Of a stretch of DNA of 64,000 bases, positions 1-64,000 are shown in pieces. The stretch spans positions 124,001 through 188,000 of the forward strand of contig NZ_SWJE01000015.1 of NCBI RefSeq assembly GCF_005144415.1. Direction: 5' to 3'. The notes beneath the pieces were generated by a model. The model was not told the DNA's origin and searched no databases. It saw only the letters and a list, made by a program, of their open reading frames with translations. Within the stretch, counting starts at the first letter, position 1, and every line of letters starts with the position of its first letter. The position numbers and the translations under genes are program-made. The stretch comes from Trinickia terrae. Its GTDB lineage: Bacteria > Pseudomonadota > Gammaproteobacteria > Burkholderiales > Burkholderiaceae.

Positions 1-71
1 TCCGCGATGAGCGCGCGGCATTGGCGGCGCGCGCCGAAGCCCTGGGAGAAGAGAACGCTTTCGAGATCCAT
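1..71 (-). CDS. rsuA: 16S rRNA pseudouridine synthase RsuA, N-terminal fragment
   Basis: The minus strand opens with ATG at 71 and reads MDLESVLFSQGFGARRQC before running off the window edge. This matches the start of RsuA-type enzymes of Burkholderiaceae, where the 'LFSQGFG.RRQCR' segment begins the S4-like RNA-binding domain. RsuA makes pseudouridine at position 516 of 16S rRNA. Only about 23 codons are visible, so the catalytic domain cannot be checked. It lies downstream of the betaine transporter genes on the same strand, separated by 85 bases. Confidence 0.7.
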   Translation of the reverse strand, partial: MDLESVLFSQGFGARRQCRALIA

Positions 72-156
72 GCGCGCGGCGGGAGATGGCGGATGCGGAA
101 GGAAAGGCCCGCATTCTACCAAGCGCGCCGCGCGCGCCTTGCCTCCAGGCGCGCGC

Positions 157-978
157 CTACTGCACGCTGGCGCGCCGCTCGACGAAGCGCCGCACGTAGT
201 CGTCGGCGGGGCGGTGGACGATGTCGTCGGGCGTGCCGACCTGCACGAGCAGGCCGTCCTTCAGGATCGCGATGCGATCGCCGATGCGCAGCGCCTCGTC
301 GAGATCGTGCGTGATGAACACGATCGTCTTGTTCAGGTTCGCCTGCAACTGCAGCAACTGGTCCTGCATTTCGGTGCGGATCAGCGGGTCCAGCGCGGAG
401 AACGCCTCGTCCATGAGCAGCACGTCGGTATCCGCGGCGAGCGCGCGGGCCAGGCCGACGCGCTGGCGCATGCCGCCCGACAGCTCGTCCGGATAGTGCT
501 GGCCGTAGCCGTCGAGCCCTACCCTGCCGAGCCACAGCTTCGCTTTCTCGAGCGCTTCGGCTTTCGGCTCGCCGCGCGTCGTCAGCGCGTAGGCGGTGTT
601 GTCGATGACGGTCTGGTGCGGCAACAGACCGAAGTTCTGGAACACCATGCTGACCTTGTAGCGGCGCAGCTCGCGCAGGCCTTTCGGGTCGAGCTTGATG
701 ACGTCGCTGCCGTCGATCACGATCTCGCCCGCGGTCGGCTCGATGAGGCGGTTGAAGTGCCGCACGAGCGTCGATTTGCCGGAGCCGGAAAGGCCCATGA
801 TGACGAAGATCTCGCCTTCGCCGATATGCAGGCTCACGTCGTTCAGGCCGACGTTGCAGCCGGTTTGCGCGAGCACTTCGGCCTTGCCCTTGCCGCTCTT
901 CAAGAGGTCGAGTACGCGCGAGTAGGCGTTTTGCTGGCCGAAGAGCTTGTAGACGTGCTTGACTTCGATCGCTGCCAT
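157..978 (-). CDS. proV: Glycine betaine/proline-type ABC transporter ATP-binding protein
   Basis: ATPase subunit of a quaternary-amine importer, 273 residues. Walker A is GLSGSGKST at about residues 62-70. It is followed by an [15 protein letters not shown] signature, a [14 protein letters not shown] Walker B and a THDLDEA switch histidine. The extended N-terminus before the P-loop is typical of ProV/OpuAA. The protein is much shorter than E. coli ProV and ends soon after the nucleotide-binding domain, so the C-terminal CBS pair used for osmosensing is missing. That points to nutrient uptake rather than osmoregulation (inference). It is the last gene of the minus-strand operon, 18 bases after proW. 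Confidence 0.93.
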
Positions 979-996
979 GACGGGCTCCTTTGCCGA

Positions 997-2004
997 TTAC
1001 TTGGCGGCTTTCGTGGTGTAGCCGGCTGCGGTTTGCGCATCGGCTGCGCCTTGGTCGCCGGCCTTTGCTTCGGCCGCATCGACCGCCGCGCCGGCCGCCG
1101 CGTTGTGATACGGCACGCGCGAGGCTGCTTTCGCGCGCTTCTTCAGCGCGAGCAGCCGCCGCGTGCGGCGGTCCTGGCCGTAGCCCTGGCTGATGCGGTC
1201 GATGACGATCGCGAGGATCACGATCGCGATGCCGGCCTGCATGCCACGGCCGACGTCGAGCGTCTGGATGCCCGCGAGCACGTCTTCGCCGAGGCCCCGC
1301 GCGCCGATCATCGAGGCGATCACGACCATCGACAACGCCATCATCGTCGTCTGGTTGATGCCGGCCATGATGCTTGGCCGGGCGAGCGGCAGCTGCACGT
1401 TGATCAGCAGCTGCCAGCGCGTGGTGCCGAACGCGCGCGCCGCTTCGACGACTTCGGCGTCCACGTGCCGGATGCCGAGGTCGGTCAGGCGGATCAGCGG
1501 CGGCAGCGCATAGATGATCGTCGCGAAGATCGCGGGCACCTTGCCGAGGCCGAACAGCATCAGCACCGGTATCAGGTACACGAAGCTCGGCAGCGTCTGC
1601 ATGATGTCGAGGATCGGCAAGAGCACGCGCCGCAGCCATGCGCTTCTCGACGTGAAGATGCCGAGCGGCACGCCGAGCGCGACCGAGAGCACGGTGGCCA
1701 CGAGCATCAGCGCGAGCGTCTGCATGAGTTTGTCCCACAGCCCGAAGCAGCCGATCACGTAGAGCAGCAGCACGAAGAAGGCGGCGACGCCGACGCGGCG
1801 CGTCGCGTTCCACGCGAGCAGGCCGACCGCCACCAGGATCAGCCACGGCGGCACGGCACGCAGCGCCATTTCGATCGGCACCAGCACGTAGCGCAGGATC
1901 GACGTGCTGAAATCGTGGAAGCTGTCGCCGTACGCGGTGACGAACGACTGCACGGCGTTGTTGACCCAGTCGGCAATCGACAGGTGCAGAAAGATCGAAT
2001 TCAT
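997..2004 (-). CDS. proW: Glycine betaine/proline-type ABC transporter permease
   Basis: Inner-membrane permease of 335 residues with several hydrophobic segments. The EAA-loop motif of binding-protein-dependent permeases is visible as EAARAFGTTRWQLL. The start at 2004 is set by a strong AGGAGG ribosome site a few bases upstream on the minus strand. It lies between proX and proV in one operon. A hairpin-forming repeat occupies the 86-base proX-proW spacer. The C-terminal tail is unusually rich in Ala and charged residues and probably cytoplasmic. Confidence 0.92.
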   Translation of the reverse strand: MNSIFLHLSIADWVNNAVQSFVTAYGDSFHDFSTSILRYVLVPIEMALRAVPPWLILVAVGLLAWNATRRVGVAAFFVLLLYVIGCFGLWDKLMQTLALMLVATVLSVALGVPLGIFTSRSAWLRRVLLPILDIMQTLPSFVYLIPVLMLFGLGKVPAIFATIIYALPPLIRLTDLGIRHVDAEVVEAARAFGTTRWQLLINVQLPLARPSIMAGINQTTMMALSMVVIASMIGARGLGEDVLAGIQTLDVGRGMQAGIAIVILAIVIDRISQGYGQDRRTRRLLALKKRAKAASRVPYHNAAAGAAVDAAEAKAGDQGAADAQTAAGYTTKAAK

Positions 2005-2026
2005 GGTGTTACCTCCTGGGCGTGCC

Positions 2027-2090
2027 GACCGGAGTTAGCGCTTCAGCACTGACTACAGCCCCATGCAGAGCGCTTACTCCGGTCCCATGC
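2027..2090. repeat. Dispersed hairpin repeat, copy A (proX-proW spacer)
   Basis: On the plus strand CCGGAGTTAGCGCT (2029-2042) is matched by the returning arm AGCGCTTACTCCGG (2069-2082) and followed by TCCCATGC. The same arms recur at 16770-16870 and 34061-34143. In this copy the loop is enlarged by an internal stretch ending in CCCCATGCAG, as if two units had fused. It fills nearly all of the space between proX and proW. Confidence 0.75.
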
Positions 2091-3131
2091 TTACGCGCCC
2101 GCAAGCGCCGCTTGCACCTTCTGGGCGACGTCGGCCGGCACCCACTGCTTCCACATCTCAGGATGCGTTTTCAGGAACTCGCGCGCCATGGTCGGGCCGT
2201 CGATTTTCTTGCTCGTCATCTCGAGGATCGTCTTGTTCAGGAAGTCCATCGGGAAGCTGACTTTCGAGTAGGCCGCGACGACGTCCGGCTCGGCCTGGGA
2301 GAACGGCGTCGACACGCCGACCTTCAGGTGCGACACCAGATACGACGACGCGCATTGCGACGCGCTGCTGTCCGCGCGCAGCGTCTCCCAGCACTTCTGG
2401 TTGAACGGCGGCATCTTCAGCTGGACGAACTTGTACTTCGCCATCAGCGCGGCCGGCTCCCAGTAGTAGAAGACGATCGGCTTGCCGCGCTCGTAGGCCG
2501 AGGTGATCGCCGCATCGAGCGCGGCGCCGGTGCCGGGACGGAAGTCCGTGTAGCTGTCGTCGAGCTTGAGCACTTTCAGAAGCCGCGTGTTCACGCGCTC
2601 GCAATCCCAGCCCGACGGGCAGTTCAAAAAGCGGCCCTTGCCCGGCTCTTCGTCGTCGGGGAAGACGTCCTTGTACTTCGGCAGGTCGGCCACCGACGCG
2701 AGGTTCGCCGCGACCGGCTTGATGTTGCGGCCCGGGTCGCCCTTCACGACGTACTCGGGCACGTACCAGCCTTCGTTCGTGCCGCCCGGCAGCGTGTCGC
2801 CGACCAGCTTCACACTGCCGTCCTTGATGGCCTTGGCGATGATTTCGGAACGGCCTGTCCACTGCTCGGCCCACACCTGCAGGTCGTTGCGCGAGAGCGC
2901 GGTTTCGGTGGCGGCGGTGTTGCCGGGCACGGTGTCGGTCTTGCAGCCGTAACCCTTCTCGGTGATGAAGCGCAGCACCTCGGTCGTGAACGAGCCGCTT
3001 TCCCACGTCACGCCGGCGAAGCGCACCGGCTTGCCGCTCGAGCACCACGTGCCCGCGTGCGCCGCGGCCGGCATCAGCGCGCCCGCTGCCAGGGCGATAC
3101 ATGACGCGCGCATCCATTGCTTGATTTGCAT
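2091..3131 (-). CDS. proX: Glycine betaine/proline-type ABC transporter substrate-binding protein
   Basis: Periplasmic binding protein, 346 residues. The signal peptide ends near residue 26 at AAAHA, followed by an OpuAC-type domain. Family features include GVTWESGSFTTEVL near the N-terminus and a YYWEP segment of the kind that forms the aromatic ligand box for quaternary ammonium groups. Its gene starts 38 bases after the enolase-family gene and is followed by proW and proV, so enzyme and importer are probably co-transcribed. The exact ligand (betaine, choline, proline betaine or another methylated amine) cannot be read from sequence. Confidence 0.92.
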   Translation of the reverse strand: MQIKQWMRASCIALAAGALMPAAAHAGTWCSSGKPVRFAGVTWESGSFTTEVLRFITEKGYGCKTDTVPGNTAATETALSRNDLQVWAEQWTGRSEIIAKAIKDGSVKLVGDTLPGGTNEGWYVPEYVVKGDPGRNIKPVAANLASVADLPKYKDVFPDDEEPGKGRFLNCPSGWDCERVNTRLLKVLKLDDSYTDFRPGTGAALDAAITSAYERGKPIVFYYWEPAALMAKYKFVQLKMPPFNQKCWETLRADSSASQCASSYLVSHLKVGVSTPFSQAEPDVVAAYSKVSFPMDFLNKTILEMTSKKIDGPTMAREFLKTHPEMWKQWVPADVAQKVQAALAGA

Positions 3132-3169
3132 CCTCGTCTCCAGTTGGTTCGTTTATTTGAAACGCCTTT

Positions 3170-4309
3170 TCAGGCGTAGGTGCTGCGCTTCGCGAGCGTG
3201 GCGTCGAGCGCGGCTTCGTCGATAGCCAGGCCAAGCCCTGGTGCATCGGACAAATTCAGCCAGCCTTCGGAGTCGATATCGATCGGGGCTTGCAACATGA
3301 AGTCGCGACGCTCGATCGACCACTCGGGCGGGTCGTACGGGAACTCGATGAAGGGCGCATTGGCGGCGCCCGCGGTCAGGTGAAGGTTGGCGGCGAGGCC
3401 GATGCCGTTGCCCCACGTGTGCGGCGTGAACACCTTGCCGCGCGCCTCGACGGCCTGCGCCAGCTTGCGCAGGCCTTCCATGCCGAGCGTGCAGGCGACG
3501 TCCGGCTGCACGACGTCGAGGCATTCGCGTGCGAGCAGCTCGTCGAACTCGTAGCGCTCGCGCGTGAGCTCACCGCCTGCGATGCGCACCGGCGTGCGTT
3601 GCCGCAGCTTCGCGTAGCCGTCGTAGTCGCCGCGATGCAGCGGCTCTTCCATCCAGTAGACGTTTTGCTTTTCGAGCTCGCGCGCGACGGCAAGCGCTTC
3701 GTCGACGGTCCAGGGCGCCTTGGTGTCCCACGGCATGCGCCAGCCCTGATTGCAGTCGACCATCAGCTCGAGCTTGCCGCCGACCGCATCGCGCACGGCG
3801 GCGAGCGCGTCGAGATCGCCGGCGAGGCGCGTGCGGCCGAAGCGGATCTTCAGCGCCGGAAAGCCGCGTTCGACGACGTGCTGCGCCAGCTTCGCCATCT
3901 CGCCGGGCGTGCGGTGCACGCCGCTCGATGCGTAGGCGCGCACGCGGTGGCTGCGCCCGCCCATCATCCTCCAGCACGGCTCGCCGCGGATCTTGCCGGC
4001 GAGGTCCCAGAGCGCGATGTCGAGCGGCCAGGGGCGGCCTGCGTGGAAGCCGATGTTGTCGAGCACGGCGCTGTGGCGGGGCAGGTCGAGCGGGTCGGCG
4101 CCGATGAACAGGTGCTCGTAGTCGGCGAAGCCGTACATTGCGTCGCCGGAGCCGAAGCCGACGCGGCCGGCGTCGTCGGTGATGCGCACGATCGTCGCGG
4201 GAAATTTGCGGCGCGGCTGGCTATCCCAGGACGCGGGGAACGGCGGGTCGAGCTCGAGCTGATGGTGCGTGATGTCGATCCGCGTGATGCGGTGGGCAGA
4301 GCTAGGCAT
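3170..4309 (-). CDS. Mandelate racemase/muconate lactonizing enzyme family protein
   Basis: Enolase-superfamily enzyme of 379 residues with an N-terminal capping domain and a TIM barrel. Visible catalytic positions are K154-x-R156 on the second barrel strand, metal ligands D185, E221 and E247 (GGE), and a D270/H297 dyad (QPD and TPHTW). This places it in the mandelate racemase subgroup. Arg replaces the second Lys of the usual KxK, so H297 may be the main base. Substrate unknown. Position as first gene of the betaine-importer operon suggests it acts on the imported compound (inference). Start at 4309 faces the divergent MocR regulator. Confidence 0.85.
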
Positions 4310-4360
4310 CCTGGGCTGTCTCCATTAGGTAAGTCGCCAGGGGCGGCGCTTCCGTTTCGG

Positions 4361-4499
4361 TGTATTGACTGCATCCTATGGGTGCAAAAGCCGCAACTCA
4401 ATCGCTTCAATCGAAGTAAATGACTGCATTCATTCTGTCCGGGCTCGCGCGCATAATGCGTCAATACAAAAGGAGAGCTGTTCATGGCAATGACTGCAT
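4361..4499. promoter_or_regulatory. Repeated TGACTGCAT boxes in the divergent MocR/enolase control region
   Basis: TGACTGCAT occurs three times in the same orientation at 4366-4374, 4421-4429 and 4491-4499. The last copy lies inside the first codons of the regulator gene. The first is part of TGTATTGACTGCAT, whose near inverse ATGCGTCAATACA lies at 4456-4468. MocR-type regulators are known to bind direct and inverted repeats in such divergent spacers, so these are candidate operators. CATAAT at 4452-4457, with TTCATT 17 bases upstream, could be the regulator's promoter. Confidence 0.6.
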
Positions 4500-5908
4500 G
4501 GCTGCCGAAACTGGAGACAGGAAGCGACCCCAAATACCAGGTGATCGCGCGGGCGTTTGCGCAGGCCATCCTCAACGGCCAGCTACCCGCGGGCGAGAAG
4601 CTGCCGCCGCACCGCTCGCTCGCAAGCGAGCTGCGCGTCACCACGGGCACGATCAGCCGCGCGTACGCCGAGCTCGAGCGGCAGGGGCTCGCGAATGCGC
4701 GCGTCGGCGACGGCACCTATGTCGCCCAGGCGCGCGCCAGGGAGGCCGCACCGGCGCCGTCCATCGCGCGCGGCGCGGCGTCCTCGCCCTCCACGCTGAT
4801 CGATCTCGGGCAGAACGTCCCTCAGCCGACCGCCGAAGCGCAGGTGCTCGTCCGGGCGCTGCGCGAGATCGCCGGCGACGAAGCGCTCGCCGCCGAATTG
4901 CTGCAATACGCGCCGGAAGCCGGGTTGATGCGCCACCGGGAGGCGGGCGCGAAGCTGTTCGCGCGCGCCGGCATGGCGGCCGCGAATCCCGCGCGCGTGC
5001 TCGTCACGCAGGGCGCGCAGCATGCGCTCGCGTCGGTGCTGCGCGCGGTCACGCGTCCCGGCGACACCGTGCTCGCCGAGATCGTCAGCTATCCGGGGAT
5101 CATCGGGCTCGCGCGCCAGCTGCGGCTGCATCTGGTCGGTATCGAAGTCGATCACGAAGGGATCGTGCCCGCCGCGCTCGATCTCGCGTGCAAGTCGCTG
5201 CATCCGCGTGCGGTCTTTTGCGTGCCGACGATCCACAATCCCACCACGGCGACGATGTCCGGTGAACGGCGCGACGCCGTCGCGTCGATCCTCGACCGCT
5301 ATGGCGTGCTGCTGATCGAGGACATCGTCCCGGCCATGTTGCTCGAAGCGCCGCCCGCGCCCGTTGCCGCGCGCCTGCCGGAGCAGTCGTTCCTGATCAC
5401 GGGGCTCGCCAAATCGGTGGCGCCGGGGCTGCGCGTGGGCTACGTGCAGGCGCCTCAGGCATGGTGTTCGAAGATCGCGGCGGTGGTGCGCAGCGATTGC
5501 TGGATGACCGCGCCGTTGCTCTCGGAGATCGCCGCGCGCTGGATCGAGAACGGCGAGATCGAGCGGCTCGACGGCTTGCAGCGCGCCTATGTCGAGACCC
5601 AGCAGACGGTGGCGCGCGAGGTGCTCGCGGGCGTCGCCTACCGGCATGCGGCGGCGAGCTCGCATCTGTGGCTGCCGTTGCCCGAGCCTTGGCGCGCGGC
5701 CGAGTTCGCCGCGGCGCTCCGTCAGGAGGGCGTGCTCGTGAAGACCGCCGACAGCTTCGTCATCGGCCGCAATGCCGCGCCGCACGCGGTGCGCATCTGC
5801 ATGACGGGCGCGCGCTCGATCGCGGCGCTGACGCGCGGCCTGTCGATCATTCGCGCGACGCTCGAGCATGGGCTCGAAGGCGAGGTGGCGGCGCCGTATG
5901 CGCCGTGA
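4484..5908 (+). CDS. MocR-family regulator (GntR HTH fused to aminotransferase fold)
   Basis: Protein of 474 residues with an N-terminal GntR winged helix (about residues 15-85: YQVIARAFAQAILNGQLPAGEKLPPHR) and a fold-type I aminotransferase domain from about residue 110. The PLP-binding lysine is K310 in TGLAKSVAPGLRVGYV. MocR proteins normally use PLP to sense an amine or amino acid and control a neighbouring gene. ATG 4484 is preceded by AAGGAGAG. It is divergent from the enolase/betaine-importer operon, its likely target, and TGACTGCAT boxes lie between them. Confidence 0.9.
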   Translation: MAMTAWLPKLETGSDPKYQVIARAFAQAILNGQLPAGEKLPPHRSLASELRVTTGTISRAYAELERQGLANARVGDGTYVAQARAREAAPAPSIARGAASSPSTLIDLGQNVPQPTAEAQVLVRALREIAGDEALAAELLQYAPEAGLMRHREAGAKLFARAGMAAANPARVLVTQGAQHALASVLRAVTRPGDTVLAEIVSYPGIIGLARQLRLHLVGIEVDHEGIVPAALDLACKSLHPRAVFCVPTIHNPTTATMSGERRDAVASILDRYGVLLIEDIVPAMLLEAPPAPVAARLPEQSFLITGLAKSVAPGLRVGYVQAPQAWCSKIAAVVRSDCWMTAPLLSEIAARWIENGEIERLDGLQRAYVETQQTVAREVLAGVAYRHAAASSHLWLPLPEPWRAAEFAAALRQEGVLVKTADSFVIGRNAAPHAVRICMTGARSIAALTRGLSIIRATLEHGLEGEVAAPYAP

Positions 5909-6029
5909 CGTCTCCGCAGCGCGTGTGATCCGCGACATCCGTCGACGCGGCTTGCGCAGAGAAGGGCGCATGGCATAATCCAGCCCCATCGCCGCCCTCC
6001 GGCGTCTTTTTCCTGTGCTCGCCGTCAGC

Positions 6030-6413
6030 ATGTTCCGCCGCCGTCTCCAGAAGATCGGAAGCCTGTTGGGATTGCTCGCAATCCTGATGAGCACGCTCGC
6101 GCCGACGGTATCGCAGGCGCTCGCGGCGCGTGATCGCGTCGACATCGCGCTCGAAGCGTACTGCACGGCGCAGCCGTCCTCCGCCGAGTCGCGCGACAAC
6201 GGGCAAGCTTCCGGGCCGCATGCACTGCTGCATTGGCAGGCCTGCGCGTATTGCGGCCTGCTGGCCCATGTGCCGGTGTTGCCCGGCGTGTACGCAAGTT
6301 TCGCCGCCGCCTCGATGGCGGCGCGCGCACCGGTCTTCGCCCAGCGCAGCGAGGTCCGCGCCGCTTCCTTCTTCACGGCCGCCCAGCCGCGCGCGCCGCC
6401 TGCCGTCTCCTGA
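6030..6413 (+). CDS. DUF2946 family protein
   Basis: Small exported or membrane protein of about 127 residues. An N-terminal hydrophobic segment (LGLLAILMSTLAPTVSQALA) is followed by the DUF2946 core with H-W-Q-ACAYCGLLAH, whose His and Cys residues could bind metal. DUF2946 genes often sit beside copper or TonB-linked genes; here an outer-membrane protein and CopC follow on the same strand. ATG 6030 was chosen; GTG 6015 is an alternative. Neither has an obvious ribosome site. Function unknown. Confidence 0.7.
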   Translation: MFRRRLQKIGSLLGLLAILMSTLAPTVSQALAARDRVDIALEAYCTAQPSSAESRDNGQASGPHALLHWQACAYCGLLAHVPVLPGVYASFAAASMAARAPVFAQRSEVRAASFFTAAQPRAPPAVS

Positions 6414-6443
6414 TTCGAATCCGTTTAGTCCACCGATAAATCG

Positions 6444-6496
6444 CGCAACGCTTTTTGACGGCGTTGCGGTACCGCCGCTCGCGTGAGCGGCGGTAC
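6444..6496. promoter_or_regulatory. Two adjacent inverted repeats upstream of the outer-membrane protein gene
   Basis: CGCAACGC (6444-6451) pairs with GCGTTGCG (6461-6468) around TTTTTGACG. Directly after it GTACCGCCGCTC (6469-6480) pairs perfectly with GAGCGGCGGTAC (6485-6496) around GCGT. The pair sits between the DUF2946 gene and the next start at 6521. The second stem has no following T run, so it may be an RNA processing or attenuation structure rather than a simple terminator. Confidence 0.5.
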
Positions 6497-6520
6497 TTCA
6501 TATGATTCGAAAGGAACCTC

Positions 6521-7444
6521 ATGCGCACGTTTCTCGAACGGAGACCGGCGTGTCTCGCCTCGGCCATCTACGCGGCCCTCGGCGCGGCGGCGTGTCTGAC
6601 AGCATCTCCCGCGGCTCACGCCCACGCCGTGGTCGGCGACCGCGTTTTTCCGGCGACGATGGCCGTCGACGATCCCGGCGTCGGCGACGAATTCAACATG
6701 GAGTTCAGCCACATCAAGACGTCCGACAGCAACGGCAACGACATGAACGTCAACACCGTCTCGTACGAGTGGGACAAGCTGATCACGAAGAACCTCGCGT
6801 TCAGCATCGCGAGCAACTACACGAGCCAGAACTCGCCGGACGGCAGCGCGAAGGGCTGGGACAATTTCACGCTCGGCGCGAAATATCTCGTCTATGCGAA
6901 CGCTCGGCATGAATTCATGGCATCGGTCGGGCTCCTCGCGACGCTCGGCGGCACCGGGTCGAAAGCAATCGCGAATTCGTTTTCGACGTTCACGCCGACC
7001 GTCTATTTCGGCAAGGGCTTCGGCGATTTGCCGAATTCGCTCGCTTATCTGCGTCCCTTCGCGATCACGGGCACGATCGGCCCGAACCTGACGACCGCGT
7101 CGTCGGACCAGGGACCGAACTCGCTCGGCTGGGGCGTGACGCTGCAGTACAGCATTCCGTACCTGCAGCAACAAGTGAAGGATCTCGGGCTGCCGCAGCC
7201 GTTCGCGAATCTGATTCCGGTCGTCGAGTTTCCGATGAGCACCTGCACGGCGGGCGCTTGCGCGGGCCAGACGACGGGCACGATCAACCCGGGCTTGCTG
7301 TGGCTCAACCGCTACGGGCAGTTCGGCGTCGAGGCGCAGATTCCCGTCAACAGCAGGGCCGGCACGCACACGGGAATATTGCTGCAGGCTCACGTGTATT
7401 TCGACGATATCTTCCCTAACTCTTTGGGCAAACCGCTCTTCTGA
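6521..7444 (+). CDS. Putative outer-membrane beta-barrel protein
   Basis: Protein of 307 residues with a signal peptide ending near residue 35 (SPAAHAHA). It continues with alternating aromatic/polar segments such as FNMEFSHIKTSDSNGND and ends in F, as many outer-membrane barrels do. A Cys pair (STCTAGACAG) lies in the last third. ATG 6521 has a good ribosome site (AAAGGAA). It stands between DUF2946 and copC, so a role in copper or metal handling is plausible by context only. I do not recognise a characterised homologue. Confidence 0.65.
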   Translation: MRTFLERRPACLASAIYAALGAAACLTASPAAHAHAVVGDRVFPATMAVDDPGVGDEFNMEFSHIKTSDSNGNDMNVNTVSYEWDKLITKNLAFSIASNYTSQNSPDGSAKGWDNFTLGAKYLVYANARHEFMASVGLLATLGGTGSKAIANSFSTFTPTVYFGKGFGDLPNSLAYLRPFAITGTIGPNLTTASSDQGPNSLGWGVTLQYSIPYLQQQVKDLGLPQPFANLIPVVEFPMSTCTAGACAGQTTGTINPGLLWLNRYGQFGVEAQIPVNSRAGTHTGILLQAHVYFDDIFPNSLGKPLF

Positions 7445-7452
7445 CCGTGAAC

Positions 7453-7833
7453 ATGACCATGAAAACTTCCCTGATCTCTCTTTCGATGCGCGGCGCGGCT
7501 GCCGCGCTGACCCTGACGCTCGCGCAGCTCGCGTTCGCGCATGCCTATCCGACCAAGCAAGTGCCGGGCGCCGGCGCTGCCGTGACGACCTCGCAAAAGG
7601 AAGTCGCGATCGATTTCGACGACGCGCTCGAACCCGCGTTCAGCTCGATTGCCGTGACGGATGCGTCGGGCAAGTCGGTCGTGAGCGGCAAATCGGCGGT
7701 GGATGCGTCGAACGCGAGGCACATGTCGGTCGCGCTCGCGGCGTTGACGCCGGGCGTCTACACGGTCGCCTGGGTTGCCGTTGCCGCCGATGGCCATCGC
7801 ACCCAAGGGCACTACACGTTCACCGTGAAGTGA
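7453..7833 (+). CDS. copC: CopC-family periplasmic copper-binding protein
   Basis: About 126 residues. The signal peptide ends at AFA, leaving His as the first mature residue (HAYPTKQVPG), the usual Cu(II) ligand of CopC. The domain continues to the conserved C-terminal DGHRTQGHYTFTVK, which supplies further His ligands. The gene is full-length. Its last 204 bases (7630-7833) are repeated with one mismatch at 10023-10226, downstream of the ATPase cassette, so the gene probably had its 3' end rebuilt when the cassette arrived. Start could be ATG 7453 or ATG 7459. Confidence 0.88.
   Translation: MTMKTSLISLSMRGAAAALTLTLAQLAFAHAYPTKQVPGAGAAVTTSQKEVAIDFDDALEPAFSSIAVTDASGKSVVSGKSAVDASNARHMSVALAALTPGVYTVAWVAVAADGHRTQGHYTFTVK
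7630..7833 (+). repeat. 204-bp direct repeat, copy 1 (copC 3' end)
   Basis: Begins at GAACCCGCGTTCAGC inside copC and ends exactly at its stop codon. The partner is 10023-10226, with no indels and a single difference (G at 7718, A at 10111; Arg to Lys in the translation). Identity stops abruptly on both sides: CTC versus GAT before, GGTGGG versus TGTTCC after. Together the copies bracket the ATPase/TOPRIM cassette. Confidence 0.95.
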
Positions 7834-7915
7834 GGTGGGCGCGTGCCCGTGCGTCTTTTCAGTGCGGAGGCTGTGGGCGTTTCAGGCGGGTTTGAGCCCC
7901 TGCCGCTGCGCACCT

Positions 7916-8040
7916 GTAATTCGTCGGGGCGCTTGAATTACCGCCCTGGCCCCGGCGCCCCCACGCTGATACGCACAAAATGCAAGCTTGCAGCGTAGGC
8001 GGAGCGGGCGGGCAATCGATGATTGACGGGTCTGCCCGCT
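7916..8040. other. Cluster of inverted repeats upstream of the ATPase gene
   Basis: GTAATTC (7916-7922) pairs with GAATTAC (7935-7941). TGCAAGCTTGCA (7981-7992) is a perfect 12-bp palindrome. AGCGGGC (8003-8009) pairs with GCCCGCT (8034-8040) around an inner CAATC-GAT-GATTG (8013-8025). The span has no credible coding frame. It could be a folded 5' leader, a small RNA or operator DNA. Confidence 0.45.
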
Positions 8041-8066
8041 GAAATCCATGACGACCCCCTAGGTGC

Positions 8067-8095
8067 TTATTGGTTGCGTCACGGGCTGGTACTAT
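8067..8095 (+). promoter_or_regulatory. Possible promoter for the ATPase/TOPRIM pair
   Basis: TTATTG (8067-8072) and TACTAT (8090-8095) are separated by 17 bases, 28 bases before the ATPase start. The -10 matches the consensus at four of six positions; the -35 is weak. Confidence 0.3.
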
Positions 8096-8123
8096 CCGGT
8101 TTCTTCCTACGGATTCGAGTTCA

Positions 8124-9326
8124 ATGAGCGTCTCGCCGTTTATCTCGCGCGTAGTTTTGCGCAACTACCGCAGCGTCGGCCAGTGTGATGTCTCGCTTGG
8201 TCCCTTGACTTACTTGGTTGGGGCGAACGGCGCCGGCAAGAGTAACTTTGTTGACGCCCTGCATCTGGTATCGGATGCATTGACGAGTTCTCTGGATCAA
8301 GCACTCAGCCGTCGCGGTGGATTGGCCGAGGTTCGACGACGTTCCAGCGGACACCCGACACATTTTGGAATTCGCCTTGAGTTCACTTTGGGCGGAAGAG
8401 TTGGGCATTACGCTTTCAATATTGGATCACTTAAAAATCGCGGTTTCGAAGTCCAGACGGAAGAATGTAGCCTCGGAGGGATAGGAAGCGGACCGTACTA
8501 TCGAATCGAGCATGGTCAGGTAAAAGCGAGCAGTGAGCCGACCTTGCCGGCTTTGACTGAGGACCGTTTGGCTCTGGTCGCCTTGTCCGGGTTGAGTGCA
8601 TTTAGGCCAATTTTCGACGCCCTTACGGGGATGGGTTTTTACAACCTCAACCCCAAGCTGATGCGCGAGCTACAAAAAGCTCAGGAAGGCCGACTCATGA
8701 AGCCGGAGGGGGAGAACATCGCTAGCGTTATTGGTCACCTGGACAAAGTCAACGCGCAAGCCCTCCGAGTAATCGAAGAATATTTACAAACAGTGGTGCC
8801 GACGGTGCATGCGGTCAAGCGAGTTCAAGTGGGACCGATGGAGACGTTGGAATTTCGTCAGGACGTGCCGGGCGCCAAAGACCGTTGGCGCTTCGCCGCG
8901 CAGAACATGTCTGACGGCACGTTGCGCGCTCTGGGCGTGTTGACCGCGCTTTTTCAAAGCAACCGCGATTTCGCACCGACGCTGATTGGTATCGAAGAGC
9001 CCGAAACAGCTTTACATCCGGCTGCCAGCGCAGCACTTCGTGAAGCCCTGCAGCGTGCTTCGTCGCAGACTCAGGTCATTGTCACGAGTCATAGTCCGGA
9101 GCTTCTTGATGACATGTCTATCCGAGACGATCAGATCATCGCTGTGGTCTCTGATGCTGGCGAGTCCAAACTTGCACGAATTGATCCCGCTTCGCGCGAA
9201 GCTATCCGCAAGCATTTATTTTCTGCAGGCGAGTTGTTGAAGCTGGGCCAGCTCCAGCCAGATCCCGATGCAATTCGGGATCAGGCTACGCGCCAAGCTT
9301 CGCTCTTTGACGGAGGAGCAGTTTGA
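8124..9326 (+). CDS. OLD-like AAA family ATPase
   Basis: About 400 residues from ATG 8124; an earlier in-frame start at 8070 would only add a poor N-terminus. Walker A is GANGAGKS at residues 33-40. An ABC-type signature NMSDGTLRALG lies near residue 262, the Walker B segment LIGIEEPETALHP near 290, and a switch histidine in TSHSPELLDD near 320. This order defines the AAA_15/AAA_21 ATPases of the OLD/RecF-like group, which drive several anti-phage nucleases. There is no TOPRIM domain in this chain; the next gene, overlapping by 4 bases, supplies one. Probable cytoplasmic sensor or motor of a two-gene defense system (inference). Confidence 0.85.
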   Translation: MSVSPFISRVVLRNYRSVGQCDVSLGPLTYLVGANGAGKSNFVDALHLVSDALTSSLDQALSRRGGLAEVRRRSSGHPTHFGIRLEFTLGGRVGHYAFNIGSLKNRGFEVQTEECSLGGIGSGPYYRIEHGQVKASSEPTLPALTEDRLALVALSGLSAFRPIFDALTGMGFYNLNPKLMRELQKAQEGRLMKPEGENIASVIGHLDKVNAQALRVIEEYLQTVVPTVHAVKRVQVGPMETLEFRQDVPGAKDRWRFAAQNMSDGTLRALGVLTALFQSNRDFAPTLIGIEEPETALHPAASAALREALQRASSQTQVIVTSHSPELLDDMSIRDDQIIAVVSDAGESKLARIDPASREAIRKHLFSAGELLKLGQLQPDPDAIRDQATRQASLFDGGAV

Positions 9327-9913
9327 CTCGGTTATCCAGCATAGTGGAAGGGCACGGCGAGGTTGCCGCGTTACCGGTTTTGCTGAGGCGGATTGCTCTT
9401 TGGCGATCACCTCATACGCATGTCGACGTTCAAACTCCGATACGCGTGCATAGAGATCGTTTCCTGAATCGAGCGGACGAATTTAGCCGACATCTGACGT
9501 TGGCGGGAGACAAGTGTGGTGACGACGGCTGGGTTTTGATTTTGCTGGATGCTGATGACGACTGTCCTGCCGTTCGAGGCCCGGAGATTTTGGCGCGCGC
9601 ACAACAAGTATTGCCGCATCGAACGGTCTCTGTGGTATTGGCAAATCGCGAGTTCGAAGCATGGTTTATTGGGGCGGCTGCTTCATTGAACGGTCAGCGC
9701 GGCCTTTCTATTACGGCGGCGGCTGACTTGGAAGTCGACGCAGAGTCGCCGCGAGACGCTAAAGGGTGGCTTCGAGAGCGAATGTCGGGTGGAACCTACG
9801 GTGAAACGACTGATCAACCTGCGTTTGCGGCCCGGATCGATTTGCAACAAGCATTGGAGCGCTGTAGATCGTTTCGCAAGCTTTGCGATGAATGGGATAG
9901 AAGTGTCGCCTGA
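9323..9913 (+). CDS. DUF4276-like protein with TOPRIM-like motifs
   Basis: 196 residues starting at TTG 9323. That start is supported by GGAGGAG at 9312-9318 and the four-base TTGA overlap with the ATPase stop. The N-terminal VEGHGE glutamates and the LILLDADDDCP acidic cluster near residues 69-79 match the E and DxD metal sites of TOPRIM nucleases. ANREFEAWFIGA is the conserved DUF4276 segment. OLD-type systems split across two genes use such a protein as effector (PARIS uses a different TOPRIM-like family, DUF4435). Likely translated with the ATPase at fixed ratio. Target nucleic acid unknown. Confidence 0.72.
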   Translation: MTRLSSIVEGHGEVAALPVLLRRIALWRSPHTHVDVQTPIRVHRDRFLNRADEFSRHLTLAGDKCGDDGWVLILLDADDDCPAVRGPEILARAQQVLPHRTVSVVLANREFEAWFIGAAASLNGQRGLSITAAADLEVDAESPRDAKGWLRERMSGGTYGETTDQPAFAARIDLQQALERCRSFRKLCDEWDRSVA

Positions 9914-10022
9914 ATTCGCTGGCGGTTTCTGCAGTTGCAAAACCGACGCCGATCACGCGGTCTGATTTCCAAAAGGGCGATGAGGGGATAAAAATACAAA
10001 ACCCACGTCATTATTGGAAGAT

Positions 10023-10226
10023 GAACCCGCGTTCAGCTCGATTGCCGTGACGGATGCGTCGGGCAAGTCGGTCGTGAGCGGCAAATCGGCGGTGGATGCG
10101 TCGAACGCGAAGCACATGTCGGTCGCGCTCGCGGCGTTGACGCCGGGCGTCTACACGGTCGCCTGGGTTGCCGTTGCCGCCGATGGCCATCGCACCCAAG
10201 GGCACTACACGTTCACCGTGAAGTGA
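10023..10226 (+). pseudogene. copC 3' remnant (direct repeat copy 2)
   Basis: Encodes the last 67 residues of CopC with one change (Arg to Lys) but has no signal peptide or first domain half. An in-frame TTG at 10014 could allow a short product, but no ribosome site is evident. It is probably the original chromosomal copC end, displaced when the cassette inserted. The hairpin at 10237-10270 follows it. Confidence 0.88.
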
Positions 10227-10236
10227 TGTTCCGGGT

Positions 10237-10270
10237 GCGGCCGGCGCCGGCGCCGGGTCCCGCCGGCCGC
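10237..10270 (+). terminator. GC-rich hairpin after the copC remnant
   Basis: GCGGCCGGCG (10237-10246) pairs perfectly with CGCCGGCCGC (10261-10270) over a 14-base loop. No T run follows, so it may be a weak or Rho-assisted terminator. It was probably the ancestral copC terminator, now separated from copC by the cassette. Confidence 0.45.
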
Positions 10271-10302
10271 GCCCTCATGGAAATCCCGTACGGAAGCGGC
10301 AT

Positions 10303-10320
10303 CTTCATGAAAGCATGAAG
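10303..10320. promoter_or_regulatory. Inverted repeat CTTCATG-N4-CATGAAG upstream of the ABC importer
   Basis: A perfect 7-bp dyad with a 4-base spacer lies about 80 bases before the binding-protein gene. Its size and position fit an operator for a dimeric regulator. The response regulator at 14649 is an obvious candidate, but nothing in the sequence proves it. Confidence 0.4.
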
Positions 10321-10400
10321 AAGGGTTCCCGCCTCTAGAATCCCGCCATCGACACCAGACGAGTGGCATCCCGCCGCTCCGACAAGAACGGAGACAATCG

Positions 10401-11414
10401 ATGCGACCCACCTTCCGCGCACTTCGCCATATCGCTCTCGCTTCCAGCCTGTTGTTCGGCATTGCATCGCAGCATGCGATGGCCGACGACGGCGGCAAGG
10501 TCACGATCATGGTCGGCGGGATCACGAAGCTGATTTATCTGCCGGCTCGCCTGACCGAGCAACTCGGCTATTTCAAGGACGAAGGGCTCGACGTCGAGCT
10601 GCTGTCGCAGCCGGCCGGCGTCGATGCCGAAAACGAGCTGCTGGCCGGCGCAGTCCAGGGCGTGGTCGGCTTCTACGACCACACCATCGACTTGCAGACC
10701 AAGGGCAAGGAAGTCAAGGCGATCGTCGTGTTCGGGCAGGTGCCGGGCGAAGTCGAGATGGTGTCGACCAAAGCCGCCGACTCGATCAAGTCGATGGCCG
10801 ACGTCAAGGGCAAGACGCTGGGCGTGACGGGCCTCGGCTCGTCGACGAGCTTCCTCACGCAGTTCCTCGCCGGCCAGCACGGCATCCAGTCGACCGAATA
10901 CACGATGCTGCCGGTGGGCGCCGACGCGAGCTTCATCGCGGCGGTCAAGCAAGGCCGCATCGACGCCGGCATGACCACCGAGCCCACCGTTTCCGCGCTG
11001 CAGAAATCCGGCGACGCGAAGGTGCTCGTCGACATGCGCTCGGTCGAAGGCACCAAGGCCGCGCTCGGCGGCACCTACCCGGCTTCGAGCCTCTACGTTC
11101 AAGCAGCGTGGGCCGACACGCACAAGGCCCAGGCGGCCAAGCTCGCTCACGCGTTCGTGCGCACCATGCAGTTCATCCACACGCACAGCGCGGAAGAAAT
11201 CGCCGCGAAGATGCCCGACGACTACCAGAAGGACAAGGCGCTCTACGTGAGCGCGCTGAAGGCCTCGCTGCCGATGTACACGGCGGACGGCAAGATGCCG
11301 GCCGACGGCCCGGAGACGGTGCTCAAGGTGCTGTCGGCGTTCAATCCGTCGGTCAAGGGCAAGCACGTCGATCTGTCCAAGACCTACACGAACGAGTTCG
11401 TCAGCTCGAAATAA
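10401..11414 (+). CDS. NitT/TauT-type ABC transporter substrate-binding protein
   Basis: 337 residues with a signal peptide ending near residue 28 (ASQHAMA) and an SsuA/THI5-like periplasmic domain (ITKLIYLPARLTEQLGYFKDEGLDVELL). Proteins of this group bind sulfonates, nitrate, pyrimidine precursors or aromatic acids; the ligand here is not evident. It is first of a three-gene importer (binding protein, ATPase, permease) followed by a two-component system and a porin. RBS: GGAGA 9 bases before ATG. Confidence 0.88.
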   Translation: MRPTFRALRHIALASSLLFGIASQHAMADDGGKVTIMVGGITKLIYLPARLTEQLGYFKDEGLDVELLSQPAGVDAENELLAGAVQGVVGFYDHTIDLQTKGKEVKAIVVFGQVPGEVEMVSTKAADSIKSMADVKGKTLGVTGLGSSTSFLTQFLAGQHGIQSTEYTMLPVGADASFIAAVKQGRIDAGMTTEPTVSALQKSGDAKVLVDMRSVEGTKAALGGTYPASSLYVQAAWADTHKAQAAKLAHAFVRTMQFIHTHSAEEIAAKMPDDYQKDKALYVSALKASLPMYTADGKMPADGPETVLKVLSAFNPSVKGKHVDLSKTYTNEFVSSK

Positions 11415-11518
11415 ATCGGCCCGGGCCGGCCGCGCTCGCGCGGCCGGCATCGCCGAAAGGCTTCGTTGCACTCGAGGCGCCGCCTGTCGCGGCTCCGGTT
11501 TTTCCAGGGATGTGCCCC

Positions 11519-12316
11519 ATGAACCAAGTTCCTTCTCAAGGCGCGCCGGCCATCGAGTTCCGCTCGGTGTCGTGCCGCTTCATTTCTCCCGACGGCAAGC
11601 CGACCGTCGCGCTGCGCGATTTCAGCATGTCGGTGGCGCAGGGCGAGTTCATCGCGATCGTCGGCCCCACGGGCTGCGGCAAGTCCACCACGCTCAGCAT
11701 GATCACGGGGCTCCTGAAGCCCACGGCGGGCGAGGTGCGCGTGATGGGCGCGCCCGTCAACGGCATCGATCCGCGCATCGGCTTCGTGTTCCAGGCGGAC
11801 GCGGTGTTCCCGTGGCGCTCGGTGCTCGACAACGTCGCGGCCGGACCGCTGTTTCGCGGCCGCTCGAAGTCGGCGGCCTACGACGAGGCGAACGACTGGC
11901 TGCGCCGCGTCGGCCTCGAGAAGTTCGGCAAGCACTATCCGCATCAGCTTTCGGGCGGCATGAGGAAGCGCGTCGCGCTCGCGCAGACCTTCATCAACAA
12001 GCCGGAAATCCTCTTGATGGACGAGCCGTTCTCCGCGCTCGACATGCAGACGCGCACGCTGATGCAGGACGAGCTGCTGCAGCTGTGGTCGGCGAATGCG
12101 GGCTCGGTGGTGTTCGTCACGCACGACCTCGAAGAGGCGATCGCGCTCGCCGACCGCGTGTTCGTGCTGACCGCGCGCCCGGCGACGCTCAAGAAGGTGT
12201 ACGAGATCGACCTGCCGCGTCCGCGGATCACCTCGGAGATCCGCTACGAGCCGCGCTTTATCGAAATTTCGCGCGACATCTGGCACGATCTGCGCGAGGA
12301 AGTCCAAATTGCTTAA
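11519..12316 (+). CDS. NitT/TauT-type ABC transporter ATP-binding protein
   Basis: About 265 residues: Walker A GPTGCGKST, Q-loop FVFQADAVFPWRSV, signature LSGGMRKRVALAQ, Walker B ILLMDEPFSALD and switch THDLEEA. The Q-loop 'FPWRSV' form is typical of SsuB/TauB-like ATPases. ATG 11519 has AGGGA about 9 bases upstream; ATG 11510 in the same frame is possible. It follows the binding-protein gene by about 100 bases, and the permease starts 25 bases after its stop. Confidence 0.9.
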   Translation: MNQVPSQGAPAIEFRSVSCRFISPDGKPTVALRDFSMSVAQGEFIAIVGPTGCGKSTTLSMITGLLKPTAGEVRVMGAPVNGIDPRIGFVFQADAVFPWRSVLDNVAAGPLFRGRSKSAAYDEANDWLRRVGLEKFGKHYPHQLSGGMRKRVALAQTFINKPEILLMDEPFSALDMQTRTLMQDELLQLWSANAGSVVFVTHDLEEAIALADRVFVLTARPATLKKVYEIDLPRPRITSEIRYEPRFIEISRDIWHDLREEVQIA

Positions 12317-12341
12317 TACGACAGTACGACGGAATACACTC

Positions 12342-13202
12342 ATGGCATCCCGTGATAGCGCTTTGAAAATGGACCTCGAAACCGCCTCCGCAGACGAGAT
12401 CGAGCGGATGGCCCGGCGCCGCCTGCAGCAGCGGCACGCATTGATCATCAGCCTGCGGATCCTCGTGCTGGTCGTCGTGCTGGGCGGCTGGGAGATCTCC
12501 GGCCGCATGAAATGGATCGACCCGTTCTTTTTCTCGATGCCGTCGCTGATCTTCCTGCAGATCATCGACTGGTTCCAGAACGGCACCTCGCAAGGCCCGC
12601 TGCTCGTGCAGGTGTGGGTCACGCTCGAAGAGACGCTGCTCGGCTTCCTTATCGGCTCGGCCGGCGGCATCGTGTGCGGCGTCGTGCTGGGCCGCAACAA
12701 GCTGCTCGCCGACGTGTTCGACATCTACATCAAGATCGCCAACTCGATTCCGCGCGTGGTGCTCGGCTCGGTGTTCGTGATCGCGCTCGGCCTCGGCATG
12801 GCTTCGAAGGTCGCGCTCGCGGTGGTCATGGTATTTTTTGTGGTATTCGGCAACGCCTTCCAGGGCGTGCGCGAAGCCGACCGCTACATGATTGCGAACG
12901 CGCAGATCCTCGGCGCTTCGAAACGGCAGCTGACCACCTCGGTGGTGATTCCGTCGGCGCTCTCGTGGATTCTCGCGAGCCTGCACGTGAGCTTCGGCTT
13001 TGCGCTGGTCGGCGCGGTGGTCGGTGAATTCCTCGGCTCGAAGCAGGGTATCGGTCTCTTGATTTCGACGGCGCAGGGCGCCTTCAACGCGAGCGGCGTG
13101 TTTGCGGCGATGATCGTGCTGGCCGTGGTCGCGCTCACGACGGACTATCTGCTTACCGCACTGGAAAAACGTCTGCTGAAATGGAGGCCTTCGTCATTCT
13201 GA
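12342..13202 (+). CDS. NitT/TauT-type ABC transporter permease
   Basis: 286 residues with a first membrane segment near residue 30 (IISLRILVLVVVLGGWEISG) and about five more. The permease EAA loop is seen as DRYMIANAQILGASKRQL. ATG 12342 was preferred over TTG 12309, which would overlap the ATPase gene. It completes the importer. A 12-bp hairpin follows at 13222-13249, before the sensor kinase gene. Confidence 0.88.
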   Translation: MASRDSALKMDLETASADEIERMARRRLQQRHALIISLRILVLVVVLGGWEISGRMKWIDPFFFSMPSLIFLQIIDWFQNGTSQGPLLVQVWVTLEETLLGFLIGSAGGIVCGVVLGRNKLLADVFDIYIKIANSIPRVVLGSVFVIALGLGMASKVALAVVMVFFVVFGNAFQGVREADRYMIANAQILGASKRQLTTSVVIPSALSWILASLHVSFGFALVGAVVGEFLGSKQGIGLLISTAQGAFNASGVFAAMIVLAVVALTTDYLLTALEKRLLKWRPSSF

Positions 13203-13221
13203 CGCTCGGAATCGAACGCGA

Positions 13222-13249
13222 ACGTCCTTGCCTGCCGGCAGGGACGTTG
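13222..13249 (+). terminator. Hairpin between permease and sensor kinase genes
   Basis: AACGTCCTTGCC (13222-13233) pairs with GGCAGGGACGTT (13238-13249), with one G-T pair and a 4-base loop. No clear T run follows, so it may only partly reduce read-through into the two-component genes. Confidence 0.45.
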
Positions 13250-13268
13250 TTGCATTGGAGAGTGTGCA

Positions 13269-14639
13269 ATGTTGCTTAGCTTGCGCGCGCGCCTGCTGGT
13301 GTGGCTGCTGCTGCCGCTCGCGCTGTTCGTCTTCGTGACCGGCAGGATGTCCTACGACGCGGCCCGGCAGACCGCCGACCTGCTGCAAGACAACGCGCTG
13401 CTCTCTTCCGCTCGCACCATCATCGAAGACGTCGACTGGCAGAACGGCGCGCTGACGGCGAACATTCCGCCCGCCGCGCTGGAGATCTTCGAATCGCCCT
13501 ATCAGGACCAGGTGTTCTACAAGGTGGTCGTCGATCACGACAGGCTGCTGGGCGGCAGTCCCGATCTGCCGCCGCCCGCGGACAGCCGCCGCTTCCCGGT
13601 GTTCTACAACACCTCGCTCGGCGGGCTGCCGATCCGCGCGGTGGCTTACCAGCGGGAGCTTTATGACTCGGGCAAGGCCCAGCAGGTCACGGTGATCGTC
13701 GGCAAGACGCAGGCGTCGCGGCAGGCCATGCTCGAAGACCTCTGGCATCCGCAGTTGATCCGCCAGTGGCTGATGCTGGCCCTGGTCGTGGTGCTCGTGC
13801 CGTTCGGGCTCACGATGGAGCTGAGGCCGCTGATGAAGCTCAAGGACGATGTCGCCGATCGCGGGCCGATGGAGCTCCAGCCGATCCGCGTGCACCATCT
13901 GCCTTCCGAGCTGCGGCCGATCGTCGATGCGATCAACCAGTGCATCGCGCGCCTCAAGGTGCATGCGGCGACCCAGCGTCAATTCATCGCCGATGCGGCG
14001 CATCAATTGCGCACGCCGCTCACGCTGCTCGACACGCAGGTGCAGTGCGCGAGCCAGTGCGACCTGCGCGATCCGTCGCTCACCGAGGCCTTGACCGGCA
14101 TCCGCCGCACGAGCCAGAAGATGGCCGACGTGACGAGCCAGCTGCTGCTGCTCGCGCAGGCGGAGTCGGTATCGGCGCCGCGCATGCAGGCCAGGATCGA
14201 TCTGGCGGCAGTGGTGTCGGCGGTGCTCGAGGAGCTCGTGGTTGCGGCGCAGCAGCGTCAGATCGATCTCGGCGCGGAGCTGGCGGACGGCATGCATGTC
14301 GCGGGCAACGCGAGCCTGCTCGAGGCGCTCGTGACGAATCTCGTCGACAACGCAGTCCGCTATACGCAGGAAGGGGGGAGCGTGACCGCGATCTGCCGCC
14401 GCGAGGGCGGCGACGTGGTGATGCAAGTGGTGGACAATGGTCCCGGCATCCCGGCCGAAGCGCGCGCGCACGTGTTCGAGCGCTTCTACCGCGTATCGGC
14501 CGATGTCGAGGGCTCCGGCCTCGGCCTTGCGATCGTCCACCAGATCGCGCTCGCGCACGGCGGCACGGTTGCTATCATGCCGGGCCCGCAGCGCGTCGGG
14601 CTCGTCGTGACGGTCCGCCTGCCTGCATGGAGTGATTGA
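13269..14639 (+). CDS. Sensor histidine kinase (TctE-like)
   Basis: 456 residues: membrane segment at 8-25, a periplasmic 2CSK_N-like sensor region, a second membrane segment near 163-182, then HisKA with phospho-acceptor H245 in AAHQLRTPLTLL. The HATPase domain carries NLVDNAVRYT, VVDNGPGIP and GSGLGLAIV. ATG 13269 has GGAGAG 6 bases upstream. The partner regulator starts 9 bases after its stop. TctE/TctD-type pairs usually control uptake of organic acids, consistent with the flanking importer and porin. Confidence 0.92.
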   Translation: MLLSLRARLLVWLLLPLALFVFVTGRMSYDAARQTADLLQDNALLSSARTIIEDVDWQNGALTANIPPAALEIFESPYQDQVFYKVVVDHDRLLGGSPDLPPPADSRRFPVFYNTSLGGLPIRAVAYQRELYDSGKAQQVTVIVGKTQASRQAMLEDLWHPQLIRQWLMLALVVVLVPFGLTMELRPLMKLKDDVADRGPMELQPIRVHHLPSELRPIVDAINQCIARLKVHAATQRQFIADAAHQLRTPLTLLDTQVQCASQCDLRDPSLTEALTGIRRTSQKMADVTSQLLLLAQAESVSAPRMQARIDLAAVVSAVLEELVVAAQQRQIDLGAELADGMHVAGNASLLEALVTNLVDNAVRYTQEGGSVTAICRREGGDVVMQVVDNGPGIPAEARAHVFERFYRVSADVEGSGLGLAIVHQIALAHGGTVAIMPGPQRVGLVVTVRLPAWSD

Positions 14640-14648
14640 GGTAAGAGA

Positions 14649-15323
14649 ATGAAGCTGCTGTTAGTCGAAGACAACATCGAACTGTCGCATTGGATCGTCA
14701 ATTTGCTGCGCGCCGAGAATTTCGCCGTCGATTGCGTGCCCGACGGCGAATCGGCCGATTCGGTGCTGACCACGCAACGCTACGACGTCGTGCTGCTCGA
14801 CATGCGCTTGCCGCGCATGAGCGGCAAGGACGTGCTCGCGCGCCTGCGCCGCCGCCGCGACAACGTGCCGGTGCTGATGCTGACCGCGCACGGCTCGATC
14901 GACGACAAGGTCGATTGCTTCAGCGCCGGCGCGGACGACTACGTGGTCAAGCCCTTCGACGGCCGTGAGCTGGTGGCGCGCATCAAGGCGCTGATCCGCC
15001 GGCAGCTGAGCGACAAATCGGGCTGGCTCATGTGCGGCGACCTGCAATACATCTCCGATACGCGGGAGTTCCGCCACAACGACGTGCCGCTGAACCTGCG
15101 CCGCCGCGAGCACGCGATCCTCGAGACGCTGATGCTGCGGCAGGGCAAGACGGTGTCGAAGAACACGCTGATGGACAGCGTGTTCGGCCTCGACGACGAG
15201 CCGAGCGCCGACGCCATCGACATCTACATCCACCGGCTGCGCAAGCACCTCGCGGCCTCGAGCGCGCAGATCATGACGCTGCGCGGGCTCGGCTACATCC
15301 TGCGGTCGAAGGAAGAGGCGTAG
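14649..15323 (+). CDS. OmpR-family response regulator (TctD-like)
   Basis: 224 residues. The receiver domain has the acidic pair E7/D8, phospho-acceptor D51 (VVLLDMRLP), T in MLTAHG and K in VVKPFDG. A winged-helix effector domain runs from about residue 125 and ends in IMTLRGLGYIL. Encoded right after its kinase. Likely targets are the porin gene 200 bases downstream and/or the ABC importer upstream (inference from position). Confidence 0.93.
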   Translation: MKLLLVEDNIELSHWIVNLLRAENFAVDCVPDGESADSVLTTQRYDVVLLDMRLPRMSGKDVLARLRRRRDNVPVLMLTAHGSIDDKVDCFSAGADDYVVKPFDGRELVARIKALIRRQLSDKSGWLMCGDLQYISDTREFRHNDVPLNLRRREHAILETLMLRQGKTVSKNTLMDSVFGLDDEPSADAIDIYIHRLRKHLAASSAQIMTLRGLGYILRSKEEA

Positions 15324-15519
15324 TGCGGTTGAGGTTGCGGCGGCCCCTATCAGTAGTATCACTTAGTTGTTCGAATGAGACACGAAAGGAGCGTGAAGGA
15401 TTGAGGTAACTAGGATTCGTCTCATCCGTTGAACGTCGTGGTTGCCGATGACTTGGCAGGCGGTGGTAATCGACAGCGGACCAATCAGAACTTCAACGCA
15501 GCACCCTGAGGAGACAATC

Positions 15520-16650
15520 TTGAAGCAAAAGTACCTCGCGTTCGCCGTCACGGCAGGCGCACTCGCAGCAAGCAACGCACACGCGCAATCGAGCGTGCAG
15601 CTCTATGGCCTCATCGACCTGTCCGCCGTCGCCTACACGACGAACGCCGACAAGGCCGGCAACCACGTGATCGGCATGGGCCACGACGGCGAGCCATGGT
15701 TCAGCGGCAGCCGCTGGGGCCTGCGCGGCGCCGAGGACATCGGCGGCGGCTCGAAGATCGTCTTCACGTTGGAAAGCGAATTCGTTGCCGCGAACGGCAA
15801 CATGGAAGATTCCGGTCAGATCTTCGACCGTGACTCGTGGGTCGGCATCCAGAACGACACGTTCGGCGAGTTTTCGGCCGGCTTCCGGGACACCGTTGCG
15901 AAGGACTTCTCGGGACTCTACGGCGACCCGTACACCAGCGCGGAGTTCTCGACGAAGGAAGGCGCCTACACCAACTCCAACAACTTCAAGCAACTGATTT
16001 TCTACGCGGCTGGCCCGACGGGTACGCGTACCGAGAACGGCATCCAGTGGCGCAAGCTCTTCAGCAACGGCATTTATGCGGCTGCTGACTATCAGTTCAG
16101 CAACTCGACGCAGTTCGCCAACGGCTCGGGCTACCAGGCCGCGCTCGGCTGGAACGTTGGGCCAGTCTCCTTCGGCGGCTTCTACGATCACACGAACAAC
16201 GGCGGCTTCGTCGATCAGACGTACTCGGTGGGTGGCGACTATCGCTTCGGCATCGGCCGTGTCAACGCCGGTTACTTCCATTACACGGGCAAGCAGGGCT
16301 CGCTGCCGGACCGGGTGGACAACGCGTGGACGGTATCGTTCAAGCTCGCGCCGAAGGGCCCGCTGGACTATGAGCTCGGCTATCAGCAGATGCACGTGAA
16401 GAATGCCGCCTACAACAGCAGCGGCGATATCCCGAACGCCAACTCCGGCTCGTTCGACACGACGGCCACGACGGTCAACAACGGCTACAAGGAAACGGTC
16501 TACGCGTCGACCTTCTATCACCTGTCGAAGCGCACCGAGCTGTACCTGGCTGCCGACTACATGAAGCTGCACGGCGGCTACACGGTGGCGGGAACGAACG
16601 GCCACAACAGCCAGCTCGAAGTGGCGACGGGCATCCGCACGCGCTTCTGA
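15520..16650 (+). CDS. Gram-negative porin (Burkholderia type)
   Basis: Outer-membrane trimeric porin, 376 residues. The TTG start at 15520 is supported by GAGGAGA at 15508-15514 and gives the typical signal peptide MKQKYLAFAVTAGALAASNAHA. The mature protein begins QSSVQLYGLIDLS and ends in RTRF with the C-terminal Phe required for barrel assembly; the GLRGAEDIGGG turn is family-typical. It stands after the two-component system, suggesting regulated uptake together with the upstream importer. A clear terminator follows. Confidence 0.93.
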   Translation: MKQKYLAFAVTAGALAASNAHAQSSVQLYGLIDLSAVAYTTNADKAGNHVIGMGHDGEPWFSGSRWGLRGAEDIGGGSKIVFTLESEFVAANGNMEDSGQIFDRDSWVGIQNDTFGEFSAGFRDTVAKDFSGLYGDPYTSAEFSTKEGAYTNSNNFKQLIFYAAGPTGTRTENGIQWRKLFSNGIYAAADYQFSNSTQFANGSGYQAALGWNVGPVSFGGFYDHTNNGGFVDQTYSVGGDYRFGIGRVNAGYFHYTGKQGSLPDRVDNAWTVSFKLAPKGPLDYELGYQQMHVKNAAYNSSGDIPNANSGSFDTTATTVNNGYKETVYASTFYHLSKRTELYLAADYMKLHGGYTVAGTNGHNSQLEVATGIRTRF

Positions 16651-16702
16651 TCCAAGGATCGTCCTCCTCGCAGCACAAACCTCGACTGAATGTGCTCCGA
16701 TT

Positions 16703-16736
16703 TGCGGCGGCGGACTTGTCCGCTCGCCGCTTTTTT
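16703..16736 (+). terminator. Rho-independent terminator of the porin gene
   Basis: GCGGCG...GGAC pairs with GTCC...CGCCGC with one bulge, followed directly by TTTTTT. Confidence 0.8.
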
Positions 16737-16740
16737 CTGT

Positions 16741-16870
16741 CGACCTGAGTCAGCGCTTCAGCGTGTCGACCAGAGTTAGTGCTTCAGCACTTACTCTGGT
16801 CCCATGCAGAGCCTTGCTCCGGTCCCATGCTGTGGTTGCCTGGAGTTGGTGCTTTAGCACTTGCTCCAGG
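16741..16870. repeat. Dispersed hairpin repeat, copy B (porin-chemoreceptor spacer)
   Basis: Contains a partial unit (16741-16769) and two hairpins. CCAGAGTTAGTGCT pairs with AGCACTTACTCTGG (16770-16799). CCTGGAGTTGGTGCT pairs less fully with AGCACTTGCTCCAGG (16839-16870). TCCCATGC follows the first and appears again between them. Compared with copies A and C, changes in one arm are matched in the other (CCGG to CCAG with CCGG to CTGG; GCGCT to GTGCT with AGCGC to AGCAC), which argues that the folded form matters. Confidence 0.72.
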
Positions 16871-16901
16871 CCCGCAGCGCTCGATGCATCAGAGGGCAAC
16901 C

Positions 16902-18515
16902 ATGTTCAGGAACGCTACCGTCCGCATGGCGCTGACGCTGACGATCGCAGGATTTACGGGGGCGCTGATGCTGGTGATCGCAGCGTCGATCGCCGGCCTG
17001 CAGACCGCCAACCGCGCGCTCGAAAAGATGTACAGCGAAGAGACCGCCGCGCTGCAACACTTGACCGCGAGCAGCGAAGCCCTGCTGCAAGTGCGGGTCG
17101 ATCTCGGCGCGTACGAGACGCTCGTCGCGCAAGGCAAACCCACGGCCCCGGTGCTGGCCCGCGTGCATGCGGAGCTGGCCGACAGCAATCGCGAGCTGGC
17201 GGGCTACACCGCCTTGAACCGCTCGAGCGACGCCGAGAAGGCGCTCGCGGACGCGCTGCACGCCAGGCGCGACAAGCTATTGAACGACGTGCTGACGCCC
17301 GAGATCGCGGCGCTGGACCAGGACGATTTCATGACGTTCCGCACGACGGAGCGGCAAGCGCCCGAAGCCGTGTTCAGCGACTACAAGCACGCGGCGCTCG
17401 CACTCGAAGATTTCCAGATCCAGCATCAGAAGGCCCGCTTCGAATCCGCGCAGCAGAATTTCCACGGGCTGCTTTGGCTGTTCGGCGCGATCGGCGCGGC
17501 AGCGATCGCGCTCGGGCTCTTTGCACGCTACGCGCTCACGGCATCGATCGTGAAGCCGATCAATGCGGCGATTCATCATTTCGAGCGGATTGCGGCGGGC
17601 GACTTGACCAATACGATCGATACGCAGCGCACGAACGAAATGGGCCGGCTGCTCGCGGCGCTCGCGCGCATGCAGGCGGGCCTCGTTGCCGCGGTGGCGC
17701 AGGTGCGTCACGGCACGGCCGCGATCACGCACGGCGTGCGCGAGATCGCGAGCGGCAACGCCGACTTGTCGGCCCGCACCGAGCAGCAGGCGGCCACGCT
17801 CGAGGAAACCGCCTCGAGCATGGAGGAGCTGACCGCGACGGTCCGGCAGAACGCGGACAACGCGCGGCACGCCAGCGAGCTCGCGGAAAACGCCGCGCGC
17901 ATCGCGGCGCGCGGCGGCGAGGTGGTGGGCCAGGTTGTCGACGTGATCGAGGACATGTCGTCGGGCTCGAACCGGATCGTCGACATCATCGGCGCGATCG
18001 AAGGGATCGCATTCCAGACCAACATCCTCGCCTTGAACGCAGCGGTCGAAGCGGCACGCGCCGGCGAGGAAGGGCGTGGCTTCGCAGTGGTCGCGGGCGA
18101 GGTGCGCGCGCTCGCGCAGCGCTCGGCCGCAGCGGCAAAGGAGATTCGCGAGCTCATTGGCGAATCCGTCGCGAAGGTGCACAACGGCTCCGAGCTCGCG
18201 GCGCGCGCCGGCGCGACCATGGCTGAGATCGTCGATGCCGCGCGCAGCGTGACGGGCATCGTCGGCGAAATCAGCGTGGCGTCGGAGGAGCAGTCGCGCG
18301 GCATCGACCAGATCAATCGCGCGGTGTCGCAGATGGATAACGTGACGCAGCAGAACGCCGCGCTCGTCGAAGAGGCCGCGGCGGCGGCGGCATCGCTGGA
18401 CGAGCAGGCGCGTGCGCTCGATGACGCGGTGGCGGTGTTCCAGCTGCGCCAGGCTGCCGCGGAAGATGGGCAACAGAACGGCCCGGCGTTCGCGCTATCG
18501 CCGGCATACGCATGA
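16902..18515 (+). CDS. Methyl-accepting chemotaxis protein
   Basis: 537 residues from ATG 16902 (AGAGGG upstream): membrane segment 9-32, periplasmic four-helix-type sensor, second membrane segment about 187-208, HAMP about 209-262. The cytoplasmic signalling helix hairpin has its tip at [21 protein letters not shown]. An upstream in-frame extension would run through the hairpin repeat and was rejected. No C-terminal NWETF-like CheR-docking pentapeptide is present. Stop overlaps the next gene's ATG by 4 bases. Ligand unknown. Confidence 0.93.
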
Positions 18516-18850
18516 CGACATCAGACGAGAGCATTGAAACGTTCTGCATCAAGGGCATCACGCACCAGGGCAAGACCTTCCGTCCGGGAGACTGGGGTGA
18601 GCGCCTGATGGGCGTCATCACGCTTTACGTCGGAGAGCGCCGGCCGGGGCTGCATGTCGCGTCGACGCGGCTCGCGATGCCGGTCGTCGAGGCCGGCGTC
18701 AAATGTCTGATCGTTTGCGGCGAACTGCGGCGCGTTTGCCCCGACGCGTTCGATTTCGTCATACGCTTCGCGCGCGACAACGACTTGCCGGTCGAGACTC
18801 GCGCCCGCTCGCGCGAGGCCGCCTATGCGAGCGCGGCCTGGACGGGCTGA
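18512..18850 (+). CDS. DUF3579 family protein
   Basis: 112-residue soluble protein with the conserved DUF3579 segments [17 protein letters not shown] and [15 protein letters not shown]. The family is known mainly from beta-proteobacteria; its function is unknown. The gene begins within the chemoreceptor stop codon (ATGA), so the two are probably translated together. Confidence 0.8.
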
Positions 18851-18919
18851 GGCGGCAGTCTCTTGCCTTCCTGCCGCCCCGCGCAGGCAAGCATCGCGCG
18901 ATGCGACGCGTTTGCAGCC

Positions 18920-19222
18920 TCAGTTGGCACTCGCGCAGATCACGTCCGGTGCGGTATAGGGCGACGGATAGAAAGACTTGGGGCCGCTCAGGACGCGCAA
19001 ACGCTGTGTCGCCAGCACGTCGGCTTCCGTTTGCTCGCGGCGGGTGAGCGCAGCCGCTACTTCGCCGTTGGGAAGCGGCTCATTGACGGCGCATTGCAGC
19101 GTCTTGCCGTTGGCTAGCTGCACCGTCGTCACGTAGGCGTAGTCGGGTTGCGCGGCCATCGAGCCGGCAGCCCAGAGCGCGGCGACGCTCAGCAGCGCGC
19201 AGGTGAGGCTTCGGATTTTCAT
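18920..19222 (-). CDS. Small exported protein, tandem paralogue 1
   Basis: 100 residues with a signal peptide (cleavage near AGSMAA/QPDYAY). The mature part has conserved TLQCAVNEPLPNGE and ATQRLRVLSGP, and two Cys that may form a disulfide. About 82 of 100 positions are identical to the neighbour at 19332-19634. Strong GGAGGAG ribosome site. It may belong to small Burkholderia periplasmic families such as DUF4148, but I am not certain. Function unknown. Confidence 0.75.
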   Translation of the reverse strand: MKIRSLTCALLSVAALWAAGSMAAQPDYAYVTTVQLANGKTLQCAVNEPLPNGEVAAALTRREQTEADVLATQRLRVLSGPKSFYPSPYTAPDVICASAN

Positions 19223-19331
19223 GACGTGCTCCTCCTTGGTTTTACGTCCCTGTCTATTTGACAGCGGCAGGAGCAGTCGAGATCTGCCAGGTCCCGGGAA
19301 TCGATGGACGCGTCGAGCGGACCGCCCGCCC

Positions 19332-19634
19332 TTAGCCGGCGCTTGCGCAACTCACGGCTGGCGCCGTGTAGGGCGACGGATAGGGGGATTCGGGGCCGCT
19401 CAGGACGCGCAGGCGCTGCGTCGCGAGTACGTAGGCTTTCGTTTGCTCGCGGCCGGTGAGCGCGGCCGCCGCTTCGCCGTTGGGAAGCGGCTCATTGACG
19501 GCGCATTGCAGCGTCTTGCCGCTGGATAGCCGCACCGTGGTCAGGTAGGCGTAGTCGGGTTGCGCGGCCATGGTGCCGCCGGCCCAGAACGCGGCGACGC
19601 TCAGCAGTGCGCAAGTCAGGCTATGGACTTTCAT
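19332..19634 (-). CDS. Small exported protein, tandem paralogue 2
   Basis: 100 residues, same signal peptide, Cys positions and motifs as the protein at 18920-19222, with scattered changes along the whole length. This is a tandem duplication that has diverged under constraint, since both frames are intact. The start at 19634 has a GAGGAG ribosome site; an in-frame ATG at 19664 is less likely. Function unknown. Confidence 0.75.
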   Translation of the reverse strand: MKVHSLTCALLSVAAFWAGGTMAAQPDYAYLTTVRLSSGKTLQCAVNEPLPNGEAAAALTGREQTKAYVLATQRLRVLSGPESPYPSPYTAPAVSCASAG

Positions 19635-19896
19635 GATGTGCTCCTCGAGGTTCATCACTGTCATTTGAAGACTGCGGGAGCCGTCGAAAAATGCCGTATC
19701 GCGAAAGTCTTTTTTTCACGAAATGCGCTTTCCCGCGCGAATGCGATGACCTACGGCGGCAATCGCACTGCTTGCGATGCGGGCGGTCCCGTCATCGCGC
19801 CGAGGCGTGAACATCTGCTTACAGATCTCACATGTCCGTTGTGCACCTCTGGTTTGCCAGGGACGTTCTAGCTGGCATACATCAACGGAGGCGAAC

Positions 19897-20583
19897 ATGA
19901 ACCCCTACCCGGATTCCGATTCCTTGCAAGGCCGTCGTATTCATCCCTTGGTCGCGAGCGCGGCTGTGGCTGTGATCCTGGTCAGTGCGACCGGCATCGC
20001 GGCAATAACGGGGATTCTGCCGTCCTCCCACGCAGTCCAGGCGCCGGCCGCGCAATTGGAGCCTGCCGCCGCGCAGGTCGCGAGCACGCCGGCCGTGTCG
20101 CCGCCAGCCGTCGCAGCCCCGCGCTCGACGGAAGCGCCACCCCAGACATACGTCCACCATCGCCATCCGGCGCCGGTCGAGCAGGCCCGATCCGGCGACC
20201 GGGACGCGTGGCGGAACCCGTCACAGCCCGCGCGGCAGGCGGTCACCGCCGACCCGTACGCCGGTGAGGTGGTCGCCGTCAATACCGTCGAGACCCCCGA
20301 GCCGACGACGGGTGTCGGCGCGGTCGGCGGTGCTGTCGCCGGCGGATTGATCGGAAATCAGATCGGAAACGGGCGGGGCCGCTTGCTCGCGACCATTGCC
20401 GGTGCAGTTGGCGGTGGATTCGCCGGCAACGGTATCGAGCACGCAGTACGCAAGGAGACCTCGTACCAGGTGCAGGTCAGGATGCAGGATGGCAGTTACC
20501 GGAATTTCAGCTATCCGACACAGCCGCCGGTTCAGGTGGGTGAACGCGTTCATGTGTCCGGGGATTCGCTGGTCGCGTCGTGA
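19897..20583 (+). CDS. Glycine-zipper 2TM (17 kDa surface antigen-like) protein
   Basis: 228 residues with a single N-terminal membrane segment (about 18-40), a Pro/Ala-rich linker, and a glycine-zipper domain at about 140-175 (GAVGGAVAGGLIGNQIGNGRG repeated in variant form). A C-terminal YQVQVRMQDGSYRNF beta segment follows, as in Rick_17kDa_Anti proteins. It is probably anchored in the inner membrane rather than a lipoprotein, as no lipobox is seen. ATG 19897 has GGAGGCG upstream. Likely an envelope-integrity protein. Confidence 0.8.
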   Translation: MNPYPDSDSLQGRRIHPLVASAAVAVILVSATGIAAITGILPSSHAVQAPAAQLEPAAAQVASTPAVSPPAVAAPRSTEAPPQTYVHHRHPAPVEQARSGDRDAWRNPSQPARQAVTADPYAGEVVAVNTVETPEPTTGVGAVGGAVAGGLIGNQIGNGRGRLLATIAGAVGGGFAGNGIEHAVRKETSYQVQVRMQDGSYRNFSYPTQPPVQVGERVHVSGDSLVAS

Positions 20584-20634
20584 TTGCTTCCCGGCGGAGG
20601 TGCCGCTGCGCTGCGATTTATTGCCGTAAAAGAC

Positions 20635-20672
20635 AAAAGCCCTGCTAGAACAACGGTCTAGCAGGGCTTTTT
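20635..20672. terminator. Bidirectional terminator
   Basis: AAAAGCCCTGCTAGA (20635-20649) pairs with TCTAGCAGGGCTTTTT (20657-20672) over a 7-base loop, with A and T runs on both sides. It serves the glycine-zipper gene and the opposing tRNA gene. Confidence 0.9.
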
Positions 20673-20703
20673 AGATTCCGTGGACCGTTCGGACCAATCT
20701 GAC

Positions 20704-20788
20704 TGGTGCCCAGGGCCGGACTCGAACCGGCACGCCTTGCGGCGGGGGATTTTGAGTCCCCTGCGTCTACCTGTTTCACCACCTGGGC
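20704..20788 (-). tRNA. tRNA-Leu (anticodon CAA)
   Basis: On the minus strand the acceptor 5' arm GCCCAGG pairs with CCTGGGC before A-CCA, which is encoded. The D-arm contains GGTAGACGC. The anticodon stem GGGGA/TCCCC encloses CTCAAAA, giving CAA. A long variable arm (GCCGCAAGGC) and the T-arm GGTTCGAGTCC complete a class II tRNA of 85 bases. Confidence 0.97.
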
Positions 20789-20904
20789 TTACTGACGCGC
20801 CACGCTTACGGTCCTTACGGCCGCGCGTGACGGAAGACGGCGATTATGGCGGAAAACGTCGAAACGATCAAGTTCACCGGTTCCGCCCCTGCAGCACGAA
20901 CCCA

Positions 20905-22062
20905 TCACTGGCTCAGATAGACAAACGATCCATTCCTGATCACGCCCATCACGCTCGCCCGCTGATCGAGCCCGACGTGGTCCTTCGCGCTCGTACTGAC
21001 GATCCCGTTCGGCACCACGAGCTCATGCGCATGCTCGAGCTCATCGCGCAATGCAGCGCGAAACGCGGGCGTCCCCGGTTGGGCCGTCTTCAGCGCTCGC
21101 GCAACCGCATCCTGAAGCCGCGGATAAACCCCCGCCGCGTCGCCCGCGAACTGCGTGACCGTCCCCGGCCCGTATTTCGCCTCGTAGGCGCTCACGAACG
21201 CAAGCGCCGCCTTCTTCGCCGGATGATCGGCCGGCAGCGTGCGCGCGACCACCACGGGCTGGGTCGGAAACAGCGTCCCTTCGACATCCTTGCCGCCCAG
21301 CTTGATGAACTCGGGGGTGGCGATGCCGTGCGTCTGGTAGATCGGCCCCTTGAAGCCGCGCTCGACGAGCGTGCGCTGCGGCAGCACGCTCGGCGTGCCC
21401 GCGCCGGCAACGAGGATCGCGTCGGGCCGCGCGGCCATCAGCTTCAGCACTTGGCCCGTGACGCTCGTATCGGTGCGATTGAAGCGCTCGGCCGCGACGA
21501 TCTTGATATGGCGCAGCTCGGCGAATTTCGAGAACTCGTTGTACCAGCTGTCGCCGTAGCTGTCGGCAAAGCCGATGAAGCCGACCGTCTTCACGTCGTG
21601 GTTCGACATGTAGCGCGTCATCACGTCCGCCATCGCGCTGTCGGTCTGCGCCATCTTGAACGCCCACACGCGCTTGCCTTCCTGCGGCTCGACCACGGCG
21701 GCCGAGCCGATCAGCGTGATCATCGGCGTCCGGGTCTCGGACACCGGGTCGAGCGCGGCGAGCGCCGCCGGCGTGATGTTCGGGCCGACGATCACGTCGA
21801 CCTTGTCCTCGCTCACGAACTTGCGGATGTTGCGCACGGCGGCGCCTGGATCGGAGCCGTCGTCGAGGATGAGGTACTGCGCGTTCTGGCCCGCGATCGT
21901 CTGCGGCCACATCAGCATCGCGTTCTTGCTCGTGATGCCGATCGTGGCGGCGGGGCCGGTCGTGGACAAGTCGATGCCGATCTTGATGTCGGCGTGCGCA
22001 GCGGCGCCAAGCGCGAATGCGGCCAGCGCGAGCGCGCCGCGCAGGGTTTGGGACAACGCCAT
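20905..22062 (-). CDS. Branched-chain amino acid-type ABC substrate-binding protein (orphan)
   Basis: About 385 residues: signal peptide ending GAAAHA, then a LivK-type periplasmic domain (DIKIGIDLSTTGPAATIG; VGFIGFADSYGDSWYNEF). ATG 22062 is preceded by GGAG at good spacing; ATG 22074 is the longer alternative. No permease or ATPase gene is nearby. It follows cysB by only 33 bases on the same strand, so it may be co-transcribed with it and bind a sulfur compound (inference). Confidence 0.85.
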   Translation of the reverse strand: MALSQTLRGALALAAFALGAAAHADIKIGIDLSTTGPAATIGITSKNAMLMWPQTIAGQNAQYLILDDGSDPGAAVRNIRKFVSEDKVDVIVGPNITPAALAALDPVSETRTPMITLIGSAAVVEPQEGKRVWAFKMAQTDSAMADVMTRYMSNHDVKTVGFIGFADSYGDSWYNEFSKFAELRHIKIVAAERFNRTDTSVTGQVLKLMAARPDAILVAGAGTPSVLPQRTLVERGFKGPIYQTHGIATPEFIKLGGKDVEGTLFPTQPVVVARTLPADHPAKKAALAFVSAYEAKYGPGTVTQFAGDAAGVYPRLQDAVARALKTAQPGTPAFRAALRDELEHAHELVVPNGIVSTSAKDHVGLDQRASVMGVIRNGSFVYLSQ

Positions 22063-22095
22063 CCGGGTCTCCATGCGGGGGGAATCAAAGCGGAA

Positions 22096-23037
22096 TCAAA
22101 GCTCGTAGCTTTCGTGCTCGCCCTTCAGCGCCTGCTCGATCAGCTTGCGGTTGAGCGTCGGCGACAGCAGCTCGACGAGCGTATAGACATAGCTGCGCAG
22201 ATACGCCCCTTGCTTCAACGCGACGCGCGTCACGTTGCTGCCGAACAGGTGGCCGACCGGCATCCCCCGAAGGTGCCGGTCGCGCTCCGCGTTGAAGGCG
22301 ATGTCTGCCATGATCCCGACGCCGAGCCCGAGCTCGACGTAGGTCTTGATCACGTCGGCGTCGATGGCTTCGAGCACGATGTCGGGCGACAGGCCGCGCA
22401 GCTGGAACGCGTGGTTGATCTTCGAGCGTCCGGCGAACGCGTTGTCGTAGGTGATGAGCGGATACTGCGCGAGGTCGTTCAAGGACAGCATCTTGCGCTC
22501 GAGCAGCGGGTGATCGGCCGGCATCACGGCCAGGTGGTGCCACTGGAAGCAGGGCAGCGACACCAGATCCTTGTAATCCGCGATCGCCTCGGTCGCGATC
22601 GCGAGGTCGGCCTGGTCGTGCATGACCATCTCGGCGACCTGCGTCGGGCTGCCTTGCAGGATTGAAAGGTGGACCTTGGGATAGCGCTTCTTGAATTCGG
22701 CGATCGCGGCCGGCAGCGAGTAGCGCGCCTGGGTGTGGGTGGCGGCGATCACGAGGTTGCCTTGATCCTGCGCAGCGAAGTCCTTGCCGACGCGCTTCAG
22801 GCTTTCAACTTCCTGAAGAATCCGCTCGACCGACGCCAGGATGATCCGCCCCGGTTCGGTCAGCGCGCGCACGCGCTTGCCGTGGCGTGTGAAGATTTCA
22901 ACCCCCAGCTCGTCCTCGAGCTCGATGATCGCCTTGGAGACCCCAGGCTGGGACGTATACAGCGCTTTGGCGGCTTCGGTCAGGTTGAAGTTCTGCCTGA
23001 CGGCCTCGCGGACGAAGCGAAACTGGTGCAGGTTCAT
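22096..23037 (-). CDS. cysB: LysR-family regulator of sulfur assimilation, CysB
   Basis: 313 residues. The N-terminal winged helix MNLHQFRFVREAVRQNFNLT with LYTSQPGVSKAIIELE is the CysB/Cbl form of the LysR domain. The effector domain shows ATHTQARYSLP and TYDNAFAGRSKI, part of the sulfate/acetylserine pocket of CysB. It is divergent from cysI, its probable main target, across a 214-base A/T-rich spacer that should hold the promoters. Confidence 0.92.
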   Translation of the reverse strand: MNLHQFRFVREAVRQNFNLTEAAKALYTSQPGVSKAIIELEDELGVEIFTRHGKRVRALTEPGRIILASVERILQEVESLKRVGKDFAAQDQGNLVIAATHTQARYSLPAAIAEFKKRYPKVHLSILQGSPTQVAEMVMHDQADLAIATEAIADYKDLVSLPCFQWHHLAVMPADHPLLERKMLSLNDLAQYPLITYDNAFAGRSKINHAFQLRGLSPDIVLEAIDADVIKTYVELGLGVGIMADIAFNAERDRHLRGMPVGHLFGSNVTRVALKQGAYLRSYVYTLVELLSPTLNRKLIEQALKGEHESYEL

Positions 23038-23251
23038 TTATAACCCTTCCGCATATGGAAACAATTTTTTAGTCGTTTGAAATATAAGACCAGTTTATTA
23101 CGATCACCGCAGGTTTTTCAATATCGATATCTGTTTTTGTCATTAGCAAATGAGCAGACGGTCTAAACTACCGCCGCTCCTGCGAATCGACAGCTGTTTC
23201 GGGCGTTGCGTGGCTAGGACGCAGCGCGGCACATAACACTGGGGTCCCCGA

Positions 23252-24931
23252 ATGTACCAATACGATCAGTACGACCAGACCATCGTCGACGAGCGCGTCG
23301 CGCAGTATCGCGACCAGGTGCGCCGCCGGCTGTCCGGCGAATTGAGCGAGGATGAGTTCCGCCCGCTGCGGCTGCAAAACGGCCTGTACATGCAGCGCCA
23401 CGCCTACATGCACCGCATCGCGATTCCTTACGGCAACCTGCGCAGCGACCAGCTGCGCATGCTCGCCCACATCGCGAGCAAGTACGACCGCGGCTACGGC
23501 CACTTCTCGACGCGCACCAACATCCAGTACAACTGGATCAAGCTCGAGGAAACGCCCGATCTGCTCGCGGATCTCGCCAGCGTGCAGATGCACGGCATCC
23601 AGACCTCGGGCAACGACATCCGCAACATCACCGCCGACCAGTTCGCCGGCGTGGCGCCCGACGAGATCGTCGATCCGCGTCCGTGGTCCGAGATCCTGCG
23701 CCAATGGTCGACGTTCCACCCCGAATTCAACTGGCTGCCGCGCAAGTTCAAGATCGCCGTGTCGGGCTCGAAGGAAGACCGCGTCGCGGTGCAGATCCAT
23801 GACCTGGGCGTCTATCTGTCGAAGAACGAGGCGGGCGAAGTGGTCTGCGCGATCCTCGCGGGCGGCGGTCTTGGCCGCACGCCGATCATCGGCTCGGTGA
23901 TCCGCGAGAACCTGCCGTGGCAGCACCTGCTCACGTATTGCGAGGCGGTGCTGCGCGTCTACAACCGCTTCGGGCGCCGCGACAACATGTACAAGGCGCG
24001 CATCAAGATCCTCGTGAAGGCGCTCGGCGCCGAGAAGTTCGCGCAGCAGGTCGAAGAGGAATGGCAGCACCTGAAGGACGGCCCGTCGACGCTCACGCAA
24101 GCCGAATACGACCGCGTCGCGCAGCACTTCCAGCCGCCGCAGTACGAGAAACTGTCGGATACCGATGCGTCGTTCGAGAAGCATCTGCTCGAAAACAAGG
24201 CGTTCGCTCGCTGGATCGAGCGCAACCTGCGTCCGCACAAGGTGCCGGGCTACGCCGCCGTGACGCTGTCGCTGAAGCCGGCTGTCGGCGCGCCGGGCGA
24301 TGCGACGGACGCGCAAATGGAAGCCGTCGCCGACTGGGCCGACCAATACTCGTTCGGCGAGATCCGCGTCTCGCACGAGCAGAACCTGATTCTCGCCGAC
24401 GTCAAGAAGCGCGACCTCTTCGCGCTGTGGGAAGAGGCGAAGAAGCAGGGCTTCGCGACGCCGAACATCGGTCTCCTGACCGACATCATCGCGTGCCCGG
24501 GCGGCGATTTCTGCTCGCTCGCGAATGCGAAGTCGCTGCCGATCGCGCAGGCGATCCAGGACCGTTTCAGCGATCTCGACTACGTGTACGACCTGGGTGA
24601 TCTGTCGCTGAACATCTCGGGCTGCATCAACTCGTGCGGCCATCACCACGTCGGCAACATCGGCATTCTCGGCGTCGACAAGGACGGCTCCGAGTGGTAC
24701 CAGGTGACGCTCGGCGGCGAGCAGGGCACGGGCGCCACGGGCGCGCATCTCGGCCGTGTGATCGGGCCGTCGTTCTCGGCCGAGGAAATGCCGGACGTCT
24801 TGTCGAAGGTGATCGATACCTTTGTCGAGAACCGCATCGACGCTGAACGCTTCATCGACACGTACAACCGCATCGGCGTCGCGCCGTTCAAGGAACGCGT
24901 CTACGCCTCGCGCCAACCGGCGCACGCCTGA
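23252..24931 (+). CDS. cysI: Nitrite/sulfite reductase hemoprotein (assimilatory sulfite reductase)
   Basis: 559 residues with the duplicated ferredoxin-like and siroheme-binding halves. The 4Fe-4S/siroheme cysteines are in CPGGDFC near residue 415 and NISGCINSCGHHH near 455. Reduces sulfite to sulfide with six electrons. First gene of the sulfate assimilation run and divergent from cysB. No flavoprotein subunit (CysJ) is encoded here, so electrons presumably come from ferredoxin or another donor. Confidence 0.93.
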   Translation: MYQYDQYDQTIVDERVAQYRDQVRRRLSGELSEDEFRPLRLQNGLYMQRHAYMHRIAIPYGNLRSDQLRMLAHIASKYDRGYGHFSTRTNIQYNWIKLEETPDLLADLASVQMHGIQTSGNDIRNITADQFAGVAPDEIVDPRPWSEILRQWSTFHPEFNWLPRKFKIAVSGSKEDRVAVQIHDLGVYLSKNEAGEVVCAILAGGGLGRTPIIGSVIRENLPWQHLLTYCEAVLRVYNRFGRRDNMYKARIKILVKALGAEKFAQQVEEEWQHLKDGPSTLTQAEYDRVAQHFQPPQYEKLSDTDASFEKHLLENKAFARWIERNLRPHKVPGYAAVTLSLKPAVGAPGDATDAQMEAVADWADQYSFGEIRVSHEQNLILADVKKRDLFALWEEAKKQGFATPNIGLLTDIIACPGGDFCSLANAKSLPIAQAIQDRFSDLDYVYDLGDLSLNISGCINSCGHHHVGNIGILGVDKDGSEWYQVTLGGEQGTGATGAHLGRVIGPSFSAEEMPDVLSKVIDTFVENRIDAERFIDTYNRIGVAPFKERVYASRQPAHA

Positions 24932-24959
24932 TTCGCGACTGAGCAGAGGATTTTTGCAG

Positions 24960-25511
24960 ATGACTTCGATTATCAAGAACCGCTCGGTCGTGAGCGACGA
25001 CTGGACCGTCGTGCGGGCTGCGGAAGACGGTGCGCTGCCCGCGGCCGCTGCGCTGCCGGCCGGCAAGGTGCTCGTGCCGCTCGCGCTGTGGCAGGCCGAA
25101 CGCGAGACGCTGGCCGCGACCAAGAGCAAGAGCGAGCTCGGCGTGTGGCTGGCCCCGGACAGCGAGCCGGCCGATTTCGTCGCCGACTTCGGCAAGATCA
25201 CGCTGATCGGCGTCGATTTCCCGGTGTTCCGCGACGGGCGTGGCTACAGCACGGCGCGTCTCTTGCGCGAGCGCTACGGCTGGAAGGGCGAGCTGCGCGC
25301 GATCGGCGACATCATGCGCGACCAGCTGCACCATCTCGCGCGCTGCGGCTTCGACGCGTTCGCGGTGCGTGCCGATAAGGACATCCACGACGCGCTGAAG
25401 GCGTTCACCGAGTTTTCGGTGCTCTACCAGGGCGCGTTCGACGAACCGAATCCGCTGTTCCGCCGCCGTGCCGCGGTGGCTGAAGCGGTTGAGCAAAAGG
25501 CCTCGGCATGA
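24960..25511 (+). CDS. DUF934 family protein of the sulfur assimilation operon
   Basis: 183 residues from ATG 24960. Conserved segments GKVLVPLALWQ, LIGVDFPVFRDGRGYS and GDIMRDQLHHLARCGFDAF define DUF934, found beside cysI and cysH in many proteobacteria and thought to assist sulfite reductase. Stop overlaps the cysH start by 4 bases (ATGA), indicating translational coupling. Biochemical role not established from sequence. Confidence 0.85.
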   Translation: MTSIIKNRSVVSDDWTVVRAAEDGALPAAAALPAGKVLVPLALWQAERETLAATKSKSELGVWLAPDSEPADFVADFGKITLIGVDFPVFRDGRGYSTARLLRERYGWKGELRAIGDIMRDQLHHLARCGFDAFAVRADKDIHDALKAFTEFSVLYQGAFDEPNPLFRRRAAVAEAVEQKASA

Positions 25512-26260
25512 GCGCCGCGACCTCCGTCCCCACCATCGACGCAGCCTTGAGCGCGAAGATCGAGCGCCTGAACGCGCTGATCGATTCGATCGCCGCGCGT
25601 CACGCGAACGTGAAGCTCGCGAGCAGCCTCGCCGCGGAAGACATGCTGCTCACGCACGCGATCCTGTCGCGCGGCGCGAAGATCGGCATCTTCTCGTTGA
25701 ACACGGGCCGCCTGCATGCGGAAACGCTCGGCATGATCGACCGCGTGCGCGAGCGCTATGGCTACGAGATCGAGCAATTCCATCCGCAGCAGGATGCCAT
25801 CGATCAATACGTCGCCGAGCACGGCCTGAACGCTTTCTACGAGAGCGTCGAGCTGCGCAAGCGCTGCTGCGAAATCCGCAAGGTGGAGCCGCTCAACCGC
25901 GCGCTCGCCGGCGTAGAAGCGTGGGTGACGGGCCAGCGCCGCGAGCAGTCGGTCACGCGCTCGGAGCTGCACGAGGAAGAAACCGACTCGGCGCGCCAGA
26001 TCGCCAAATACAATCCGCTCGCGGATTGGACCGAGGCCGACGTGTGGACGTACCTGAAGGCGTTCGACGTGCCGGTCAATCCGCTGCACGCGCGAGGCTA
26101 CCCGAGCATCGGCTGCGAGCCCTGTACGCGAGCGATCCGCCCCGGCGAGGACAGCCGGGCCGGCCGCTGGTGGTGGGAGTCGCGCGACACGAAGGAATGC
26201 GGCTTGCACATCACGACGATTCCGATCGTGCCCGCCTCGGAAAACGCTGCTGCCCGATAG
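25508..26260 (+). CDS. cysH: Adenylylsulfate (APS/PAPS) reductase
   Basis: 250 residues. SLAAEDMLLTHAI is the PP-loop-like nucleotide site. KRCCEIRKVEPL (Cys-Cys) plus GCEPCTRAI supply the four cysteines that bind a 4Fe-4S cluster in APS reductases, and the C-terminal ECGLH carries the catalytic Cys. The cluster ligands imply use of APS directly, in line with the absence of an APS kinase gene here. It lies between the DUF934 gene and cysD. Confidence 0.93.
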   Translation: MSAATSVPTIDAALSAKIERLNALIDSIAARHANVKLASSLAAEDMLLTHAILSRGAKIGIFSLNTGRLHAETLGMIDRVRERYGYEIEQFHPQQDAIDQYVAEHGLNAFYESVELRKRCCEIRKVEPLNRALAGVEAWVTGQRREQSVTRSELHEEETDSARQIAKYNPLADWTEADVWTYLKAFDVPVNPLHARGYPSIGCEPCTRAIRPGEDSRAGRWWWESRDTKECGLHITTIPIVPASENAAAR

Positions 26261-26345
26261 CTTCACCCGACGACGAATCCTGTCGCGGCGCCGGGCACCA
26301 CCGTGCGACGCCGCCCGCAACATGACGCAAAGAAGGACCTAGAAC

Positions 26346-27311
26346 ATGAGCACGACGCTCGAACCTACTGCTGCCGCCCAACCGGTCTCCGTCACGGCCA
26401 ACCGGATGGACCACCTCGATTGGCTCGAAGCCGAGTCGATCTACATCCTGCGCGAACTGGTCGCCGAATGCAGCAAGCCTGCGCTGCTGTTCTCGGGCGG
26501 CAAGGATTCGGTGGTGGTGCTGCACCTGGCGCTGAAAGCCTTCGGCCTCGGCGCGAACCGCAAGACTTCGCTGCCGTTCCCGCTCGTGCACATCGACACG
26601 GGCCACAACTACGACGAAGTGATCGATTTTCGCGACCGCCGCGCCGCCGAGATCGGCGCGCAGCTGGTGGTCGGCCACGTCGAGGACTCGATCAAGCGCG
26701 GCACGGTGCGCCTGCGCCGCGAGACCGATTCGCGCAACGCCGCGCAAGCGGTCACGCTGCTGGAAACCATTGAAGCGCACGGCTACACCGCGATGATCGG
26801 CGGGGCGCGCCGCGACGAAGAGAAGGCGCGCGCCAAGGAGCGCATCTTCTCGTTCCGCGACGAGTTCGGCCAATGGGACCCGAAGGCGCAGCGCCCGGAG
26901 CTCTGGAGCCTCTACAACGCCCGCCTGCACGCAGGCGAGCACCTGCGCGTGTTCCCGATCTCGAACTGGACCGAGCTCGACGTGTGGCAGTACATCGCCC
27001 GCGAAGGGCTCGAGCTGCCCTCGATCTACTACGCGCACCACCGCGAGATCGTGCGCCGCAACGGGCTGTTGGTGCCGGTCACGCCGCTCACGCCGATGCG
27101 CGAGGGCGAGACGAGCGAGACTGCGCTCGTGCGCTTTCGCACCGTGGGCGACATCAGCTGCACCTGCCCCGTGGAGAGCGACGCGGACGACGTCGAGAAG
27201 ATCATCGCCGAGACGGCGGTGACCGAGATCACCGAGCGCGGCGCCACGCGGATGGACGACCAGACCTCGGAAGCTGCGATGGAGCAGCGCAAGAAGCAAG
27301 GCTATTTTTAA
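26346..27311 (+). CDS. cysD: Sulfate adenylyltransferase subunit 2
   Basis: 321 residues. PP-loop SGGKDSVVVLHLAL, HIDTGHNYDEVIDFRD and GGARRDEEKARAKER are diagnostic of CysD, which forms APS from sulfate and ATP with the GTPase CysN. Usual length. A palindromic repeat lies in the 103-base spacer before cysN. Confidence 0.95.
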   Translation: MSTTLEPTAAAQPVSVTANRMDHLDWLEAESIYILRELVAECSKPALLFSGGKDSVVVLHLALKAFGLGANRKTSLPFPLVHIDTGHNYDEVIDFRDRRAAEIGAQLVVGHVEDSIKRGTVRLRRETDSRNAAQAVTLLETIEAHGYTAMIGGARRDEEKARAKERIFSFRDEFGQWDPKAQRPELWSLYNARLHAGEHLRVFPISNWTELDVWQYIAREGLELPSIYYAHHREIVRRNGLLVPVTPLTPMREGETSETALVRFRTVGDISCTCPVESDADDVEKIIAETAVTEITERGATRMDDQTSEAAMEQRKKQGYF

Positions 27312-27314
27312 ATG

Positions 27315-27370
27315 CCCCCAAACCTGGCGCTGCGCGCCAGGCCCCCCGAGGGGGGCAGGAAAACTTGGGG
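27315..27370. repeat. Intergenic compound palindrome between cysD and cysN
   Basis: CCTGGCGC (27323-27330) pairs with GCGCCAGG (27334-27341). This is followed at once by GCCCCCCGAGGGGGGC (27341-27356), itself a perfect hairpin, and the outer CCCCCAA (27315-27321) pairs with TTGGGG (27365-27370). Similar C/G-run elements are common between Burkholderiaceae genes. It could set the cysD:cysN mRNA ratio by processing or partial termination. Confidence 0.65.
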
Positions 27371-27414
27371 CGGCCCGGCGTTTTCCTGAGAGCACGAACG
27401 AGAACAGGACAATC

Positions 27415-28728
27415 ATGAGCATTCATCAACCGGAAGACCTCGGCGTGCTGCGCTTCATCACGGCGGGCAGCGTCGACGACGGCAAGAGCACGCTGATCGG
27501 GCGCCTGTTGTACGACAGCAAGGCGGTGTTGTCCGATCAACTCTCGGCGCTCTCGCGCGCGAAGAACAAGCGCACCGCGGGCGACGAGATCGACCTGTCG
27601 CTGTTGACCGACGGGCTGGAGGCCGAGCGCGAGCAAGGCATCACGATCGATGTCGCGTACCGCTACTTCGCCACCGCCAAGCGCAAGTTCATCATCGCCG
27701 ACACGCCGGGCCACGAGCAGTACACGCGCAACATGGTGACGGGCGCGTCGACGGCGCACGCGGCGATCATCCTCGTCGACGCGACGCGCGTGACGTTCGA
27801 AAATGGCGCGACGGTGCTCTTGCCGCAGACCAAGCGCCACAGCGCGATCGTCAAGCTGCTCGGGCTGCAGCACGTGATCGTGGCGATCAACAAGATGGAC
27901 CTCGTGGAGTACAGCGAGGCGCGCTTCAACGAGATCCGCGACGCGTACGTGGAGCTGGCGCACCAGCTGGGTCTCGCGGGCGTGCGGTTCGTGCCGGTGT
28001 CGGCCTTGAAGGGCGACAACATCGTGACGGCGAGCGAGCGCATGCCGTGGTACGCGGGCGAGCCGCTCCTGGACGTGCTCGAGGCGCTGCCGGTGGAGCC
28101 GGCAGCGAGGCACACGCTGCGTTTCCCGGTGCAGTGGGTGGCGCGCCAGGACGGCAGCCAGGCCGACGACTTCCGCGGCTACATGGGGCGGGTGGAAGCG
28201 GGCGAGGTGAAGGTGGGCGACACGATCGTGGTGCTGCCGGCCAACCGTGAGGCGACGGTCGAGGAGATCATCGCGCCGGTGCCGGGCGGCACGGCGCAGG
28301 TGGACCGCGCGTTCGCGGGGCAGACGGTGACGATCCGGCTGGCGCAGGACGTGGACGTTTCGCGCGGCGACACGTTCGTGCTGCGCGAGGAAGCGCCGCA
28401 GCCGGCGAAGAAGCTGGACGCGGACCTGTGCTGGTTCGACGAGGAGCCGCTCTCGACGCAGCGCAAGTACCTGCTGAAGCAGACGACGAACACGGTGTTC
28501 GCGCGCATCGGGGCGATCAAGGAGGTGCTCGACGTGCACACGCTGTCGCACACGGGCGATGCGCACAACCTGAAGATGAACGACATCGGGCGGGTGGCGC
28601 TGACGCTGCAAAAGCCGATCGTCTGCGATGCGTACGACACGCATCCGGGCACGGGCGCGTTCGTGCTGATCGACGAGGCCACGCATCATACGGTGGCCGC
28701 GGGGATGATCCGCTCGTACAGCGCGTGA
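27415..28728 (+). CDS. cysN: Sulfate adenylyltransferase subunit 1 (GTPase)
   Basis: 437 residues with an EF-Tu-like G domain: GSVDDGKSTLIGRL (P-loop), DTPGHEQYTRNM (G3) and AINKMDL (G4), followed by beta-barrel domains. No C-terminal APS-kinase (CysC) fusion, unlike NodQ-type proteins. Hydrolyses GTP to drive CysD. Starts at ATG 27415; the methyltransferase gene follows. Confidence 0.95.
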   Translation: MSIHQPEDLGVLRFITAGSVDDGKSTLIGRLLYDSKAVLSDQLSALSRAKNKRTAGDEIDLSLLTDGLEAEREQGITIDVAYRYFATAKRKFIIADTPGHEQYTRNMVTGASTAHAAIILVDATRVTFENGATVLLPQTKRHSAIVKLLGLQHVIVAINKMDLVEYSEARFNEIRDAYVELAHQLGLAGVRFVPVSALKGDNIVTASERMPWYAGEPLLDVLEALPVEPAARHTLRFPVQWVARQDGSQADDFRGYMGRVEAGEVKVGDTIVVLPANREATVEEIIAPVPGGTAQVDRAFAGQTVTIRLAQDVDVSRGDTFVLREEAPQPAKKLDADLCWFDEEPLSTQRKYLLKQTTNTVFARIGAIKEVLDVHTLSHTGDAHNLKMNDIGRVALTLQKPIVCDAYDTHPGTGAFVLIDEATHHTVAAGMIRSYSA

Positions 28729-28826
28729 GCGCGAGTTGAAACGATCGGATTGGCGCACATGGGCAAACGTCGGCACAATTCGGGTTTAGGCCGCTAATGG
28801 ACCAGCGAGACCAACGGAACGGACGA

Positions 28827-29597
28827 ATGCAAATGGGCAAGGTGTATCTGATCGGAGCGGGGCCGGGCGCGGCGGATCTCATCACCGTGCGCGGCGCTCG
28901 CCTCCTCGGCATGGCGGACGTCGTGCTCCACGACGCGCTCGTCGAGCCCGAGATGCTCGAGTACGCACCGCACGCGCGCAAGATCGCGGTCGGCAAGCGC
29001 TGCGGCCAGCGTTCGACCGCGCAGCAGTTCATCAACAAGCAGATCGTCGACGCGGCGCGCGAGCATGCCGTGGTGGTGCGCCTGAAGGGCGGCGACCCGA
29101 TGCTGTTCGGCCGTGCCGACGAGGAAATGCGCGCGCTCGAAGAGGCCGGCATCGGCTACGAAGTCGTGCCGGGCATCACGGCGGCGCTCGCGAGCGCGGC
29201 GACGCTCAGGCGCTCGCTGACGCTGCGGGGCGTGTCGCGCAGCGTCGCGCTTGCCACGCACAGCCGGGCCGCCGATACCGAAGCGATCCGCGAGCAGGTC
29301 AACGCGGATTCGCTCGTCTTCTACATGGGCCGCGACAGCGCGCCCGATATCGCGCAGCAGCTGATCGACGCGGGGCGCGCGGGCTCGACGCCGGTCGCCA
29401 TCGTGGAAGCGTGCAGCACGCCGCGCGAGCGCATGCTCACGCTGACGCTCGAAGCGCTCGCGATGGGCGAGGCGCAATTGTGGCTCGATCCGGCGCAGCC
29501 GAGCTTGCTGATGATCGGCGATGCGTTTGCCGAGCGCAAAGGCGCCGTCAAGACGGAAGAAGCTCCGAGTGTCGCGGGGATGCTGAACGCCGCTTGA
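28827..29597 (+). CDS. cobA: Uroporphyrinogen-III C-methyltransferase
   Basis: About 256 residues beginning MQMGKVYLIGAGPG. Family motifs are GAGPGAADLITVRG, VRLKGGDPMLFGRADEE and the VPGITAALASAA loop. Makes precorrin-2, the siroheme precursor needed by CysI, which explains its place at the end of the cys run. It lacks the CysG oxidase/ferrochelatase half. ATG 28797 would add ten residues; neither start has a strong ribosome site. Confidence 0.9.
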   Translation: MQMGKVYLIGAGPGAADLITVRGARLLGMADVVLHDALVEPEMLEYAPHARKIAVGKRCGQRSTAQQFINKQIVDAAREHAVVVRLKGGDPMLFGRADEEMRALEEAGIGYEVVPGITAALASAATLRRSLTLRGVSRSVALATHSRAADTEAIREQVNADSLVFYMGRDSAPDIAQQLIDAGRAGSTPVAIVEACSTPRERMLTLTLEALAMGEAQLWLDPAQPSLLMIGDAFAERKGAVKTEEAPSVAGMLNAA

Positions 29598-29660
29598 GCA
29601 GCGGCGTCATTTGAAGAGGAACGGCAGATCTGCCGGCGCTGAGTGGCCGCGGGCCGTATC

Positions 29661-29705
29661 CAACTTGCGCAACTCGCGCAACCCGCGCAACCCGCGCAAC
29701 CCGCG
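29661..29705. repeat. Five tandem copies of a 9-bp unit (CAACCCGCG)
   Basis: Units at 29661, 29670, 29679, 29688 and 29697: CAACTTGCG, CAACTCGCG, then three exact CAACCCGCG. They lie in the convergent spacer between cobA and cbiX. Probably a slippage-prone microsatellite; no coding role seen. Confidence 0.85.
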
Positions 29706-29715
29706 CCTGACCAGC

Positions 29716-30096
29716 CTAACGCGCCGCCTCGAGCACGCAGTATTGAACGACGGCATCGAGCACGGCGTCATCTTCTCCTGCCGCCACCGCGCAACGAATC
29801 TCCACACCCGGATGTGCCGCCCGGCACACGTCGATCACGTTCGGCAGATCGCGCCGGACATGTCCCCCTTGACCGAAGAACACTGGCACGACCGTGATCC
29901 GGGTGCAGCCGCTCGCGGCTTGCTCGGCCACCGCGGCTGGCAAATTGGGTGTCATCAGCTCGAGAAACGCCAGCGACACCGGCCCTGCTGTTGCGCCTCG
30001 GGCCGCGCGCAGCTTGTCGGCGAGCCGCTGGAACGGCTCTGCCCAGCGCGGATCGCGTGCGCCGTGGCCGAACAGGATGATGCCGTGCGTGCTCAT
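29716..30096 (-). CDS. cbiX: CbiX-type sirohydrochlorin chelatase
   Basis: 126 residues, the small single-domain CbiX form. Metal-site histidine in ILFGHGARDPRW, second site near VVPVFFGQGGHVRRDLP. Inserts Fe or Co into sirohydrochlorin. Its place beside cobA and the cys genes suggests iron insertion for siroheme. Transcribed toward cobA; starts just downstream of lptG on the same strand. The C-terminal His-rich tail of some CbiX proteins is absent. Confidence 0.88.
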   Translation of the reverse strand: MSTHGIILFGHGARDPRWAEPFQRLADKLRAARGATAGPVSLAFLELMTPNLPAAVAEQAASGCTRITVVPVFFGQGGHVRRDLPNVIDVCRAAHPGVEIRCAVAAGEDDAVLDAVVQYCVLEAAR

Positions 30097-30107
30097 GGTG
30101 CCGTCCG

Positions 30108-31256
30108 CTAGTGCCTATCCACCCACTTCAAGCCGACAAGCCCCAGCACGAGATAAATGAGCCCGGGCGTCGCTGCCGTAATCGGCGCAGGCCAGGTGTT
30201 CAGCGTGCCGATGTGCGAGAAGAGCGTATTGATCAACTGGAAGCTCATCCCGAGCATGATCCCGCCGAACACCTTCACGCCGACCACGCCCGCGCGCGTA
30301 TGGAGGTACGCGAACGGCAGCGACAGCACCAGCATGACGAGCACCGCGAACGGGTAGAGCAGCTTCTTCCAGATCGCGATTTCATAGCGCTGCGTGTCCT
30401 GGTGGTTCTCGACCAAGTGCTGGATATAGCGGAACAGGTTGAAGATCGACATCCGGTCCGGCGACACCAGCAGCACCGACAAGATCTGCGGCGTGAGCTC
30501 GGAGCGCAGCGAGTATTCGGGCACCTCGATCTGGTTCGCGCGATAGACGGGGTTGAGCGCATCGGTGGGCTTGCCGTCGGTGGGGGCGATATCGGTCAGC
30601 TGCGTATCCGTCACGCCCGTGAGCAGCCAGTGCCCCGGCGATTCATAGCGCCCGCTCTGCGCGATGCGCACGTTCGCGAGGCGAAACTTCGAATCGAACT
30701 CGTAGATGCGCACGTTGCTGATCGTCGAATCGGGCATCAGCTTGCCGACGTTGACGAAGCGCGTGACCTGCTCGCCGTCCTCGCGCTTCGAGAGCGTGTC
30801 CTTCACCCAGACGCCCGATTCGAAATTGGTCGACACCGCTGAGCCGAGCGCTTCGAGCCGCACGCGCTCGGAGAGCTGATCGGTGTAAGGGCCGACCACC
30901 TCCCCGATGAAGTAGGTGACCGCGACGAGCGGAATGCCGATCTTCAGGAGCGAGCGCAGCGCCTGGCCCGTCGAGAGCCCGGAGACGCGAAAGATCGTGT
31001 ACTCCGAGTTCGCGGCCATCTGCGCGAACACGTAGATCGAGCTGATCAGCGCCGCGACCGGGATGATTTCGTAGAAGCGTGACGGCGTCTGCAAGCCGAC
31101 GCGCAGCACCGCATAGCCGAACTTGTAATTGCCCTGGCCGACCGTGTTCAGCTCGTTGATGAGGTCGAAGAAGAAGAACAGGCCCGAGAACGCGAACAGG
31201 ATGAAGACGAAGGCGAGGTAGACCTGGCGCGCGAAGTACTTTTCGTAGATACGCAT
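30108..31256 (-). CDS. lptG: LPS export ABC transporter permease LptG
   Basis: 382 residues. Start MRIYEKYFARQVYLAFVFILFAFSGLFFFFDL is characteristic of LptG, with six membrane segments split 3+3 around a periplasmic jellyroll domain. With LptF and LptB it extracts LPS from the inner membrane. It follows lptF with a 3-base gap. Confidence 0.95.
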   Translation of the reverse strand: MRIYEKYFARQVYLAFVFILFAFSGLFFFFDLINELNTVGQGNYKFGYAVLRVGLQTPSRFYEIIPVAALISSIYVFAQMAANSEYTIFRVSGLSTGQALRSLLKIGIPLVAVTYFIGEVVGPYTDQLSERVRLEALGSAVSTNFESGVWVKDTLSKREDGEQVTRFVNVGKLMPDSTISNVRIYEFDSKFRLANVRIAQSGRYESPGHWLLTGVTDTQLTDIAPTDGKPTDALNPVYRANQIEVPEYSLRSELTPQILSVLLVSPDRMSIFNLFRYIQHLVENHQDTQRYEIAIWKKLLYPFAVLVMLVLSLPFAYLHTRAGVVGVKVFGGIMLGMSFQLINTLFSHIGTLNTWPAPITAATPGLIYLVLGLVGLKWVDRH

Positions 31257-31259
31257 CGG

Positions 31260-32357
31260 TCAGGCCCCCTGCGAGCGCGTGAACATCGCGCGCGAGATCA
31301 GCGGCCGGTTGCGCACGCGCAGCCAGAACAGGAACACGACGAGCGCGGCGATGACGACGTGCAGGCCGACGAGACCGACGCCGAACGACAGCTTGCCCTG
31401 CTCGATGTACGACTGGGCGATGTTGAGCAGGTTCGAGTACGTGAAGAAGATCAGGACGGCCATCACGAGGTTGATCGTGCGTCCGCGGCGCGGGTTCTGG
31501 TAGGCGAGCGGAATGCCCAGCAGCATCAGGTTGATCGCCATCAGCGGCAGGCCCGTGCGCCACGCGAATTCGGCGAGCTTGTCGGGGTTCGGATGGCGGA
31601 ACAGGGCGGGTGTGGACATGCCGCGCGTCGTCTGCTGGTTCACCACGGGCTGGCTCGTGATCTTCACGCCGTAGCGCTCGAACTCCATGATCCGGAAGTC
31701 GGGCTTGCCGGGTTCGCCGTCGTAGCGGCGGCCGTTCTCGAGCACGACGAAGCGGTCGCCGTCCTTCATCGTTTCCGTGTGTCCGCGCCTCGACACGACG
31801 ACGTTGACCTTGCCGTTCTCGGTGCTCGTCACGAACACGTTCTCGACGTGGCTCTGGTCGGGCGTCATCTTCTCGATGAAGAACACGCGATGGCTCGTCG
31901 GCGATTCGCGGAACTGACCCGGCGCGAGCAGCGAGACTTCGTCGCGCTGCTGGAAGCGCTCGCGGATCAGCTTGCTCTGAGCGTTGGACCATGGCCAGCC
32001 GACGTACGCGAAGAACGCGACGAGCAGGATGATCGGCGCGGAAAACATCGCGATCGGCTTGATGAAGCGCGCGAGGCTCACGCCGGAGGCGAGCCACACG
32101 ACCATTTCGGAGTCGCGGTACCAGCGGGTGAGCACGAAGAGGATCGAGACGAACAGCGTGACGACGAGCATCACGGCGAGATAGCCGATGATCTGCAGGC
32201 CGATCAGCACGACGACGTCCTTCGGGTCGACCTCGCCGGACGCGGCGAAGCCGACGATGCGGATCATCAGCGTCGTCAGGAAGATGGTGAGCAGCACCAT
32301 GAATACGGCGCCGGCCGTATACGCGAGTTCGCGCTGCAGGGAGCGTTCGAAAATCAT
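31260..32357 (-). CDS. lptF: LPS export ABC transporter permease LptF
   Basis: 365 residues. N-terminus MIFERSLQRELAYTAGAVF and the GVSLARFIKPI segment typify LptF, with the periplasmic jellyroll in the middle (EKMTPDQSHVENVFV) and membrane segments at both ends. Forms the LptBFG complex with the next gene. Divergent from pepA across 124 bases. Confidence 0.95.
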   Translation of the reverse strand: MIFERSLQRELAYTAGAVFMVLLTIFLTTLMIRIVGFAASGEVDPKDVVVLIGLQIIGYLAVMLVVTLFVSILFVLTRWYRDSEMVVWLASGVSLARFIKPIAMFSAPIILLVAFFAYVGWPWSNAQSKLIRERFQQRDEVSLLAPGQFRESPTSHRVFFIEKMTPDQSHVENVFVTSTENGKVNVVVSRRGHTETMKDGDRFVVLENGRRYDGEPGKPDFRIMEFERYGVKITSQPVVNQQTTRGMSTPALFRHPNPDKLAEFAWRTGLPLMAINLMLLGIPLAYQNPRRGRTINLVMAVLIFFTYSNLLNIAQSYIEQGKLSFGVGLVGLHVVIAALVVFLFWLRVRNRPLISRAMFTRSQGA

Positions 32358-32481
32358 TGTCGACGGAGAGAGAGCGGGCGAGGCGCGCCGGTTGCGTCTC
32401 GCAAACTTCCGCTGTGGGAAAAATAGCGGATAATTGCGGCTTTCATCCTAAGCCTAGATATTTTATCCGAGGACAAGCGCG

Positions 32482-33993
32482 ATGGACTTTAGCATAAAAG
32501 CCTGTGATTGGACCAAAGGCACGACCAGCGTGTTCCTGACCGGCAAATCCGACTGTATCGTGCTCGGGATCTTCGAGTCGCAAACCCTGTCCGGGGCCGC
32601 GCTCGAGATCGACGCCGCGACCAAGGGCCTCATCACGCGCATCATCAAGGCCGGCGACATGGACGGCAAGAGCGGCGCCACGCTGTTTCTGCACGAGGTG
32701 TCGGGCATCGGAGCCTCGCGCGTCCTGCTGGTGGGTCTGGGCAAGCAGGATGCCTTCGGACAAAAGGCTTACGGCGAGGCCGTGCGCGCCGCGTGGCGCG
32801 CGCTTCTGTCCACCAAGGTCGTCCAGGTCACCTTCACGCTCGCGCAACTGCCGGTGCAAGAGCGCTCGGCCGACTGGGCCGTGCGCGCCGCGATCCTCGC
32901 GCTGCGCGGCGAGACCTACAAGTTCACGCAGATGAAGAGCAAGCCCGACACGCAGGCGCGGGCGCTCAAGCGGATTGTCTTCAGCGTCGGCAGCGCCGAC
33001 GAGAAGGCCGCCAAGGTCGCCGCGAAGCAAGCCGTGGCGCTTGCCAACGGCATGGACCTCACGCGCGACCTCGGCAACCTGCCGGGCAACGTCTGCACGC
33101 CGACCTACCTCGCCAACACCGCGAAGAAGCTCGCGAAGGACTGGAAGCTGAAGGTCGAGGTGCTCGGCGAGAAGCAGCTCGAAGCGCTCAAGATGGGCTC
33201 GTTCCTGTCGGTGACGAAAGGTTCGGTCGAGCCGGCGCAGTTCATCGTCTTGCAGTACCAGGGCGGCGCGGCGAAGGCGGCGCCCGTGGTGCTGGTCGGC
33301 AAGGGCATCACGTTCGACACCGGCGGCATTTCGCTCAAGCCCGGTGAGGGCATGGATGAGATGAAGTACGACATGTGCGGCGCGGGCTCGGTGCTCGGCA
33401 CGCTGCGCGCGGTCGCGGAGATGGGGCTGAAGCTCAACGTGGTCGGCATCATCCCGACCTGCGAGAACATGCCGAACGGCAACGCGACGAAGCCGGGCGA
33501 CATCGTCACCAGCATGTCCGGCCTCACGATCGAAGTGCTCAATACCGACGCCGAAGGGCGCCTGATCCTCTGCGACGCGCTGACCTACGCGGAGCGTTTC
33601 AAGCCGGCCGCCGTGATCGACATCGCCACGCTCACGGGCGCCTGCATCATCGCGCTCGGCCACCACAACAGCGGCCTCTATTCGAAGGACGATGCGCTCG
33701 CCGGCGAGCTGCTCGACGCCTCGCGCGAAGCGTCCGACCCCGCCTGGCGCATGCCGCTCGACGAGGAGTATCACGAGCAGCTGAAGTCGAATTTCGCGGA
33801 CCTCGCGAACATCGGCGGCCGTCCGGCCGGCAGCGTGACGGCGGCGTGCTTCCTGTCGCGCTTTACCGACGCCTATCCGTGGGCGCACCTCGACATCGCG
33901 GGCACCGCGTGGAAGAGCGGCGCGGCGAAGGGGGCGACGGGGCGCCCGGTGCCACTGCTCGCGCAGTTCCTGATCGACCGCGCCGGGCAATGA
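32482..33993 (+). CDS. pepA: Leucyl aminopeptidase (M17)
   Basis: 503 residues. Catalytic domain with [15 protein letters not shown], the M17 signature [14 protein letters not shown] and HLDIAGTAW. Two-metal hexameric cytosolic peptidase; homologues in enterobacteria also bind DNA. Divergent from lptF, an arrangement conserved in proteobacteria. ATG 32482 follows GAGGACAAG. A doubled hairpin repeat separates it from holC. Confidence 0.96.
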
Positions 33994-34048
33994 TCGATCG
34001 CGGCACCTCCCGTCGAATCGTCGGCAGCGCTCGTGAGGAGCGCCGCCG

Positions 34049-34148
34049 AGCTTTGCATGGGGCCGGAGTAAGCGCTAAAAGCGCTAACTCCGGATCGACA
34101 GCTTTGCATGGGACCGGAGTAAGCGCTAAAAGCGCTAACTCCGGATCG
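34049..34148. repeat. Dispersed hairpin repeat, copy C (two tandem units before holC)
   Basis: Two units 51 bases apart. Each has CTTTGCATGGG, then CCGGAGTAAGCGCT-AAA-AGCGCTAACTCCGG (34063-34093 and 34114-34144), then ATCG. Each is a 14-bp stem with one A-A mismatch and a 3-base loop. Orientation is opposite to copies A and B. The second unit ends 2 bases before the holC start codon, so it must be part of the holC 5' leader and may affect its translation. Confidence 0.82.
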
Positions 34149-34150
34149 CA

Positions 34151-34567
34151 ATGACGCGGATCGATTTCCATACGAATGTCGGCGATTCGCTGCTGTACGC
34201 TTGCCGCCTGGTGCGCAAGGCTTACCAGGCCGGCCAGCCGCTCGTGGTGCTCGCCGAACCCGCGCGTCTGCGCGCCTTCGACGAGCGGCTCTGGACCTTC
34301 TCGCCGCTCGACTTCATCCCCCATTGCATGGCGGACAACGCGCTCGCCAACGATACGCCGGTCGTGCTGGCGACGGATCTCGAACGCGCGCCGCATCACC
34401 AGATCCTCTTGAATCTCGGTGCGGCGGTGCCTGCGCAGTTCGCGCGCTTCGAACGTCTGATCGAAGTGATCGGCAACGCACACGACGAGCTGGCTGCAGG
34501 ACGCGAACGCTATCGTTTCTATCGCGACCGCGGGTATGCTTTGAACAACTATAAGCAAGGCGCCTGA
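34151..34567 (+). CDS. holC: DNA polymerase III subunit chi
   Basis: 138 residues with the chi fold: MTRIDFHTNVGDSLLYACRLVRKAYQAG at the start and LDFIPHCMADNALANDTPVVLATD in the middle. Links the clamp loader to SSB. Downstream of pepA as in many proteobacteria. No normal Shine-Dalgarno is seen, because a hairpin repeat abuts the ATG. Confidence 0.93.
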   Translation: MTRIDFHTNVGDSLLYACRLVRKAYQAGQPLVVLAEPARLRAFDERLWTFSPLDFIPHCMADNALANDTPVVLATDLERAPHHQILLNLGAAVPAQFARFERLIEVIGNAHDELAAGRERYRFYRDRGYALNNYKQGA

Positions 34568-34667
34568 CGGCCGAATCGCTCCCCAATCGTCTACCTTTTG
34601 CCTGATTTCGATCCGGCATGACGATTGCTGCGTCTCACGTCAGGGCAACTATCGATGGAGTTCTCTC

Positions 34668-35483
34668 GTGCGCGATCCCAACGACGATACCTCGATCCCG
34701 ATGCTGACCGACGTGCTCGTGCCGGCCAAGGCGGAGCACAAGGAAGGCGACGAGAACAAGAATCCGGCGGCAGCCGGCGATGACGCTTCCATTCCCGTAC
34801 TGAGCGACGTGCTGAAGCCGGGCTCGCAGGCGCCGATTGCTGCCGGGGAACCGGCGCGGGCTGCGGCATCCGATGAAGAGTCGATTCCGGTATTGACCGA
34901 CGTGGTCACGCCGGCTGCGGCGCAATCCGTATCGCAACCGTTGCATGACGACTCGATCCCCGTGCTGACCGACAGTCCCGCCGCGGTTTTGATGGAGTCG
35001 CAACCGGCGCACGAGACGGAAAGCAAGACCGTCGAAGACGAAGCCCATCCTCATCGCCACGCTCGACGCAGTCATCACGCCAAGCCGGAACCGCAAGACG
35101 ACCATCTGGAAGGCGAGGAGAGCCACGCGAAATCTCACGCTCGAGAACCGGCAGCGGACGAGCACCACGAGGAGACGGCGGCGCATCACCGTGCGAAGCC
35201 GCATCGCACGGCGGCGCATGCCAAAGCCGAGCACACCGGCGAGCTGCAGGGCCTGGACGCCGGCCTCATCGCCGAGCGTTTGCGCGGGCGTTTCGCGAGC
35301 TACTTGATGGGCGAGGGGCGCGGGCTGATCGAAGCGCGCTGCCGCGACGCATTGCAGGATCACACGAACTGGCTCGTCAACCAGATCACGCGCGAAGTGG
35401 CGCTGGCGCTCGAGGTGGAGGTGGCCGGCTGGGTCCGTGAGGCGGTGCGCGAAGCGATCGCGAAGCACGCCGACAACCCCTGA
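34668..35483 (+). CDS. DUF2486 family protein with repeated SIPxLTD motif
   Basis: 271 residues starting at GTG 34668 (GGAG 7 bases upstream). The acidic N-terminal half repeats SIPxL(T/S)D four times (residues 9-15, 41-47, 72-78, 96-102), then a His/Lys/Glu-rich low-complexity linker (about 115-195). The C-terminal 65 residues are helical (RGRFASYLMGEGRGLIEARCRDALQDH). The family appears restricted to Burkholderia-like bacteria. The short repeats look like linear docking peptides. Position after holC suggests, but does not prove, a replication link. Confidence 0.72.
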   Translation: MRDPNDDTSIPMLTDVLVPAKAEHKEGDENKNPAAAGDDASIPVLSDVLKPGSQAPIAAGEPARAAASDEESIPVLTDVVTPAAAQSVSQPLHDDSIPVLTDSPAAVLMESQPAHETESKTVEDEAHPHRHARRSHHAKPEPQDDHLEGEESHAKSHAREPAADEHHEETAAHHRAKPHRTAAHAKAEHTGELQGLDAGLIAERLRGRFASYLMGEGRGLIEARCRDALQDHTNWLVNQITREVALALEVEVAGWVREAVREAIAKHADNP

Positions 35484-35484
35484 G

Positions 35485-35811
35485 CTATTTCAGCGACAAC
35501 ACCCAGGTGGCAAGCGCGTGCGCGTCATCGGGCGTCAGCTGGGTGTTCGCCGGCATCGGCACGCGTCCCCAGACGCCCGCACCGCCGTCGCTGATCTTGC
35601 GTGTGAGGTAGGCGATGGCGTCGGGGCGCGACGCGTATTTCGCTGCGACGTCGCGAAACGCCGGGCCCATCAACGGCCGCTTCTCGGCATGACAACTCAT
35701 GCAATTGCGTTGCTGCGCAAGCGCCAGTCCCGGTGCGGGCTCGGCGCTTGCGGGAACACAGAGCGCCCAGGCCGCGGCCAACGCCGCGGCATAAAACGGC
35801 AATCGATTCAT
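35485..35811 (-). CDS. Periplasmic class I cytochrome c
   Basis: 108 residues with a signal peptide ending near SAEPA. Single heme motif CMSCH and a later Met axial-ligand candidate in RVPMPANTQLTP. The C-terminal helix DDAHALATWVLSLK is typical of small c-type cytochromes (cyt c551/c552-like). Converges with the DUF2486 gene with one base between stops. Confidence 0.88.
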   Translation of the reverse strand: MNRLPFYAAALAAAWALCVPASAEPAPGLALAQQRNCMSCHAEKRPLMGPAFRDVAAKYASRPDAIAYLTRKISDGGAGVWGRVPMPANTQLTPDDAHALATWVLSLK

Positions 35812-35905
35812 TCCGGTCTCCGTCGGCTACATGGCTCGACTTGTGGTGCGACGCATTATAGACAGGGCGTTGCGCGCCTTGCCGAATCGAGCCGCTTTGC
35901 CGCGG

Positions 35906-37579
35906 TCACCCCGTTACCGCGCCCTCGTTCGCCGGGCGCGCCAGCGCAGCATACTTCGCGAGCACGCCGCGCGTGTAACGCGGCGCCGGCTGCTTCCACG
36001 CCGCGCGCCGCCGCTCGAGCTCCGCATCGTCGACATTCAATTGCAGCAGCAGCTTGTGCGCGTCGATCGTGATCGAATCGCCTTCCCGAACGAGCGCGAT
36101 CGCGCCGCCTTCGAACGCTTCGGGCGCGACGTGCCCAACCACCATGCCCCACGTGCCGCCCGAGAAGCGGCCATCGGTGATGAGGCCGACCGACTCGCCA
36201 AGGCCCTTGCCGATGATCGCCGAGGTCGGCGCAAGCATCTCCGGCATGCCGGGGCCGCCCTTCGGACCGAGGTAGCGCAGCACGATCACATCCCCAGCCT
36301 TGATCTTGTCGGCGAGGATCGCTTCCATCGCGCTTTGCTCGTCGTCGAACACGCGCGCCGGGCCAGTGATGACCGGGTTCTTCAGGCCCGTGATTTTCGC
36401 CACGGCGCCTTCGGTCGCGAGGTTGCCCTTCAGGATCGCAAGATGGCCTGACCGGTAAAGCGCCTTGTCGATCGGGAAGATTACCTGCTGGTCCGCACGC
36501 GGCTGGCTTGGCACGTCCTTCAGCTCTTCGGCGATCGTCTTGCCCGTGATCGTCACGCAATCGCCGTGCAAAAGGCCCGCGTCGAGCAGGATCTTCATCA
36601 CTTGCGGAATGCCGCCGGCCTTGTGCAGATCGGTCGCGACGTAGTCGCCCGACGGCTTCAGGTTGCAGATCACCGGCACTTTCTTGCGCATGCGCTCGAA
36701 GTCGTCGATGGTCCATTCGACCTCGGCCGCGTGCGCGATCGCGAGATAGTGGAGCACGGCGTTGGTCGAGCCGCCCGTCGCCATGATGACGGCCACCGCG
36801 TTCTCGATCGACTTCTTCGTGATGATGTCGCGCGGCTTCAAATCCTTCTTCACCGCTTCGACCAGCACGCGCGCCGACTCGGCCGCCGAGGCGACCTTCT
36901 CGTCGTCCGGGTTCGCCATCGTCGACGAGTACAAGAGCGACATGCCGAGCGCCTCGAACGACGAGCTCATCGTGTTGGCGGTGTACATGCCGCCGCACGA
37001 GCCCGTGGTCGGACAGGCGTTTTTTTCGACCCCCTCGAAATCTTCCTGTGACATGCGCCCGGCCGTGAACTCGCCGACGGCCTCGAACGACGACACGATC
37101 GTGAGGTCACGGCCCTTCCAGTGGCCCGGCTTGATCGTGCCGCCGTAGACGTAGATGCCCGGCACGTTGATGCGCGCGAGCGCGATCATGCCGCCCGGCA
37201 TGTTCTTGTCGCAGCCGCCGATCACGACCACGCCGTCCATCCATTGGCCTTGCACGCAGGTCTCGATGCAGTCGGCGATCACTTCGCGCGACACGAGCGA
37301 GTACTTCATGCCTTCCGTGCCCATCGACATGCCGTCGGAGATTGTCGGCGTGCCGAAGATCTGCGGATTCGCGTCGGCGCCCTTGACCGCGGCGACGGCT
37401 GCGTCGGCCAGGCGCTGCAGGCCGGCGTTGCAGGGCGTGATCGTCGAGTGGCCGTTGGCGATGCCGATCATCGGCTTGGCGAAGTCGTCTTGCTGGTAGC
37501 CGAGCGCGTAGTACATCGAGCGATTCGGCGAGCGCGCGACGCCTTGCGTGATGTTTTTCGAGCGACGGTTGTAGGACAT
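35906..37579 (-). CDS. ilvD: Dihydroxy-acid dehydratase
   Basis: 557 residues from the ATG at 37579. Fe-S cluster ligands in [10 protein letters not shown] and [17 protein letters not shown], and the IlvD C-terminal segment [23 protein letters not shown]. Dehydrates dihydroxy-isovalerate and -methylvalerate in Ile/Val synthesis. Divergent from a LysR gene. No other ilv genes are in the window. Confidence 0.95.
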
Positions 37580-37670
37580 GGGGGACTCCGGTTTGGTGTG
37601 ATCTGGCACGCCGTCCGGCTGGGCGGCCCGAGCGTGCCGGTAAAGAATGCGGACTCTCTTGGGGCGTGTC

Positions 37671-37683
37671 CAATATATTATTG
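37671..37683. promoter_or_regulatory. LysR-type dyad CAATA-N3-TATTG
   Basis: A perfect 5-bp inverted repeat with an A/T-rich centre, 40 bases before the LysR start and about 90 bases before ilvD. It resembles LTTR autoregulatory boxes; binding is inferred. Confidence 0.4.
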
Positions 37684-37722
37684 AGCGTCGATTAGGTCGA
37701 AAGGCATATCAGAGGAGAGATC

Positions 37723-38700
37723 GTGACCCCGGATTTGCGCCAGTTGCGCTATTTCGTGGCCGTTGCCGAAGAGCGGCATTTCGGGCGTGCGGCGGCGCGG
37801 CTGTCGATGACGCAGCCGCCGCTGTCGCAGGCGATTCGCGCGCTCGAGGAGACGCTCGGCGTCGAGCTTTTCGCGCGCACCAAGCGCTCGGTGGAGCTGA
37901 CGGCGGTGGGCGCCGACCTGCTGCCCGAGGTGCGCAAGCTGCTGGCGAGCGCCGACGGGTTGCGCCCGCTCGCGCAAAGCCTCGCGCGCGGCGAGGCTGG
38001 CGTGCTTTCGCTCGCATTCGTTTCGACCGCCGATTACGGGCTGCTGCCGAACCTGCTGCGCGATTTCGGCGCGCGCTACTCGCGCGTGCGCCTGCAGCTC
38101 GCCGAGGCGACGAGCGACGTGCAGATCGACGAGCTCGTGGCGGGCCGCATCGACGCCGGCCTTGTGATTCCGCCGCTGCCGCCGCAGCACGCGGCGCAGC
38201 TATCGTACTTGCCGATCGCGCGCGAACCGCTGGTGGTCGCGATGCCTACCGGCATTGCACGCGAAGCGGGCTGCCGGCTCGACAGCCGTCATCAAGCGGA
38301 CTGGGACGACGAGCCGGTGAGCCTCACCGCATTCGCCGATGCCCCGCTCGTGATCTTTCCGCGGCGTCTCGCACCGGGCTTCTACGACATCATCATGGAT
38401 TGCTACGGAGCGGCGGGCTTGACGCCGCGTGTCGGGCAAGAAGCGATCCAGATGCAGACGATCGTCAGCCTGGTTTCCGCGGGGATGGGTGTCGCGCTGG
38501 TGCCGCAATCATTGCGCAACCTGCGCCGCACGGGCGTGGTGTACCGGCCGCTCGCCGAAGCGGTGCCGGTCGTCGAAACGGGGCTCGTCTGGCGGACCGC
38601 CGAGGTGAGCCCCGTGCTGGCCGGCTTCATCGACATCGTGCGCGCCTACGCGGCGCCAGTCGTCGATACGCGGGCCTTGCCGAAACGGCGCGCGCGTTAG
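37723..38700 (+). CDS. LysR-family transcriptional regulator
   Basis: 325 residues starting at GTG 37723 (AGAGGAGAG upstream). LysR winged helix at residues 3-62 ([20 protein letters not shown]...[13 protein letters not shown]), then the two-lobed effector domain. Divergent from ilvD and overlapping the padC end by 4 bases on the opposite strand. Either neighbour could be the target; phenolic-acid control of padC is attractive but unproven. Confidence 0.88.
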
Positions 38701-39242
38701 TTGGCGCGCTGGCTGAAGCCTGCTTCCAGTTCACCCGGCGCTTTCGAGATCACGGTCTCGTCGTCGGCGCCGACGTGTTCGAACAGCGTGATGCGCGCGA
38801 ACTCGGGGACGACTTCGGCCGGATAGGTCGGGCCCGCGTCGCGGAACTGATGCATCTGATCGAGAAAGTCGTTCTGGAACAGAATGGTTTTCTCCGGCGT
38901 GTTGGCGATCCAGCGCGGGAAGAAGATCGTGCCGTGCAGGCGGCGTTTGCCCGGCATGATGTCGACGCAGACCGTGGTGCCGGTCGGCTCGGCCCACGAC
39001 ACTTTGTAGGCGTCGTCGAGCTGCACGAGATCGACCTTCTGGCCCTTGACCCAGCGGCCGCCGACCATGCCGCTGTGAATGCGGTAGTCGATCGTGGTCG
39101 CGTTCTTCACGTACATCTCGTATTGCCAGCCGTTCGCATACGTATAGATGAAGCGGTGCCCGACGATGCCGGAGAGGTCTTGCGGCGGGACCGGATGCTC
39201 GACGGAGGTCACGAAGCTGCTGTTCTTGGTGTTCTTAGCCAT
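38697..39242 (-). CDS. padC: Phenolic acid decarboxylase
   Basis: 181 residues from ATG 39242 (GGGAG upstream on the minus strand). The small lipocalin-like fold shows [35 protein letters not shown] and [18 protein letters not shown], the PadC/PDC signature. Decarboxylates p-coumaric and ferulic acids to vinyl phenols without cofactor, a detoxification of plant hydroxycinnamates. A 6-bp dyad lies just upstream. Confidence 0.93.
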
Positions 39243-39257
39243 ATTGATTTCTCCCAT

Positions 39258-39274
39258 CCACAAATCAGTTGTGG
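39258..39274. promoter_or_regulatory. Inverted repeat CCACAA-N5-TTGTGG upstream of padC
   Basis: A perfect dyad ending 16 bases before the padC start on the minus strand, within an otherwise A/T-rich spacer. Candidate operator for phenolic-acid-responsive control; the regulator is unknown. Confidence 0.4.
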
Positions 39275-39422
39275 TGAATTGATTATTTCATATAACTATT
39301 TTACGTGCGGTGAATAGCCCACTGCCGGCCCCGCAATAATTAACGCCTGTGCCGGTGCTGTAAGGCTTTTATGACATCATTACGGGCGTCGTCGCTCGTC
39401 CCTCTCTGACCCACGCTGATTC

Positions 39423-40328
39423 ATGTTCATACACCCCAACTTCGACCCCGTCGCGATTCATCTCGGTCCGCTCGCCGTGCGCTGGTACGGCCTCATGTAT
39501 CTCGTCGCGTTCATCATGGCGATCGTCGTCGGCCGCCTGCGGCTGCGCATGCCGCACGTCGCCGCGCAAGGCTGGACCCCGAAGGACATCGACGACATGA
39601 TGTTCTACGGCGTGCTCGGCACGATCCTCGGCGGCCGTCTCGGCTACGTGCTGTTCTACAAGGCGAGCTATTACTTCGCGAATCCGCTCGACATCTTCAA
39701 GGTGTGGGAGGGCGGCATGTCGTTTCACGGCGGCTTCCTCGGCGTGACGTTCGCGATGATCCTGTTCGCGTACCAGCGCAAGCGCACGTGGCTGCAGGTG
39801 ACCGATTTCGTCGCGCCGATGGTGCCGACGGGTCTCGCCGCGGGGCGCCTCGGCAACTTCATCAACGGCGAACTGTGGGGCCGCGTGACCGATCCGCACG
39901 CGCCGTGGGCGATGATGTTTCCGACTGCGCTGAACGAAGACGCCGCGTGGCTCGCGACGCATCCGCAACTGGCGGCGAAGTGGGATCTCGCGCAGGTGTA
40001 CGCGCAATATCACATGCTGCCGCGCCATCCGTCGGAGCTTTACGAGATCGCGCTCGAAGGCGTCGCGCTCTTTCTCGTGCTGTGGTTCTTCACGCGCAAG
40101 CCGCGCCCGATCGGGGCGGCCTCGGCGGTGTTCCTGATCGGCTATGGCCTCGCGCGTTTCACCGTCGAATTCGCGCGCGAGCCCGACGATTTCCTGGGCC
40201 TGCTGGCGCTGGGTTTTTCGATGGGGCAGTGGCTATCGCTGCCGATGATTCTCGCCGGCGTGGGCTTGCTCGTGTGGTCGTATCGGCGCGGGAATCGCGT
40301 GCAGTCGCAGCCGGTCAACGCGAATTGA
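39423..40328 (+). CDS. lgt: Prolipoprotein diacylglyceryl transferase
   Basis: 301 residues, seven membrane segments. The Lgt signature [16 protein letters not shown] and the MSFHGGFLG segment carry essential Arg, Asn and His residues. Transfers diacylglycerol to the lipobox Cys in the inner membrane. Divergent from padC; a clear terminator follows. Confidence 0.96.
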
Positions 40329-40356
40329 TGCGCGAAGCCGTCTGGGCTTGAATGAG

Positions 40357-40383
40357 AAAACGCCGGCATTTGCCGGCGTTTTT
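40357..40383. terminator. Bidirectional terminator between lgt and the SIMPL gene
   Basis: AAAACGCCGGCA pairs with TGCCGGCGTTTTT over a short loop; A and T runs on both sides serve the two converging genes. Confidence 0.9.
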
Positions 40384-40424
40384 GCTTGCGCGAGCGTTTG
40401 CCGCTCGTTTGTGCTTGGCTTGGC

Positions 40425-41135
40425 TCAGCGCGTCATCTGCACCGAGCCCGACACGTTGACGGTCACCGTCGACGTGCCGCCTTCGATTGGCATCGGCGCG
40501 GGCGCGTTCGCATCGGCGCCGGCCGCGCGCATGCTCATCATCATCACGGGGCGCGGCGGCACGCCGTTGTGGCCGACATTGACCTCGCGAATCGTGTAGC
40601 CGCTGTAGCCGAATGCCTGCGCCGATGCCGACGCCTGCTGACGGAACGACGCGATCGCCTGGCCGCTCAGTTTCTCTTCGGCGGCGCGCTGCGCTTCCGG
40701 CGACAGCGAGAACGCGACGTTGCCCACTTGCATATTCGAGCTCATCTGGCCGGCGAGCTTTGACGCCGCGGCGAAATCGCGCGACTCGAGCACAACCTCG
40801 GTGCGGCCGCGCCATGCTGAGATGCGGCCGTCGCGACCGGTCGACGGATAGATCGAGAACGAGCCTGTGCGCGCGGTCACGCCGGCGATGCCCTTGGCCT
40901 GCTTCAGCGCGGCGTCGGCGTGCTGGTTCAGCACATCGGTGAGCGACGCCGGGTCCTTGGCTTCCTGCTCGTAGAAGAGCGTGATGTCGACGACGTCTTG
41001 CGGAACTTCGGTGCTGGCTTGCGCCGAGAGCGAGAGCACGCCGGACGGCTGGTTCTGCATGACCACCGTATCGGCGTATGCGGCAGGCACGGCGAAGAGG
41101 GCGGCGGCGAGCACGACAGCAGTTTTCGTTTTCAT
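40425..41135 (-). CDS. SIMPL (DUF541) domain periplasmic protein
   Basis: About 236 residues from the ATG at 41135, with signal peptide MKTKTAVVLAAALFAVPAAYA. The DUF541/SIMPL domain shows LSLSAQASTEVPQDVVDITLFYEQEA and a C-terminal STVTVNVSGSVQMTR strand. Members resemble the 26-kDa periplasmic immunogenic protein BP26 and E. coli YggE. Probably exported and oligomeric; role in oxidative stress reported for some homologues. Confidence 0.88.
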   Translation of the reverse strand: MKTKTAVVLAAALFAVPAAYADTVVMQNQPSGVLSLSAQASTEVPQDVVDITLFYEQEAKDPASLTDVLNQHADAALKQAKGIAGVTARTGSFSIYPSTGRDGRISAWRGRTEVVLESRDFAAASKLAGQMSSNMQVGNVAFSLSPEAQRAAEEKLSGQAIASFRQQASASAQAFGYSGYTIREVNVGHNGVPPRPVMMMSMRAAGADANAPAPMPIEGGTSTVTVNVSGSVQMTR

Positions 41136-41270
41136 GGTTCGACTCCTTCGGGAAGGGCTCGCGCGTGCGTGTCGGTGACGATATGGCACAGCGCTTGCGA
41201 GCCCGTTAGTCGGGGCGGGCGCGGCCTTAGTTCCCTGATTGGAGTCCTCGTTCGACGCGGTTTCAACGCC

Positions 41271-41729
41271 TCACGCAAGCCGCTTGGTGATGAAGCGCCA
41301 TTCGCCGTCCGTCACCGGCGTGATCGACAGGCGATTGCCTTTTGCGAGCACGCGCATGTCATTGAGTTCGCCATGTTCGCGCAGCGCCGCGAGCGGAATG
41401 AGCGGCGTCTTCTTGACGAAGCGCACGTCGACGAGCATCCAGCGCGGCATCTCCTGCGTCGATTTCGGATCGTAGTAGGGACTCTTCTTGTCGAATTGCG
41501 TGGGGTCGGGATAGGCCGTGGAGACGACTTCGGCGAGGCCCGCGATGCCTGGCTCGGGGCAGCTCGAGTGATAAAACAGCACGCCGTCGCCGATTTGCAT
41601 CGTGTCGCGCATGAAATTGCGCGCCTGATAGTTGCGCACGCCGGTCCACGGCAGCGTTTGCTTGGGGGCGTTGGCGAGGTCGTCGATGCTTGCTTCGTCC
41701 GGTTCGGACTTCATCAGCCAATAGCGCAT
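41271..41729 (-). CDS. EVE domain-containing protein
   Basis: 152 residues: MRYWLMKSEPDEASIDDL and WTGVRNYQARNFMRD, then DGVLFYHSSCPEPGIAGLAEV. This is the PUA-like EVE fold that recognises modified bases. Conserved housekeeping gene in proteobacteria. It lies next to the 6S RNA and zapA locus on the same strand. The usual length shows no fusion partner. Confidence 0.92.
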   Translation of the reverse strand: MRYWLMKSEPDEASIDDLANAPKQTLPWTGVRNYQARNFMRDTMQIGDGVLFYHSSCPEPGIAGLAEVVSTAYPDPTQFDKKSPYYDPKSTQEMPRWMLVDVRFVKKTPLIPLAALREHGELNDMRVLAKGNRLSITPVTDGEWRFITKRLA

Positions 41730-41760
41730 GGTTTGCCTCGTTTTTTTACGGCCCCAAATG

Positions 41761-41791
41761 AAAACGGCACCGGAGGGTATCCGATGCCGTT
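41761..41791 (-). terminator. Terminator hairpin downstream of 6S RNA
   Basis: On the minus strand ACGGCATCGGA pairs with TCCGGTGCCGT and is followed by TTTC, just after the expected 6S RNA 3' end. Confidence 0.65.
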
Positions 41792-41796
41792 GAATA

Positions 41797-41975
41797 GGTC
41801 CCCGCCTTAGCCGCTAGGCCGGCATCCTGAACCTGAGGTTCAGAATTGGTCGCAGTTAGCAGCACTTCGGGTACATCAGACAGAGTGACGCGCACGCCCG
41901 TGCTACAAATTTCCGCAACCGTGCACATGGCATTGGTTCAAGGAATATATGACCTTGGCGAACCAGGCAGGGAAG
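41797..41975 (-). ncRNA. ssrS: 6S RNA (SsrS)
   Basis: Lies downstream of zapA on the same strand, the usual 6S RNA site. On the minus strand a closing stem TCCCTGCCT (41965-41973) pairs with AGGCGGGGA (41799-41807) through G-U pairs. Segments matching E. coli 6S include CCTTGAACCAAT, CGGTTGCGG, AACTGCGACCA and the terminal TGAACC-TCA-GGTTCA hairpin. 6S RNA mimics an open promoter and sequesters sigma-70 RNA polymerase. Ends are approximate. The rest of the 435-base gap is leader sequence between here and zapA. Confidence 0.85.
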
Positions 41976-42164
41976 CTGCTAAAACTATTTGCTATTCAGT
42001 GCTTTAAGGAAGCCGCCTCGCGAAAGGTCTTCGCGTTGGCATGAATTAAAGCGTTTGCTGAATCGCGACCGGCGTTGCCGCCGGCTGGTGTTCGAAACTT
42101 TATTGGAAGCATCGCATGCTTGGCAAGCGTTTTGATTCGTTCGCTTGCGATGACGCACACTTTG

Positions 42165-42479
42165 CTACTGCGCTACGTGCTGCTCGATCACTGCTTCGAG
42201 TTGCTCGTTCATTTGGTGCATTGTACGACGGATTTCCTCGGCGGGAAACGCTTCGCCATGACGAATGCTCTCTTGCAGCTTGATCAATTCCGATGCGAGC
42301 GAGAGCGCCGCCATCACTGCGATGCGGTCGGTGCCGCGTACCGAACTGTGTGTGCGGATCTTCGTCATTTCCGAGTCGACGCGCGCCACGGCGTCGAGCA
42401 GTGCGGCTTCGGTTTCCGGCGAGCAGGCGAGGCGATAGGGTTGGCCAAGAATCGAGACTTCGACCTGCTTGGTCGTCAT
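42165..42479 (-). CDS. zapA: Cell division protein ZapA
   Basis: 104 residues: TTKQVEVSILGQPYRLACSPETEAALLDAVARVDSEM is the N-terminal ZapA fold, followed by a C-terminal helix for dimerisation. Bundles FtsZ filaments at midcell. Start overlaps the end of the upstream coiled-coil gene by 4 bases. Confidence 0.93.
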   Translation of the reverse strand: MTTKQVEVSILGQPYRLACSPETEAALLDAVARVDSEMTKIRTHSSVRGTDRIAVMAALSLASELIKLQESIRHGEAFPAEEIRRTMHQMNEQLEAVIEQHVAQ

Positions 42480-42832
42480 GCGTTTTCTCCGTGTCGGTTG
42501 GATGCGCCGTGTTCCTCATCCTCTTGTTGCGAGGAGGCCAGGAGATCGAGCTGACTATCCGGTTCGTACTGTGCTTTCGCGCGCGGCAGTTTTTCCAGGA
42601 TCGCGTTCAGGCGCACCTGGGCGTCGTCGATCTTCGCGGACAGCGCATCGCGTTCCGCCTGCAGCGTGTTGCGCTCTTCGCGCAGCAGCGCAAGTTCCGC
42701 ACGTGCCACTTCATTTTCCGCGCGCAGTTGCGCGAGTTGCTCTTCGAGCGCGTGACGGGCCTGCAGATGGCGCTCATTGATCGCGATCAGCCGGCCGATA
42801 TTCTGTGACAATGTTTCGAGTTCGTTGAGCAT
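42476..42832 (-). CDS. ZapB-like coiled-coil protein (TIGR02449/DUF904 type)
   Basis: 118 residues, almost entirely heptad-patterned coiled coil (residues 1-85, LETLSQNIGRLIAINERH...EEQLAQLRAENEVARAELALL), with an acidic disordered tail. In beta-proteobacteria this family regularly precedes zapA and probably acts with it in divisome scaffolding. Stop overlaps the zapA ATG. Confidence 0.82.
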   Translation of the reverse strand: MLNELETLSQNIGRLIAINERHLQARHALEEQLAQLRAENEVARAELALLREERNTLQAERDALSAKIDDAQVRLNAILEKLPRAKAQYEPDSQLDLLASSQQEDEEHGASNRHGENA

Positions 42833-43119
42833 GTGCTGCGTCCTCTAAAGACCACGCATTTTAGCGCGGATTAAAGGCGTTTCCGATAATTGTCTCGTTT
42901 CTAGACGTAACAGCATTGCTTCTTGCCGCCAAAACGCGGGCAAGCGTCGCCGCCCGGAATTTTCGCGGCGCTATCGTCGCACGGAAAACCCCTGTAAAAA
43001 GCGGGTTTGACCATTTTTGACGCTTGGCTCCCCGGGGGGCTTCCCTTGAACAGAACTGTGAAAATGCGTAGACGCACAACACGCCCGAGCGTGGGGCTGA
43101 TTCGTGCGGGCGGCGCGCG

Positions 43120-44154
43120 ATGAGCAGGGTCATGCTTGCACTGCCGCCGGGCATGACCGCGAGGCGCGCGGCCGCGATCTGGCTCGTGCTCGGCGCGCTC
43201 GCGCTGGCGGTGTTCGTCGCCTCGCTCGGGATCGGCAGCGTGACTGTCTCGCCGCAGCGGGTGCTCGCGGCGTTGCTGCATGTTCCGGGCAACGATGGCG
43301 ACATGTCCGGCGAGATCGTGCGCACCCTGCGCCTGCCGCGCGCGCTCGCCGGCTTCGCGTGCGGCGCGCTGCTGGCGCTGGCCGGTGCGCTTTTGCAAGT
43401 GCTGTTGCGCAATCCGCTCGCGGAGCCCTACGTGCTTGGCGTGTCGGGCGGCGCGGCGACCTTTGCCGTGATCGCGATGCTGGCAGGCTGGGCGTGGTGG
43501 TGGGTTGATGCGGCGTCGTTCGCGGGCGCGTTCGTATCGATCCTGCTCGTGCTCGGTCTCGCGAGCCGGGAGCTGTGGCGCGGCGAGCCGCTGGATGCGT
43601 CGCCGCGTCTCCTGCTGACCGGCGCCGTGATTGCGGCGGGGTGGTACGCGGGCATCACGCTGCTGCTGTCGCTTGCGCCGGAGAGCCATCTGCGCGGCAT
43701 CCTCTTCTGGCTGACGGGCGATCTCAATGGCGTCGGCACGCCGTGGCCCGCATTGGCGGCGCTGGTCGTCGCGCTGGCCGCCGTCGTGCCCGTCGCGCCC
43801 CAACTCAACGTGATGTTGCGCGGCGAGGCGGCGGCGCACGCGCTCGGCGTTCCCGTCGTGCCGTTGCGCTTGCGCGTCTATCTGACGGCCTCGCTCGCCG
43901 CGGCCGCGGCGGTGACGACCGCAGGCACGATCGGCTTTGTCGGCCTGGTCGTGCCGCATGCACTGCGGCTCTGTTGCGGCAACGACCAGCGCATGCTCTT
44001 GCCCGCATCGGCGCTGGCGGGCGGGACCGCGGTGATGGCGGCCGACCTCGTCGCGCGCACGGCTGTCGCGCCCGCGCAATTGCCGGTGGGCGTCGTCACG
44101 GTCTTGATCGGCGTGCCGGTGTTCCTGTGGATGCTGCTTGCGAGGCCGCGATGA
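43120..44154 (+). CDS. btuC: FecCD-family ABC permease for cobalamin import
   Basis: 344 residues with about ten membrane segments. FecCD motifs RLPRALAGFACGALLALAGALLQ, NPLAEPYVLGVSGGA and the coupling-loop GTIGFVGLVVPH are clear. It is followed by its ATPase with ATGA overlap and by cobalamin salvage genes, so corrinoid import is the natural role. No cobalamin riboswitch could be recognised in the roughly 290 bases upstream. Confidence 0.88.
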   Translation: MSRVMLALPPGMTARRAAAIWLVLGALALAVFVASLGIGSVTVSPQRVLAALLHVPGNDGDMSGEIVRTLRLPRALAGFACGALLALAGALLQVLLRNPLAEPYVLGVSGGAATFAVIAMLAGWAWWWVDAASFAGAFVSILLVLGLASRELWRGEPLDASPRLLLTGAVIAAGWYAGITLLLSLAPESHLRGILFWLTGDLNGVGTPWPALAALVVALAAVVPVAPQLNVMLRGEAAAHALGVPVVPLRLRVYLTASLAAAAAVTTAGTIGFVGLVVPHALRLCCGNDQRMLLPASALAGGTAVMAADLVARTAVAPAQLPVGVVTVLIGVPVFLWMLLARPR

Positions 44155-44987
44155 CGATGCGCACCGACGATGCAAGCCGCGCGCCGCGCGTGTCGGCGCA
44201 ACATCTCACGCTGCGCGCCGGCACGCGCACGCTGCTCGAAGACTTCACGCATACGTTCTATCCCGGCGAAATCTGGTGCATCGCCGGACCGAACGGCGCA
44301 GGCAAGACGACGCTGATCTCGACGCTCGCAGGCGTGATGAAAAGCACGCACGGGCACGTCGAAATGGACGGCGTGCGCATTGCGGATTGGCCCGGCGTCG
44401 AGCTTGCGCGGCGACGCGCGCTGATGACGCAGAGCACGCGCGATGCGTTCAGCGCCCGCGTGCTCGATATCGTCTTGCTCAACCGCTTCCCGCATCTTGC
44501 GGGCTGGGGATGGGAGCGCGGCGGCGATCGCGCGGCGGCGCATGCGGCGCTCGACACGCTCGGCCTCGCGCCCCTGGCGGCACGCGATGTGCTGTCGCTT
44601 TCGGGCGGCGAGCGGCAGCGGGTGGCGCTTGCCGCCGTGCTGTGTCAGGATGCGCCGCTGCTGCTGCTCGACGAGCCGCTTGCGCATCTCGATCTTCATC
44701 ATCAGATCGATTGTCTCGAGGTGCTCGTGCGCTGGGTCGAGGCGGCGCCGCGCACGGTCATGTTCTCGTGCCACGATCTGAACCTCGCGCGCCGCTTCGC
44801 TACGCACGCGTTGCTGATGGACGGCAACGGCGCGGCGCATGCGGGCCCGGTGCGCGATGTTCTGACGCCGCGGCTGGCAAGCCGCGCATTCGGCTACCCG
44901 CTCGTGCAGATCGAAGACGGAAGCGGGCACGAAGCACTGGTGCCCGCGCTGCGGACCGGACCCGGGAGCGCGTCGAAACCTTTGTAA
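44151..44987 (+). CDS. btuD: ABC transporter ATP-binding protein for cobalamin import
   Basis: 278 residues: Walker A GPNGAGKTTLISTLAG, signature LSGGERQRVALAAVL, Walker B PLLLLDEPLAHLD and switch HDLNLA. Closest in type to BtuD/FecE ATPases. Starts inside the btuC stop codon. BtuF is encoded at 47681-48613 on the other strand. Confidence 0.9.
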   Translation: MTMRTDDASRAPRVSAQHLTLRAGTRTLLEDFTHTFYPGEIWCIAGPNGAGKTTLISTLAGVMKSTHGHVEMDGVRIADWPGVELARRRALMTQSTRDAFSARVLDIVLLNRFPHLAGWGWERGGDRAAAHAALDTLGLAPLAARDVLSLSGGERQRVALAAVLCQDAPLLLLDEPLAHLDLHHQIDCLEVLVRWVEAAPRTVMFSCHDLNLARRFATHALLMDGNGAAHAGPVRDVLTPRLASRAFGYPLVQIEDGSGHEALVPALRTGPGSASKPL

Positions 44988-45043
44988 GCAAGGACGCCGG
45001 GCATGCATGCGAAAGCGCGATGAATTATGTCGCGCAACAATCG

Positions 45044-45057
45044 CACGATCGATCGTG
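45044..45057. promoter_or_regulatory. 14-bp perfect palindrome upstream of cobT
   Basis: CACGATCGATCGTG lies in the 231-base gap between btuD and cobT, about 160 bases before the cobT start. It could be an operator. The remainder of the gap shows no convincing riboswitch core. Confidence 0.35.
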
Positions 45058-45218
45058 TGATGCGTAACAGTGGGCATCGACGGCGAAGCTCCGGCCCGTG
45101 CCGCATGCGGTTTTACCGAATTAACAATTGGCGCGACTCCCGGTAAGGTGACCCGGCGTGATACGAGCCGTTTCCGCGCGGGACTGCCGGCGAGTCGGCC
45201 ATTTATACAGACAACACC

Positions 45219-46274
45219 ATGAACGCATCCATTCCTCTTCCCATCGTCGAGCCGCTCGACAACGCCTTGCGCGCCGAGCTGCAGCACATCATCGACACCA
45301 AGACGAAGCCGCCCGGCAGCCTCGGCCAGCTCGAAGCGCTGGCGCGACAGATCGGTCTGATCCAGCAGACGACGCATCCGCGCGTCGAGCGTCCGGTGAT
45401 GATCGTGTTCGCGGGCGATCACGGCATCGCGCATGAAGGCGTGAGTCCCTATCCGCAAGCCGTTACCGCGCAAATGGTCGCGAACTTTCTCGCCGGCGGC
45501 GCGGCGATCAACGTGTTCAGCCGGCTTGCCGGCCTCACGCTCGAGGTCGTCAATGCAGGCGTCGCGACGCCGCTCCCCGATGCGCCCGGTCTCGTGAACA
45601 TTCCGGTCGCGCACGGCACGCGCAGCTTCGCGCAAGAGCCGGCGATGACCCTCGACGAAGCGCGCACCGCGCTCGCGGCAGGCGCCGCGCGCGTGCGCCA
45701 TCATGCGGCGCTCGGCACCAACGTGATCGGCTTCGGCGAGATGGGGATCGCGAACACGTCGTCCGCGGCATGCGTGATGAGCCGGCTGTGCGGCGCGCCG
45801 ATCGACGAATGCGTCGGCCGCGGCACCGGCCTCGACAACGCCGGGCTTGCGAAGAAGCGCAACGTGCTGGCGTCGGCGCTGGCCTATCACCGCGCAAGCA
45901 GCGATCCGGTCGACGTGCTCGCCACGTTCGGCGGCTTCGAGATCGCGATGATGGTGGGTGCGTATCTCGCGGCGGCGGAAGCGAAGATGACGATCCTCGT
46001 CGACGGCTTCATCGCGACCGCGGCGCTCGTCATCGCCGATTCGCTCGAGCCCGCGGTGCGCGAGTATTGCGTGTTCGCGCATGCGTCGAACGAAGCGGGG
46101 CATCGCCGCATGCTCGATCATTTCGGCGCGAAGCCGCTGCTGGCGCTCGACATGCGTCTCGGCGAAGGCACGGGCGCGGCGCTCGCGCTGCCCGTCGTGC
46201 GCGCGGCGGTGGCGTTTCTCAACGAGATGGCGAGCTTCGAATCGGCGGGCGTTGCCAACCGCGACGAGCGATGA
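45219..46274 (+). CDS. cobT: Nicotinate-nucleotide-dimethylbenzimidazole phosphoribosyltransferase
   Basis: 351 residues: TKPPGSLGQLEALARQIG near the start, VFAGDHGIAHEGVSPYPQAVT, and GFGEMGIANTSSA, all CobT hallmarks. A C-terminal catalytic Glu region is present. Makes alpha-ribazole phosphate for the lower ligand. Overlaps cobS by 4 bases. Confidence 0.95.
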   Translation: MNASIPLPIVEPLDNALRAELQHIIDTKTKPPGSLGQLEALARQIGLIQQTTHPRVERPVMIVFAGDHGIAHEGVSPYPQAVTAQMVANFLAGGAAINVFSRLAGLTLEVVNAGVATPLPDAPGLVNIPVAHGTRSFAQEPAMTLDEARTALAAGAARVRHHAALGTNVIGFGEMGIANTSSAACVMSRLCGAPIDECVGRGTGLDNAGLAKKRNVLASALAYHRASSDPVDVLATFGGFEIAMMVGAYLAAAEAKMTILVDGFIATAALVIADSLEPAVREYCVFAHASNEAGHRRMLDHFGAKPLLALDMRLGEGTGAALALPVVRAAVAFLNEMASFESAGVANRDER

Positions 46275-47071
46275 CGCATGAGGCCAATGCGCGAGCGCCG
46301 AAGCCGCCGGTGACTTCGCCGCTTGCCGAAGTCCGTTATTTCTTCACTGCGCTCGGCTATTTCACGCGCGTTCCCGTGCCCCGCTGGGTCGGCTTCGACG
46401 CGAGCTGGCTCGCCGCGGCGGCGCGCTACTTTCCGCTCGTCGGCGTGCTCGTCGGCGGCTTGGGGGCATTGACGTATCTGGTGGCGCTGCGCGTGTTTCC
46501 TTCGAGCATCGCGGTGCTGCTGTCGATGGCGGCGACGCTCGCCGTCACCGGCGCGTTCCACGAAGACGGTCTCGCCGATTGCTGCGACGCGTTCGGCGGC
46601 GGCTACACGCGCGAGGACGTGCTGCGCATCATGCATGATTCGCGCATCGGCGCCTTCGGTGCGATTGCGCTCGTCGTCGCGCTCGCGCTGAAGTGGCAGA
46701 CGCAAGCCGCACTGCCGCCCTTGCGCGCGGCGTGGCTGATGATCGGGGCGCACGCGGCAAGCCGCGTCGCCGCCGTCAGCTATCTCGTCACGCTCGACTA
46801 CGTGCGGCCCGAAGGCAAGGCGAAGCCGGTTGCGCAGCGGATGTCGCCGCTCGCGTTCGGATGCGCGGCGGCGTTCGGCCTGCCATGGCTCTTCTGGCCC
46901 GACTGGCGCGCGGGCTGCGCCGCGCTCGCGGCGCTCGTCGTGTTGCGCGTGCTGCTCGGCCGCTACTTCGTGCGGCGCATCGGCGGCTATACCGGCGATT
47001 GCCTCGGCTGCGCGCAGCAGGTCTTCGAACTCTCCGTCTACCTGGTCATGCTCGGATGGATCTCATCCTGA
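46271..47071 (+). CDS. cobS: Adenosylcobinamide-GDP ribazoletransferase
   Basis: 266 residues, membrane protein. FFTALGYFTRVPVP, the HEDGLADCCDAFGGG metal site and MHDSRIGAFGAIALV are diagnostic. Joins GDP-cobinamide to alpha-ribazole. Start overlaps cobT; the phosphatase gene begins 16 bases before its stop. Confidence 0.95.
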   Translation: MTHEANARAPKPPVTSPLAEVRYFFTALGYFTRVPVPRWVGFDASWLAAAARYFPLVGVLVGGLGALTYLVALRVFPSSIAVLLSMAATLAVTGAFHEDGLADCCDAFGGGYTREDVLRIMHDSRIGAFGAIALVVALALKWQTQAALPPLRAAWLMIGAHAASRVAAVSYLVTLDYVRPEGKAKPVAQRMSPLAFGCAAAFGLPWLFWPDWRAGCAALAALVVLRVLLGRYFVRRIGGYTGDCLGCAQQVFELSVYLVMLGWISS

Positions 47072-47643
47072 TTCGCCACCCCGCGCCCGCGACCGATGCG
47101 GGTGTCTGCTACGGCAAGACCGATGTGGCGCTCGCCGAGGATGCGTCGGCGTCGGCCGTTGCGATGGCAGCGCGGCTCGCCGCTTTGCATGCGCCGCCTG
47201 CACGAGCGTTGTGGTCGAGTCCGCTCGTGCGCTGCTCGAGCGTGGCGGCGCGGCTGGCCCGGCACTTCGGCTGTGCCGAGACGCTCGACGCCCGTCTGCA
47301 GGAAATCGACTTCGGCACGTGGGAGCGCATGCGTTGGGACGAGATCGACCGCGCCGAGATCGATGCCTGGGCGGCCGATCTTCAGCATGCGCGCACGCAT
47401 GGCGGGGAGAGCGTCGCGCAGTTCAACGCGAGGGTGCGCGAGTGGTTCGAGACGTGCGTCGCGCCGGCGGATGCATCGTGCCATGTGGTGACGCATGCGG
47501 GCGTGATGCGCGCGATCGCGTCGTTTGCGTTGCGCGTGCCGCACGAGCAGTGCCTGCAATGGGCGCTCGATATGGCGGGCATCGTCTGGCTGCGCCGTCA
47601 CGCGGCATCGGGCGACTGGGCGCTTGTGCGCTGGAACGCTTGA
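47056..47643 (+). CDS. cobC: Alpha-ribazole phosphatase (histidine phosphatase family)
   Basis: 195 residues from ATG 47056. MDLILIRHPAPATDAGVCYGKTDVALAE has the RHP catalytic histidine in the form used by CobC phosphatases; the second His is in VVTHAGVMRAI and the acid in FGTWERM. Removes the 5' phosphate of alpha-ribazole or of adenosylcobalamin phosphate. Last gene of the plus-strand cobalamin run. Confidence 0.9.
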   Translation: MDLILIRHPAPATDAGVCYGKTDVALAEDASASAVAMAARLAALHAPPARALWSSPLVRCSSVAARLARHFGCAETLDARLQEIDFGTWERMRWDEIDRAEIDAWAADLQHARTHGGESVAQFNARVREWFETCVAPADASCHVVTHAGVMRAIASFALRVPHEQCLQWALDMAGIVWLRRHAASGDWALVRWNA

Positions 47644-47680
47644 GGCATTGCGCCGCCGGCCGTTCGTGGCCGCCCTGCGT

Positions 47681-48613
47681 TCAGCGCGCCGTGTCCTGCT
47701 GACGCCGCGAGCGCGCGAGCTCGAGGTCTTCGCACAGTTGAACTGCGCCTTGCGCGATACGCGGCGCAGGGCGGTCGATGAGGTCGCCGTCGATGGCGAA
47801 GAGGTTGTTGCGCGCGACCGCAGTCAGGTTCGGCCACTTGCGCCACTTGTCGAGGCCCGGCAGTGGCCTGGATGGCGCGGTGGCGCCGGCGCGCGCAGTC
47901 ACGATCGCTTCCGGATTCGCCGCCAGCACCGCTTCGGTCGAGACTGTCGGCGCGAGGGGAGCGAGCTGCGCGAACACGTTGCGTCCGCCGCACAGCGCGA
48001 TCACGTCGCTCACGATGTGATCGCCGTTGAGCGTGATGAGCGGCTCGTCCCAGACTTGATAGAACACGCTGACCGTGGGCCGCGCGGCGTAGCTTGCGCG
48101 CAGCTGAGCGATGTCCGCGCGATATTGGCCGGCCGCCGCGTTCGCGACTTGCGATGTGCCGAGCAGCGCGCCTAGCCGCACGAGATTCGTCGCGACGTCG
48201 TCGAGCTTGTGCGGCTCGCTCACGAACATCGGCACGTGGAGCTCGCGCAGCTTGTCGAGCTGCTGCTGCGCGTTGCCGTGCCGCCAGACGACGATCAGAT
48301 CCGGCTTCAACGCGACGATGCGTTCGAGATCGAGCGCCCTGTTGTCGCCGACGCGCGGCACTTGTTTCGCTGCGGGCGGATAGTCGCTGTACGACACGGC
48401 GCCGACGAGCCTTGCGCCGCCGCCTGCCGCGTAGATCAATTCCGTCACGTGCGGTGCGAGGCTGATCACGCGCTGCGCGGGCGCGGCGAGCGTGACGGCG
48501 GTCCCGGCGTCGTCGGTGACGGTGGTGGCGGCGTGTGTATCGAGCGCGCATGTCAGCGCGAACGCGATGAGAAGCGGTTTGGCTGCGCGGCAGAGGGAGC
48601 CGAATCGAATCAT
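47681..48613 (-). CDS. btuF: Cobalamin ABC transporter substrate-binding protein
   Basis: 310 residues from the ATG at 48613, which overlaps the cobD stop (ATGA). Signal peptide ends near DTHAA. Domain features of BtuF: RVISLAPHVTELIYAAGGG, VSYSDYPPAAKQVPRVGD and LKPDLIVVWRHG. Delivers corrinoid to BtuCD. Placed convergent to cobC, in an operon with cobD, cbiB and cobU. Confidence 0.92.
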   Translation of the reverse strand: MIRFGSLCRAAKPLLIAFALTCALDTHAATTVTDDAGTAVTLAAPAQRVISLAPHVTELIYAAGGGARLVGAVSYSDYPPAAKQVPRVGDNRALDLERIVALKPDLIVVWRHGNAQQQLDKLRELHVPMFVSEPHKLDDVATNLVRLGALLGTSQVANAAAGQYRADIAQLRASYAARPTVSVFYQVWDEPLITLNGDHIVSDVIALCGGRNVFAQLAPLAPTVSTEAVLAANPEAIVTARAGATAPSRPLPGLDKWRKWPNLTAVARNNLFAIDGDLIDRPAPRIAQGAVQLCEDLELARSRRQQDTAR

Positions 48614-49674
48614 GATCGCGAGCGGTCGTGGATTGCGTGCTCGATCTCGGCAACGCTTTCCCGAAGCGCGACGGCCAGACGCGCCCACTCTTCTTCGCTC
48701 GCCGGCAGGCCGAAGCGCACGCTCGACGGCGCCGCGAAGTAGCGCGTCCAGACGCCGCGCCGCGCGAGCGCCTCATGCAACGCGTGCGCGCGCGCATCGG
48801 CAAACCATGCGAAGAGCGGCGCCGCCTGCACCGCAAATCGTTGTGCACGCAACAGATCGGCGAGCCGCGCGCTTTCATCGGCGAGCCGCGCGCGCATCGT
48901 CCGCTGCCAGTCGCGATCGGCGAGTGCGGCCATCACGGCGTGCCGCGCCGGCCCGCTCACGGTCCACGCGCCCAGGGTGTCGCGCAGGGTCTCGATCAAG
49001 CCCGGTTCGGCCAGGACGAAGCCCGCGCGCACGCCGGCAAGCCCGAAAAACTTGCCGACTGAACGCAGCACGACGAGCCCGCGCGCGCCGGCGTGCGAGG
49101 CCAGCGATTCGCCCGGCGCGGCGTCGGCAAACGCTTCGTCGACGATCAGCGTGCCGCCGCGCCGGCTAAGCTGGGCGTGCCAATCGAGCAACCGGGCGGT
49201 GCTCAGGCGCTCCGCCGTCGGGTTGTTCGGGTTGACGGCGACGACGTGCGTGATGCTTGCGGGAAGCGTCGCGAGGCCGATGTCGAGCAGCGCCACGCGA
49301 TGGCCGTTGCGCTCGAAAGCGGGCGCGTACTCTCCGTAGGTGAGCGGCGCGATCCCGGCGCTTTCGGCACTTGCGGCCGGCAACAGCGCGGGCAGGGCGC
49401 GAATCGCAGCCTGGCTGCCGGCGACGGGCAGCACGTTCTCGACGCCGGGCGCGCCGTAGTAGCGCGCCGCGCACTCGGCGAGCGCGTCGCCGTCGTCGGG
49501 CAGGCGGCGCCATGCGTCGGCGGGCACGGGCGGCACCGGATAGCCGTGCGGATTGATGCCGGTCGACAAGTCGAGCCAAGCGTCGTACGCGATGCCGTAG
49601 CGGAGTGCGGCTTCGTGCAGGTTGCCGCCGTGCGCGATGGCGCGCGCGGTGCGTTGGAGGTTGCCTTCAGCCAT
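48610..49674 (-). CDS. cobD: L-threonine-O-3-phosphate decarboxylase
   Basis: 354 residues, fold-type I PLP enzyme. HGGNLHEAALRYGI and DLSTGINPHGYP are the CobD/CobC N-terminal signature. PNNPT is in the cofactor site, and the PLP lysine is in VLRSVGKFFGLAGVRAGF. Makes aminopropanol phosphate for the nucleotide loop. Overlaps cbiB by 8 bases. Confidence 0.93.
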   Translation of the reverse strand: MAEGNLQRTARAIAHGGNLHEAALRYGIAYDAWLDLSTGINPHGYPVPPVPADAWRRLPDDGDALAECAARYYGAPGVENVLPVAGSQAAIRALPALLPAASAESAGIAPLTYGEYAPAFERNGHRVALLDIGLATLPASITHVVAVNPNNPTAERLSTARLLDWHAQLSRRGGTLIVDEAFADAAPGESLASHAGARGLVVLRSVGKFFGLAGVRAGFVLAEPGLIETLRDTLGAWTVSGPARHAVMAALADRDWQRTMRARLADESARLADLLRAQRFAVQAAPLFAWFADARAHALHEALARRGVWTRYFAAPSSVRFGLPASEEEWARLAVALRESVAEIEHAIHDRSRS

Positions 49675-50605
49675 GGATCGATACGCCTAGCAGCGCCAGC
49701 ACGATCAGCACCGCGAGCCAGAGAAAGAGCGTGCGCTGCACGAGCATCAGCGCGGCGCTGACGTGGGCGGGCGACGCCGGCCATCCTTCGCCCAGCGTCG
49801 GACGCTCCTCGATCGCGCCGTGATAGACCGCCGGCCCGCCGATCAGCACGTTCAGGCTGCCGGCGCCGGCGGCCATCACCGGGCCCGCGTTCGGGCTGTC
49901 CCACGAGCCCGCCTGATTGCGCCAGCAGCGCCACGCCGCGAACGTGTCGCCGAGCAGCGCGTAGCTCACCGCGGTGAGCCGGGCGGGAATCCAGTTCATG
50001 ACGTCGTCGATGCGCGCGGCGGCCCAGCCGAAGCGCAGATAGCGCGTCGTGCGGTAGCCCCACATCGCGTCGAGCGTATTCGCGAGGCGGAACGCCAGTG
50101 CGCCCGGGCCTCCCGCGATGGCGAACCAGAACAGCGCGCCGAAGATCGCATCGTTGCCGTTCTCGAGCGCCGACTCGACGGCAGCGCGCGAGAGCGCGGC
50201 TGCGTCCGCGCTCCCGGTTTCGCGCGACACGATTCGCGCGGTCAGCTTGCGCGCTTCGGGCAGGTCCCGCGCGATGAGCGCGCGGGCGATCGGCTCGATG
50301 TGATCGCGCAGGCTGCGCGCGCCGAGCGCGAACCACAGCAGGGCGACGTGAACGAGGCAGGCGAGCGCGAACGGCAGCACGGCGGTGAGCCATGCAGCGA
50401 GCGCGACCGGCGGAACGACGGCCGCGCACCACGCGAGAAGGCCGAGCGGCCGGCCGCGGCGGCCTGTGTTCAGGCGCGCCTCGAGCCATTGCGCCGCGCG
50501 CCCGAAGCCGACGAGCGGATGCGCCGTGCGCGGCTCGCCGAGCCATTGGTCGAGCGCGACGCCGGCGACCGCGAGCGTGGCGGTGAGCGGCAGGGAGAGC
50601 GTCAT
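49667..50605 (-). CDS. cbiB: Adenosylcobinamide-phosphate synthase
   Basis: 312 residues, polytopic membrane protein. ALDQWLGEPRTAHPLVGFGR near the start, ENGNDAIFGALFWFAIAGGPGAL and ANTLDAMWGYRT are typical CbiB segments. Attaches aminopropanol (phosphate) to cobyric acid, joining the CobQ and CobD products. Confidence 0.95.
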   Translation of the reverse strand: MTLSLPLTATLAVAGVALDQWLGEPRTAHPLVGFGRAAQWLEARLNTGRRGRPLGLLAWCAAVVPPVALAAWLTAVLPFALACLVHVALLWFALGARSLRDHIEPIARALIARDLPEARKLTARIVSRETGSADAAALSRAAVESALENGNDAIFGALFWFAIAGGPGALAFRLANTLDAMWGYRTTRYLRFGWAAARIDDVMNWIPARLTAVSYALLGDTFAAWRCWRNQAGSWDSPNAGPVMAAGAGSLNVLIGGPAVYHGAIEERPTLGEGWPASPAHVSAALMLVQRTLFLWLAVLIVLALLGVSIHG

Positions 50606-50660
50606 GTCAGTACGCGCCGGGCCGCCCCATGCACAGCAAGCAGTGAGCGTGGGGGTTGTT

Positions 50661-51215
50661 TCATTTGGGGCTGCTCGCGGGTTTGACGACGAGCGGCAGG
50701 CCCGCGGCCATCAGCGTGACCTGCGTGGCGATGGCGGCGACGCGCTGGTTGAGGCGGCCCAGTTCGTCGACGTAGTGGCGCGTTTCTGCGCCGAGCGGCA
50801 CGACGCCGAGTCCGATCTCGTTGCTGACGACGATGATTTTGCCGCGCGCATCGGCCAGCGCGGCTTCGAACTCGCTCAAGCGGGCTTCGCAGGCATCGCT
50901 CGAAAGCGCCGCGCCGTCGGGCGGACACAGCAGGCCCGCGAGCCACAGCGTCAGGCAATCGATGAGGACGCAACGATCGCCGCCGTCGGCGCGGCGCAGG
51001 GCGTCGGCGAGATCGTCGCCGGCCTCGATCAGTTGCCAATGCTCGGGACGCCGCGCGCGATGATGCTCGACGCGCCTCGCGAATTCGCCGTCCGCGATGT
51101 GCGCGGTCGCGACGTAGGTGACGGGCCGCGCGCTCGAGGCCGCGAGGCGTTCGGCGTAGGCGCTCTTGCCCGAGCGGGCGCCGCCGAGAACGAAGGTGAG
51201 GTCGGGCGAAATCAT
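50661..51215 (-). CDS. cobU: Adenosylcobinamide kinase/guanylyltransferase
   Basis: 184 residues: P-loop FVLGGARSGKSAYAERLA, EFARRVEHHRARRPEHW carrying the guanylyl-accepting His region, and VVSNEIGLGVVP. Makes GDP-cobinamide for CobS. Divergent from cobQ across about 77 bases. Confidence 0.95.
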   Translation of the reverse strand: MISPDLTFVLGGARSGKSAYAERLAASSARPVTYVATAHIADGEFARRVEHHRARRPEHWQLIEAGDDLADALRRADGGDRCVLIDCLTLWLAGLLCPPDGAALSSDACEARLSEFEAALADARGKIIVVSNEIGLGVVPLGAETRHYVDELGRLNQRVAAIATQVTLMAAGLPLVVKPASSPK

Positions 51216-51292
51216 CGCGTGATTGTACCGGCGCGATGGGATAATGCGGGCTTCGATTCGCCTTGCGCTTCCTTCTTTCCGCTGCCTTCCCG

Positions 51293-52822
51293 ATGTCCGC
51301 TCACCTGCCCGATCCGCTCGACCAAGTTCTTCCCGCGCCGCACGGCACGCTGATGATCCAGGGGACCACGTCGGACGCCGGCAAGAGCACGCTCGTGGCG
51401 GGCCTGTGCCGTCTCGCGCGGCGTGCGGGCGTGCGGGTGGCGCCGTTCAAGCCGCAGAACATGGCGCTCAACAGCGCGGTGACCGTCGACGGCGGCGAGA
51501 TCGGCCGCGCGCAGGCGCTGCAGGCGATCGCCGCGGGCATCGACGCGCACACCGACCTCAATCCCGTGCTGCTCAAGCCGACGAGCGACAAGGGCGCGCA
51601 GGTGATCATCCACGGCAAGGCGCGCATGAATCTCGACGCGCGCGCCTATCACGACTACAAGCCGGTCGCGTTCGACGCAGTGCTGCAATCGTACGGGCGC
51701 TTGCGCGCGGGGTTCGATGCGGTCGTGGTCGAAGGGGCGGGGAGTCCGGCCGAGATCAACCTGCGCGACCGCGATATCGCGAACATGGGCTTTGCGGAGC
51801 GCGTCGACTGCCCGGTGGTGCTTGTCGCCGATATCGACAAGGGCGGGGTGTTCGCGCATCTGATCGGCACGCTGGCGTGCCTGTCGGAGACCGAGCGCAA
51901 CCGCGTGCGCGGTTTCGTCATCAACAAGTTCCGCGGCGACGTGAGCCTTCTGAAGCCCGGGCTCGACTGGCTCGAGGCGCAAACCGGCAAGCCCGTGCTG
52001 GGCGTCGTGCCTTACCTTCACGGCCTCACGCTCGACGCCGAGGACATGCTGCCGCGCGAGCTGCACGCATCGTCGCTGACGGGCGGCGCGGCGCGCACCT
52101 TGCGCGTCGTCGTGCCGGCGCTGCCGCATGTCAGCAACCATACGGACTTCGACGCGCTGCGCGCGCACCCGCAAGTCGATTTCCGCTATGTGCGCGGCGG
52201 CGCGCTGCCGGCTGCGGATCTCGTGATCCTGCCTGGCTCGAAGAACGTGCAGGGCGATCTCGCGTGGCTGCGCTCGCACGGTTGGGACGACGCGCTCGAG
52301 CGCCACCTGCGCTACGGCGGGCGCGTGATCGGCATCTGCGGCGGGATGCAGATGCTCGGGCGCGAGGTGGCGGACCCGCACGGCATCGAAGGGCCGCCGG
52401 CAACGATGGCGGGCTTCGGCCTCCTCGATTACGCGACGACGCTCGCGCGCGAGAAGACCCTCGTGAACGTCGCGGGGCGCCTGGCGTTCGCGGAGGATGC
52501 GCCGGTTGCGGGCTACGAGATTCACATGGGCGAGACGCAGGGGCCGGCGCTCGCGGCGCCCGCATTGCGGCTGGCGTCGCCCGGCGATGACGGCGCCGGG
52601 CGCCCCGACGGCGCGCTTTCCGCTGACGGCCAAATCCTCGCGACCTACGTCCACGGGCTCTTCGACACGCCGCAGGCCTGCGCGGCGCTGCTCGCCTGGG
52701 CGGGGCTCGCCGACGCCGAAGCACTCGACTACCCGGCGCTGCGCGAAGCGTCGCTCGAGCGGCTGGCCGATACGCTCGCCGAGCATCTGGACTTGCCGCG
52801 CCTCTTCGCCGAGTTCCGGTAA
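51293..52822 (+). CDS. cobQ: Cobyric acid synthase
   Basis: 509 residues from ATG 51293. N-terminal amidoligase with [21 protein letters not shown] and [14 protein letters not shown]. The C-terminal glutaminase-like domain has the nucleophile in [15 protein letters not shown] and a late His in [11 protein letters not shown]. Amidates the corrin ring. Its presence without other ring enzymes suggests rescue of incompletely amidated corrinoids or continuation elsewhere in the genome. Confidence 0.95.
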
Positions 52823-52982
52823 GTCTTGAGTCGCGTTGCTTTCCGGCGTCGCGGCGGTCAATTCATTCCTATTGGGAAATAATTAAAGCGCCGCAGGCGA
52901 TTTTTCGCCGCATCTGAATCGAATACAGTCCGTTCCAGCTGGTGGCGCTGCCGCCGACCTTCTTACCTCAAGGGAACCGACC

Positions 52983-53399
52983 ATGAATTCGAACCGCTCG
53001 GCCGACTGGGCCGCCTTCATCCTCCGTATCGCGCTCGGCGTGCTGTATCTCGCGCACAGCCTGCAAAAGATCTTCGTTTTCACGCTGCCGGGCACGGCGC
53101 AATTCTTCCAGTCGCTGGGCCTGCCGGGGTGGCTCGGCTATGTGACGGCGTTCGTCGAACTGCTGGGCGGCATCGCGCTTCTGCTCGGCGTGCAGGTGCG
53201 CTGGGTGGCGATCGTGCTGCTGCCGTTCATGCTCGGCGCGATGTCGGCGCACCTGCACAACGGCTGGGGCTTCGCGTCGCCGAACGGCGGCTGGGAGTAT
53301 CCGGCTTACTGGGCGGTGACGCTCGTGGTCCAGGCGCTGCTGGGCGGCGGGGCGTTCGCGGTGGCGTCGAAGCCGGCTGCCCGGGCAGCGACTGCCTGA
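52983..53399 (+). CDS. DoxX family membrane protein
   Basis: 138 residues, four membrane segments. WAAFILRIALGVLYLAHSLQKIFVF and GWLGYVTAFVELLGGIALLLGV are typical DoxX segments. Strong AAGGGAA ribosome site before ATG 52983. Precise role unknown; relatives act in redox or envelope stress. Followed by a strong terminator. Confidence 0.88.
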   Translation: MNSNRSADWAAFILRIALGVLYLAHSLQKIFVFTLPGTAQFFQSLGLPGWLGYVTAFVELLGGIALLLGVQVRWVAIVLLPFMLGAMSAHLHNGWGFASPNGGWEYPAYWAVTLVVQALLGGGAFAVASKPAARAATA

Positions 53400-53490
53400 T
53401 CGTGGTCCGATGCAGTCTGGGGCGGCGTCTTGCCGGTCAGGCTGAGGCAACGGGATCTGGCGTAGGGCCAGATCCGGATCGCCAAATGTA

Positions 53491-53524
53491 AAAAGCGCGC
53501 GGAATCCGATTTCCGCGCGCTTTT
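53491..53524. terminator. Bidirectional terminator
   Basis: AAAAGCGCGCGGAA (53491-53504) pairs with TTCCGCGCGCTTTT (53511-53524) over six bases, with A and T runs, between doxX and the converging thioesterase gene. Confidence 0.92.
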
Positions 53525-53540
53525 TTCGTTTCAACCCGCG

Positions 53541-53963
53541 TCACCCCGCCAGGATCATCTGCGTGCACCGAAAGACTGCCATGGTGCGGCCGTTCGGATC
53601 GAACACCGTGGCGTCCCAAATCTGCGTGCTGCGGCCCAGATGGACGGCCGTCGCGACGGCCTTGATGGTGCCTTCGCGGCTCGTGCCGAGAAAGTTGCTC
53701 TTGAGCTCGATCGTCGTGAAGTTGCGGGCGTTCTCGGGCAGATGCGCAATGCATGCGTAACCGCAGCAGGTATCGGCGAGACCGATGACAGTTGCCGCGT
53801 GCAGGAAGCCGTTCGGCGCGAGCAGCTCGCTGCGCACGGTCAGCTCGCCGGTCAGCGTGCCTTGGGCGACGGCCGTGATGCGCACGCCGAGAAGGTCGGG
53901 GAGGGTGCCGCGCTGCCGCTCGTGCAGGCGCTCGATGGTCAATTCCGGACGCAATATGGACAT
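53541..53963 (-). CDS. PaaI-family hotdog thioesterase
   Basis: 140 residues. Hotdog fold with PNGFLHAATVIGLADTCCGYAC on the central helix, whose Asp is the usual catalytic acid, and NFTTIELKSNFLGTSREGTI. Hydrolyses acyl-CoA thioesters; substrate not evident. Stands alone between a terminator and the ParA gene. Confidence 0.87.
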   Translation of the reverse strand: MSILRPELTIERLHERQRGTLPDLLGVRITAVAQGTLTGELTVRSELLAPNGFLHAATVIGLADTCCGYACIAHLPENARNFTTIELKSNFLGTSREGTIKAVATAVHLGRSTQIWDATVFDPNGRTMAVFRCTQMILAG

Positions 53964-54162
53964 CGGATGGGCTCTTGTTTAAAGGCCGTGGCCTGACCCT
54001 GACAGACGGGGGGCTTCGGCGGGGACGAATTTGCCGATATTATCGACAACTCCAAGCGGCTGCTGAAAGCGACTGATGCGGACGCACGGCAAACCGGCCG
54101 GCAGCGGCCCGCCCCGTCATCCGGAGCAGGCTGCGGCGTCGGCCTTCTTTCCGGGAGAGTTC

Positions 54163-54789
54163 ATGGCGGTGATCGTGGTGGCGAATCCGAAGGGCGGCGT
54201 GGGCAAGAGCACGCTATCGACGAATCTGGCGGGTTATTTCGCGGCGAACGGCCAGTGGGTGGCGCTCGCGGACCTCGATCGGCAACTGTCGGCGCATGCG
54301 TGGCTGGACCTGCGGCCGGCCGGGATGCCGCCCATCGAGGAGTGGAAGATCGACCTCGATACGCCCGCCAAGCCGCCCCGCGGGCTCGAGCAGGCGGTGG
54401 TCGACACCCCGGCCGGCCTGCACGGCAACCGCTTCGACGTCGCGCTCGAGCTTGCGGACAAGGTCATCGTGCCGCTGCAGCCGTCGATGTTCGACATCCT
54501 GGCGACGCAGCAATTTCTCGAGCGGCTCGCGAAGGAAAAGGCCGTGCGGCGCGGGTCGATCGAGGTCGGCGTGGTGGGGATGCGCGTCGATGCGCGCACG
54601 CGCTCGGCGGAGCAGCTGCATCGATTCGTCGAAGGGTTGAAGCTGCCGGTGCTCGGCTTCGTGCGCGATACGCAGAACTACGTGCAGCTTGCCGCGCACG
54701 GCCTGACGCTCTGGGATGTGGCGAAGAGCCGGGTCGAGAAGGACTTGGAGCAGTGGGCGCCCATCATCGAGTGGGCGAGCAAGAAGTGA
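54163..54789 (+). CDS. Orphan ParA-family ATPase
   Basis: 208 residues from ATG 54163 (GGGAGAG upstream). Deviant Walker A in ANPKGGVGKSTLSTN at residues 6-20, then LADLDRQLSAHAWLDLRP and VVDTPAGL. No ParB gene or parS-like sites are near, so it is not a plasmid-type partition pair. It may position a protein cargo. Some Burkholderiaceae carry it in this chromosomal setting beside panCD. Confidence 0.87.
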   Translation: MAVIVVANPKGGVGKSTLSTNLAGYFAANGQWVALADLDRQLSAHAWLDLRPAGMPPIEEWKIDLDTPAKPPRGLEQAVVDTPAGLHGNRFDVALELADKVIVPLQPSMFDILATQQFLERLAKEKAVRRGSIEVGVVGMRVDARTRSAEQLHRFVEGLKLPVLGFVRDTQNYVQLAAHGLTLWDVAKSRVEKDLEQWAPIIEWASKK

Positions 54790-54859
54790 GGCGCGTGGCG
54801 GGTGCGTCGTCAGGTGGGACAGGCGCCCTGCCCGAAGGCGCCTGTGCTCGATCCGCCGC

Positions 54860-55246
54860 TCAGGTCCAGTTCTGGACCGGTACGTGATCCCGGCTTCCTT
54901 TGATCTTGTTGTTCTCGTCGACGAATACGAGGTTCGGCGTCCAGCCGGCCTTGAGCTCGGCTTCGTCGACCGTCGCGAAGGCCGCGATGATCACGAGGTC
55001 GCCCAATTGCGCGCGGCGCGCCGCCGAGCCGTTGAGCGAAATCATCCCGCTGCCGCGCTCGCCCTTGATGGCGTAGGTCGAGAAGCGCTCGCCGTTGTTG
55101 ATGTTCCAGATGTCGATGCGCTCGTTCTCGACGATGTTCGCCGCTTCGAGCAGGTTTTCGTCGATTGCGCAGGAGCCTTCGTAATGGAGCTCGCAGTGCG
55201 TGACCGCGGCGCGGTGAATCTTCGATTTCAGCATATGGCGCTGCAT
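54860..55246 (-). CDS. panD: Aspartate 1-decarboxylase
   Basis: 128 residues. The self-cleavage site Gly24-Ser25 is in [12 protein letters not shown]; cleavage creates the pyruvoyl cofactor. Makes beta-alanine for pantothenate. It starts 10 bases after the panC stop in the same minus-strand unit. Confidence 0.96.
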
Positions 55247-55256
55247 GGTCTTTCCG

Positions 55257-57087
<1,831 letters not shown>

Positions 57088-57089
57088 GC

Positions 57090-57275
57090 TCAGAAGTTCT
57101 GGTAGTAGACGTAGGACGTCTGCTGGACGCGCGATTCCTGCTGCTCGGCACGTTCTTCGAGATCGATCGGCTGCTTGTCCCACAGCAGCGAACGGCCGCG
57201 GCGCTGTTCTTCTTCCAGCGTCGGCTTTTGTTGTTTCAGCTGGTTCAGGAATTGCGTGATGTCTGATTGATACAT
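57090..57275 (-). CDS. DUF3460 family protein
   Basis: 61 residues: MYQSDITQFLNQLKQQKPTLEEEQRRGRSLLWDK, then a Gln/Glu helix and aromatic C-terminus (TSYVYYQNF). This small conserved beta-proteobacterial family regularly precedes scpA. Function unknown. Coupled to scpA by a two-base gap. Confidence 0.85.
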   Translation of the reverse strand: MYQSDITQFLNQLKQQKPTLEEEQRRGRSLLWDKQPIDLEERAEQQESRVQQTSYVYYQNF

Positions 57276-57661
57276 GGCTCGACGTTCTCGAAAATAGGGC
57301 GGCAAGCCCGTCAGGCCGCCGCCGCCGTTTGATCAGCCGCAATTTTACCGCAAGCGTGCCGCGCCCGACGCGTCATGCGGAACATCCGCTTTTTTGAGCC
57401 GTCAAAGGCGGGCGCGCGGCTTCCGGCGAGCCTGATCTTCCGCTGGCGAGGGGCGGCGGACGACGCGTAGACAAGGCGTCTGCGCTCGTGTGGTCAAATA
57501 CACGGCTGCAGCCTGCCTTGCCGCAAGACCCGCAGCGTGACGCGCGGCGAAAGCGGCATTTAGGCTTTCCGGCCTCGCTGCCGCAGGTTTATCTACAGCC
57601 AGGGCCCGTGATTGGCATGAACGGGCGCTGATCCACCCAACACCATGGCCGGAGGTCCCGT
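57276..57661. other. 386-base divergent spacer, no gene seen
   Basis: Lies between the DUF3460 start and tamA. G/C-rich and without a convincing reading frame, RNA or repeat; it should contain the two divergent promoters, but I could not pick out clear elements. Confidence 0.6.
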
Positions 57662-59482
57662 TTGCCGGGGTATGTGTCCCACCCGACGCGCGGCGCGCGC
57701 GCAGCTACCGATCGCGCGGACGGCGCGAAGCCGGCGCGCCGAGCAGTGCGCGGCATGCTGCCGGCTGTCGTCGGCTGCCTGCTGATCGTTTTTGCGATGC
57801 CGGCGAGCGCGAAGTACGACGTCGATATCGACGCGCCGCGCTCGGTCAAGAAGCTGCTCAAGGAGCACCTGGATATCTCCCGCTTCGCCAAGCGAGACGA
57901 CATCAGCGACGACCAGTTCACCTTCCTCGTCACCGCCACGCCGCAGCAGGTGCGCGACCTCGCCGCGACCGAAGGCTACTTTGCGCCGGTCGTGCGCACC
58001 GACGTGCGGACCACGGCCAAGGGCACGAAGGATGTGATGGTGAGCGTCGATCCGGGGCCGCGCATGATGGTGTCGTCGGTGACGCTGTCGTTCAAGGGGC
58101 CGGTGCTGACGGAAGACCCCAGGCAGGAGACCGCAACGCGCTTCGCCTTCTCCCTGCACGAGGGCGACCCGTTCACGCAATCGGACTGGGACGGCGCGAA
58201 GAACGCCGCGCTCAAGCAGCTGCAGTCGCGCCGCTACCTGGGCGCGAAGATCCAGCGCTCGGAGGCGCGGATCGATCCGCGCACGAAGAGCGCTGCGCTA
58301 TCGGTCACGTTCGACAGCGGCCCGACGTTCACGCTCGGTCCGCTCGACGTCTCCGGCGTGCGCCGCTACCCGGGCGACATCGTCACCAAAGTGAACCCGC
58401 TCGGCGTCGGCGAGATCTACGATACGCAACGCATCGCCGAGCTGCAGCGGCAACTGCAGAACACGCCCTATTACGCGAGCGTCGCGATCGACGTCGACAG
58501 CGACGTCCAGAAGCCGCAGCAGACGTCCGTCCACGTGAAGGTCAGCGAGTATCCGTACAACAGCGTGCGCGGCGGCGTCGGCTATGCGACCGACACCGGC
58601 GCGCATGTGCAGGGCTCGTACACGTACCTCGATACGTTCGGCGCGGCGTGGCCGCTGTCGATCCAGGGGCGTCTCGACCAGATCCAGCAGTACGGGCAGA
58701 TCACGCTCTCGATGCCGCCCGGGGCGCGCGCCTGGACCAACAGCGCGCTCGCGTCGTACACGAGCACGAACGTGTCCGGCACGACGATCTACAGTGCGCG
58801 CGCCGGCGTGCAGCGCTCGCGCACGAGCCAGAACATCGACTACACCTACTCGATCCTGTTCTACGACGACCGGCTCGACCAGAACGCCGTCGGCCCGCAG
58901 ACGAGCCGGGCGCTCGTGCCCCAGTGGTCGTGGACGCGCCGCAATACCGACGACCCGCTGTTCCCGCGCGCGGGCAACTTGATCCATGCCGAGGCGGGCT
59001 TTGCGGTCAAGAACGCGCTGGCCGACCAGAGCTTCATCCGTGGCTACGCGCGCGCTCAGCAGTACCTGCCCGTTGGCAGGCGCGACCTGTTCGTGTTTCG
59101 CGCCGAAGCGGGCGGCGTGTTCACGAGCGGGCCGTCGAGCGGCGTCCCGGCATCGCTGCTGTTCCGCGCGGGCGGCTCGAACTCGGTGCGCGGCTACAGC
59201 TTTCAGAGCATCGGCAACAACGTCGACGGCTCGGTGCTGCCGACCAAGTACCTCATGACGGGCTCCGCCGAATACCAGCACTGGTTCAATCACGACTGGG
59301 GCGCGGCCACTTTCTTCGACATCGGCACGGCCACCGACACCTGGGGCGAGAAGGTCTTCTATCCCGGCCTCGGCTTCGGCGCGCGCTGGCGCAGTCCGGT
59401 CGGCCCGGTCAACGTGGACCTTGCTTACGGCCTGCGCGACAAGAGCGTGCGGCCGTACCTGACGCTCGGCATCGCCTTTTAA
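57662..59482 (+). CDS. tamA: Autotransporter assembly factor TamA (Omp85 family)
   Basis: Up to 606 residues: POTRA repeats in the first half (KLLKEHLDISRF...; GPTFTLGPLDVSGVRRYPGDIV) and a 16-strand barrel with the Omp85 motif region RAGGSNSVRGYSFQS, ending in GIAF. The annotated start is TTG 57662. ATG 57755 gives a cleaner signal peptide (MLPAVVGCLLIVFAMPASA) and may be the true start. Works with TamB, 15 bases downstream, in outer-membrane protein insertion or lipid transport. Confidence 0.92.
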   Translation: MPGYVSHPTRGARAATDRADGAKPARRAVRGMLPAVVGCLLIVFAMPASAKYDVDIDAPRSVKKLLKEHLDISRFAKRDDISDDQFTFLVTATPQQVRDLAATEGYFAPVVRTDVRTTAKGTKDVMVSVDPGPRMMVSSVTLSFKGPVLTEDPRQETATRFAFSLHEGDPFTQSDWDGAKNAALKQLQSRRYLGAKIQRSEARIDPRTKSAALSVTFDSGPTFTLGPLDVSGVRRYPGDIVTKVNPLGVGEIYDTQRIAELQRQLQNTPYYASVAIDVDSDVQKPQQTSVHVKVSEYPYNSVRGGVGYATDTGAHVQGSYTYLDTFGAAWPLSIQGRLDQIQQYGQITLSMPPGARAWTNSALASYTSTNVSGTTIYSARAGVQRSRTSQNIDYTYSILFYDDRLDQNAVGPQTSRALVPQWSWTRRNTDDPLFPRAGNLIHAEAGFAVKNALADQSFIRGYARAQQYLPVGRRDLFVFRAEAGGVFTSGPSSGVPASLLFRAGGSNSVRGYSFQSIGNNVDGSVLPTKYLMTGSAEYQHWFNHDWGAATFFDIGTATDTWGEKVFYPGLGFGARWRSPVGPVNVDLAYGLRDKSVRPYLTLGIAF

Positions 59483-59497
59483 CCAAGATCACCAAGC

Positions 59498-62400
59498 ATG
59501 ACGACGGACTCCCCCGCCAATCCGCCCGCGACGCCGCCTCCCGGCCCGCCTCCCGACGATCAGCCGGCGGGCGGCGCGCCGGGCTCGCCTGCGCCGCGCG
59601 GGACGCCGCCGAGGCGCCGGGTGCTGAAGGCGCTCGGGAGGACGGTGGTTTTCATCGTGTTTCTCGCCGTGCTCGCCATCGGCGCGCTGTACGGCGCGAT
59701 CGCCACCGGGCGCGGCACGCGTCTCGCCTGGCAGGCGGCCGTGTCGGTGCTCGGCGGGCGGCTGGCCGGCACGTTCGACGGCGGCTCGCTCGCCACCGGC
59801 GTGCGTTTGTCGAACGTCCGGTGGCGCAGCAGCCTCGACGGCAAGGGCGACGAGATCCGGATCGACCGTATTGCGGGCAGTTGGGGGCTGACGCGCTCGC
59901 CGTGGCGCTTTACGGTCGGCTATCTGCGCGTCGGCACGATCGATGCGCGCCTCGCCCCGTCGCCGCCGAGCACCGAGCCGACCGTGCTGCCGCAGGACCT
60001 GCAACTGCCGATGCAGCTCGAGGTGCGCGATCTGCGCGTCGACAAGCTGGTGTTGCACGAGGGCACGTCGACGACGGAGTACGCCCGGCTGATTTTCCAC
60101 GGACGCAGCGACGGGCGGCATCACGAGGCGTCGGTCGAGCGGCTCGACACGCCGTTCGGCGCCGTGACCGCGGAGGCCAAGCTGGATGGCGTGCGGCCGT
60201 TCGCGCTTTCCGGCAATGCGGGATATTCCGGCAAGGTCGCCGAGGAGCCCGTGCAGGTGCGCGCGCGCGTGTCCGGCACGCTCGAGGCGCTCGTCGCCGA
60301 TCTGGACGCGACAGGGATGAAGCTGGCGGGGCAGGCGCGCGTCGAAGCCGCGCCGTTCTCCGATGTGCCGCTCACGCGTGCGACGCTCGCGTTCGATCAC
60401 GTCAATCCGCAAGCCTTCAGCCAGGGCGCGCCGTTTGCCGATCTGGCGGTGCGGGCGGAGCTGGCGCCGGTGACGGGGCCGGAAGGGGCGAAGGCGGCGG
60501 GCAGCGGGACGGGTAGTGCTTCGAGCGCCTCGGGGGCCTCGCACGCTTCGACTGGCGCCTCGACTCATACCGCTGCGCCGAAACCGGCTTCCACGGCTTC
60601 CGCCGCAGGCTTCGCCGTCGCTGGCCGGGTTTCGATCGTCAACGCGAAAGCCGGCGGGATCGGCGAGCACCTGCTGCCGATCATTGACGCGCGCGCCGAC
60701 GTCCGGCTCGACGCCCGCGAGCAGCGAATCTCGAACCTCAACGTGCGCCTCGTCAAGAACGCCACGCTCACCGGCGATGGCGCGTTCGCGGGCGGCAAAG
60801 GCAAGTTCGATTTGCGCGCGGCCGGGCTCGACCTCAACACGTTCGAGGCGAGCGTGCGGCCGACCGCGCTGGCCGGACCGATCGGCATCACGCTCGACGG
60901 CGCCAAGCAGGCCGTCGTGTTCGACCTCGCCGACCCGAAGGCCGCGCTGCGGGCGCAGGCGCACGTGGCCCAGGATCCGGCGCAGATCGCGTTCGACAAC
61001 GTTCGCGTGAGCTCGGGCAACGGCCGCATCGATCTGTCGGGCACGCTCAAGCACGACGCGAATGCCAGCTACAGCGTGAAGGCCGCGCTGACCGATTTCG
61101 ATCCGCTGTCGCTGATGGCGCCCGCGAAGCCCGCAGCCGCGGCGAAGCGTCCCATCGAAGCGCGCGTCAACGGCACCTTGAGCGCCACCGGCGCGCTCGG
61201 CCCGACGCTCACCACGAAGGCGCAGTTCAAGCTCGGCGACAGCGTCTACGACGGCATGCCGCTGACGGGCGCAGGCACCGTCCAGCTCGCCGGATCGCGG
61301 ATCCTGCCGAGCAGCGTGAACCTGTCGATCGCGGGTAACCAGGTCGATCTGAACGGCAGCTTCGGCACGCCGCGCGACCGCTTGCAATTCCACGTCGACG
61401 CCCCGCAGCTCGACCGCCTCGGCTTCGGCCTGGCCGGTCTTGTGCGGGCGGACGGCGACATCACGGGCTCATTCGCGCATCCGAACGTCGCGCTCGCCTA
61501 CAAGGCCGACGGCGTCGTGTTCGGCGAGAACCGCCTCGGCCATGCGGAAGGCCGCGCCGAGCTGCGCGACGGCGCCCGCGGCGCCATGGTGTTCACGGCC
61601 GACGCGCGCGATTTGAGCAGCAACGGCATCGAGCTGAAGACGCTCACCGCCCAGCTCACGGGCACGCGCGCGAAGCACGCGCTGCAAGCGGCGGCGGCCG
61701 GCACCGTGCACGGCCGCCCGGTCGGCCTGACGCTCGCCGCCGACGGCGGCCTGACCGAGACCCGCGAAGGCACGCGCTGGGACGGCACCGTCACGCGCCT
61801 GGCGAACAAGGGCATGCCCGCGCTGAATCTCGAAGCGCCGGTGACGGTGAGCGCGGGCCTTGAGCGCGCCGTGCTCGGCGCGACGCGGCTCACGCTCGAA
61901 GGCGCGGTGCTCGACTTGAAGTCGCTGGCGCTCGATCACGGCACGATCCGCTCGGCCGGGTCGCTCACGAACGTGTCGGTCGCGCGGCTTCTGGAAATCC
62001 AGCAGGAGCTGACCGGCCAGCGTCCGCCCGTCAGGACCGATCTCGTGTTCGACAGCGACTGGAACCTGAACGTCGGCCAGACGGCGAGCGGCTACTTCCA
62101 GATCAAGCGCCGCGGCGGCGACCTGACGCTCGATACCGGGCGCGGCGTGGCGGCGCTCGGCATCACCGATATCGCCGCGCGTGCCGAGTTCGGCGAGGGC
62201 CGGCGGCTTGCTGCCACGGTTCACGCGCAGGCGAGCCGCATCGGCATCGTCGAGGCGAACGTCGCCGTGCCGCTCACGCCGCGCGACGGCTTCCTCGCGA
62301 TCGCCGAAGACGCGCCGCTCTCGGGCGCCGTGAACGCCGACGTGCCGTCGCTGACGACGACGGGTGGCCTGTTCGGCCCGAGCTACCTGCTTGCCGGCCA

Positions 62401-63631
62401 TCTCGCGCTGAAGCTGACGGTCGCCGGCACGGCCAAGAAGCCGAGCCTGTCGGGGGCGCTCACGGGCGACGGCCTGTCCGCGACGCTCGTCGACCAGGGC
62501 GTGCAGCTGAAGAACGGCGTGATCCGCATCGTGCTCTCGGAGAATCTCGTCGACTTCCAGAACGTCGAGTTCCATGGCGGCGACGGCACGCTGCGCGCCA
62601 CGGGGCGCGTGCGCCTCGATAGCGCCAGCGACGAGCCCGATCTCACGGCGAGCATCGTCGCCGACAAGCTCGATCTGTTCGCCTCGCCCGACCGGCGGCT
62701 GTCGCTCACCGGCAGCGCGACGGTGGCCAACGGCGGCACGGCGGGCATCGACATCAACGGCAAGTTCAAGGTCGACCGCGCGCTCTTCGACATGCCCGAG
62801 CAGGCGGCGCCGCATCTCGGCGACGACGTCGTGATCGTGCGCTCGGACGGCACCGTGCGCGGCCAAGCGCAGGAAGCCGACCCGACCAACAAGCCGGTGG
62901 GCCGCTTCGCGCCGCGCGCGAACGTCGACATCAACCTCGGCGACAACTTCCGCTTCCGCGGACAAGGCGCCGACCTCGGCTTGCGCGGCACGATCACGGC
63001 GCTGTCGGCGCCGAACATGCCGCTGCGCGCGGTCGGCAACGTGCGCGTGACCGAGGGCTCGACCTACACCTCCTTCGGCCGCAAGCTCGCGATCGAGAAC
63101 GGCTTCTTCACCTTCAACGGGCCGGTCGCTAACCCCGGCATCAACATCCTCGCGATGCGGCGCAACCAGGAGGTCGAGGCCGGCGTGCAGGTGACGGGGA
63201 CGATCCAGTCGCCGGTGGCGAAGCTCGTTTCGGAGCCGAACGTGCCGGACAACGAGAAGCTGTCGTGGCTGCTGTTCGGCCACGGCACCGACCAGGGCAA
63301 CAACCTGGGCCAGCAGAGCACGATGACGACGGCGCTCGCGCTGCTCGGCAGCGCGACGGGCAAGCGCGTCGCGCAGACCTTCGGGCTCGACGAGTTCTCG
63401 GTCGGCCGCAGCGACGTGGGGTTGACCGATCCGCAGGTGGTGATGGTGTCGAAGGCGATCAGCGAGCGGCTCGTGCTCGGCTACGAGCAAGGGCTGCAAA
63501 CGGCGAGCAATGCGTTCAAGGCGACGCTGAACCTGACGCGGTTCTGGTCGGTTTCCGCGTATGGCGGAACGTTCCAGGGGCTCGATCTGAACTATACGAA
63601 GCGGTTCGACAGTCTGTTTGGGGGGCGGTGA
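59498..63631 (+). CDS. tamB: Translocation and assembly module subunit TamB
   Basis: 1,377 residues. Pro/Gly-rich cytoplasmic start, a single inner-membrane anchor at about 48-70 (VVFIVFLAVLAIGALYGAIA), a long beta-helical AsmA-like body, and the C-terminal DUF490 domain (FTFNGPVANPGINILAMRRN through LLFGHGTDQGNNLGQQS) that contacts TamA. An unusual Ser/Ala/Gly/Thr-rich insert lies near residues 330-370. Forms a periplasm-spanning groove. Confidence 0.94.
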   Translation: MTTDSPANPPATPPPGPPPDDQPAGGAPGSPAPRGTPPRRRVLKALGRTVVFIVFLAVLAIGALYGAIATGRGTRLAWQAAVSVLGGRLAGTFDGGSLATGVRLSNVRWRSSLDGKGDEIRIDRIAGSWGLTRSPWRFTVGYLRVGTIDARLAPSPPSTEPTVLPQDLQLPMQLEVRDLRVDKLVLHEGTSTTEYARLIFHGRSDGRHHEASVERLDTPFGAVTAEAKLDGVRPFALSGNAGYSGKVAEEPVQVRARVSGTLEALVADLDATGMKLAGQARVEAAPFSDVPLTRATLAFDHVNPQAFSQGAPFADLAVRAELAPVTGPEGAKAAGSGTGSASSASGASHASTGASTHTAAPKPASTASAAGFAVAGRVSIVNAKAGGIGEHLLPIIDARADVRLDAREQRISNLNVRLVKNATLTGDGAFAGGKGKFDLRAAGLDLNTFEASVRPTALAGPIGITLDGAKQAVVFDLADPKAALRAQAHVAQDPAQIAFDNVRVSSGNGRIDLSGTLKHDANASYSVKAALTDFDPLSLMAPAKPAAAAKRPIEARVNGTLSATGALGPTLTTKAQFKLGDSVYDGMPLTGAGTVQLAGSRILPSSVNLSIAGNQVDLNGSFGTPRDRLQFHVDAPQLDRLGFGLAGLVRADGDITGSFAHPNVALAYKADGVVFGENRLGHAEGRAELRDGARGAMVFTADARDLSSNGIELKTLTAQLTGTRAKHALQAAAAGTVHGRPVGLTLAADGGLTETREGTRWDGTVTRLANKGMPALNLEAPVTVSAGLERAVLGATRLTLEGAVLDLKSLALDHGTIRSAGSLTNVSVARLLEIQQELTGQRPPVRTDLVFDSDWNLNVGQTASGYFQIKRRGGDLTLDTGRGVAALGITDIAARAEFGEGRRLAATVHAQASRIGIVEANVAVPLTPRDGFLAIAEDAPLSGAVNADVPSLTTTGGLFGPSYLLAGHLALKLTVAGTAKKPSLSGALTGDGLSATLVDQGVQLKNGVIRIVLSENLVDFQNVEFHGGDGTLRATGRVRLDSASDEPDLTASIVADKLDLFASPDRRLSLTGSATVANGGTAGIDINGKFKVDRALFDMPEQAAPHLGDDVVIVRSDGTVRGQAQEADPTNKPVGRFAPRANVDINLGDNFRFRGQGADLGLRGTITALSAPNMPLRAVGNVRVTEGSTYTSFGRKLAIENGFFTFNGPVANPGINILAMRRNQEVEAGVQVTGTIQSPVAKLVSEPNVPDNEKLSWLLFGHGTDQGNNLGQQSTMTTALALLGSATGKRVAQTFGLDEFSVGRSDVGLTDPQVVMVSKAISERLVLGYEQGLQTASNAFKATLNLTRFWSVSAYGGTFQGLDLNYTKRFDSLFGGR

Positions 63632-63669
63632 GGCGGGGCTGCGCCGCGCTTCCCGGCTTCGAAAACAAA

Positions 63670-63697
63670 AAAAGCACGCCGTTCAGAGCGTGCTTTT
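63670..63697. terminator. Bidirectional terminator between tamB and metG
   Basis: AAAAGCACGC (63670-63679) pairs with GCGTGCTTTT (63688-63697). An A run precedes and TTTT ends the right arm, serving both converging genes. Confidence 0.88.
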
Positions 63698-63735
63698 CTC
63701 GAAGGCGGCCCGGATGCGGCCGCCGATTTTCTGCC

Positions 63736-63766
63736 GCCGGACCGCCGGATCGCCGGATCGCCGGAC
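63736..63766. repeat. Short tandem repeat of GCCGGAYC
   Basis: Four 8-base units (GCCGGACC, GCCGGATC twice, GCCGGAC partial) next to the metG stop codon. Likely simple slippage. Confidence 0.7.
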
Positions 63767-64000
63767 TTACTTCACCCGCATCCCCGGTTTCGCCCCGCTA
63801 TGCGGCTCGAGCACGTAAAGCCCCGGCTCGGCCTTCTCGTCCGCCGCCGACGCCGCGAGCACCATCCCTTCGGAGAGCCCGAACTTCATCTTGCGCGGCG
63901 CAAGGTTCGCGACCATCACGGTCAGCTTGCCGATCAAGTCTTCCGGACGATATGCCGACTTGATGCCCGAGAACACGTTGCGCGTCTTCTCTTCGCCGAC
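63767..64000 (-). CDS. metG: Methionyl-tRNA synthetase, C-terminal fragment
   Basis: The last 78 codons are visible. [44 protein letters not shown] and the closing [18 protein letters not shown] are the Trbp111-like tRNA-binding domain appended to bacterial MetRS. The gene continues beyond the window edge; the catalytic domain is not seen. Confidence 0.9.

Follow-up and report, generated by a model that had tools for sequence, protein, structure and literature searches.

Insertion with long target duplication is a form of gene entry that was reportedly set out for restriction-modification genes by Nobusato et al. in 2000 (Gene 259:99) and Furuta et al. in 2010 (NAR 38:2428). In the passages of four papers that treat this form, the duplicated target is variable in length and of the order of 100 bp, and the resulting repeats are expected to permit tandem amplification (PMC3031569, PMC1643837, PMC3874152, PMC4978471). 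Small defense gene pairs often stand alone in chromosomes without a visible mobility gene. HEC is short for Hma-embedded candidate; several of these candidates have antiviral activity according to a passage that names HEC-06 (PMC12988326), and HEC-01 is named in a passage on the systems of Desulfovibrio piger strains (PMC12724379). The defense literature searched for target duplications and for direct repeats at insert flanks contained no link of HEC-01 to target duplication, searches for DUF4276 and for HEC-01 together with PADLOC returned no mention, and of the matches listed for "HEC-01" by itself nearly all came from other fields, judged by title.

The window analyzed here is a stretch of 64,000 nucleotides from Trinickia terrae (contig NZ_SWJE01000015.1, positions 124,001 to 188,000), in which a putative HEC-01 pair lies between two copies of the 3′ end of copC. 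The original prediction had stated that, if copC ends were a recurring anchor, this would be a small defense hotspot of a kind that it did not recognize; the form matches that of insertion with long target duplication and the cargo is catalogued, and the window is a clean new example of the described form with another kind of defense cargo. As in the restriction-modification cases, a small defense-type gene set is found between direct target copies of at least about 100 bp with no mobility gene between them. The window differs in that the copies are 204 bp long as against "the order of 100 bp," in that its empty allele is not exact, and in that the cargo is HEC-01, so that the window works like the described cases without being one of them as first defined. 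The form is thereby extended to another class of defense gene, in a recent case whose nearly identical target copies have borders sharp enough for entry, excision, and amplification to be put to the test.

The copC gene (7447..7833, forward strand; CopC domain, Pfam, 2.5e-21) is an intact open reading frame, as had been predicted, and its last 204 bases, which run in frame from codon 62 through the complete stop codon, constitute the left copy of a direct repeat (7630–7833). The right copy (10023–10226, forward strand) is a 3′ fragment of copC without a start. Comparison of the window with itself bore out the predicted geometry, with a start-to-start distance of 2,393, 2,189 bp of DNA between the copies, zero indels, and one mismatch, a G at 7718 in the left copy and an A at 10111 in the right; the computed chance of a 203/204 identity arising at random within 64 kb is far too small for such an origin. 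Both borders are abrupt, since all five bases that precede the repeat on the left differ between the copies, and on the right the first base differs, the second and third match by chance, and the next four differ; no microhomology was evident at the insert junctions in this base-level comparison. The GC content falls from 0.65 in copC to 0.55 in both cargo genes, in keeping with the A/T-richer insert first described, and is 0.62 in the left spacer (7834..8123), which is unlike the DNA 3′ of copC in the sister species, and 0.48 in the right spacer (9914..10022), which has no similarity to the DNA 3′ of copC in the sister genome G002.

A Pfam scan of the two genes and of four other open reading frames of at least 80 amino acids found no recombinase between the copies, those four having no match, which agrees with the integrase and transposase having been noted as absent. 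No inverted-repeat pair was found at the insert ends among the best 25 of 40 pairs. A transposon or composite transposon was rejected on the lack of such a pair and of a transposase domain in the scanned frames; moreover, DNA homology to other HEC-01 pairs reaches little past the two genes, so that there are no conserved element ends, which likewise argues against a transposon. Elsewhere in the window, a unit of about 370 bp occurs twice in tandem (18918–19288 and 19330–19695; 83% identity), and there is a dispersed 72-bp direct repeat at 86% identity (2020–2091 and 16761–16831).

Both cargo genes lie on the forward strand, and the ATPase and DUF4276-like identities proposed for them were confirmed by Pfam and PADLOC. 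The upstream gene (8124..9326) encodes an OLD/RecF-like AAA_21 ATPase of 400 amino acids (Pfam AAA_21, 1e-27) that matches the PADLOC HEC-01A profile at 591 bits over residues 4–391, and the downstream gene (9323..9913), which has a TTG start overlapping the ATPase stop, encodes a DUF4276 protein of 196 amino acids (Pfam DUF4276, 1.2e-14) that matches the HEC-01B profile at 295 bits over residues 1–195. The genes are adjacent with a 4-nt overlap and match both profiles required for HEC-01, by which the cassette may be assigned to this catalogued candidate anti-phage system. In both profiles and in adjacency the pair agrees with HEC-01 as catalogued by PADLOC, but it adjoins copC and is not inside an Hma locus; the pair at locus L086, described below, is inside one.

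In a structure-chain search, the ATPase profile matched chains of OLD, PtuA, GajA, and AriA, and it is in this respect that the window protein resembles OLD, Gabija (GajA), PARIS (AriA), and retron/Septu PtuA. Its partner, however, is a DUF4276 protein rather than a fused TOPRIM, GajB, AriB (DUF4435), or PtuB. An alignment of 64 DUF4276 sequences showed conservation of VEGxGE near the N-terminus and of an LDADDD stretch, with G10, D76, E112, K147, and Q165 invariant. The predicted structure of the DUF4276 protein had a pLDDT of 96.8 and, in a Foldseek comparison with the PDB, zero matches at E 0.001 or better. From the conserved motifs and the succession of secondary-structure elements in the model, which fit by eye, we propose that the DUF4276 protein is a TOPRIM-like nuclease. 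By analogy with OLD- and PARIS-type systems, HEC-01 likely works through a sensor ATPase that governs a nuclease partner, in which case the ATPase would sense infection and control the DUF4276 protein, the proposed TOPRIM-like nuclease.

The genus sample comprised three genomes, that of the window and those of two sister species (G001 and G002). The DUF4276 gene was found in neither sister, the insert DNA had no match in their copC stretches, and each has one copC end, within 4.5 kb downstream in G001 (to the contig end) and 8.3 kb in G002; the prediction of an inserted, foreign-looking, defense-type cassette is thus upheld at this locus. Across the compared stretch, G002 is collinear with window positions 3001–7838 and 10245–18029, the right part reaching back to 10237 when gaps are allowed in the alignment; judged by this collinearity, the right flank, which consists of intergenic DNA and an NMT1-like gene (10237..11414, forward strand), is native. 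At the mismatch, the right copy and both sisters share the codon AAG, as against AGG in the left copC, from which it follows that the left copy has the derived base and that the change occurred in the functional copC. Either copy differs from the sister species at 23–28 of 204 sites, and since the copies are nearly identical to each other, the duplication is recent in the lineage or has been homogenized by gene conversion.

Relatives with an empty site, in which copC would directly precede sequence like that from 10227 onward, had been named as support; an exact empty site was not found in G001 or G002, whose DNA 3′ of copC differs. In G002, 607 bp of other DNA, which by eye is porin-like and transporter-like debris, separate the copC stop from the 10237-like sequence, and copC of G001 is followed by several genes, among them what by eye is an IclR-like regulator. 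Both sisters share, 3′ of copC, a terminator-like inverted repeat of 32 bp that is absent beside both window copies. Given this missing repeat and the 607 bp in G002, some deletion close to the site has to be posited as well. At the copC end of G001 (L125, near 4480–4500), the last 10 bases of copC are tandemly repeated directly after the stop.

No second copC end was present at any of 50 relative copC loci with 3.8–12.4 kb of downstream sequence (threshold 36 bits; 49 of the 50 with at least 4 kb, and one being the copC paralogue of the genome that contains the window). Downstream of these loci, the gene's own end was matched at 35.6 bits at most, as against 364 bits for the window as a positive control. 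On this count, the copC end as a recurring hotspot is rejected for the relatives examined, and the recurring anchor that the original prediction had raised is not supported. A second end was likewise missing from 38 entries, most of which have about 1.5 kb downstream, too short for a copy at the window's distance. A survey of 398 family genomes, which scored two candidates per genome, gave a copC-end match in 162, with two nearby copies only in the window's genome among the matches listed.

DUF4276 matches occurred in nine of the 398 family genomes, the window's own included, and in four of the other eight (G218, G271, G316, and G365) the DUF4276 gene and copC are on different contigs; among these four comparable genomes, none carried the pair after copC without the repeat. 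A class-wide search gave four of 369 genomes, again counting the window's own. Only 3 of 72,556 plasmid records and 1 of 50,697 phage records had a DUF4276 match, which makes ordinary carriers a rarity in these two collections, and no source was found when the insert DNA was compared with plasmid and phage sequences. In viral contigs, six loci matched at 27–49% identity, two of them over most of the query. The left spacer gave scraps of at most 37 bp in nine other genomes of 349, which we read as chance matches.

Flanking DNA was compared for HEC-01 pairs of many phyla (80 + 8 loci), and three of these loci show the form seen in the window. At L018, within a type I restriction-modification locus, the pair starts where hsdS ends, and directly after the pair there is a second copy of 118 bp from the hsdS 3′ end (83%), hsdS being split there over two overlapping open reading frames. 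At L086, HmaB and HmaC enclose the pair, with an HmaC 5′-like remnant to its left, after intact HmaB, and an HmaB 3′-end remnant to its right, before intact HmaC; the remnants (left 5673–5873, right 7824–8055) align as one decayed duplicated junction of about 200 bp, and on this alignment what was duplicated at L086 is the target, as opposed to an attachment site at the end of a gene. At L027, the pair lies between a tRNA-Val gene and a 33-bp copy of the tRNA-Val 3′ end (97%), HEC-01 supplies the sole recognized genes of the insert (5609–8080), and no integrase was recognized in it. In G767, a sister of the L027 genome, the tRNA-Val end is single, with the left flank matching at 91% over 699 bp and the right at 83% over about 137 bp, and the arrangement at L027 appears nearer to a classical attachment-site insertion.

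Bracketing direct repeats were modestly enriched around HEC-01. At the DNA level they occurred at 6 of 86 loci with the window included (5 of 85 without it) versus 7 of 446 shifted positions, and at the protein level at 7 of 86 loci, window included, versus 6 of 286 controls; with the window left out, the one-sided p was 0.03 at each level, for controls that are not independent. The loci counted have at least 150 bp of flanking DNA to either side; L151, which has no gene A, was left out, and the strong control matches stem from L050, L064, and L068, which contain long internal duplications. Two of the five bracketed loci other than the window are of another type and were rejected as single target duplications, L054 being a dispersed repeat and L050 a tandem duplication of the whole unit. 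The L050 unit (3623–7338) consists of a PhyH 3′ end, HEC-01A, and a sulfatase 5′ end, repeated at about 75%, and its second copy has no DUF4276 gene. L019 has an hsdR 5′ remnant to the left of the pair and an hsdS 3′ end to the right, both like those of L018; its left-right likeness covers just 20 residues, and it was not counted as bracketed. At most HEC-01 loci, no bracketing repeat was found in the flank comparison.

With moderate confidence, we favor the reading that a HEC-01 cassette of 2,189 bp without a mobility gene was inserted recently, immediately after the copC stop, with duplication of a 204-bp target. In favor of this reading are the sharp repeat, which exactly brackets compositionally distinct DNA, the native right flank, the sisters' lack of insert DNA at copC and of a DUF4276 gene, the recurrence of the form with HEC-01 at L018, L086, and L027, and the long target duplications of variable length described for restriction-modification genes. 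The site before insertion would have been a copC ending directly before 10227, and the outcome the present order of copC, cassette, and copC 3′ fragment. Duplicative entry could have come about through repair of a staggered break or through one crossover with a circular or end-joined molecule that had a copC end of its own, and the 204-bp repeats would enable RecA-mediated deletion or tandem amplification of the cassette. Against this reading stand the modest enrichment, the majority of HEC-01 loci without a repeat, the want of an exact empty site, the extra deletion needed, and the right border exactly on the stop codon, which a random duplication rarely produces. An assembly artefact could also explain the repeat, the genome being in 72 contigs and 204 bp being near short-read length; yet the copies differ at one base, their borders fall where distinct DNA, missing here in the sister species, begins and ends, and the contig continues for 373 kb across the repeat, and we hold an artefact to be very improbable.

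The same termination of the repeat on the stop codon is what site-specific integration at the copC 3′ end would give, with an integrase that was supplied in trans or later disappeared and the element's own copC end restoring the gene. As in integrase-made islands at gene and tRNA 3′ ends, the gene is restored and its 3′ end repeated beyond the insert; the duplicated piece of L018 is likewise at a gene 3′ end, and the HEC-01-only insert of L027, between tRNA-Val 3′ ends and empty in G767, resembles an attachment-site insertion without an integrase. Such islands differ from the window, however, in which there is no integrase between the copies, 204 bp at 203/204 is long for an attachment site, and the gene end is not diverged, as an element-borne one usually is; no other copC-borne element was found among the 50 copC loci, and L086 duplicates a two-gene junction, so that the target itself can be duplicated and not only a gene end. 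On balance, integration of this kind is unlikely. Plain homologous recombination with another strain's copC, cassette, and copC end would make the repeat uninformative on entry here, as it would have arisen elsewhere, and the near identity of the copies beside sisters that differ at 23–28 of 204 sites would place such a donor in the same or a very near species; this merely moves the question to the donor, none of which appeared among the family genomes examined, and we regard it as quite unlikely. Returning to insertion with target duplication, a broader version would make HEC-01 a minimal recombinase-less mobile defense unit that enters copC, hsdS, the HmaB/HmaC junction, and tRNA-Val with target duplications of about 30–230 bp, and would make long target duplication a general route for small defense cassettes without phage or plasmid, a generalization that we consider distinctly improbable.

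Two further pairs were compared with their relatives. In sister species, the site of the G160 pair (L145) is either empty or filled by other DNA, with lengths of about 1.6 to 13 kb, and no long duplication was detected there though empty sites exist; for the G113 pair, an empty site was not found, the flanks being insufficiently syntenic. A stretch of at most about 400 bp beside the pair at L145 matches many other places in these genomes. At L147, L148, and L149, in three genomes of one genus, HEC-01 adjoins what by eye is a substrate-binding-protein-like gene, perhaps at one shared insertion site.
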